Assembly (NCBI GenBank): GCA_003170085.1
Contig: PMZT01000111.1
Span: forward strand, 1-35,664
Length of the DNA: 35,664 bases
DNA from: Planctomycetia bacterium
Lineage (GTDB): Bacteria > Planctomycetota > Phycisphaerae > FEN-1346
Direction of reading: 5' to 3'
The notes under the pieces were generated by a model, which was not told the DNA's origin, did no database searches, and saw only the letters and a program-made list of their open reading frames with translations. A program made the translations under genes and the position numbers. This document shows, piece by piece, positions 1 to 35,664 of the stretch; within the stretch, counting starts at the first letter, position 1, and each line of letters starts with the position of its first letter.

Positions 1-164
1 ACCCTCGAACCGGAGCAAGGCATTATCACCTCTGACAATGGGCAATCCATGCAGTGTTCGGTTGGGAGAAAAGGTGGTATAATTCGTCACGCAGCGGGGC
101 GAAGTCTCTCGACCGGGCGCCGACCTGAGCAGGCAGCCGAACATTCTCAATAAATGGAGCCGTC
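1..164. other. Left-edge intergenic leader
   Basis: No convincing gene lies before the ATG at 165. The 74-codon minus-strand ORF at 26-250 overlaps the signal peptide of the next gene and looks like a shadow. The stretch carries a perfect -10-like TATAAT, described separately, and would supply the 5' untranslated leader of the esterase gene. I see no clear Shine-Dalgarno sequence directly before the ATG; the preceding bases are AATGGAGCCGTC, with GGAG about 5 bases away. Confidence 0.6.
78..83 (+). promoter_or_regulatory. Candidate -10 element TATAAT
   Basis: A perfect TATAAT stands about 80 bases upstream of the ATG of the first gene in otherwise GC-rich DNA. No good -35 hexamer sits 16-18 bases upstream, so this is a partial sigma70-type promoter call. 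It could start transcription of the whole esterase-PDZ-sulfatase run. Confidence 0.4.
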
Positions 165-3100
165 ATGAGAAGGCAGATCGTCGGAACCATGCTTTTTGCC
201 GCCACCGCGCTGGCGGCACTGTCGGGCGCTGCGGAGGACAAGCCCGTCAAGGCCGCCGCCCAATACCAGGGATGGCAGCACGCGGGTTCCCTCTACATCC
301 TGACGACTTCTGACGGCGCCCATTTACCGGCATCGGCTTCGGAAGACGGATTCCCGTTGCTGGTGCGGCTGCACAAGGATTTCTTTGATTTCAGCCAGGC
401 GAAGGCCAACGGAGAGGACATCCGTTTCTCCACGAGTACGGGCACGCCCCTGGCGTATCAGGTTGAGGAATGGGATGCGGCAAACGGAGCGGCCAGCATC
501 TGGGTGCGAATGCCCAACATCAAGGGTGACGCGCGCCAGGAAATAAGAATGTATTGGGGAAAGGCCGACGCGGCCAGCGAATCCAGCGGGTCGGCGGTGT
601 TCAACGAGTCGAACGGATACCTGAGCGTCTGGCACATGAACGATCCGGTGAAGGATGAAGTGGGCACGCTCGAAGCGAAGGATACGGGCACCGCTTCCTC
701 TTCCGGCATCATCGGCAAGAGCCGCCGCTTTGGCGAAGGCAAGGGGATCAACTGCGGGGAGAAGATCGCAACCTATCCTTCCGGCGCCGGTCCGCATTCT
801 TCCGAGGCTTGGTTCAGGGCCGACAAGCCGAACGCGACCATCCTGGGCTGGGGCAACGAGCAGGCCCAGGGCAAGGTGGTGATGCAGTTTTCCAGTCCGC
901 CGCATATCAATATGGACTGCTATTTCTCCGGCGGAAATGTCGCGAGCGGCGCCACGATTCCCATGTCCCAATGGACGCACGTGGTACACACCTACAGAAA
1001 TGGGGAGTCCCGTGTCTACGTGAACGGAGTGCTTGACGGCGCCAATACATCCAGAGGAGGCCCGCTGGCGATCAAGAGCCCGGCCCGGATGTATATCGGC
1101 GGCTGGTACAACAACTTCAACTTTGTCGGCGACATCGACGAGGTGCGGATTTCCAAGGTCACGCGCTCCGCCGACTGGGTGAGGCTGGAATACGAGAACC
1201 AGAAGCCCCTGCAAACGCTGGTCGGCTCGCTGGTGCAGCCGGGCACGGACTTCTCGGTCTCCAAGGAGAAGATGACCGTATTGGAGGGCAAGAGCGCCAC
1301 GGTGTCGGCCAAGGCCGGAGGCGCGCAGAAGGTCTATTGGATCCTCAAGAGAGACGGCCGGGAAACGCTTGCCGCCGTGGACCGGTATACGTTTACGTTT
1401 GATGCCGGCCGAGTGGTCGGAGACAAATCGCTCACCCTTCAGTTCAAGGCCATCTATGCCAACGAGATCAAGACCCAAGACATTCCTGTTACGATCAAGG
1501 AAGATATCCCGGAACCGGTGTTCACCCTGAAAGCGCCGAACAAGTGGGATGGACGGGAGACGATCGAGGTCGTGCCGCAGATCGCCAATCTGACCGAAAT
1601 GCAGGCCAAGGGCGCCGGCCCTCTGAATTACACCTGGACCGTTTCGGATATCGCCGCAATCAAGGAGATGGCGCCGGGGAAACTCATCCTCATGAGGGCA
1701 CAGAACAGCGGCAGGATGACCATCACACTGGCCCTTAACAACGGCGGGGCTGAGACCGTCAACACCACCACGATCGTGGTCAGCGAGCCCAAGAAAGATG
1801 CCTGGGTTGAACGGACGCCCGCAAAGGATGAAAAACCTGAGGACAACCAGTTCTATGTCCGCGACGACAAGAATGAAGGCACGCTTTTCTATAACGGGAC
1901 CTTGAATGAAGCCGCCGACTCCGTCTTCCTGAAGGTTTATGCCGGGGATCAATTGTACAAGACCGAAAGCCGGCCACTGTCGGCCGACAAGGCCTATGCC
2001 TTTTCGGTAAAGCTTAAACCGGGTCTCATCAAGTACAAGATGGAGTTCGGGTCCAAGAGCGGCGGCCGCGAGACCGTCCTGCACACCGCCGCCAATCTGG
2101 TGTGTGGGGACGCTTACCTCATCAATGGTCAATCCAACGCGGTTGCGACGGATTTCGGGAAGGAAGACCCCACCTTCCGCAGCGAATGGATACGCACCTT
2201 CGGCAGCATGTCGGGGAGCCCTCAAGGCGTCAGGCTTTGGGGCAATGCGGTGCACCGAAGCCGCGACGCAGAGAGGCTGCAGATTGGCTATTGGGGCATG
2301 GAACTTGGCCGCCGTTTGGTGGAAAGCCATAAGATCCCCATCTGCATCATCAACGGGGCCGTCGGGGGCACCCGGATTGACCAGCACCAGCGGAACCCGC
2401 AGAATCCCCAGGACATGACGACGATTTACGGGCGATTGTTGTGGCGTGTGCAGCAGGCCCGGCTGACCCACGGCATCCGCGGCGTTCTGTGGCACCAGGG
2501 CGAAAACGACCAGGGCGCCGATGGCCCCGACGGCGGCTTTGGCTGGGAGACGTACCGGAAGTACTTCATCGATCTGGCGGCGTCCTGGAAGCTGGACTAC
2601 CCCAACATCCAGCACTATTACATTTTCCAGATCTGGCCCCGGTCCTGCTCGATGGGCGTCAACGGCTCCGACAACATGCTGCGGGAAGTACAAAGGATCT
2701 TGCCGTCGTGTTTCTCCAACATGGGCATCATGTCCACGCTGGGCATCAAGCCTCCCGGGCCCGCCCATTATCCTGCTGCCGGCTACGCGGAAATGGCTCG
2801 CCTGATAGGCCCCCTGGTGGAGCGGGACAACTACGGGAAGGTTTTCGACAAGCCCATCACGCCGCCCGACCTTAAGAAGGCGTATTATACGAGCGACCGG
2901 AAAGACGAAATCGCCCTGGAATTTGATCAACCCATGGCCTGGAAGGATTCCTTGGCGAGCCAGTTTTACCTGGATGGAGAGAAGGGCAAGGTGGCCTCGG
3001 GCGCCACGTCCGGAAATGTGATCACGCTCCAACTGACGGCGGCCGCGACGGCCCGTACAGTCACCTACCTTGATAGTGGGGCGTGGAGTCCGGATAATCT

Positions 3101-3176
3101 TCTCTATGGAGAAAACGGCATTGCCGCGCTCACGTTCTGCGGGGTTCCGATTCTCCCCGGGAAGCCGTCCCCCTGA
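165..3176 (+). CDS. Secreted multidomain SASA-type carbohydrate esterase with DUF2341 and LamG-like domains
   Basis: This 1003-residue protein is exported, with an N-terminal signal peptide (MRRQ... followed by an Ala/Leu-rich core). Residues about 50-140 resemble DUF2341. Residues about 145-350 look like a LamG/concanavalin-A-like domain (LSVWHMND; then IGGWYNNFNF and DIDEVRISK). About 360-620 is an Ig/PKD-like beta region. About 640-900 is an SGNH/SASA (sialate O-acetylesterase-like) domain: GQSN holds the likely nucleophile Ser657, NGAVGGTRID forms a second block, and LWHQGEND matches the family LWYQGE motif. His868 in PAHYPAAGY is the likely catalytic base; the Asp often found two residues before this His is absent. 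The likely reaction is removal of O-acetyl groups from a polysaccharide. Substrate cannot be read from sequence. The next gene starts 63 bases downstream and the neighbouring sulfatases suggest joint glycan deprotection. The 976-codon antisense ORF is a shadow. Confidence 0.8.
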   Translation: MRRQIVGTMLFAATALAALSGAAEDKPVKAAAQYQGWQHAGSLYILTTSDGAHLPASASEDGFPLLVRLHKDFFDFSQAKANGEDIRFSTSTGTPLAYQVEEWDAANGAASIWVRMPNIKGDARQEIRMYWGKADAASESSGSAVFNESNGYLSVWHMNDPVKDEVGTLEAKDTGTASSSGIIGKSRRFGEGKGINCGEKIATYPSGAGPHSSEAWFRADKPNATILGWGNEQAQGKVVMQFSSPPHINMDCYFSGGNVASGATIPMSQWTHVVHTYRNGESRVYVNGVLDGANTSRGGPLAIKSPARMYIGGWYNNFNFVGDIDEVRISKVTRSADWVRLEYENQKPLQTLVGSLVQPGTDFSVSKEKMTVLEGKSATVSAKAGGAQKVYWILKRDGRETLAAVDRYTFTFDAGRVVGDKSLTLQFKAIYANEIKTQDIPVTIKEDIPEPVFTLKAPNKWDGRETIEVVPQIANLTEMQAKGAGPLNYTWTVSDIAAIKEMAPGKLILMRAQNSGRMTITLALNNGGAETVNTTTIVVSEPKKDAWVERTPAKDEKPEDNQFYVRDDKNEGTLFYNGTLNEAADSVFLKVYAGDQLYKTESRPLSADKAYAFSVKLKPGLIKYKMEFGSKSGGRETVLHTAANLVCGDAYLINGQSNAVATDFGKEDPTFRSEWIRTFGSMSGSPQGVRLWGNAVHRSRDAERLQIGYWGMELGRRLVESHKIPICIINGAVGGTRIDQHQRNPQNPQDMTTIYGRLLWRVQQARLTHGIRGVLWHQGENDQGADGPDGGFGWETYRKYFIDLAASWKLDYPNIQHYYIFQIWPRSCSMGVNGSDNMLREVQRILPSCFSNMGIMSTLGIKPPGPAHYPAAGYAEMARLIGPLVERDNYGKVFDKPITPPDLKKAYYTSDRKDEIALEFDQPMAWKDSLASQFYLDGEKGKVASGATSGNVITLQLTAAATARTVTYLDSGAWSPDNLLYGENGIAALTFCGVPILPGKPSP

Positions 3177-3239
3177 TGTGCCGTGGTGCTCTGGCCGGAA
3201 CAGAAGCACAGGATGATGCGAACTCACAGGAGAAGTGCC

Positions 3240-5753
3240 ATGCGGAAGATGCAAGACACCCCGCAGCGTGCCGCCGTTCTGGTTATCGCCATGGCGTTAA
3301 TGACCGGCAGCGGACTCGCGGCCGCCCCGCCACCGGCGCCGCCCGATCTCACTCAGGCCGGCACGGTCGATCGCACGTTGACCTATAATCTCGGCGCCAC
3401 GGGGCTTCGCGGGTGGATTTATACCAAGCCCGCCAACTTCTTCGAGAGCGTGCAAGGGCGGACCACGACGGCCAGCCGGCAGATTCTGGTCACGCATGTC
3501 GGGGCAAAGTCGCCGGCGGACGGCGTGATGAAAGTGGACGACGTGATCCTCGGCGCCGGCGGCAAACCGTTTACCGCCGACGCCCGCAAAAGTATGGCGC
3601 TGGCAATTCAGGAAGCCGAGAAGGCTGCGAATGGGGGCATCCTGAAGCTGACCCGCTGGCGGGCGGGCAAGACCGAAGAGGTGCAACTCAAGCTGAGAGT
3701 CATGGGGATCTATGCCGACACCGCGCCCTACAATTGCCCCAAATCGAAGCTCATCTTCGACGAGGCCTGCAAGGTGCTTGAGAAGGAACCGCTCAAGGAG
3801 GATATCTGGGGAGCGGTCAACGGCCTGGCGCTGATGGCGGCTGGCAATCCCGACTCACTGCCCCGAGTGCGGGAGTTTGCCCGGAAGATCGCGCCTCTGA
3901 CGCTGAAGCTGGAATTGAAAGACGGAATGGTGACGTGGGACTGGGGATACCGGAACCTCTTCCTCTGCGAGTATTACCTGCTCACCGGCGACAAAGAGGT
4001 GCTGCACGCCATCAATGAATACACCGTCTCGCTCGCCAAGGGGCAGAGTATGTACGGCACCTTCGGGCATGGCATTGCGCCCCCGTCGCCCGAGGGCAAA
4101 CTCCACGGATCGATTCCTCCCTACGGCCCGGTGAATGCCGCGGGGCTGGTGGCCAACATCGCCATCGTCATGGGCAAGAAGTGCGGCGTGAAGGATCCGG
4201 AGATCGACCCCGCCATCGGCAGGGCCTCCAGGTTCTTCGGCTACTTTGTGGACAAAGGCGCGATTCCCTACGGCGAACACATGCCGTGGCCGTACCATGA
4301 CAACAACGGCAAGAACGCCATGACCGCCCTGTTGTTCGCCGTTCAGGGGAACCGGATTAGGGAAACGCAATTCTTCGCGAAGATGGTCACCGCGTCCTAC
4401 CAGAACCGGGAATACGGACACACCGGCCAGGGATTCAGTTATCTGTGGGGCGCTCTGGGCGCCAATACCGGCGGACCTGCCGCGGCGGCGGCCTTTATCA
4501 AGGAAGCCTCGTGGCACCTCGACCTCGTGCGGCGCTGCGACGGATCATTCACCTATGACGGCGGCGAGCAATACGGACCCGGCAAGACCGACGACAACAC
4601 CTACTACGGCAAGAGCAGCTACGACGGCCTGAGTCCGACAGCCACTTATGTCCTCACCTATTCGCTGCCCCTGAAGAAACTCTGCATCACCGGCAGGGAC
4701 GCGAATCAGGCCAACTGGCTCAGCACAAAGGACGTAGCCGAGGCCGTCGCTTCCGGCCGCTTCGATCTGGACCGCAAGACCAGGAACACGGAGGAGCTCC
4801 TCGCCGCACTGGGCGACTGGTCACCCGTTGCCCGCAGTTGGGCGGCGGAGGAACTCGGCCGGCGTCCCAACAAGAAGGAACTGGTCGCCCCGCTCATCGC
4901 CATGGCGGAGGGGCCTGATGCCCGAAAACGCCAGGGCGCCGCGGAGACCCTGGGGTACCTGGGCAGTGCCGAAGCGCTGCCGGTGCTGGTCCGGCTGCTC
5001 ACCCACGAGGACCGCTGGCTGCGGGTCAAAGCCGCGAATGCCCTCAAGAACATGGGCGATACGGCGAAACCCGTCGTCCCCGACATGCTCAAGGCGGTTG
5101 CCGTAACCGCTGAGCCCCTCGATCCGATCGTCTGGGACGATCCCATCCAACTCACCCACGGCGAGCTGGCTGCGGCCTTGTTCAAAGGGCTGCTGCGAAA
5201 TTCCATAAAGGGAATCGACCCGGAACTGCTCTATCCGGCGATCCGGGCCATCTCGAAGAACGCCGACGGCATGGCCAGGGCACAGCTTGCTCACACGTTC
5301 ACCGACCTCCTGACCCTTGAGGATGTGCAGGCGCTGGCGCCGGACATATTGGCTGCTGTCAAAACGCGGTGCCCGGCGGACACGATGTTTGGCAATGGGA
5401 TCCGCATGGCCGGATTCAAAGCCTTGACGAAATATCACTTCAAAGAAGGCATCGAAGTGGGCGTCCTCTTCGCGAAAACCCAGGGTGGCCACGGCAGCGA
5501 AAGCCGAACCGGGGAAATCATGAAGGAGATCATAGGCTATGGCACGGCCGCCCGCCAAGCGGTGCCGGGGTTGAAGGAGCTGATCGTGGCCCTGAACGAT
5601 CAATGCAAGAGAGGGGAATTTCCCGCCGGCGAACTCAATAACAGGAGAGTTGCCGCCGTCGAGGAGGCCATCAAGGCTATCGAAGCCGCAACAACGCAGC
5701 CGGAGTTGCGCAGCATTGCGCCGCTGCCGCTTAAGGCGAATCAGGGGAAGTGA
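3240..5753 (+). CDS. Exported PDZ and HEAT-repeat protein (DUF6288-like)
   Basis: I start this at ATG 3240 rather than GTG 3183 because AGGAG lies about 7 bases before it and a signal peptide (MRKMQDTPQ, then a hydrophobic core ending SGLAAA) begins exactly there. The product is 837 residues. Residues about 55-150 read as a PDZ domain (VTHVGAKSPADG, VDDVILGAGG). The middle (about 160-510) is probably an alpha/alpha-toroid-like region with motifs such as WDWGYRNLFLCEYYLLTG and GHTGQGFSYLWG; it recalls the DUF6288 family, a name given from memory. Residues about 535-680 contain HEAT-like helical repeats (RQGAAETLGYLGSAEALP, RVKAANALKNMGDTA). No protease triad is evident. The enzymatic role is unknown; the toroid-like core next to an esterase and sulfatases could be a glycan-active or scaffolding protein. 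Spacing to the sulfatase downstream is about 100 bases. Confidence 0.75.
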   Translation: MRKMQDTPQRAAVLVIAMALMTGSGLAAAPPPAPPDLTQAGTVDRTLTYNLGATGLRGWIYTKPANFFESVQGRTTTASRQILVTHVGAKSPADGVMKVDDVILGAGGKPFTADARKSMALAIQEAEKAANGGILKLTRWRAGKTEEVQLKLRVMGIYADTAPYNCPKSKLIFDEACKVLEKEPLKEDIWGAVNGLALMAAGNPDSLPRVREFARKIAPLTLKLELKDGMVTWDWGYRNLFLCEYYLLTGDKEVLHAINEYTVSLAKGQSMYGTFGHGIAPPSPEGKLHGSIPPYGPVNAAGLVANIAIVMGKKCGVKDPEIDPAIGRASRFFGYFVDKGAIPYGEHMPWPYHDNNGKNAMTALLFAVQGNRIRETQFFAKMVTASYQNREYGHTGQGFSYLWGALGANTGGPAAAAAFIKEASWHLDLVRRCDGSFTYDGGEQYGPGKTDDNTYYGKSSYDGLSPTATYVLTYSLPLKKLCITGRDANQANWLSTKDVAEAVASGRFDLDRKTRNTEELLAALGDWSPVARSWAAEELGRRPNKKELVAPLIAMAEGPDARKRQGAAETLGYLGSAEALPVLVRLLTHEDRWLRVKAANALKNMGDTAKPVVPDMLKAVAVTAEPLDPIVWDDPIQLTHGELAAALFKGLLRNSIKGIDPELLYPAIRAISKNADGMARAQLAHTFTDLLTLEDVQALAPDILAAVKTRCPADTMFGNGIRMAGFKALTKYHFKEGIEVGVLFAKTQGGHGSESRTGEIMKEIIGYGTAARQAVPGLKELIVALNDQCKRGEFPAGELNNRRVAAVEEAIKAIEAATTQPELRSIAPLPLKANQGK

Positions 5754-5764
5754 CAGGATATCTC

Positions 5765-5866
5765 ATGAAGAAACACGTGGTGGGGGCCTTGTTGCCCGAA
5801 CTGAGGAAGCAGCAGGCAGAATTGCCTGCGGAGAAAAGGACGGAGAACCGTTATGGATCGCCGTGA
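5765..5866 (+). CDS. Possible 33-residue leader or remnant ORF
   Basis: ATG 5765 opens a 33-codon frame (MKKHVVGALLPELRKQQAEL...) that ends 14 bases inside the sulfatase gene in another frame. CAGGAT lies a few bases upstream. It could be a translationally coupled small protein, a leftover of a longer gene, or chance. I do not recognise it. Confidence 0.2.
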   Translation: MKKHVVGALLPELRKQQAELPAEKRTENRYGSP

Positions 5867-7205
5867 GTTTCTCAAGGGCGGCGCCGCCGTGCTGGTCTTC
5901 GGACTGAGCGTCCGCGCCGGGGCGGCGCTCGGACCTGAAGATCGCGCCGGGCGCCCGAACATCCTCCTGTGCATGTCGGATGACCAGGGCTGGGGCGATG
6001 TGAGCTACAACGGCCTGAAGCAGATCCAGACGCCCACACTGGACGCCATGGCCACCGCGGGCCTGCGGTTCAACCGTTTCTACGCCGCACACCCGAGTTG
6101 CTCACCCACGCGGGCCAGCGTGATGACCGGCCGCCACCCGAACCGCATGGGATGCTTCTGGCCGGGCATGCCCCTGAAACTCCAGGAAATGACCATCGCG
6201 CAGGCCGTGAAGCGGGCCGGCTATGCAACCGCGCATTTCGGGAAATGGCATTTGAACGGCGTGGCCGGTCCCGGTAAGCCGATTGCCGCCTCCGACCCGC
6301 TCGGCCCCGGTCGATTCGGTTTCGACGAGTGGTTCTCCGTCTCCAACTACTTTGACACGGACTGGACCTTCAGCCGCAACGGCGAGAACGTGAAGGTGCC
6401 CGGCGACGGTTCGGATGCTATCGTGGCCGAGGCGCTGAAGTTCATCGAAAAGAACGCGAAGCAGGACAAGCCTTTCTTCGCGTGCGTCTGGTTCGGTAGT
6501 CCGCACGCCCCGCACAAGCCCACGCCGGAGGACCTCAAGGCGGCCGGCGGTTCGGCGTACTATGGTGAGATCGTGGGGATTGATCGCGCCATGGGCACAC
6601 TGCGCAGCGGCCTGCGCAAGCTCGGCATCGCCGACAACACGATGGTCTGGTTCAACAGCGACAACGGCGCGTGGTTCGACCCCGCCCACCCGGACGAGAA
6701 CGGCACGAACGGTCCGTTCCGCGGCCGCAAGGGTGACATGTACGAGGGCGGCATCCGCGTGCCCGGGCTGATCGAGTGGCCCGCGCACATCAAGCGGCCC
6801 GCCGTGACCGACGTGCCCGTCTGCACGAGCGACATCTATCCGACCGTCGTGGACCTCCTGAAGATAACCATACCCGATCAGGTGAAGCCGCTCGACGGAA
6901 TCAGCCTCATGCCGCTCCTGGACGGGCAGATGAAGGAGAGGCCCAGCCCGATCGGGTTCTGGCAGTGCAACGGCGGCCTGTCCTCGAATAACGGCTTTTC
7001 GGCCTGGAACGACAACCGTTATAAGCTCGTCAAGCTTGCCGCCAACAAGTACGAGCTTTACGATCTGACGGCTGATCCGTCTGAGAAGACCGACCTGGCC
7101 GTCAAGTGCCCGGAGATCCTCAACCGGATGAAGGCCGAGTTGGAGACCTGGCAGCAGTCGGTGCTGCGGAGTTGCCGCGGCGAGGACTACTTCGCTAAAC
7201 CGTAG
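5853..7205 (+). CDS. Tat-exported Cys-type sulfatase (arylsulfatase A-like, S1 family)
   Basis: A 450-residue sulfatase that hydrolyses sulfate esters, presumably on a carbohydrate. The N-terminus has a twin-arginine signal (DRREFLK plus hydrophobic stretch), so export is as a folded protein. The metal-binding start ILLCMSDDQGWGD supplies the paired Asp residues. Cys83 sits in CSPTR, the CxPxR core that is converted to formylglycine, followed by ASVMTGRHPNRMG. GKWHLNG and the later FNSDNGAW motif (Asp-Asn) provide further active-site residues, and RGRKGDMYEGGIRVP is typical of the family. Length is normal. It needs a formylglycine-generating or anaerobic sulfatase-maturating enzyme, neither of which lies in this window. 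A second sulfatase follows 61 bases downstream, suggesting an operon. Confidence 0.93.
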   Translation: MDRREFLKGGAAVLVFGLSVRAGAALGPEDRAGRPNILLCMSDDQGWGDVSYNGLKQIQTPTLDAMATAGLRFNRFYAAHPSCSPTRASVMTGRHPNRMGCFWPGMPLKLQEMTIAQAVKRAGYATAHFGKWHLNGVAGPGKPIAASDPLGPGRFGFDEWFSVSNYFDTDWTFSRNGENVKVPGDGSDAIVAEALKFIEKNAKQDKPFFACVWFGSPHAPHKPTPEDLKAAGGSAYYGEIVGIDRAMGTLRSGLRKLGIADNTMVWFNSDNGAWFDPAHPDENGTNGPFRGRKGDMYEGGIRVPGLIEWPAHIKRPAVTDVPVCTSDIYPTVVDLLKITIPDQVKPLDGISLMPLLDGQMKERPSPIGFWQCNGGLSSNNGFSAWNDNRYKLVKLAANKYELYDLTADPSEKTDLAVKCPEILNRMKAELETWQQSVLRSCRGEDYFAKP

Positions 7206-7266
7206 GGCGTGGAAGGTGTCGGCGCCCACGAAGTAACGGTGTTGTTCCGACCGTGAGGAGCTTGGC

Positions 7267-8811
7267 ATGTCGCGAGAGAACGGCTGCACCCGCAGGAACT
7301 TTCTGAAGACGGCGGCCGTCGCGGCGGGATTGACCTGCGGGCTACCTCGCGCTGCGGGCGGCGGCTCGGAGTCCGGCCGGCCCGGCAAGAGGCCGAACGT
7401 CATCTACATCCTTGCTGATCAACTGCGCTACCAATCCCTCGGCTACGCGGGGGACGCCAAGGCCAGAACGCCCCACATCGACCGGCTCGCATCGCAGGGC
7501 GTCAGTTTCCGGCAGTGCGTGTCGTCCATGCCGGTCTGCGCGGCCTACCGGGCGTCGCTGCTGACGGGCAAGTACCCCTCGAGCACGGGTATGGCCATTA
7601 ACGAGTTGCGCATCAACCCCAACCAGCGGTGTCTCGGGCACGTGGTGACGGAGGCCGGTTACGAGACGGGGTACATCGGAAAGTGGCACCTGTGGGCCAA
7701 CGAACTCGGCAACCACAACGCCATGAAGAACTCCTACATCCCGCCGGAGATGAAGAAGTATCGCCTGGGGTGGGACGGGTTCTGGGCAGCGTACAACTTC
7801 AATCATAGTTATTACAAGAATTTCTATTACATGGACGAGCCCGTCAAGCACACGTTCGCGGGCTACGAGCCGGACGGTCAGACCGACATGGCCGTCGACT
7901 TTATCCGGAAACACGCCGCGACGGACAAGCCCTTCTACCTGACGTTGTCGATGGGCACGCCGCACGACCCGTGGGGGCCGGACAACGTGCCAGAGAAGTA
8001 CCTCAATATGTTCAAGGACGTGGAGTTCCCGCTGCCCGCCAGTTGGTCCGACGTCCCCGACCCCTACATGGACCGCAACGCGGAACCCAAACCCTGGCTC
8101 GCGCAGTGGAAGCCCAATCTGCCCGCCTACCAGCGCGTGTACTACGCCATGACGGCGAACCTCGACGACAACGTCGGCCGGATCATGGCCGCCGTGGAGG
8201 CCGCCGGGATCGCGAACGACACCGTCATCGTCTTCACGTCCGACCACGGCGAGATGTTCGGCGCCAACGGGCGGGTGTTCAAACTCACCTTCTACGATCC
8301 TGCCGCCCGCGTGCCGATGATCGTCCGCTGGCCCGGCGCGATCCCCGGCGGGCTTGTTTCCGACGCCTGCATGGGTACGCCGGACATCATGCCCACGCTG
8401 CTGGGGCTGATGGGCCTGGCCATTCCCGGCACCGTCGAGGGGATGGACCTCAGCCCGCTGGCCCGCGGCCGCAGCGGCCCCGAACCCGAGTTCGCCTTCC
8501 TACAGGGACTGGGGCACACCTGTCAATGGAACGACGGCTTCGAGTGGCGGGCCGTGCGCGACAAGCGGTACACGTATGCGATCTATCGCCGGGACAAGTC
8601 TGAACTGCTGTTCGACAACCAGGGCGATCCGCTCCAGATGCGGAACCTCGCCCGCGATCCGGCCCACGGGGATACGCTGGATCGCCTTCGCAAGCAGATG
8701 GCAGAGAAGATGAAGTCCCTCGATGACACGTTCGAGGCGTGTACGTGGTACAGAGACCACTGGACCGACGGCAAGCGAAACGTCGTGGCCTCGGCAAAGG
8801 GCAAGTTCTGA
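7267..8811 (+). CDS. Tat-exported sulfatase with CxAxR signature
   Basis: A 514-residue sulfatase starting at ATG 7267, with GAGGAG about 8 bases upstream. A Tat signal is visible (CTRRNFLKTAAVAAGL). Motifs in order: VIYILADQLRYQSLGY (metal ligands; one acidic residue of the usual DDQ is replaced, giving ADQ), Cys91 within CAAYRASLLTGKYP, GYIGKWHLW, MGTPHDPWGP and VFTSDHGEMFG. The formylglycine core is CxAxR rather than CxPxR, a variant known among S1 sulfatases. It is only distantly similar to the upstream sulfatase, so the two probably remove different sulfates from one substrate. The C-terminus contains the usual strand and helix segment (YRRDKSELLFDNQGDP). The gene ends about 225 bases before the peptide-uptake operon. 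Confidence 0.92.
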   Translation: MSRENGCTRRNFLKTAAVAAGLTCGLPRAAGGGSESGRPGKRPNVIYILADQLRYQSLGYAGDAKARTPHIDRLASQGVSFRQCVSSMPVCAAYRASLLTGKYPSSTGMAINELRINPNQRCLGHVVTEAGYETGYIGKWHLWANELGNHNAMKNSYIPPEMKKYRLGWDGFWAAYNFNHSYYKNFYYMDEPVKHTFAGYEPDGQTDMAVDFIRKHAATDKPFYLTLSMGTPHDPWGPDNVPEKYLNMFKDVEFPLPASWSDVPDPYMDRNAEPKPWLAQWKPNLPAYQRVYYAMTANLDDNVGRIMAAVEAAGIANDTVIVFTSDHGEMFGANGRVFKLTFYDPAARVPMIVRWPGAIPGGLVSDACMGTPDIMPTLLGLMGLAIPGTVEGMDLSPLARGRSGPEPEFAFLQGLGHTCQWNDGFEWRAVRDKRYTYAIYRRDKSELLFDNQGDPLQMRNLARDPAHGDTLDRLRKQMAEKMKSLDDTFEACTWYRDHWTDGKRNVVASAKGKF

Positions 8812-8893
8812 AGCGTGCCCTGACGCCTCGGCCCTACGCCTGCAAGCCCGGTTATCCGAGAAGTTTGCGGCGACTATCCACGAACGGCGTGTG

Positions 8894-8899
8894 TAGAAT
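8894..8899 (+). promoter_or_regulatory. Candidate -10 element TAGAAT before the transporter operon
   Basis: TAGAAT lies in the 225-base gap between the second sulfatase and the peptide-binding protein gene, about 140 bases before its ATG. No -35 at 16-18 base spacing is convincing (TTGCGG is 23 bases upstream). The same hexamer occurs with a better -35 before the GRE activase gene, which gives this weak call a little support. The rest of the 8812-9036 gap shows no gene. Confidence 0.3.
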
Positions 8900-9036
8900 A
8901 GGGGCCCGCCCACCCCGAAGGCCGAGTTTCTGGAGATACGGGGAGTGGCTGCAAGGAGTGGTCATGGGGGGAGTGATAGGCAGGTCAGCCCGTCAACCGT
9001 GGCCGGATACGTTGCCATGCCGCAGGAGAAGTGAAT

Positions 9037-11211
9037 ATGGGGTGGCTGGCCCTCGGCGCGGTTCTCCTGGCCTCCTGGAACTCACCCTATCCTGCCGCCG
9101 ATGAAAGAGCGAATGTTCTATACACGTCGTTTACGGAGGAGCCCCGGCACCTCGACCCTGCCCGTGCCTATGGCAGCGGCTACGATCAGTTGTACCAGAT
9201 TCTGGAGCCGCCTTTCCAATACCACTTTCTCAAGCGTCCCTACACGCTATTGCCACTGACCGCAACCGACGTACCCCGGCCGGAAACCCGGACCCTCACC
9301 TGGCGGGGCGAGACCCTCCAGGCCACCGTTTACACGATCCGGATCAAACGCGGCATCCGCTACCAGAATCATCCGTGTTTCGTCGAGGCGAACCGCCGGC
9401 TCACGCCGGAAGGCGTCCGGCAGGTCCGGTCGGTCGAGGACTTTGCCCAGGCGGCCACGCGCGAACTCGTGGCGGCCGACTATGTCCTTGCCATCCGGCG
9501 GCTGGCGGATCCGCGCCTTTCGTGCCCCGTTCTTCCCACGCTCAAGCAGAACATCCTTGGCCTGCGCGAGTACGGCGACATGCTGGCGTCGGCCATCGAC
9601 GAGGAGCGGAAACGTCGCCGCGAGATCGCCGGTCCCTTGTACAATCAGGAGCAGGACGAGAAGTACAGGCCGATCCGGCTGGACTACGGCGCCTTTGAGT
9701 TCCCGGGTATCCGCGAGGTCGATTCCCACACGTTCGAGGTCGTGCTGCCGCATCCTTACCCGCAGATCCTGTACTGGATGATCCTCCCCTTTTTCTCGCC
9801 GGTCCCGCCGGAAGCGACCGAGTTCTTCGACCAGCCCGTGCTCCTGGAGCGGTCGATCATCTTCGACAGGAACCCTGTCGGCACAGGGCCTTACCGATTG
9901 GCCGAATACGATCCGACCAATCAGATTGTCCTCGTGCGGAACGAAAACTTCCATGGGGAGGCGTACCCTGATCTGGCACGGCCCGGCGCGGACGACCCGA
10001 ATGCGCTGGCGCTGTATGAGAAGATGCGCGCCGAGGGCATGTTGGCCGACGCCGGCAAGCCGTTGCCGATGACGGACCGGGTCGTGCTGCGGCGCGAGAA
10101 AGAGTGGATTCCGCTGTGGAACAAGTTCCTCCAGGGCTACTATGACATGTCGGAGATCAGCAGCGACCTCTTCGACCAGGCGGTCACGCTCACGTCGCAA
10201 GGCGATGTGCGGGTCTCGGACGAGATGGCCCGGCGCGGCATCCGGCTGTTGACCACCCCGTTGCCGAAAGTGTACTACCTCGCGTTCAACATGCGGGATC
10301 CGCGGGTCGGCGGCTATAGCGAAAAGCAGCGCAAACTGCGACAGGCGATCAACATCGCGTTTGACTCGGAGGAGGAGATCGCCATCTTCTTCAACGGCCG
10401 GGGAATACCCGCCCACAGCCCCATTCCGCCGGAGGTCTTCGGCTACGAAGACGGCGAGGCGGGCATCAACCCCTTCTCTTACCGGTGGGATGCGAGGCTG
10501 AAGAAGCCCGTCCGCCGGTCACTCGAGGAGGCGAAACGCCTGCTGGCCGAGGCGGGCTACCCCGACGGCTATGGCCCCGACGGCCGGCCGCTCGTGATCG
10601 GTTTTGACAACGCGTACGTGAGCGCGACTGACCGGCCGCACCTCAGGTTCATCGTCAAGCAATTCGCGAAACTCGGCATCCGCCTGGAATCGCGGACCAG
10701 CGACTATAACCGTCTCTGGGACAAGGTGATGGACGGCAACTACCAGTTGCTTGCCTGGGGGTGGCTGGCGGACTACCCTGACCCGGAGAACTTCCTGTTT
10801 CTGCTCTACGGCCCCAACGCCCGGGGCAAGGGCGGCAGCGAGAACAACGCCAACTACGCCAATCCCGAGTTCGACAGGCTGTTCGTACAGATGCGGAACC
10901 TATCGAACACGCCGGAGCGACTCGCGCTCATCCGCCGGATGAACCGCCTCTTCCAGGAAGACGCGCCGTGGGTGCTTGGGAATCACCCCGTTTTGTACGC
11001 GCTTGTTCACCAGTGGTATGGTAATGCATACCCACATGCCATGTACCCCAACATCATGAAGTACCGGAAGATCGACGTCGGCGCCAGGGCCGATCGCCAG
11101 AACCAGTGGAATACTCCGCACTGGGGGCCTGTGCTGGTGGTTCTCCTGGTGCTCGCGGTCCCCGCCGCGGCGGGCATCCGGGCCGCCATCCGACACGCAC
11201 GAGAGGCCTGA
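9037..11211 (+). CDS. Extracytoplasmic peptide-binding protein (SBP_bac_5) with C-terminal membrane anchor
   Basis: This is the solute receptor of a Dpp/Opp-type ABC importer. I choose ATG 9037 over GTG 9031 because AGGAG (9024-9028) is spaced correctly only for the ATG. The 724-residue product has a signal peptide (MGWLALGAVLLASW...). Family-5 binding protein features follow: EPRHLDPARAY near the N-terminus, GTGPYRLAEYDPTNQIVLVRN, and WGWLADYPDPENFLFLLYG. It is longer than the usual 500-600 residues, with a charged insertion around 185-225 (EERKRRREIAGPLYNQEQDE). The last 30 residues form a transmembrane helix (VLVVLLVLAVPAAAGI) ending in Arg/His-rich sequence, so the receptor is membrane-anchored rather than a lipoprotein. 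The permease gene begins 4 bases after its stop. The likely ligand is a peptide, perhaps proline- or hydroxyproline-rich, judging from downstream genes. Confidence 0.9.
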   Translation: MGWLALGAVLLASWNSPYPAADERANVLYTSFTEEPRHLDPARAYGSGYDQLYQILEPPFQYHFLKRPYTLLPLTATDVPRPETRTLTWRGETLQATVYTIRIKRGIRYQNHPCFVEANRRLTPEGVRQVRSVEDFAQAATRELVAADYVLAIRRLADPRLSCPVLPTLKQNILGLREYGDMLASAIDEERKRRREIAGPLYNQEQDEKYRPIRLDYGAFEFPGIREVDSHTFEVVLPHPYPQILYWMILPFFSPVPPEATEFFDQPVLLERSIIFDRNPVGTGPYRLAEYDPTNQIVLVRNENFHGEAYPDLARPGADDPNALALYEKMRAEGMLADAGKPLPMTDRVVLRREKEWIPLWNKFLQGYYDMSEISSDLFDQAVTLTSQGDVRVSDEMARRGIRLLTTPLPKVYYLAFNMRDPRVGGYSEKQRKLRQAINIAFDSEEEIAIFFNGRGIPAHSPIPPEVFGYEDGEAGINPFSYRWDARLKKPVRRSLEEAKRLLAEAGYPDGYGPDGRPLVIGFDNAYVSATDRPHLRFIVKQFAKLGIRLESRTSDYNRLWDKVMDGNYQLLAWGWLADYPDPENFLFLLYGPNARGKGGSENNANYANPEFDRLFVQMRNLSNTPERLALIRRMNRLFQEDAPWVLGNHPVLYALVHQWYGNAYPHAMYPNIMKYRKIDVGARADRQNQWNTPHWGPVLVVLLVLAVPAAAGIRAAIRHAREA

Positions 11212-11215
11212 CCGC

Positions 11216-13459
11216 ATGATCGCGTACTTCATACGACGCCTGCTCTACGCCGCGCCGATCGTCGGGGGCGTTCTCGTCCTGACGTTCATACTATTCTTCG
11301 TGGTGAACAAGCCCGACGACATGGCGCGGCGGATCCTGGGCGAGAAACAGGCCACTCCCCAGGCCATCGAAAACTGGAAACGCGAGCACGGCTACCACCT
11401 CCCCCTGTTTCTGAACACCGACGAGCAGGGTCTCAGGAAGGTCACGGCCACCTTGTTCTTCCAGAAGGGCGCGCGGCTGCTCGTGTTCGACCTCGGGCGG
11501 TCCGATGTCACCGACCGCGACATCGCCGCCGAGATCAGGCGGAGGATGGGCCCCAGCCTGGCCATTGCGGTGCCTACGTTCGTGCTGGGCATGGCGGTGA
11601 GCGTCACCATTGCCCTCATCATCGCCTTCTGCCGGGGAACCTACCTGGACCGATGGGGAACCGTGGTCTGCGTTCTGATGATGTCGGTCTCATCGCTCTT
11701 TTACATTATTGTGGGGCAGTTCATCTTTGCGGTCTGGCTGCGGTTGTTCCCGATCTCCGGGTTCGACTGGGGCGGGTCGATGCCGAAGTTCGTCGTCCTG
11801 CCCATCCTCATCGGCCTCGTGGACGGCATCGGCGGCGGCGTGCGCTATTACCGCACCGTGGTGCTCGAGGAGACGGGGCGCGACTACGTCCGGACCGCGC
11901 GGGCCAAAGGCCTCAGCGAAGCGGTCGTGCTTTTCCGCCACGTCCTCAAGAACGCCCTGATCCCCATCCTGACCAATGCCGTGACGGCCATTCCCTTCCT
12001 GTTTATGGGCAGCCTGATTATGGAATCGTTCTTCGCGATTCCGGGGCTGGGCAGCATGACCATCGATGCCATTCACGCGCAGGATTTTGCCGTCGTGCGG
12101 TCCGTGGTTTACATCAGCGCCTTCCTGTACATCGCCGGCCAGTTGATGACGGATTTCAGTTACACGCTCGTGGACCCGCGCGTCACGCTGGGCGCCGGCG
12201 ATACACGCAACCTTTACAGCGCGCCGTCGTGCTCCGACGCCGCCCTATTCCTGGGCCTCTTCGCTGCGATGGCGGCCGTTGCGGCCGGAGGCTATTTCGG
12301 CGTCCGGTGGCTGTCGGAGTCGCCCGCCGTCAGCGGCCTGCGCGTGCCCCTGCTGCCGAACGCGGCGCTCGTGCTCACGGTGCTGGGGGCCGCCGGCTTC
12401 TGGCTCAGGGCGCGCCGGCGCGAACTCTGGCGCAGCGCCTGGCGCGAGGTCAGGCGCAGCCCAGTCGCCGTGGCCGCCCTGGCTGTGCTGGGGGTATACG
12501 TTGCCATCGCTATCCTCGACAGCGTCTCATGGCGCGACGTGGAGCCCGGCCCCGACGGCGCCCCGCGCCTGACCGCTTCCGGACAGGTGCTCTACACGCC
12601 GCCCCGCTCGGCGATCGACCGGATCCTTGCCCCCCTCGCGGCCCCGGAGAAGACCTACTCGGCCCCCTTGGCCGCGCAGTCTCTCATGAGAGAAACCGTC
12701 GATGGGGCCGCGGCCGGCGGGACCGTCACGCAGCAGATTTACCCGCCGTTGGATCATCCCGGCCGGCACCTGCTGGGCACCGACAAGGTCGGGCAGGACG
12801 TGTTCTGCCAGACCGTCAAGAGCGTACGCACGGGGCTGATTGTCGGTGGGCTCACCACGCTCATTGCGGTGCCTTTCGCCATTCTGTTCGGCGTCCTCGC
12901 CGGCTTCTTTGGCGGTTGGGTCGATGATGTGGTCCAGTACGCGTACAGCACGCTGGCCTCGGTGCCGTGGGTGCTGCTGGCCGTGGCTTTCATGCTGGTC
13001 TTCGGGCAGGGACTGCCGCAACTGTGTGTGGTGCTGGGCCTGACCGGTTGGGTCTCGTTGTGCCGCGTGCTGCGCGGTGAGACCTTGAAACTGCGCGAAC
13101 GCGAGTACGTACAGGCCGCGCTGGCGTTGGGGGTCTCGCGGCTTCGTGTCATCTACCAGCACGTGATCCCCAACCTGATGCACCTGGTGCTCATCAGCGT
13201 GGTCCTGCGGTTCAGTTGGCTCGTGTTGGCCGAGGCGGTGCTGAGTTACATCGGCGTCGGCGTTGGTCCCGAAACCTCCAGTTGGGGTTCGATGATCGAC
13301 CAGGCCCGCAGTGAACTGGGCCGCGACCCGATCGTCTGGTGGGGTCTGGCCGGCGCCTTCGTAGCCATGTTCGGCCTTGTGCTGAGCGCCAACCTCTTCG
13401 GCGATGCGCTGCGGGATGCCCTCGACCCGCGCCTGCGCATTCGGGAGGAACGGGCATGA
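11216..13459 (+). CDS. Fused DppB-DppC peptide ABC transporter permease
   Basis: A 747-residue polypeptide joins both integral-membrane halves of a Dpp/Opp importer, which are normally separate proteins of about 300-330 residues. Residues 1-330 are DppB-like: N-terminus [18 protein letters not shown], and the EAA-type coupling segment around [18 protein letters not shown]. Residues about 340-440 contain extra hydrophobic helices joining the halves. From about 400 the DppC half begins, with a long soluble loop ([18 protein letters not shown]), then [10 protein letters not shown], membrane helices, and its own coupling segment [37 protein letters not shown] is a classic DppC ending. The gene overlaps the ATPase gene by ATGA. 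The continuous frame with a sensible linker argues for a true fusion rather than a missed stop. Confidence 0.92.
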
Positions 13460-15480
13460 GCGGGCCTCTTCTGAAGGTTGAGAACTTGCGGACCTGGTTC
13501 CGCACCACCGCAGACCCACTCCGTGCCGTTGACGGTGTCTCGTTCACGCTTGATCGGGGCGAGACGCTCGGCCTGGTGGGCGAGTCGGGCTGCGGCAAGA
13601 CACTGACAGGCCTCTCGCTCATGCAGCTTGTTCCCCAGCCGACGGGGTACATTGCGGGCGGTTCCGTCCTCTTCGAAGGCCAGAACCTCCTGGCCATGAC
13701 GGGGCCCGAGAAGCGCAGCCTCCGCGGCCGGAAGATGGCCATGATATTCCAAGAGCCCATGACCAGCCTGAACCCGGTCCTGACGGTCCAGACGCAACTC
13801 CTGGAGGCGGTCCGGCGGCGGGAGCGCCTTTCGCGATCCCGTGCGATTGAGCGGGCCCTCTCGGTGCTGCGGCTCGTCCGGATGCCCGACCCGGCCGCGC
13901 GACTGGGCCAGTATCCCTATCAACTTTCCGGCGGAATGCAGCAGCGCGTGATGATCGCGATGGCGCTGGCGTGCGAGCCGGCCCTCCTGATCGCCGACGA
14001 ACCGACGACGGCGCTCGACGTCACCGTGGAAGCCCAGATTCTGGATCTCTTACGCGACCTTCAGGCGCGGCTGGGCACGGCGATCCTGTTCATCACGCAC
14101 GATCTGGCGGTGGTGGCCGAGATGGCCCGTCGCGTGGCCGTGATGTACGCCGGAAAGATCGTCGAAATGGCGCCGTCCGGCGCGCTTCTCGGCGGGACGG
14201 GCCCGATGCATCCCTACACGCAACTGCTGCTCCGCTCGCGGCCGAGCCGCCAGCAGCGCCAACGGCGGCTCGAAAGCATCGGCGGTGTCGTACCCAGCCC
14301 GTCCTGCTTCCCGCCGGGCTGCCGTTTCTCGGATCGGTGTCCGCACGCGCTGGATCTCTGTCAGGGCACTGAGCCCGTCCTCGCCGAGGTCGAGAAGGGC
14401 CACTTCGTGGCGTGCCACCTGCAGGGTGCACGCCGAGCGGCGGCGGCTGTCGGGCCGCCTGTGGCGGCTGGAGTTAGCGCCGATGCCGGGCGCGAGAACC
14501 ATCTGCTTCTTGAAGCACGGAGCGTCGTGAAGTACTTCGCTATCCGGAAGGGTGTCCTCAAGCGGATCGTCGGTCATGTCAAGGCCGTGGACGGCGTTGA
14601 CTTGGCCATCCGCCGCGGCAGCACGGTTGCGTTGGTGGGCGAGTCGGGCTGCGGCAAGACGACCCTCGGTAAAACGCTCATCCGTCTCCTGCCGGCGACG
14701 GCCGGCACGGTCCTCTTCGATGGCGCCGATCTGACGGCCCTCGGAGACCCTGAGTTGCTGCGCCTCCGTCGCCGCGCCCAGATCATCTTTCAGGATCCGT
14801 TCCTGTCGTTGAATCCGCGGATGATGGTCCGCGAGATCATCGAGGAAGGGATGCGGGTCCACGGACTGGGCGGTACGGCGTCCGGCCGAAAGGAGCGGGT
14901 TGACCAACTGCTCAACTGCGTGGGTCTCTCGCCGCGAGCGGCGACGGCCTACCCCCACGAGTTTTCGGGCGGGCAGCGGCAGAGGATCGGCATCGCGCGC
15001 GTGCTGGCCGTCGAGCCCGACTTCGTGGTGTGTGACGAGCCTACCAGCGCTCTTGACGTCTCGATCCAGGCGCAGATACTGAACCTCCTCCGGGAACTTC
15101 AGGAGCGGTTCCAGTTGACGTACCTGTTCATCACGCACAATCTGGGTGTGGTGGAGTACGTGGCCGACGAGGTGGCGGTCATGTACCTGGGGCGGATCGT
15201 TGAGCAAGGCCCGACCGAGCCGCTCTTCGATGAACCCCTTCACCCGTATACGCAGGCACTGCTTTCGGCCATCCCGAGCGCCGACCCCTCGCAGCATACG
15301 CAGCGTATCCGTCTCGAGGGAGACGTGCCTTCGCCTATCGCGCCGCCGCCGGGGTGCCACTTTCATCCCCGTTGCCGCTACGCCATGACGGTATGCCGGA
15401 GCGTATACCCGAACGAGACGCGGCTGGATGGCGGCCGGGTAGTTCGCTGCCACCTTTACGAAGGACGACCGCATGCCTGA
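13456..15480 (+). CDS. Fused DppD-DppF peptide ABC transporter ATPase
   Basis: I set the start at ATG 13456, which overlaps the permease stop (ATGA) and has GGGAGGA 8 bases upstream; the track's 13339 start would overlap the permease by about 120 bases. The 674-residue protein holds two complete ABC ATPase units. Unit 1: Walker A GESGCGKT (about 42-49), signature LSGGMQQR, Walker [13 protein letters not shown]. Unit 2: second GESGCGKT, signature FSGGQRQR, Walker [13 protein letters not shown]. Each unit ends in the oligopeptide-transporter Cys motif ([17 protein letters not shown] and [17 protein letters not shown]). It powers uptake by the upstream permease. Single-gene DppDF fusions are known, but here both permease and ATPase pairs are fused, so the transporter needs only three genes. 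The downstream gene overlaps it by 8 bases. Confidence 0.95.
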
Positions 15481-18400
15481 AGACAGCACAAGACCACTGA
15501 TTCTCTGGTATAACCGGCCTGCCGCCGAGTGGCGGGAGGCGTTGCCCGTCGGCAACGGCCGCCTCGGGGCCATGGTTTTCGGGACGGCGCCGGCCGAGCG
15601 CATCCAACTGAACGAGGAGACGGTCTGGACGGGCGGGCCTTATGACCCGGCTCAGCCCGGCGGCCCCGAGGCCCTGCCTGAGATCCGCCGGCTCGTCTTC
15701 GCCGGCGAGTGCATGAAGGCCCACTATCTTTTCGGCAAGACGATGATGGGCCGGCCCGTCGAGCAGATGAAGTACCAGCCGCTGGGCAACCTCAGGCTCA
15801 CCTTTCCGGGGCACGACGATGTGGCCGACTACGGGCGCGAATTGGACCTCGACGCCGCAGTGGCCACGGTCTCGTACCGTGTGGGCGGCGTTCACTTTGC
15901 ACGCGAAGTTCTGGCCAGCGCGGTCGATCAGGTTGTCTGCATCCGTCTGACGGCCGATGCGGAGAAGGCTATTTCCTTTGAGGCCGACTTCTCCGGCGGG
16001 CAGGAAGGCCGGCCTCAGGGCGATGCGACGTGGGAGTGCACCGTGTCAGCCCCCGACGAACTGGTGTTGCGCGGCCGCACGGCCGGCCATCAGGGTATCG
16101 AGGGCCGCGTGGCGTACGAGGCCCGTGTCAAGGTGCTCGCGGAGGGCGGGGAAGTGGCCGCCCGCGAAGGACGGTTGATGGTCACAGGCGCCGATGCCGC
16201 CACCCTGCTCGTTGCGGCCGCGACGAACTTTGTCCGGTACAACGATCTCGGAGGCGAAAGCGCCGCACGCGTTCGGTCGTGTCTCGATGCCGCGGCCGGC
16301 AAGCCGTATCGCCGGATCAAGGACGCCCACGTGGCCGATCATCGGCGGCTACTGCGGCGTGTGGCCCTGGAACTGCCGGCGACCGAGGCGTCCTCGCTAC
16401 CTACCGACGAGCGCCTCCGGCGTTACGCCGAGGCCGGCGACCCGCACCTGGCCGCGCTCATGTTCCAGTTTGGCAGATACCTGTTGATCTCAAGCAGCCG
16501 CCCGGGATGCCAGCCCGCCAACCTCCAGGGGATCTGGAACGAGGATGTCAACCCGGCGTGGGAAAGCAAGTTCACAACCAACATCAACCTGGAGATGAAC
16601 TACTGGCCAGCCGAAGTGGCGAACCTCCCGGAGTGCGTTGAGCCCCTCGTGTGTCTCGTGGAAGACCTCGCTGTGACGGGCCGGCGCATCGCCGAGATTC
16701 ACTATGGGGCGCGCGGCTGGGTGCTCCACCAGAACACGGACCTGTGGCGGGCGGCCGCCCCGATGGATGGGCCGACGTGGGGCACCTGGCCGATGGGCGG
16801 CGCGTGGTTGTGCCGGCACCTGTGGGAACATTATCTTTACAGCGGCGACCGCGAGTTCCTCAGTCGCGTGTACCCGCTCTTCACGGGGGCGGCGCAATTC
16901 TTCATCGACACGCTGGTCGAGCATCCCGGGAGCGGCCGGCTGGTGACCTGCCCGTCGAGTTCGCCGGAGAATTTCCCCGCGTGCCCGGGCAACGGCAAAT
17001 ACTTTGATGAGGTGCTCAAGTTCAACCTTCCCGGCACGAGCATCTGCGCCGGTCCGACGATGGATACGCAGATTCTGCGCGACCTGTTCTCGGCCTGCAT
17101 CGCCGCGGCCGAGATTCTCGGGCTTGATGCCGATCCGCGGAAAACGTGGACGCTCACCCGCGCGCGTCTTGCCCCGATGCAAGCCGGCCGCAACGGCAAC
17201 CTCCAGGAGTGGCTCGAGGACTGGGACGACCTCGAGCACCAGCACCGCCACCTGTCGCACCTGTATGGGGCGTTCCCCAGCGACCAGATCACGCCCGAGG
17301 AAACCCCCGACTTGGCGGAAGCCGTGAGGGCGTCGCTGGAGCAACGGGGCGATGGCGGTACGGGGTTCTCGATGGCCTGGAAGGCCGCCTTGTGGGCTCG
17401 CCTTCGAGACGGCGACCGCGCTCACCGCTGCCTGGCGAACCTCATCACGAAAAACACCTGCCCGAACGGATTCTCGCTGTGCTTCAAGGCACCGCAGGTG
17501 GACGGCACGTTCGGCGGCTGCGCGGCCATCGCCGAAATGCTGCTCCAGTCGCATGGCGGGGCGATCCGCCTGCTGCCGGCGCTGCCCGCGGCCTGGCCCG
17601 ACGGGGCGTTCCGGGGGTTCCGGGCGCGCGGCGGGCTGGAAGTCGATCTCACTTGGCGTGGCGGCCGCGCGCAGTCGGCCACGATCCGCGCAGCCGTGGC
17701 GGGTCGTTTCTGCGTTAAGCCGCCGCCGGGGCAGCGGATCGCAGAGGTGATCAGCGCCGGCGCGGCGGCCGCCGGCGTGGCGGTTTCGATCAGCCCGCAC
17801 GCGGACGGCTCGGCGGACCTTGAGTTCCGCGCAGGCCAGGCTTGCGACATCGTGTTTGCCGAGGCCGGTTCGGGCGCAGCGGAGTCGTCGGCGCCACGGC
17901 CCGGCTCGTCCGAGGAGGTGCTGTTCCCGCGGGACTTCCCGCCCGAGGAATTTGCGTCGCGATGGGCGCGGATCTTCGAGGCCATCGGACCCCGGGCGCA
18001 CGCCCTTCTTCAAGGTGCCCCTCCGGTCCGCGGCTTCGAGGTCTTCCGCCAGACCAACGAATTCTATTACTGCTGCGGCGTGGAAGTGCCCCAGACCTAC
18101 CTGCTCCTGGACGCGGCGAACCGCCGGACGACGCTCTTTCTTCCTCACCGCCCCAAGGGGCGAAACGCGGAGGGGGCGTCTCTCGCGGCGGAGGACGCCG
18201 ACCTGTTCCGGCGGCGAACCGGCGTCGACGCCGTGTTCGGGATCGAAACGCTGTCCGACCACCTGCGGGGCATCTCCGTTCTCTACACGCCACATAGTCC
18301 CGCGGAAGGGAGGTTCGGCGACCGTTTCGAGGCCAAACGGGCCGACCAGTGCGCGGCGGAGGATGCGTGGGACGGTCGGCCGCCGCGCGAGCGGCATCTC

Positions 18401-19249
18401 ATCGACCTGCTTCGGGCGCGCCTGCCCGGCGTCGAGATTCGCGACCTCTCACCGGTGCTCGATGAGCGGCGCGCGGTCAAGAGCCCTCGCGAGATCGATC
18501 TCCTGCGCCGGGCCGGCCACCTCTCGGCGGTGGCAATCACCGAGGCCATGCGCGCCACTCGCCCGGGGATGGTCGAGTACCAGTTGGGCGCGATCGCCGA
18601 CCACATTTTTCTGAGCCACGGCGCGCGGGGCGAAGGGTATCGCTCGATTATCGCCAGCGGCAAGAACGCGTGGTTTGCCCACTACTTCCGCAACACCGGC
18701 GTGATGAAAGAGGGGGATCTTGTGCTGATGGACGCCGCCCCGGACCTCGGCCACTACACCAGCGACATCGGCCGCATGTGGCCCGTGGGCGGCGTTTACA
18801 CCCCGTGGCAGCGCGAGCTGTACGGCTTCATTGTGGAGTATCACAAGACGCTGCTTGCACGGGTACGCCCCGGCGTGACCGCGGACCAGATCCTTGCCGA
18901 GGCTGCCGCCGAGATGGCCAAGGTGGTGGAACAAACGGCCTTCTTGAAGGGAACCTACAGGGATGCGGCTCGCCGCACGCTCGAGTTCAAGGGGCACCTG
19001 TCGCATCCGGTTGGCATGGCGGTGCACGATCCCGGCGGATATCGCGAGAAGCCGCTCGCCGCAGGCGTCGTATTCGCGGTTGACCCGCAGATGTGGGTTC
19101 CCGAGGAGGAACTCTACATCCGGGTCGAGGACACCGTGGTGGTGACCGAACAGGGGATTGAGAATCTCACGGCCGCCGCGCCGCTGGAACTGGATGACGC
19201 TCAGGCCGTGATGCGCGAGGCGAGCGCATTCCCGCGGTTGGGGCACTGA
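15473..19249 (+). CDS. GH95 glycosidase fused to an M24B Xaa-Pro peptidase-like domain
   Basis: A 1258-residue cytoplasmic protein (no signal peptide). Residues about 8-800 form a full GH95 enzyme, a family of alpha-L-fucosidases and alpha-L-galactosidases: [21 protein letters not shown], the Asn-x-Asn pair N370/N372 in [10 protein letters not shown], acid-candidate Glu579 in LQEWLED, and Asp677 in VDGTFGG. A Ser/Pro/Glu-rich linker (about 800-816) leads to a creatinase-like N-domain (about 817-1010) and a pita-bread M24B catalytic domain. Metal ligands: Asp1087, Asp1098 (spacing 11), His1178 with His1185 (spacing 7, as in PepP), Asp1204 where Glu is usual, and Glu1219. M24B enzymes cut Xaa-Pro bonds. 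No internal stop or spaced ribosome site is visible at the junction. It overlaps the ATPase gene by 8 bases. I infer it trims sugar and prolyl bonds of imported glycopeptides. Confidence 0.9.
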
Positions 19250-19255
19250 TACCCC

Positions 19256-19284
19256 TTGCCGTCCCAGGCGCGCGAACCTAGAAT
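19256..19284 (+). promoter_or_regulatory. Candidate sigma70-type promoter before the GRE operon
   Basis: TTGCCG (19256-19261) and TAGAAT (19279-19284) are separated by exactly 17 bases, in the 105-base gap between the GH95-M24 gene and the GRE activase. The match is 4/6 and 5/6 to consensus. It would allow the dehydratase genes to be expressed apart from the transporter, for example under anoxia. No operator was recognised. Confidence 0.45.
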
Positions 19285-19353
19285 CATCGGCCACTCGCGG
19301 CGCACGGGAGCGCGAAGGAGTGCCGACCGCCTCCGCCGCCGACTACCAGCCCT

Positions 19354-20346
19354 ATGGCGCCGCACAAGGACGGTTATCACCGGGTTAACATGGGTATAGA
19401 GGCACGCAAATCTTCGGGCGCGATATCCGACCCGCCCGGCGCTGGCGCGGGCCAGAGCGGCCTTGTCTTCGATATTCAGAGATACTCCATCCACGACGGT
19501 CCGGGCATCCGCACCACGGTCTTTATGAAAGGATGCCCGCTCGACTGCTGGTGGTGCCACAACCCCGAGAGCCAATCGGCCGAGCCCGAGATCGTTGTAA
19601 GCGAAGGCCGATGCGTCCGTTGCGGCGAGTGCCTGAAGGTTTGCCCCAACGGCAGGGTGAGCGGCAGCGCCGGCGCGGAGGGGCCGCCCTGCACGCTGTG
19701 CGGCGCATGCGTCGCGGCGTGTCCCACGGGCGCCCGGAAGTTGGCCGGAGAGCGGATGACCGTGGGCACTTGTGTGGCCGAAGTGCTCAAGGACCGCATC
19801 TTCTACGAGGACTCCGGCGGCGGCGTGACCTTCTCGGGCGGCGAGCCGCTCCTTCAGCCGCGCTTCCTCAAGCGGCTGCTTGAAGCGTGCCGCGGCGCGG
19901 GCCTCCACACGGCCGTGGACACATGCGGTTTCGCCCCGTGGGACGACCTGCTGGCGGTGGCGCCGCTGACGACCCTCTTTCTCTATGACCTGAAGGGCGC
20001 CGATTCTCGAAGTCACATGGACCACACGGGGGTCTCAAGTGCCCTTATTCTCGACAACCTGCGGGCCTTGGGGGCCGTCCACAACAACCTCTGGCTCCGC
20101 GTGCCCATCCTCCCCGGCCTGAACGATGACGACGCCCAGTTGGAGGCGATGGCCTCCCTGGCAGCTTCCATTGCGGGAGTGCGGCAGGTGAACCTGCTGC
20201 CGTACCATCAAACGGGTATGCATAAGTTCAGACAACTCGGCAGGGCCTACCGGCTGGAGGGGCTCGTGCCGCCGTCGCCGGAGCGCATGGAGGAAGTAGC
20301 GGCCAGGTTCAGGGCCTTCGGCCTCAAAGTCCGGGTGGGAGGTTAG
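19354..20346 (+). CDS. Glycyl radical enzyme activase (HypD-activating enzyme)
   Basis: A 330-residue radical-SAM protein that installs the glycyl radical on the enzyme encoded next to it, using S-adenosylmethionine and a [4Fe-4S] cluster. The RYSIHDGPGIRTTVF segment is diagnostic of GRE activases. The radical-SAM cysteines are C61, C65 and C68 (CPLDCWWC, the CX3CX2C form). Two ferredoxin-type motifs follow: CVRCGECLKVCP (C87-C97) and CTLCGACVAACP (C113-C123), as in activases of the glycerol-dehydratase and HypD type. FSGGEPLLQP is the SAM-binding GGE motif. No good ribosome site precedes ATG 19354; ATG 19390 would match the length of homologues equally well, so the start is uncertain. Its stop is only 4 bases from the dehydratase start. 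Confidence 0.94.
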   Translation: MAPHKDGYHRVNMGIEARKSSGAISDPPGAGAGQSGLVFDIQRYSIHDGPGIRTTVFMKGCPLDCWWCHNPESQSAEPEIVVSEGRCVRCGECLKVCPNGRVSGSAGAEGPPCTLCGACVAACPTGARKLAGERMTVGTCVAEVLKDRIFYEDSGGGVTFSGGEPLLQPRFLKRLLEACRGAGLHTAVDTCGFAPWDDLLAVAPLTTLFLYDLKGADSRSHMDHTGVSSALILDNLRALGAVHNNLWLRVPILPGLNDDDAQLEAMASLAASIAGVRQVNLLPYHQTGMHKFRQLGRAYRLEGLVPPSPERMEEVAARFRAFGLKVRVGG

Positions 20347-20350
20347 CGGC

Positions 20351-22756
20351 ATGACGCAGCGAACGGCAAGGCTGAGGCGGGCCAGTCTGGACGCCGCACC
20401 CTCAATCACCCCGGAGCGGGCGGTCCTGATGACAGAGTTCTACCAGGCCAATGACGGACGGTACTCCGTACCGGTCATGCGGGCACGCTCATTCCTTCAC
20501 CTGTGCGAGAACAAGGCGATCTACCTGGGCGAAGACGAACTGATTGTGGGAGAGCGGGGGCCTCGGCCCAAAGCGGTGCCTACCTACCCGGAATTGACCT
20601 GCCACAGCATTGAGGATCTCCAGATCCTCAACTCTCGCCCGAAGACCAGTTACGCGGTATCGGATGAGTGCGTCAGGATCTACCGGGACCGAATCATCCC
20701 GTACTGGCGCGGCCGCAGCATGCGGGACCGCATCTTCGAGGCCGTCTCGGACGAGTGGCGTCAAGCCTACGATGCCGGTCTGTTCACGGAGTTCATGGAG
20801 CAGCGGGCACCGGGGCATACGGTCCTCGACGACAAGATCTACCGCAAGGGCATGGTGGATTTCAAGCGTGAGATCGCCGAGGCCATTGCCGGTCTCGACT
20901 GGCTCGGCGATCCCGATGCCTGGGCGAAACGGGAGCAACTCCAGGCCATGGCGATCGCCTGCGATGCCGTCCTCCTGTTTGCCCGGCGCCACGCGGCGCT
21001 GGCGCTCAAGCAGGCGGCCGAGGCGCGCGATCCCCGGCGCAGGGCGGAACTGGAGAAGATCGCCGACGTTTGTACGCACGTCCCCGCCGGCGCCCCGCGG
21101 GATTTCCACGAGGCGCTCCAGTACTACTGGTTCTGCCACCTCGCGATCATCACCGAACTGAACGGCTGGGACTCCTTCAGCCCCGGCCACCTGGACCAGC
21201 ATCTGCTGCCTTTCTACCGCAAGGGTCTCGCCGACGGGACGTTGACCCCGGAGGCCGCGCGCGAACTGCTGGAGGCGTTCTTCGTCAAGTTCAACAACCA
21301 CCCCGCGCCGCCCAAGGTGGGCGTGACGGCGGCCGAGAGCGGCACGTACACGGATTTTGCCAACATCAACATCGGCGGGCTGCTGGCCGACGGCGCCGAC
21401 GGTTCCAATGAAATCTCCCACCTCCTGCTGGACATCGTGGACGAGATGCACCTCCTGCAACCCAGCACCAACCTGCAACTGTCGCGTAAGACGCCCGAGG
21501 CGCTCCTCACGCACGCCCTGCGGGTCGTCAGAAAGGGCTACGGCTTCCCCTCGATCTTCAACACCGACGCCGTGGTCGAGGAGCAGTTGCGCCAAGGCAA
21601 GTCGCTGGAGGACGCCCGCGCCGGCGGGTGCAGCGGATGCGTCGAAACGGGCGCCTTCGGCAAGGAGGCGTACATCCTGACCGGCTACTTCAACCTCGTG
21701 AAGGTGCTGGAATTGACGCTTCACGGCGGCGTGGCCCCGCGCACCGGAAAACAACTGGGCATGCGCACCGCGGCAGCGGACTCCTTCCGGACCTTCGACG
21801 ACTTCTTCGCGGCCTTCCGCGCGCAACTTCACTACCTCATAGACGTCAAAATGCGCGGCAACCAGACGATCGAGCAGATGTACGCCCGCCTGATGCCCGC
21901 GCCGTTCTTGTCGGTCCTTACCGACGACTGCATCCGCAAGGGCAAGGACTACAACGCCGGCGGCGCACGCTACAACAATTCCTACATCCAGTTTGTAGGC
22001 ATCGGAAGCCTGACGGATTGCCTTGCGGCTGTCAGGCAGACGGTCTTTGACGATAAGGCCATGAGTCTTGGCGACCTCGTGAAGGCGCTCGATGCGAACT
22101 TTGAGGGAAGCGAGATTCTCAGGCGGCGCCTCGTCAACCGCACCCCCAAGTACGGCAACGATGACGACGACGCCGACGCGCTCGCCGTCCGGGCCTTCGA
22201 GGCCCTCATTGAAGAGGTGGACGGACGGCCCAACACCAAGGGGGGCCGGTATCGCGTCGAGATGCTCCCGACCACAAGCCACATCTACTTCGGCTCAGTC
22301 ACTGGGGCGATGCCCGACGGGCGGAAGGCGGGGCTGCCGCTGTCGGAGGGGATCTCGCCCGTGCAGGGCGCGGACCGCCGCGGGCCGACGGCCGTCTTCA
22401 AGTCGGCCGCCAAGATGGACCATATCAAGACGGGCGGGGCCCTTCTGAACATGAAGTTCACGCCGGCCCTCTTGGCCGACGAAAACGGCCTCGAGAACCT
22501 TGCGCACCTCATCCGGGCATATTTCAAGATGGACGGCCACCACGTCCAGTTCAACGTGGTCCGTGCCGAGACGCTCCGCAAGGCCCAGGCCGAGCCGGAG
22601 GCCCACCGCGACCTGATCGTCCGCGTGGCCGGCTACAGCGACTACTTCTGCGACCTCGCGCGCGACCTCCAGGACGAGATCATCAGCCGGACGGAGCACG
22701 CGTCGCTTCAACTTGAGGGCGCTCCGTCGGCCCGGTCTTCGGGCGACACCCCATGA
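20351..22756 (+). CDS. hypD: trans-4-Hydroxy-L-proline dehydratase, glycyl radical enzyme
   Basis: This 801-residue GRE should dehydrate trans-4-hydroxy-L-proline to (S)-1-pyrroline-5-carboxylate in the cytoplasm under anoxia. The thiyl cysteine is Cys430 with Glu432 (GCSGCVETG), and the radical glycine is Gly761 in RVAGYSDYF. HypD from C. difficile, as I recall it, uses H160, D278, S334, F340, C434, E436, Y450, T645 and G765. Here H156, D274, S330, F336, C430, E432, Y446, T641 and G761 are all present at a constant offset of four, which separates it from glycerol, choline or pyruvate GREs. GGGAGG precedes ATG 20351. It is overlapped by the AcnX gene (ATGA) and follows its activase. The product needs pyrroline-5-carboxylate reductase, not evident here unless the reductase downstream is bifunctional. 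Confidence 0.95.
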   Translation: MTQRTARLRRASLDAAPSITPERAVLMTEFYQANDGRYSVPVMRARSFLHLCENKAIYLGEDELIVGERGPRPKAVPTYPELTCHSIEDLQILNSRPKTSYAVSDECVRIYRDRIIPYWRGRSMRDRIFEAVSDEWRQAYDAGLFTEFMEQRAPGHTVLDDKIYRKGMVDFKREIAEAIAGLDWLGDPDAWAKREQLQAMAIACDAVLLFARRHAALALKQAAEARDPRRRAELEKIADVCTHVPAGAPRDFHEALQYYWFCHLAIITELNGWDSFSPGHLDQHLLPFYRKGLADGTLTPEAARELLEAFFVKFNNHPAPPKVGVTAAESGTYTDFANINIGGLLADGADGSNEISHLLLDIVDEMHLLQPSTNLQLSRKTPEALLTHALRVVRKGYGFPSIFNTDAVVEEQLRQGKSLEDARAGGCSGCVETGAFGKEAYILTGYFNLVKVLELTLHGGVAPRTGKQLGMRTAAADSFRTFDDFFAAFRAQLHYLIDVKMRGNQTIEQMYARLMPAPFLSVLTDDCIRKGKDYNAGGARYNNSYIQFVGIGSLTDCLAAVRQTVFDDKAMSLGDLVKALDANFEGSEILRRRLVNRTPKYGNDDDDADALAVRAFEALIEEVDGRPNTKGGRYRVEMLPTTSHIYFGSVTGAMPDGRKAGLPLSEGISPVQGADRRGPTAVFKSAAKMDHIKTGGALLNMKFTPALLADENGLENLAHLIRAYFKMDGHHVQFNVVRAETLRKAQAEPEAHRDLIVRVAGYSDYFCDLARDLQDEIISRTEHASLQLEGAPSARSSGDTP

Positions 22757-24012
22757 CAGTCCGCCTGACCGATCTCGACCGCCGGATGCTCGAGGGCCGA
22801 AGCGGCGAAGGGCTCCGCCTGGCCATGTCGATCATCGTGCGCATGGCGGAGGTCTGCGGTGCGGATGAACTGCTGGATGTCTCCCAGGCCCATATCGACG
22901 GATGCGGCTCCCTGAGCGAGTCCAGCCTGCAGTTCGCCGAGACGCTGGCCTCCGGCGGCGCGAAGGTCTCCATCCCTACCACCCTGAACATGGGCCCCCT
23001 GGACCTCCAGAACTGGAGGGTGTTCGGCGTTCCCGGGGAGTTCGCCGCCAAGGCCATCCGCCAAGCCAGGGCCTATACCGACATGGGGTGCATCCCGACC
23101 TGGACGTGCGCCCCCTATCAGGGTTACCTGACGCCGCGGTTCGGCCAGCAGATCGCCTGGGGGGAATCCAACGCGGTCGTCTATGCCAACTCCGTCCTCG
23201 GCGCAAGGACCGAGCGCTACGGCGACTACATCGACATCTCGGCCGCTATCACCGGACGCGTCCCACGCCAGGGTCTGCACCTGAAGGAGAACCGCAGGGG
23301 GCAACTGCTGGTGCGCCTGGTGGACTTCAGCCCTGGCCGGCTGCGCGAGGAGACGTTCTGGCCCGCCTTCGGGCATTTTCTTGGGCCGGTTGCCGGCGAC
23401 CGGATTCCCGTCATTGAGGGCCTGCCGCCGGATGCGACGGACGACCAGTTGAAGGCTCTGGGCGCCGCGGCCGCCTCGTCCGGCGCGGTGGCGCTTTTCC
23501 ACGCCGTCGGCCTGACCCCCGAGGCCCCGACCGCGGCCGAGGCTTTCCAGGGCGGCCGGCCGGAAGAGACCCTCGATGTGCGTACCGGCGACCTGGACGC
23601 CGCCGCTGCCGATCTTTCGACCGCCGACGAAGGGGCGCCGCTGGACCTCGTCCTCCTGGGCTGCCCGCATTTCTCCTTTGCCGAATTTCGCCAGTTGGCT
23701 GAACAGGTCCGGCTCGCCCCAGGCCGATCGCGTTGCTCGTTCATCGTGATCACGTCCACGCAGGCCCATGCGCTGCTCGAGCGGAGCGGCTTGCCCGCGT
23801 CGCTCGCGGATTTCGGCGTTCGCATTACGCTCGACACGTGCATGTTCCACACCCCGATGGTCGCCCCGGGGACGCGGGTGGTTATGACCAACTCCGGAAA
23901 GTGTGCGTACTACGCGCCGGGCGAACTCGGCGTGAAGGTGGCATTCGGGAGCCTCGCCGACTGTGTCCGTTCGGCCGTCGAGGGCCGCGTGCGGCGGGAG
24001 GGTCGCCGATGA
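22753..24012 (+). CDS. Aconitase X catalytic (large) subunit
   Basis: A 419-residue protein of the AcnX large-subunit family (formerly DUF521). Bacterial AcnX enzymes dehydrate cis-3-hydroxy-L-proline to pyrroline-2-carboxylate; archaeal ones act on mevalonate 5-phosphate. Supporting motifs are SAHID-type AHIDGCGSLSESSLQFAE, TTLNMGPLDL, CAPYQGYL, WGESNAVVYANSVLGAR, LLGCPHFS and TLDTCMFHTP. Cysteines in CAPY, GCPH and DTC are the candidate iron-sulfur ligands, and SGKCAYYAPG near the C-terminus is also typical. The start overlaps the HypD stop (ATGA) and its stop overlaps the small-subunit start (ATGA), so the three are translationally coupled. Position beside HypD and an ornithine-cyclodeaminase homologue favours the hydroxyproline-dehydratase role. 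Substrate stereochemistry cannot be decided from sequence. Confidence 0.9.
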   Translation: MTVRLTDLDRRMLEGRSGEGLRLAMSIIVRMAEVCGADELLDVSQAHIDGCGSLSESSLQFAETLASGGAKVSIPTTLNMGPLDLQNWRVFGVPGEFAAKAIRQARAYTDMGCIPTWTCAPYQGYLTPRFGQQIAWGESNAVVYANSVLGARTERYGDYIDISAAITGRVPRQGLHLKENRRGQLLVRLVDFSPGRLREETFWPAFGHFLGPVAGDRIPVIEGLPPDATDDQLKALGAAAASSGAVALFHAVGLTPEAPTAAEAFQGGRPEETLDVRTGDLDAAAADLSTADEGAPLDLVLLGCPHFSFAEFRQLAEQVRLAPGRSRCSFIVITSTQAHALLERSGLPASLADFGVRITLDTCMFHTPMVAPGTRVVMTNSGKCAYYAPGELGVKVAFGSLADCVRSAVEGRVRREGRR

Positions 24013-24440
24013 CCCGGCACCTGATCGGCAGAGTCCTTGTCTCCGGTGCCGCAGAGGGCTTGGCGCTCGTGACCAGGCAACCGCTCAGTTTCTGGGGCGG
24101 CTTCAACCCGAAGACCGGCGAAATCGTGGACCGGCGGCACGAATGCTCTGGCCAGATCGTCACGGGGCGGGTGTTTGTCCTCCCGGCTGGGAAAGGCTCC
24201 AGCACGGGCAGCGCATGCCTGCTGGAGGGTATCCGTCTCGGCACGGCCCCCGCCGCCATCCTCCTCTTGAAGACGGACCCGATCCTGGCCCTCGGCGCCA
24301 TCGTGGCCGACGAACTCTACGGCCGGTCGGTGCCCATCCTGGTGCTGCCCGAAGAGGGTTTCCACTCGCTGAAAGACGGCGACCGCGTTGCCATTGCACG
24401 CGGTGGCGAACTGACGGTGAGTTCTCCCGACACAGTGTAA
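24009..24440 (+). CDS. Aconitase X swivelling (small) subunit
   Basis: A 143-residue protein of the DUF126/AcnX small-subunit family, which forms the swivelling domain of the heterodimer. I choose ATG 24009, overlapping the large-subunit stop; the track's start at 23733 lies inside that gene and is a shadow extension. The diagnostic loop is LPAGKGSSTGS, which contains the conserved serine that contributes to the active site, and the ISRLGTAPAA-like segment is seen as RLGTAPAAILL. The C-terminus VLPEEGFHSLKDGDRVAI is a normal family ending. Length is typical. Confidence 0.92.
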   Translation: MTRHLIGRVLVSGAAEGLALVTRQPLSFWGGFNPKTGEIVDRRHECSGQIVTGRVFVLPAGKGSSTGSACLLEGIRLGTAPAAILLLKTDPILALGAIVADELYGRSVPILVLPEEGFHSLKDGDRVAIARGGELTVSSPDTV

Positions 24441-24450
24441 AGGACATACC

Positions 24451-25440
24451 ATGCTGGTTCTGGATGCCGCTGCCGTGCGGCAGGCGCTGCCGATGGACGC
24501 CGCCATCAAGGCCATGAGGCGAGCCTTCGCATCGCTTTCCGCCGGTCGGGCCATCATGCCCATGCGATCGCAAATCTCAATCCGGCAGCACGACGGCGTC
24601 AGCCTGGTCATGCCTGCGTTTGTGGATGATGCCGAGGGGCAGTCGCTGGCGGTCAAGGTCGTGTCGCTGTTCGACCGCAACGCCGGTCGCGGCCTGCCGC
24701 GCATTCAGTCGGCGGTCCTGGTGCTCTCGCCCGACACGGGGCAGCCGCTGGCGCTTCTGGAAGGGGCCGCGCTCACCGCCATCCGGACCGGCGCCGCCAG
24801 CGGCCTGGCCACGGACCTTCTGGCGCGGCCGGACGCCCGCACGGCGGCCATTTTGGGGGCTGGAGTTCAGGCTCGCACGCAATTGCAGGCCATGTGTGTC
24901 GTCCGAGCCATTGAGACCGTCTGGGTGTACGATCCGAATCCGGCCGCGGTAGAGGCGTTCATTCGTGACATGGCGGGGCAGGGGCAGGCGCCCCCTGATA
25001 TCCGCCCGGCCTCCACGCCGCGCGAGGCCGTGGCCGAGGCCGATGTCATCTGTGCGGCGACCACCTCGCGCACGCCTGTCTTCGCGGATGCCGACCTGAA
25101 AGCGGGTGTGCACATCAACGCCGTGGGCTCTTACCAGCCCGATGTGCGGGAGGTTCCGACGGAGACCGTTGTCCGTGCGCGGGTCTTTGTTGACAGCCGC
25201 GAGGCGGCTTTGCAGGAGGCGGGCGACCTTATCCAGCCCATCCGCCAGGGCGCCATCAACCCGGATCACATCCGGGCCGAGCTGGGCGAACTCGTCTTGG
25301 GGCGCGCGCGAGGACGGTGCTGCGCCACCGACGTCACCTTGTTCAAGGCCGTGGGCGTTGCCGTGCAGGACGCCGCGGCCGCCATGGAGGCACTTGACCG
25401 GGCTGCGCGGCTTGGCAGCGGCCAGACAGTCTCCTGGTAA
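24451..25440 (+). CDS. Ornithine cyclodeaminase/mu-crystallin family reductase, probable pyrroline-2-carboxylate reductase
   Basis: A 329-residue NAD(P)H-dependent enzyme. AAAGGA lies about 6 bases before ATG 24451. The family segment LEGAALTAIRTGAASGLAT is followed by the Rossmann signature AAILGAGVQARTQL, with the dinucleotide-binding GAGVQA loop, and by VYDPNPAAVEAF. In known gene clusters, homologues beside AcnX reduce pyrroline-2-carboxylate to L-proline; true ornithine cyclodeaminases and alanine dehydrogenases are the alternatives. It ends the operon, 10 bases after the AcnX small subunit. Whether it also takes pyrroline-5-carboxylate made by HypD is an open question and would determine whether the operon is self-sufficient. 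Confidence 0.9.
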   Translation: MLVLDAAAVRQALPMDAAIKAMRRAFASLSAGRAIMPMRSQISIRQHDGVSLVMPAFVDDAEGQSLAVKVVSLFDRNAGRGLPRIQSAVLVLSPDTGQPLALLEGAALTAIRTGAASGLATDLLARPDARTAAILGAGVQARTQLQAMCVVRAIETVWVYDPNPAAVEAFIRDMAGQGQAPPDIRPASTPREAVAEADVICAATTSRTPVFADADLKAGVHINAVGSYQPDVREVPTETVVRARVFVDSREAALQEAGDLIQPIRQGAINPDHIRAELGELVLGRARGRCCATDVTLFKAVGVAVQDAAAAMEALDRAARLGSGQTVSW

Positions 25441-25445
25441 AGTCA

Positions 25446-25458
25446 CGGCCTGCGGCCG
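25446..25458 (+). terminator. Possible weak hairpin terminator after the hydroxyproline operon
   Basis: The inverted repeat CGGCC / GGCCG has a 3-base loop and stands 5 bases after the final stop of the operon. No poly-T follows, so this could be a Rho-dependent or weak site, or chance in GC-rich DNA. Confidence 0.2.
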
Positions 25459-25474
25459 AAGAGAAAGGCATCTC

Positions 25475-25585
25475 ATGCGCGAGTGGAGCCGCATGACGCA
25501 GGGCGCCCCAGCCGTCGTCGTCGTCGATGAGCCCACGCCGGTGATTTTCAAAGTTACCACGGACCGCTCGGTGCCCACTACGTAG
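25475..25585 (+). pseudogene. Short ORF or truncated gene start, 36 codons
   Basis: ATG 25475 has GAAAGG 6-8 bases upstream and reads MREWSRMTQGAPAVVVVDEP..., stopping at TAG 25583. The start looks gene-like and the body ends abruptly, consistent with the 5' remnant of a gene cut by rearrangement. I cannot assign a family. Confidence 0.3.
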
Positions 25586-25623
25586 GTAGGAATAGGCCAG
25601 CGGGCCACGAGAGAATCCTCAGA

Positions 25624-25734
25624 AGACAAGGCGCCACGACACGATACCGGCTATTGGCTGGCGTTAGGTTGCTTGCGGCAGTTCTGGCCGGCGGGACCGC
25701 CTTGGCGGCCACGGATTCCGACGGGCTGCCGTAG
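25624..25734 (+). pseudogene. Relic of an exported protein start (signal-peptide-like, Asp-rich end)
   Basis: One frame reads a signal-peptide-like LLAGVRLLAAVLAGGTALAA directly followed by TDSDGLP and then TAG. The TDSDGLP end resembles the beginning of thrombospondin type-3-like calcium-binding repeats common in PVC secreted proteins. No start codon with a ribosome site was found and the frame is cut at once, so I read this as a gene relic. Confidence 0.25.
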
Positions 25735-25766
25735 GATCCAGGCGAGGGGCTGCTTCGTCCGTAATA

Positions 25767-26001
25767 AAGTAAACCAACCGAAAGGAACAACTCAATGAGA
25801 CAAACTAGAATCGCAGCCATTGTTTCGGCACTCTGGCTTGTGACTGCCGCCATGCCCGGCCAAGCCCAGGTGCAGAAAACAGAACAAAGTCCGTCTTTAC
25901 CCTTCTGCGTGGTCGATACCGGTCAGACCAAGTGCTACGACAATTCAAAAGAGATTCCTGCTCCGAAACCGGGTGAGCCGTTCTACGGCCAGGACGCCCA
26001 G
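25767..26001 (+). repeat. DUF1566 leader repeat, copy 1
   Basis: Starts at AAGTAAACCAACCGAAAGGAA, including the ribosome-binding region and the first ~69 codons of the DUF1566 gene. A diverged second copy lies at 27220-27454. Both encode the common string KTEQ-x-PSLP-x-CVVDTGQTKCYDN and GQDAQ, so they arose by tandem duplication. Confidence 0.75.
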
Positions 26002-27225
26002 TCTCAAGGGCATCCGGCTAGTTATGTCGTCAGTGCCGACGGCCTCACTGTTTTCGACCAAACCACCGGCCTGACCTGGCAACGCAGCCCGGACACCAAT
26101 GGTGACGGGGCGCTCACTCGGCAGGACAAGCTGACCTGGACCCAGGCCCAGGCGTGGCCTGCGAAACTCAACGCCGCCAGGTTCGGTGGGTTCGACGACT
26201 GGCGCCTGCCGTCCATCAAGGAGCTTTATTCGCTCTTCGACGCCCGCGGCACCGATCCCAGCGGACCCTCCGGCGCGGACACCTCCCGACTGACGCCCTA
26301 CATCGACACGAAGTTCTTCAAGTTCGCCTATGGAGACACGAGCAAAGGCGAACGCCTCATTGATTCCCAATACGCGTCAAGCACCAGGTATGTCGGGAAG
26401 TCCGCGCGCGGGTTCGACAAACTCTTCGGTGTCAACTTCGCCGATGGCCGGATCAAAGGGTACGACCTGCAAATGCCGGGCGGCATGGACAAGACGTTCT
26501 TCGTGCAGTGCGTGCGTGCCAACCCGCAGTACGGCAAGAACGATTTCCACGTCAACGCCGACGGCACCATCACCGACCGCGCCACGGGCCTCATGTGGTC
26601 CAAGGCCGACAGCGGCAAGGGCATGAACTGGCAGGACGCGCTCGCCTGGGTCCAGAACAAGAACGCGGAAAAGTATCTCGGCCGCAGCGATTGGCGGATG
26701 CCGAACGTCAAGGAACTGCAGAGCATCGTGGACTATACCCGGTCTCCCGACACGACCCAATCGGCCGCCATTGATCCGCCCTTCGACTGCACCCGGATCA
26801 CCAACGAAGGCGGCAAAGCCGATTACCCGTTCTACTGGACAAACACGACCCACGCGGGATTGATGGGCGGTGGGGCCGGCATGTACGTAGCCTTCGGTCG
26901 CGCGGCGGGTTGGCTCTCGGCGCGCGCCTTGGCCGGCGGCGCGCCAGACCAGCGTGGCGGCCCCGGTCGCGGCGGCCCCAGGCCAGGCGGTCCTGGGCCG
27001 GGCGGTCCCGGGCCGGGCGGTCCAGGCCAAGGTGGGGGGCCGGGAGCAGGCCCGCAGGCAGCCGGCTCCGACGACTACCAGTTCGCCGACGTGCACGGCG
27101 CCGGTGCGCAACGCAGCGATCCCAAAACCGGCGACCCGCGGAATTTCCCGCATGGCCGCGGGCCGCAAGGCGACGTTATCCGCATCTACAACTTCGTCCG
27201 CCTCGTGCGCAACGCGGTGAAGTAA
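25795..27225 (+). CDS. Secreted DUF1566 (Lcl_C) domain protein with Gly/Pro-rich collagen-like run
   Basis: A 476-residue exported protein with a signal peptide (MRQTRIAAIVSALWLVTA...GQA) and GAAAGG-type ribosome site 10 bases upstream. It holds two DUF1566-like modules: the first centred on FGGFDDWRLPSIKELYSLFD (about residue 130) and the second on RSDWRMPNVKELQSIVDY (about 300), each preceded by the usual DRATGLMW-type strand. DUF1566 is widespread in secreted proteins of uncertain, probably binding or adhesive, function. Residues about 388-420 are a low-complexity run of GGP/GPG units inserted before the final DYQFADVHGAGAQRSDPK segment. The next gene begins with a copy of this gene's leader. 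No enzymatic motif is visible. Confidence 0.8.
   Translation: MRQTRIAAIVSALWLVTAAMPGQAQVQKTEQSPSLPFCVVDTGQTKCYDNSKEIPAPKPGEPFYGQDAQSQGHPASYVVSADGLTVFDQTTGLTWQRSPDTNGDGALTRQDKLTWTQAQAWPAKLNAARFGGFDDWRLPSIKELYSLFDARGTDPSGPSGADTSRLTPYIDTKFFKFAYGDTSKGERLIDSQYASSTRYVGKSARGFDKLFGVNFADGRIKGYDLQMPGGMDKTFFVQCVRANPQYGKNDFHVNADGTITDRATGLMWSKADSGKGMNWQDALAWVQNKNAEKYLGRSDWRMPNVKELQSIVDYTRSPDTTQSAAIDPPFDCTRITNEGGKADYPFYWTNTTHAGLMGGGAGMYVAFGRAAGWLSARALAGGAPDQRGGPGRGGPRPGGPGPGGPGPGGPGQGGGPGAGPQAAGSDDYQFADVHGAGAQRSDPKTGDPRNFPHGRGPQGDVIRIYNFVRLVRNAVK
26956..27053 (+). repeat. GGP-rich low-complexity coding repeat
   Basis: Tandem variants of GGC-GGT-CC(C/T/A)-GG(G/C) encode GGPGRGGPRPGGPGPGGPGP and onward. It lies in frame within the DUF1566 gene and looks like slippage expansion of a short GC-rich unit. 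The peptide lacks a strict Gly-X-Y periodicity, so triple-helix formation is not assured. Confidence 0.8.
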
Positions 27226-27454
27226 ACCAGCCGAAAGGAAAAGGCAGGTGAGACAAAACATAGCCCCATCGATGTTTCCCGCCCTTTTGCTTCTGAGTTC
27301 CGCTATGATCAGCCAGGCCCAGTTGCAGAAAACAGAACAACATCCCTCTTTACCCTACTGTGTGGTCGATACCGGCCAGACCAAGTGCTACGACAACCGC
27401 GGCGAAATCGCGCCGCCGAAACCCGGTCAGCCGTTCTATGGCCAAGACGCCCAA
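27220..27454 (+). repeat. DUF1566 leader repeat, copy 2
   Basis: Begins AAGTAAACCAGCCGAAAGGAA right at the end of the DUF1566 gene and matches copy 1 (25767-26001) through the coding sequence for the mature N-terminus. In this copy the initiator ATG has become GTG (GTGAGACAAAAC versus ATGAGACAAACT). Confidence 0.75.
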
Positions 27455-29107
27455 TATCGAGGTTTGCAGCCGGCCTACAAGGACAACGGCGACGGCACCG
27501 TGACCGACCTCGGCACCGGGCTGATGTGGATCCAGGACAGGAGTCAGAGCGTGAGTCCCGCGTTGGCAGTGACCGCCGGGGTGATTGTGGCTCCCAAGGC
27601 GGCCTCGCAGGTGGTGGGGCCTCCTGAACGCGGACCCGGGCCTGTCGCGGCCAGTCCGCTCGACCTCCCGGTGCGGACCGCGTGGCGGGGAGCCGGCATC
27701 CAGCCCGCCCCCCTCTGCGGCGACGAGGTCTTCATCCGTCGCGTTTATCTGGATGTGATCGGGACGTTACCTGCGGCGGCGGAGGTGCGGACGTTCCTGG
27801 AGGACAAGAACCCGAACAAACGGACCCTCCTCATCGACCGATTGCTGGAGCGGGACGAGTTTGCGGACTACTGGGCGATGAAGTGGAGTAATCTGCTACG
27901 CGTCAAATCGGAGTTTCCCATCAATCTGTGGCCCAATGCGGTGCAGGCGTATCACCGCTGGATTCGGACCAGCATCAAGGAAAACATGCCGTATGACCGA
28001 TTTGTCCGCGAGATGCTCACCGCCAGTGGCAGCAATATCCGTAAGCCGCAGGTCAATTTCTACCGTGCCGTCCAGAGCAAGGATCCGCAGGCGCTGGCGT
28101 AGGCCGTGGCGTTGACCTTCATGGGGACGCGTGCGGAGAAATGGCCGAAGGAGCGTCTGGCCGACATGGCGGCATTCTTCTCGCGGGTCGGCTACAAGGC
28201 CACTGCGGAATGGAAGGAAGAGATCGTTTTTTTCGATCTCGGCAAGACCCCTGTTCCCGCGTCCGCCGTTTTTCCGGACGGGGTGACGGTGAATCTGTCT
28301 CCGCTGCAGGATCCGCGCGAGGTGTTTGCCGACTGGCTCATCAGCCCGACGAATGCGTGGTTCACCCGCGCCATCGCGAATCGCGTCTGGTCATGGTTGT
28401 TGGGCCGCGGGATCATTCACGAGCCGGATGACATCCGCCAGGACAACCCGCCGGTCAATCCCGAACTACTGGCCCTGCTCGAACGGGAATTGATCGCGTC
28501 CCGGTATGATCTGAAGCAGCTTTTCCGGCTGATCCTAACGTCTCAGACCTATCAACTTTCCTGCATGCCGGCGTCCAGGCATCCGCAGGGCGAGGCCCAT
28601 TTCGCCTTTTATCCGGTGCGGCGGTTGGAAGCGGAGGTGTTGATTGACGCCATCAACCAGATCACCGGCACGACGGAGAAATACACCAGCCGCATTCCGG
28701 AACCCTATACCTTTATACCCGAGGAAAAGCGTTCGATTGCACTGGCGGACGCCAGCATCACCAGTCCCTTTCTTGACTTGTTCGGGCGCTGCTCGCGCAA
28801 TACCGGCCTGGAATCGGAACAACGCAATAATCTTCCGACGGCCGCCCAGCAGTTGCATCTCCTGAATTCGAGTCATATCCAGCGCAAGCTGGAGCAAGGC
28901 GCCAAGCTTCGCGCCTTGCTGCAACCTGCTGCTAAGCCGCGCGAGGTGGTCAACGACCTTTACCTGACGATTCTGTCGCGTTACCCGACCGAGGAGGAGA
29001 TGCAGCTCTTCGTGGCGTACAGCCAATCCTCCGAAGGCCGCCAACGGGCCGGACTGGACCTCGCCTGGGCATTGATCAACAGCGCGGAGTTCCAATTCAG
29101 GCACTGA
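27248..29107 (+). pseudogene. Chimeric DUF1566 leader - DUF1549/DUF1553 protein interrupted by an in-frame TAG
   Basis: The first ~100 codons (GTG start 27248) are a DUF1566 protein N-terminus: signal peptide, the KTEQHPSLPYCVVDTGQTKC string and GDGTVTDLGTGLMWIQD. The frame then passes into a DUF1549 protein (DEVFIRRVYLDVIGTLP, YWAMKWSNLLRVKSEFP), reaches TAG at 28100-28102 after SKDPQALA, and resumes in the same frame with VALTFMGTRAEKWPKERLAD. The remainder is DUF1553 (RAIANRVWSWLLGRGIIHEPDD, LTSQTYQLS, LNSSHIQRK, ILSRYPTEEEM) to 29107. One C-to-T change at a CAG codon would explain the stop. This is the variant lacking the CxxCH haem motif of cytochrome-type relatives. TAG ends genuine genes elsewhere here, so recoding is unlikely. 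Two short proteins (27248-28102 and GTG 28106-29107) could still be made. Confidence 0.8.
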
Positions 29108-29129
29108 AAATCAAGGGACGCACCAAACC

Positions 29130-30506
29130 ATGAGCACACTTATCTCCCGACGTGACATGCTGCACCGCAGTCTTCTTGGCGCGGCCGGGCTATGTCTGGC
29201 CGACAGTCTGGCGATTCGCGCCTGGGCCGCGGCCCCGTCGCCCCAAGCCGCCGGCAGGGCCAAGTCGGTGATTCAAATCTGGATGTGGGGCGGCCCGGCG
29301 CACCTCGACACGTTCGATCCGAAACCCGAGGCGGGCAGCGATTACTGCGGTCCGTTCGGGAAGCCGGTCGAGACCAAGGTGAGCGGGACCAGGATCTGCG
29401 AGATGCTGCCGCTGCTGGCCAAGCAGGCGGACAAGTATTCCATCATCCGCGGCATGACCCACGGCAACAACGCCCACGAAACGGCAACCTACATGGTGCA
29501 GACCGGGCGCAAGGCCGGCGAGCGGCTCGTATATCCGTGCGCGGGGGCCGTCGTCTCGTTGTTCAAGGGTTATGACGGCGGCTATCAAGGCCAAATCCCC
29601 CCCTACATCGTATTGACCGAGCCGCTGGGGCGGTTTGACGAGGCGGGTTTCCTGGGAACTCGCTACAAACCGTTCACGACGGGCGGCGATCCGTCGCAAG
29701 CCCGGTTCATGGTGGAAGGTATCGTCGTCGAGGGAATCACGGACAAGCAACAGCGCGACCGGCGCGAGCTGCTCAACAAACTGGACAAACTGCCACACGC
29801 CCTCCCGGAGAATGCGGGGTTGCGGGCGTTAGTCCGGTCGCGGGACCAGGCCTACGACATGATGATCGGCGATGGCGCAAAGGTGTTTGACCTTTCCGAG
29901 GAGAAAGACGCCTTGCGAGACCGCTACGGCCGCGCCACGCTGGCCGCAGGGGCCCCGCCGACCATGATATCGCTCCGAACCACGTTCGGGCAATCCTGCC
30001 TGGTGGCGCGTCGGCTGGTCGAACGCGGCGTTCCCTACATCACCATCAACTATCCCGGATGGGATACGCACAAAGACCATTTTGTGGAAATGAAACGCAA
30101 ATTACCGGAACTTGATCAAGGCATGGCGACATTGATCCAGGATTTGTCGGAGCGCGGGCTGCTCGACAGCACGATCGTCTGGTGGAGCGGTGAATTCGGC
30201 CGTACCCCGAAAGTCCAGTGGGAAGCGCCGTGGAACGGCGGCCGCGGACATTGGGGCAATGCCTTCTCGGCCGTGGTTGCCGGCGGCGGCTTCAAGGGTG
30301 GCCGGGTGGTCGGCGCGACGGATGCCAAAGGCGAAGAGGTGAAGGACCGCCCGGTCTATCCGTGCGATCTCATCGGCAGCATGTACCAACGGCTCGGGAT
30401 TGATCCCGCTGCCAGTCTGCCGAACCCGCAAGGCATGGATGCCCGCGTCATGCCCACGCCGGCGGAAGGCGTTCCCACGGGCGGAGTGTTGAACGAAATT
30501 ATTTAG
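29130..30506 (+). CDS. Tat-exported DUF1501 protein
   Basis: A 458-residue protein of the DUF1501 family, alkaline-phosphatase/sulfatase-fold relatives abundant in Planctomycetota and Verrucomicrobiota and almost always paired with DUF1549/DUF1553 proteins. A twin-arginine signal is present (SRRDMLHRSLLGAAGLCLA). Family motifs include IQIWMWGGPAHLDTFDPKP, IRGMTHGNNAHETATYMVQTG, WDTHKDHF and WWSGEFGRTPKVQ followed by GRGHWGNAFSAVVAGGG, which carry candidate metal ligands (Asp, His, Glu). AAGGGA precedes the ATG. The biochemical function of the family is unknown. It begins 22 bases after the broken DUF1553 gene and is intact itself, so loss of its partner may be recent. Confidence 0.92.
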   Translation: MSTLISRRDMLHRSLLGAAGLCLADSLAIRAWAAAPSPQAAGRAKSVIQIWMWGGPAHLDTFDPKPEAGSDYCGPFGKPVETKVSGTRICEMLPLLAKQADKYSIIRGMTHGNNAHETATYMVQTGRKAGERLVYPCAGAVVSLFKGYDGGYQGQIPPYIVLTEPLGRFDEAGFLGTRYKPFTTGGDPSQARFMVEGIVVEGITDKQQRDRRELLNKLDKLPHALPENAGLRALVRSRDQAYDMMIGDGAKVFDLSEEKDALRDRYGRATLAAGAPPTMISLRTTFGQSCLVARRLVERGVPYITINYPGWDTHKDHFVEMKRKLPELDQGMATLIQDLSERGLLDSTIVWWSGEFGRTPKVQWEAPWNGGRGHWGNAFSAVVAGGGFKGGRVVGATDAKGEEVKDRPVYPCDLIGSMYQRLGIDPAASLPNPQGMDARVMPTPAEGVPTGGVLNEII

Positions 30507-30521
30507 ACTCGGGGGTGACCC

Positions 30522-32744
30522 ATGAATTCACCTCGATGGTCATTCCTGCTGTGGTTGGCGCCGTGGCTGGTGATCGGACCGAGCGCCCTGGCGCAGGGCG
30601 ATCCCCATATCGGATACGTTTATCCCGCCGGGGGGCGGCAGGGCACGACGTTCGAGGCGACCCTCGGCGGGCGGTATCTCAACGCCACCGCCGTTTACTT
30701 CTCTGGCGCAGGCGTCAGCGCGACGATCATCAAGCAAGAACGACAGGTGACCCCGACCGAGCAAAAGGAAATGCGGGAGACCTTGAGCAAGATTCAAGAG
30801 AAGCGGAAACAGGGCCAACGAGTGACGCCCGAGGAGGCGAAGTCGGCTGAGGACATAAAACAAAAACTCACCCATTTCGGCAGACGGCTGACCAATCCGT
30901 CGCTGGGAGAATTCGTCACCCTTCAGGTCATCGTGACGCCGACTGCCGCGCCTGGCAATCGCGAGATGAGGCTGGGGACGCCGGCCGGCCTCTCGAACCC
31001 GCTCGTATTCAATGTGGGCGACCTGCCGGAACTCAGCAAGAAGGACTGGAAGAACATTCCCCAAGCGAAGCTCAGTATGGATCCGGAGATCGACCCGAAG
31101 CCGCCCGAGAAAAACATCACCCTGCCGGTCACCTTGAACGGCCAGATTCCGCCCGGCGGCGTTGACCGGTATCGGTTCCCGGCGAGGGAGGGCCAGCAAT
31201 GGGTCGTCGTGGTCCGGGCACGCGAGTTGATCCCTTATATCTCCGATGCCGTACCCGGCTGGTTTCAGGCCACCGTTGCGCTATACGATGCGAAAGGCCG
31301 GGAATTGGCCTATACCGACGATTATCGGTTCCATCCCGACCCGGTGCTCTTTTATAAAGTCCCCGCCAGCGGCGATTATGTGCTCGAAATCAAGGACGCG
31401 CTCTATCGCGGCCGTGAGGACTTCATCTATCGCGTAACCATCGGCGAACTGCCATTTGTTACGGGCGTTTTCCCTTTGGGTGGTAAGATCGGCACACAAA
31501 TAACTCTCGCCGCTACGGGCTGGAATCTGCCGTTCAGCCAGTTGCCGCTTGATCTCAGGGATAAAGCGCCGGGCCTCTATCCGCTTTCCCAGGAACGGCT
31601 CGCCAACCGCGTGGTCGTTGCGGCGGACACCCTGCCGGAAGGCTTTGAAAAGGAACCGAACAACACCGCCGACAACGCGCAGCCCGTCACCTTACCGATC
31701 CTCATCAACGGGCGCATCGATCAGCCCGGCGACATGGATGTCTTCCGCTTTGACGGGAAGGCGGGCGAGCAGATCGTTGCGGAGGTCCATGCGCGCCGGC
31801 TCGATTCGCCGCTCGACTCCATGCTCGCCATCACGGACGCCACCGGCAAGCAACTCGCGTTCAACGATGACTATGAGGACAAAGGCTCCGGATTGAACAC
31901 GCACCATGCGGATTCTTATCTTGCGGTCACGCTTTCCGCGACGGGCTTCTACTTCGTTCACATTGGCGACACCCAGCACGGCGGCGGCGAGGCCTACCGT
32001 TACCGGCTGCGAATCAGCGCGCCGCGCCCGGATTTCGAGCTGCGCGTCACGCCTTCCAGCCTTAACGTTCACGGCGGTGCGAGCGTTCCCCTGACCGTCC
32101 ACGCGCTACGCAAAGACGGGTTCACCGGTGCAGTCGCGTTGAGATTGAAAGACGCGCCCCAAGGCTTCACGTTGAGCGGCGCCGAGGTTCCGGAGAAGCA
32201 AGACCAGGTAAGATTCACGCTGAACGCCTCGCCGCTGTCCATGATGGAACCGTTTGTCCTGCACATTGAAGGGCAGGCGTTTATCCAGGGCCGTGAGGTG
32301 GTTCGACCGGCCGTGCCGGCGGACGACATGATGCAGGCATTCGCCTACCGTCATCTCGTTCCCGCCCCAGAACTGAAAGTCGCGCTTTTCGGACGTTTCC
32401 GGCCCGGAGAGGCCGCGCAAATCCTCAGCGTCATGCCCGTCCAGATCCCCGCCGACGGCACCGTCCGGATACGCGTGAAACTGCCGGCCGGCCCGCTCGT
32501 GAGCAAGGTTGAATTCGAGTTGAGCGAACCGCCGGACGGAATCAGCATCAAAGAAGCGTCGCAGACGGAGATTGTGTTCCAAGCCGACGCCGCCAAAGTC
32601 AAACCCGGCTTCAAGGGCAACCTCATCGTCAAAGCCTCCGCGGAACCGCCGGCGGCGGCGGGAGCCCAACCGCTGCCGGCAAACCGCCGGCGCATCCCCC
32701 TCGGTGCGCTGCCGGCCATCCCGTATGAAATCGTGTCGCGATGA
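30522..32744 (+). CDS. Secreted protein with two PPC domains
   Basis: A 740-residue exported protein (signal peptide ending SALAQG). An Ig/IPT-like N-terminal segment (HIGYVYPAGGRQGTTFEATLGG) is followed by a charged helical stretch, about residues 75-120 (QERQVTPTEQKEMRETL). Two bacterial pre-peptidase C-terminal domains are visible: about 200-310 (GGVDRYRFPAREGQQWVVVV, SGDYVLEIKDALYRG) and about 370-500 (PGDMDVFRFDGKAGEQIVAE, TGFYFVHIGDTQHGGGEAYRY). Beta-sandwich sequence follows. No peptidase domain or catalytic triad is present. This is the third gene of the common DUF1549/DUF1553 - DUF1501 - PPC cluster and starts 15 bases after the DUF1501 stop. The likely role is extracellular binding. 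Confidence 0.85.
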   Translation: MNSPRWSFLLWLAPWLVIGPSALAQGDPHIGYVYPAGGRQGTTFEATLGGRYLNATAVYFSGAGVSATIIKQERQVTPTEQKEMRETLSKIQEKRKQGQRVTPEEAKSAEDIKQKLTHFGRRLTNPSLGEFVTLQVIVTPTAAPGNREMRLGTPAGLSNPLVFNVGDLPELSKKDWKNIPQAKLSMDPEIDPKPPEKNITLPVTLNGQIPPGGVDRYRFPAREGQQWVVVVRARELIPYISDAVPGWFQATVALYDAKGRELAYTDDYRFHPDPVLFYKVPASGDYVLEIKDALYRGREDFIYRVTIGELPFVTGVFPLGGKIGTQITLAATGWNLPFSQLPLDLRDKAPGLYPLSQERLANRVVVAADTLPEGFEKEPNNTADNAQPVTLPILINGRIDQPGDMDVFRFDGKAGEQIVAEVHARRLDSPLDSMLAITDATGKQLAFNDDYEDKGSGLNTHHADSYLAVTLSATGFYFVHIGDTQHGGGEAYRYRLRISAPRPDFELRVTPSSLNVHGGASVPLTVHALRKDGFTGAVALRLKDAPQGFTLSGAEVPEKQDQVRFTLNASPLSMMEPFVLHIEGQAFIQGREVVRPAVPADDMMQAFAYRHLVPAPELKVALFGRFRPGEAAQILSVMPVQIPADGTVRIRVKLPAGPLVSKVEFELSEPPDGISIKEASQTEIVFQADAAKVKPGFKGNLIVKASAEPPAAAGAQPLPANRRRIPLGALPAIPYEIVSR

Positions 32745-32856
32745 GAACGCACATAGAGCATCAGTTGATTGACTGCGGGAAATTACGGCTTCCGAGAACG
32801 TCTCGCGGTTTCAGGAGTCGACCGAGGAGATTATGATCGTCATGCGTCATGGCCTT
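32745..32856. other. Spacer with a possible gene start cut by the IS element
   Basis: ATG 32834, with GAGGAG just upstream (only 3 bases of spacing), opens MIVMRHGL and then meets TAG exactly at the presumed IS edge (the TA target). The peptide could be the start of a histidine-phosphatase (RHG motif) or other protein destroyed by the insertion. Very short, so tentative. Confidence 0.2.
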
Positions 32857-33490
32857 TAGAGCGGTTTAAGATTGCGTGGTGACATACCCGCACTCCTTGA
32901 ACCATCCAAGCACGTCCGAGGCCGTCACGGATCGCAGGGCGTCATGAATGGCCTCGAGCAAGGCATCCAGCGTTCGGGCTTTGGCTTTGCGGAGGAAGGC
33001 CTTCACCTTGGACCACATCTTCTCGATGGGATTCAGGTCGGGGCTGTAGGGCGGCAGGAAACACACCGTGGCGCCGCAGGATTCGATCGCGGCAATAACG
33101 GTCGGCATCTTGTGCGGCGAGAGGTTGTCCATCACTACCAAGTCGCCAGGACGAAGGCTCGGCGCCAGCACCCGCTTGGCGTATTGCGGGAATACCTTGG
33201 CATCCGTGGCCCCCTCGATCACCATCGCGGCCGTGGCGCCGTCCAGCCGGACCGACGACAGTAGCGTCGTGGTGGCCCAATGACCGGCCGGGGCGGCGTC
33301 TACCAATCGCTGGCCGCCGGGGGCACGCCCGCGCAGGCGAGTCATAGTGGTCTTGGCGCCCGTCTCGTCGAGGAACACCAGGCGATTGCGGTCTATCTCG
33401 GCCGTGCGCTCTCGCCACGCCTGGCGCTGCTCGACGACATCGGGGCGATCTTGTTCGCTGGCATGGAGCGACTTTTTTAAAACGCAGGTC
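32857..33490 (-). mobile_element. Truncated IS630-family element
   Basis: The 3' part of an IS630-type transposase gene with one plausible end. TA followed by GAGCGGTTTAAGATTG (32857-32874) lies immediately beyond the transposase stop and would be a terminal repeat at a TA target. I searched the 33480-33700 stretch for CAATCTTAAACCGCTC and did not find it, so the other end is missing. The right boundary is therefore approximate. Confidence 0.65.
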
Positions 33491-33516
33491 CAATCGGACG
33501 AGGGGCCACTGGGCAA
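32866..33516 (-). pseudogene. IS630-family transposase, DDE half only
   Basis: The 216-codon frame has the IS630/Tc1-like DDE catalytic core: VFLDETG (first Asp), VVMDNLSPHK (second Asp) and LPPYSPDLNPIEKMWSKVK (Glu). Homology begins near LKKSLHASEQDRPDV; the preceding ~12 codons are unrelated and the helix-turn-helix DNA-binding half is absent. The join is at TTTTAAAAAAG (minus strand 33482-33472), a run of the kind some IS630 elements use for frameshifting between orfA and orfB. The upstream -1/+1 frame ends GPAF* at this point, but contains no recognisable HTH. I read it as a 5'-truncated, inactive copy. Confidence 0.8.
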
Positions 33517-33566
33517 GTCATGAGATGATGATTTGCCCCAAAGAGTGCGTTAAGGTGTGTGTCACC

Positions 33567-33588
33567 GGAACTCTTGCGGAACTCTTGC
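33567..33588. repeat. 11-bp tandem duplication
   Basis: GGAACTCTTGC occurs twice back to back between the transposase remnant and the PL8 gene. It may mark a repaired break beside the lost IS end. No other feature is seen in 33517-33615. Confidence 0.6.
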
Positions 33589-33615
33589 GATTTCGGCGGC
33601 AAAGTCAGGGGGATA

Positions 33616-35664
33616 TCAGCCGCCCGGCTGCCGTTCCAGTTGGAACGTGAATGAGCGGCCTTCAACACAGGTCACGGCCAGTGTGGTGCGGCCGTTGGAT
33701 GTCGTCAGCCTGACAGCGGGATCGGCCGGGCCTAGTTTCCAATTCCCCGCCAGCGTGAGGGTGACCGTCGATGGCGTGGAGATTCCTTTTTCCAGATGCA
33801 GATCCGGATCGCCGACGCTGACCGCGAGTTTGTCCGGCGTAAGGTTTTCAATCATCACCAGGCAGGGCTGGGAAACCGCGGTCACCGGAAAAGCAGGTAG
33901 CGCAGCGGCTGCCAAGTCGGAGAGGGCGGTGAAAAAGACGCCGCCCCAGCTCTTCGATTGCCGGTCAAACACGATGTGAGCCTGGGCATCCTTGCGCCAG
34001 ACCAGGATCGGCCTCTCCGGTTCCGCCATGGCGGCGGCGAACCGGGCAATCTGCTCCGGCGTGGTTTGGGCCAGAATGACGTATTCGTATCCCACCTTGG
34101 CCGGGTTGACGCCGTGATCGATCCAAGCCGTTGTGTAATCGCCTTCGGTGTCTTTCTCGTCATGTCCATCGCGGGACTTCTGGTGTTGTCGCGTGAGGGC
34201 GGCCTTCTGGCCGGCCGGCAGGTAGTAGCCGCTGTTCTGAATATCCATCAGCGTGTGGGGCTGGTTGGGAGCGAGCGCCGCCTGAAAAGGAAGGTTGGTG
34301 ACCGGCTGCCCGTCCAGCAGGATCGGCGTGGCGGGCTCCTTCAGATGTTTTTGAAAGAGCGTGGTGCGCACTTCGTGGGGCGAGTCGGGCAGCGCGATGT
34401 CGGAGCCGAGGCAGACGATGCGGTTGTCGAAGAAGAAATAGCTCTTGTTGGCGGTGAAGAATCCGCTCGGATCGGCCTTCTTTCCCTCCGGCAGCGCCTT
34501 GGCGTACTGGAACTTGCTGTGCACGGGCATCGCGAAGAGGCCGTTCTTCCCGCCGTGCGAGAGGCCTCCGGCGAAGCCGACGTCCGAGCGTTCGGACAAG
34601 GTTCCATTTCCGTTTGCGATCTTCGCATAGGGTGCGAAGTAGCTCGTGGTTCCGTCGAGATGGCGCCAGTCCCAGCCTTTCGCGACGTTGCAGCCGCTGT
34701 CGGCGATGGTGATGGGGTTTCCGGTCGCGAGGATGTCCAGGTATCCGTTGCCCATGAACAGGCCATGGCGGTTGGCGTTGTCATAGGATTCCTGGGCGGG
34801 AAGGTATTTCGAGTAGCCCCGGATCACCGCCAGCCATTCGCCGCGCCGGTGCCCCATCAGCGCTGCGTAGTTGAGCGCGCGGTTGCCCTGTGGCGCGGGT
34901 TCGGGGGCGGTTCCCTCGGCGGTGAAAAGGGGCTTGGACGCTTCCGCCGGGATCAACCGCAGGTACGCTGCGGCAAGTTCGCGGTCGAGCCTGCCGTCGT
35001 TGTAGCCGCGGCCCGCCTCGGCGAGGGTGAGGTATTGGGCCGGGCTGAGCCCCATCCGCCCCGGATGTCGCCCGTGCATGGAGATTGGCGCCTCGGTGAG
35101 GTTACAGAACCAGCGCATATCCATTGCCGCCAGCTTCGCCTTCTCGAACGCCTCGCGTGACACGGCGAACGGTGTCGTCGAGAGTTGGTTGATCTGGGAG
35201 GCCATTGCCGGAAGTCCGCCAGTGACGTAGGGAAAGTTGTAGAAGCCGTGGTGATAGAGGCTGCCATCCGGTTCGATGGTGTTGATGATGTCGATGTTGA
35301 ACCGCCTGGCGAAGGCGCGGAGGTGGGAGACGATCTCGGCGGGCGTATCGTGTATCAGGGCGATTCTCATAAGGTAGTGCGTGTCGATGTAGAAGTAGTC
35401 CATCCCCATCGCCTGGCGCCCTTCCGGCAACTTGAAGATGTTATCGTAACCCCAATGATACTTCAGGCAGTTCCTGACGCGCTCCAGGCGGCCCGTGCGG
35501 CGGAGCGGTTCCCGCATGATGAAGCAGGCGGTGCCATGGTCCCGCCCTCCGTACCAGCTCAAGTCTTTGACGTCGCCCTGGGCCACCGCTCCGGACTCGC
35601 GGAAGAAGTCGTCGAGCAGGAAATAGGCCGCCTCGATCCGCGGGTGCGCCGACGGATAGTGGCG
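33616..35664 (-). CDS. PL8 polysaccharide lyase, chondroitin-ABC-lyase type (5' end outside window)
   Basis: The frame stays open past the track's GTG (35586) to the window edge, reading RHYPSAHPRIEAAYFLLDDF in PL8-like sequence, so the gene is partial. At least 682 residues are visible. PL8 enzymes cleave chondroitin/dermatan sulfate or hyaluronan by beta-elimination. Relative to Proteus chondroitinase ABC (catalytic H501, Y508, R560, E653, as I recall), this protein has His in LYHHG, Tyr seven residues later (FPY), Arg 53 residues on (HGRHP) and Glu 93 after that (AQESYDNANRHG), so the set appears complete. KGWDWRHLDGTTSYFAPYAK and GGLSHGGKNGLFAM are PL8 hallmarks, and the C-terminal beta-sandwich is intact. 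Export cannot be judged without the N-terminus. Confidence 0.92.
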   Translation of the reverse strand, partial: RHYPSAHPRIEAAYFLLDDFFRESGAVAQGDVKDLSWYGGRDHGTACFIMREPLRRTGRLERVRNCLKYHWGYDNIFKLPEGRQAMGMDYFYIDTHYLMRIALIHDTPAEIVSHLRAFARRFNIDIINTIEPDGSLYHHGFYNFPYVTGGLPAMASQINQLSTTPFAVSREAFEKAKLAAMDMRWFCNLTEAPISMHGRHPGRMGLSPAQYLTLAEAGRGYNDGRLDRELAAAYLRLIPAEASKPLFTAEGTAPEPAPQGNRALNYAALMGHRRGEWLAVIRGYSKYLPAQESYDNANRHGLFMGNGYLDILATGNPITIADSGCNVAKGWDWRHLDGTTSYFAPYAKIANGNGTLSERSDVGFAGGLSHGGKNGLFAMPVHSKFQYAKALPEGKKADPSGFFTANKSYFFFDNRIVCLGSDIALPDSPHEVRTTLFQKHLKEPATPILLDGQPVTNLPFQAALAPNQPHTLMDIQNSGYYLPAGQKAALTRQHQKSRDGHDEKDTEGDYTTAWIDHGVNPAKVGYEYVILAQTTPEQIARFAAAMAEPERPILVWRKDAQAHIVFDRQSKSWGGVFFTALSDLAAAALPAFPVTAVSQPCLVMIENLTPDKLAVSVGDPDLHLEKGISTPSTVTLTLAGNWKLGPADPAVRLTTSNGRTTLAVTCVEGRSFTFQLERQPGG

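Follow-up and report, generated by a model that had tools for sequence, protein, structure and literature searches.

A planctomycete operon predicted to salvage hydroxylated proline from short peptides, combining HypD with an unclassified AcnX

The nine-gene operon described here lies in a window of 35,664 nucleotides of planctomycete DNA (the whole stretch that was analysed). Its core probably serves the salvage of hydroxylated proline from short peptides under anaerobiosis, by way of import, peptidase, HypD and ProC, ending in L-proline; we give this reading a probability of about 0.7. The remaining genes encode an AcnX and an ornithine cyclodeaminase (OCD)-type reductase, families by which a 3-hydroxyl would be removed and the resulting pyrroline reduced. 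All nine open reading frames are co-directional (9031-25440, + strand), in the order importer, GH95-M24, activase, HypD, AcnX large and small subunit, OCD. They are listed below with the sulfatase upstream of the operon.

7267-8811 (+), sulfatase (PF00884, 181 bits)
9031-11211 (+), peptide-type ABC solute-binding protein, SBP_bac_5 (PF00496, 169 bits; 61% to the homologue in genome G003)
11216-13459 (+), fused DppB-DppC-type permease (two PF00528 stretches)
13456-15480 (+), fused DppD-DppF-type ATPase (two ABC_tran and two oligo_HPY stretches)
15473-19249 (+), GH95 fused to an M24/AMPP peptidase (PF22124, 550 bits; PF00557, 149 bits; PF05195)
19354-20346 (+), radical-SAM glycyl-radical-enzyme activase (best match NCBIfam T4HPD activase; TIGR02494 subfamily passed)
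20351-22756 (+), predicted trans-4-hydroxy-L-proline dehydratase HypD, a glycyl radical enzyme (GRE) (NF043068; 6vxc, 1010 bits)
22753-24012 (+), AcnX large subunit (PF04412, 466 bits)
24009-24440 (+), AcnX small (swivel) subunit (PF01989, 93.5 bits)
24451-25440 (+), OCD/mu-crystallin-family imine reductase (PF02423, 241 bits)

Profile searches recovered all nine genes of the original prediction, on one strand and with the identities it had assigned. Its span of 8894-25440 was right in content and end, and started slightly early, the first gene beginning at 9031. It had also proposed that most joints overlap by 4 bases or fewer. Read from the DNA, this is right with two exceptions: 4-base overlaps join permease to ATPase (ATPase ATG at 13456), HypD to AcnX large and AcnX large to AcnX small (large subunit gene first), while gaps of 4 bases separate solute-binding protein from permease and activase from HypD, and a gap of 10 bases separates AcnX small from OCD. 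The exceptions are an 8-base overlap between ATPase and GH95-M24 and a 104-base gap between GH95-M24 and activase. A scan of the operon for promoters and terminators gave no more signals than in shuffled sequences, none of them convincing, and no regulator gene for the nine genes was found.

HypD scored 1232.6 bits against the NCBIfam equivalog NF043068, above its cut-off of 1100. It is identical to the Clostridioides difficile enzyme at 10 of 10 sites (H160, D278, S334, D339, F340, C434, E436, Y450, T645, G765), which are the residues tested by mutagenesis in that enzyme (PMC7077986); Cys430, Glu432 and Gly761 of the operon protein correspond to C434, E436 and G765. Both results support the canonical HypD that had been predicted. 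HplG or another GRE was rejected as an identity, since 6vxc matched with 1010 bits and HplG with 443. The activase scored 362 bits against the T4HPD activase equivalog, below the cut-off of 425. The system of C. difficile and other gut Clostridia (HypD, activase and ProC) has the same GRE, activase, ten assayed residues and expected conversion of P5C to proline. In contrast, proC is not adjacent here, and the operon adds a peptide importer, an M24 peptidase and AcnX-OCD. This contrast was part of the original prediction; proC does adjoin hypD in Clostridia, but only in some (PMC9044972), which weakens it.

Peptide import, as predicted, is supported by the families of the importer, which has the parts of a Dpp/Opp system (SBP_bac_5, OppB/C permeases, two oligo_HPY ATPases) with permease and ATPase subunits each fused. 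The C-terminus of the solute-binding protein carries a TM-like segment, and the lipobox Cys of the G003 homologue is replaced by Trp.

The GH95-M24 protein consists of GH95 (aa 1-~800; best PDB match 7kmq) and M24 (aa ~814-1258; best PDB match aminopeptidase P), with no obvious signal peptide. Of the five metal-binding residues of the M24 family (D, D, H, E, E), four are present; the fourth ligand, Glu383 in the E. coli enzyme, is Asp in all three homologues. The GH95 catalytic motifs are intact (NIN for NxN, the Glu of SPEN, the Asp of VDG). With GH95 in frame with M24 and sulfatases in the neighbourhood, the operon might be thought to serve Hyp-rich plant or algal glycoproteins, GH95 stripping fucose or galactose from imported glycopeptides ahead of M24 and HypD. 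However, no locus seen outside the source genome has the fusion, M24 stands alone in G002 and G004, and the source genome has about ten GH95 domains besides that of the operon. Moreover, short peptides are the usual cargo of Opp-type importers. We consider this reading improbable. Because the M24 of relatives lacks GH95 and the genome holds so many others, we rejected GH95 as a defining part of the operon and found the predicted glycopeptide role unsupported; the domain is a recent and probably accessory fusion.

The contig also carries two sulfatases and a PL8 chondroitinase-like lyase (33616-35586, - strand), which could point to animal extracellular matrix, with the operon serving collagen peptides. 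The lyase, however, lies 8 kb off on the opposite strand, and sulfatases are common in genomes of this kind. Collagen contains trans-3-, not cis-3-hydroxyproline, so AcnX would go unexplained, and we regard an extracellular-matrix role as unlikely, if slightly less so than the glycoprotein one. A homologue of the upstream sulfatase (82%) sits downstream of OCD in G004; this gene is possibly a loose associate of the operon.

Genes of relatives were identified by tblastn and cross-locus comparison. The original prediction had staked its reading on conservation of gene order, and the order was found to be kept. M24-activase-HypD-AcnXL-AcnXS-OCD recurs with 76-87% identity in G004, a MAG of the same family (VGYT01000054), and activase-HypD-AcnXL-AcnXS-OCD in a third MAG, G005 (JAUVZF010000102). 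As two independent genomes share the core order, the cluster is more than a product of chance. The GRE of G005 belongs to another lineage, while its AcnX and OCD rank among the closest found, which implies that the association either persisted or was re-established around a different HypD. The fused transporter adjoins HypD in G002 and G003 and is present in G198, the only three of the 12 genomes searched with orthologues of the fused permease (60-71%). G004 yielded an ATPase fragment only, no permease reaching the threshold used for a match, and neither transporter nor M24 was found at the G005 locus. Hence, neither transport nor peptidase is an obligatory partner.

Across the class, M24 was nearby in 16 of the 54 HypD loci checked and an ACE-like M2 peptidase in 19, usually with a symporter. 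Because HypD of distant relatives so often stands beside an ACE-like peptidase, a symporter and another M24, the link between HypD and peptides is real. The predicted Xaa-Pro-type (M24B) peptidase is supported, and across the class HypD is repeatedly accompanied by transporters and Pro-specific peptidases. The Sedimentisphaerales-type module (activase-HypD-M2 peptidase-SSF symporter-M24) likewise combines HypD with peptidases and an importer, but has a symporter and an ACE-like lipoprotein where our operon has the ABC peptide importer. Many of its HypDs have Thr for Glu436, and AcnX lies elsewhere in those genomes, beside a DPP-IV peptidase.

The operon had been called self-contained. It holds no enzyme acting on P5C, the expected HypD product, so that this label fails: P5C would need ProC, which scored above its cut-off in the source genome (G000), encoded on another contig. 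PutA/proline dehydrogenase had no match in G000 and the best match of its aldehyde dehydrogenase on C59 was PRK10090 aldehyde dehydrogenase rather than P5CDH; a route from P5C to glutamate was set aside. The Stickland proline reductase (PF09338) had no match either, but its control was also silent, so this is no evidence of absence. No heme-copper oxidase was detected in the 8 genomes searched (control positive in 8 of 14), consistent with the source planctomycete, which appears to be an anaerobe. In the core route, then, the importer would take up oligopeptides, and the cytoplasmic aminopeptidase P-type M24 domain would cleave bonds adjoining proline or hydroxyproline. The activase would place the glycyl radical on HypD, which, judged by family and active site, would convert trans-4-hydroxy-L-proline to P5C, and ProC would complete the path to proline.

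The predicted AcnX/OCD arm is present at the level of families, with an AcnX pocket that differs from the characterised types. D203, E292 and K530 are kept in the large subunit and W35, S70 and T72 in the small one; I206 is replaced by Gly and C71 by Ser. The [4Fe-4S]-type ligands C273/C449/C508, with Phe at 510, are the set of archaeal mevalonate-5-phosphate (MVA5P) dehydratases (PMC8184944). Judged by this combination of 3-hydroxyproline-recognition residues, Gly for Ile206 and cysteine triad, the operon AcnX is a new, unclassified subclass. Proteobacterial L-hydroxyproline clusters (LhpI, an AcnX type I, with Delta1-pyrroline-2-carboxylate reductase) likewise place AcnX and a reductase near 4-hydroxyproline genes and share the C3LHyp-recognition residues. 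In contrast to them, AcnX here has two subunits, Gly for I206 and the triad of type IIb, and the operon has a GRE route in place of epimerase, oxidase and deaminase. OCD had 6t3e, a Delta1-pyrroline-2-carboxylate reductase, as best PDB match (279 bits), and stayed below the cut-offs of two curated equivalogs (330 versus 417 bits; 280 versus 322 bits).

Archaeal type IIb AcnX shares the two subunits and the three-cysteine ligands. On the strength of the cysteine triad, the operon AcnX might be an MVA5P dehydratase-like or other hydro-lyase rather than a proline enzyme, placed beside HypD by chance. However, TkAcnX Leu27, Val64, Ala47 and Ser50 are Trp, Thr, Asp and Gly here, outside type IIb, the residues that recognise the substrate match the hydroxyproline type, and AcnX stands beside an imine reductase and HypD or, at other loci, DPP-IV peptidases. 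We consider this very unlikely.

Two readings of the AcnX-OCD arm are, in our estimate, roughly level, and both are tentative. In a parallel arrangement, AcnX-OCD would take free cis-3-hydroxy-L-proline to L-proline and HypD would take trans-4-hydroxyproline, with no flux between them. Type I and IIa AcnX have demonstrated activity on cis-3-hydroxy-L-proline (PMC5144071, PMC8184944), and S293, N294 and Y534 are kept along with the six residues above. However, telomycin is the only source of cis-3-hydroxyproline known to the authors of one study (PMC8184944), and Gly here takes the place of Ile206, a residue that packs against ring C4-C5. Nor does this arrangement explain why, of 24 genomes with the AcnX subclass, 23 were found to have a GRE of the HypD family as well (background 16%), as against neither of 2 proteobacteria carrying an ordinary AcnX. 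Most of these partner GREs have Thr at the catalytic Glu; the source HypD keeps Glu.

We somewhat favour a serial arrangement. AcnX would dehydrate the cis-3-OH of 2,3-cis-3,4-trans-3,4-dihydroxy-L-proline, an amino acid of diatom cell walls, OCD would reduce the resulting 4-hydroxy-pyrroline-2-carboxylate to trans-4-hydroxy-L-proline, and HypD and then ProC would take this via P5C to proline. We know of no described degradation route for this dihydroxyproline, and none was found in the literature searched. The serial arrangement is favoured because the stereochemistry of the diatom residue offers exactly the hydroxyl that each enzyme needs, and because the Ile206 that blocks C4 in known AcnX is Gly. 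Furthermore, a proteobacterial AcnX and reductase convert a dihydroxyproline isomer, weakly, to cis-4-hydroxyproline (PMC5144071).

These results extend HypD metabolism beyond gut Clostridia to planctomycetes of sediments, cold seeps and deep water, and tie it to peptide import and proline-specific peptidases. They also bring to notice that, of the sampled planctomycetal proteins to which annotation would give the name HypD, about half have no Glu at the catalytic position. Finally, they expose an AcnX subclass with residues between two characterised types, which may let the planctomycete use an unusual diatom cell-wall amino acid. If the dihydroxyproline reading is true, it would provide a fate for this widespread compound and supply AcnX with a natural substrate, the known one being hardly recorded from nature.

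The window spans the whole of C275, a contig in a draft genome of 4.47 Mb whose close relatives are planctomycete MAGs. Nine genes lie on its plus strand between 9031 and 25440; matches to domain and family profiles identify them, in order, as follows.

9031-11211, plus strand: family-5 peptide receptor
plus strand: fused OppB-OppC-like permease
plus strand: fused OppD-OppF-like ATPase
plus strand: GH95-M24 fusion
plus strand: glycyl-radical enzyme (GRE) activase
20351-22756, plus strand: GRE
plus strand: AcnX large subunit
plus strand: AcnX small subunit
plus strand to 25440: OCD-family reductase

The joints between these genes range from an 8-base overlap to a 10-base gap, with the 104-base gap upstream of the activase as sole exception. 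The operon is real, and anaerobic hydroxyproline salvage is well supported for its core of peptide import, peptidase and HypD (trans-4-hydroxy-L-proline dehydratase). The receptor has Trp at the lipobox Cys position of its G003 homologue (LASW vs LAGC) and a TM-like segment at its end, so that its anchoring may differ; the Trp is possibly a sequencing error.

By its sequence, the GRE is a HypD. It scored 1232.6 bits against the curated HypD cut-off of 1100, its closest solved structure was C. difficile HypD (1010 bits; runner-up 529), and all ten residues mutagenised in that enzyme (PMC7077986) are identical. It is the only PFL-like GRE in the genome, which encodes ProC on a different contig. 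Proline dehydrogenase was not found in the window genome or G004, and G005 gave only a weak 28-bit match; these absences are soft because the genomes are drafts, 74-95% complete. In G002 and G003, where AcnX was not found, a proline dehydrogenase shares its contig with an aldehyde-dehydrogenase match. A COX1-family oxidase was not found in eight of these genomes (control search positive in 8/14), which is consistent with an oxygen-sensitive GRE.

Part of the gene order originally predicted to form one operon is kept in relatives. G004, the nearest relative to possess the M24-to-OCD core, carries M24-activase-HypD-AcnX large-AcnX small-OCD with the order unchanged and identities of 76-87%, and G005 carries the activase-to-OCD part. 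Upstream of the G004 operon the fused ATPase is reduced to its C-terminal portion (L028:15168-17061); downstream, after one gene, lies a homologue (82%) of the second sulfatase in the window. The fused permease was not found in the G004 genome at E <= 1e-40; loss of the transporter or a misjoined contig may be the reason. Among twelve genomes searched, this permease turned up only in G000 (the window genome), G002, G003 and G198. In G002 and G003 the fused ATPase, permease and receptor adjoin HypD in convergent orientation. As read from its translation, a LipB-like ORF lies immediately upstream of HypD in G003, in the activase's place (L029:2381-5793).

In the HypD tree, G000, G002, G003 and G004 form one clade and G005 falls in a distant one, yet the AcnX and OCD of G005 are closer to the window's than all others but G004's. 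Hence the linkage of HypD, AcnX and OCD either survived a HypD swap or arose twice, and either speaks for a functional tie.

Co-occurrence was also found across the class. In 397 genomes, a HypD-family GRE was detected in 64 (E <= 1e-200) and AcnX in 13 (E <= 1e-60). Eleven of the latter were assigned to the window's AcnX clade on the basis of identity, together with residues wherever these were read. Each of the 11 has a HypD-family GRE; the two with a divergent AcnX, which lacks the hydroxyproline landmarks, have none. Among the named genomes of the AcnX clade the count was 18/19, versus 0/2 proteobacteria. After removal of genomes in both sets (identical contig, position and score), the pooled count was 23/24 (naive binomial p about 1e-17, kinship ignored). 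The dependence runs one way: HypD is frequent without AcnX.

The GRE family itself is divided. At position 436 (C. difficile numbering; Glu432 in the window), 68 HypD-family loci, planctomycetal with one from Bipolaricaulota, have Glu in 34 and Thr in 34, and no other site tells the two sets apart cleanly. Thr-type proteins (C-X-T instead of C-X-E; e.g. L036:4455-6815, L184 and L208) retain the remaining assayed residues and pass the HypD cut-off; databases would label them HypD. However, C-X-E is described as conserved in GRE eliminases, and C. difficile HypD E436Q is inactive (PMC7077986). The window, G004 and G198 are of the Glu type; G005, most other AcnX-bearing genomes and the Bipolaricaulota GREs read are of the Thr type. 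The co-occurrence argument thus applies to the GRE family, half of which, judging from this residue, may not use trans-4-hydroxyproline.

Peptidases recur at these loci. Among 54 HypD loci of the class, M24 is nearby in 16 and an ACE-like M2 peptidase in 19, counts that are not independent because most of the loci share descent. Their usual arrangement is activase-HypD-M2-SSF symporter-M24, with M2 a lipoprotein, a module conserved in many Sedimentisphaerales-type genomes (L171-L177, L182-L184, L189, L194, L195, L275, L276, L278, L279). Their M24 differs from that of the window, at about 25-30% identity. In many other planctomycetes AcnX adjoins an S9 peptidase of the DPP-IV family, and a more distant homologue of OCD is often there too (L046-L056, L062, L217, L220). 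The thread common to HypD and AcnX loci is a peptide-bound substrate.

The glycopeptide role first proposed for GH95 found no support. Its motifs are intact, but no tie to the pathway was seen: in G002 and G004 the M24 protein comes without a GH95 part, about ten further GH95 domains occur in the window genome, and GH95 is present in every genome searched. The GH95-M24 junction may be a real fusion or an assembly error. Near the contig end lies a PL8 lyase whose catalytic domain is of the chondroitinase-ABC type (33616-35586, minus strand); this lyase together with two sulfatases hints at sulfated glycan use. Between the PL8 gene and a PPC-domain protein is a transposase-like ORF (32866-33516, minus strand; IS630-type from motif reading).

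The AcnX of the window is, on its residues, a new, unclassified subclass. In the numbering of PMC8184944, it retains the cis-3-hydroxy-L-proline dehydratase residues W35, S70, T72, D203, E292, S293, N294, K530 and Y534, and replaces I206 by Gly, C71 by Ser, C510 by Phe and S449 by Cys. This gives a three-cysteine set as in archaeal [4Fe-4S] enzymes. Planctomycetal loci of the clade, where readable in full, show the same pattern, as do three Bipolaricaulota AcnX, these with Ala at 206. W35 and I206 pack on ring C4-C5 and have been tied to poor use of a 3,4-dihydroxyproline (PMC8184944).

A candidate substrate is 2,3-cis-3,4-trans-3,4-dihydroxy-L-proline, which is present in diatom cell walls (PMC3478156, PMC4792425) and has been described as general among diatoms (PMC5501833). 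Its 3-OH is in the cis geometry required by AcnX, and its 4-OH in that of trans-4-hydroxy-L-proline. AcnX and OCD would convert it to trans-4-hydroxy-L-proline, the substrate of HypD. P. aeruginosa AcnX together with a reductase turned the 3,4-cis isomer into cis-4-hydroxyproline, at an activity about 300-fold below that on cis-3-hydroxyproline (PMC5144071); the substrate proposed here is instead the 3,4-trans isomer. A parallel route, in which AcnX-OCD acts on cis-3-hydroxyproline, is a priori about equally likely, but that compound has no known abundant source. The dihydroxyproline route would account for the operon, the one-way co-occurrence and the Gly at 206. It is a testable hypothesis, and more novel than the salvage core.
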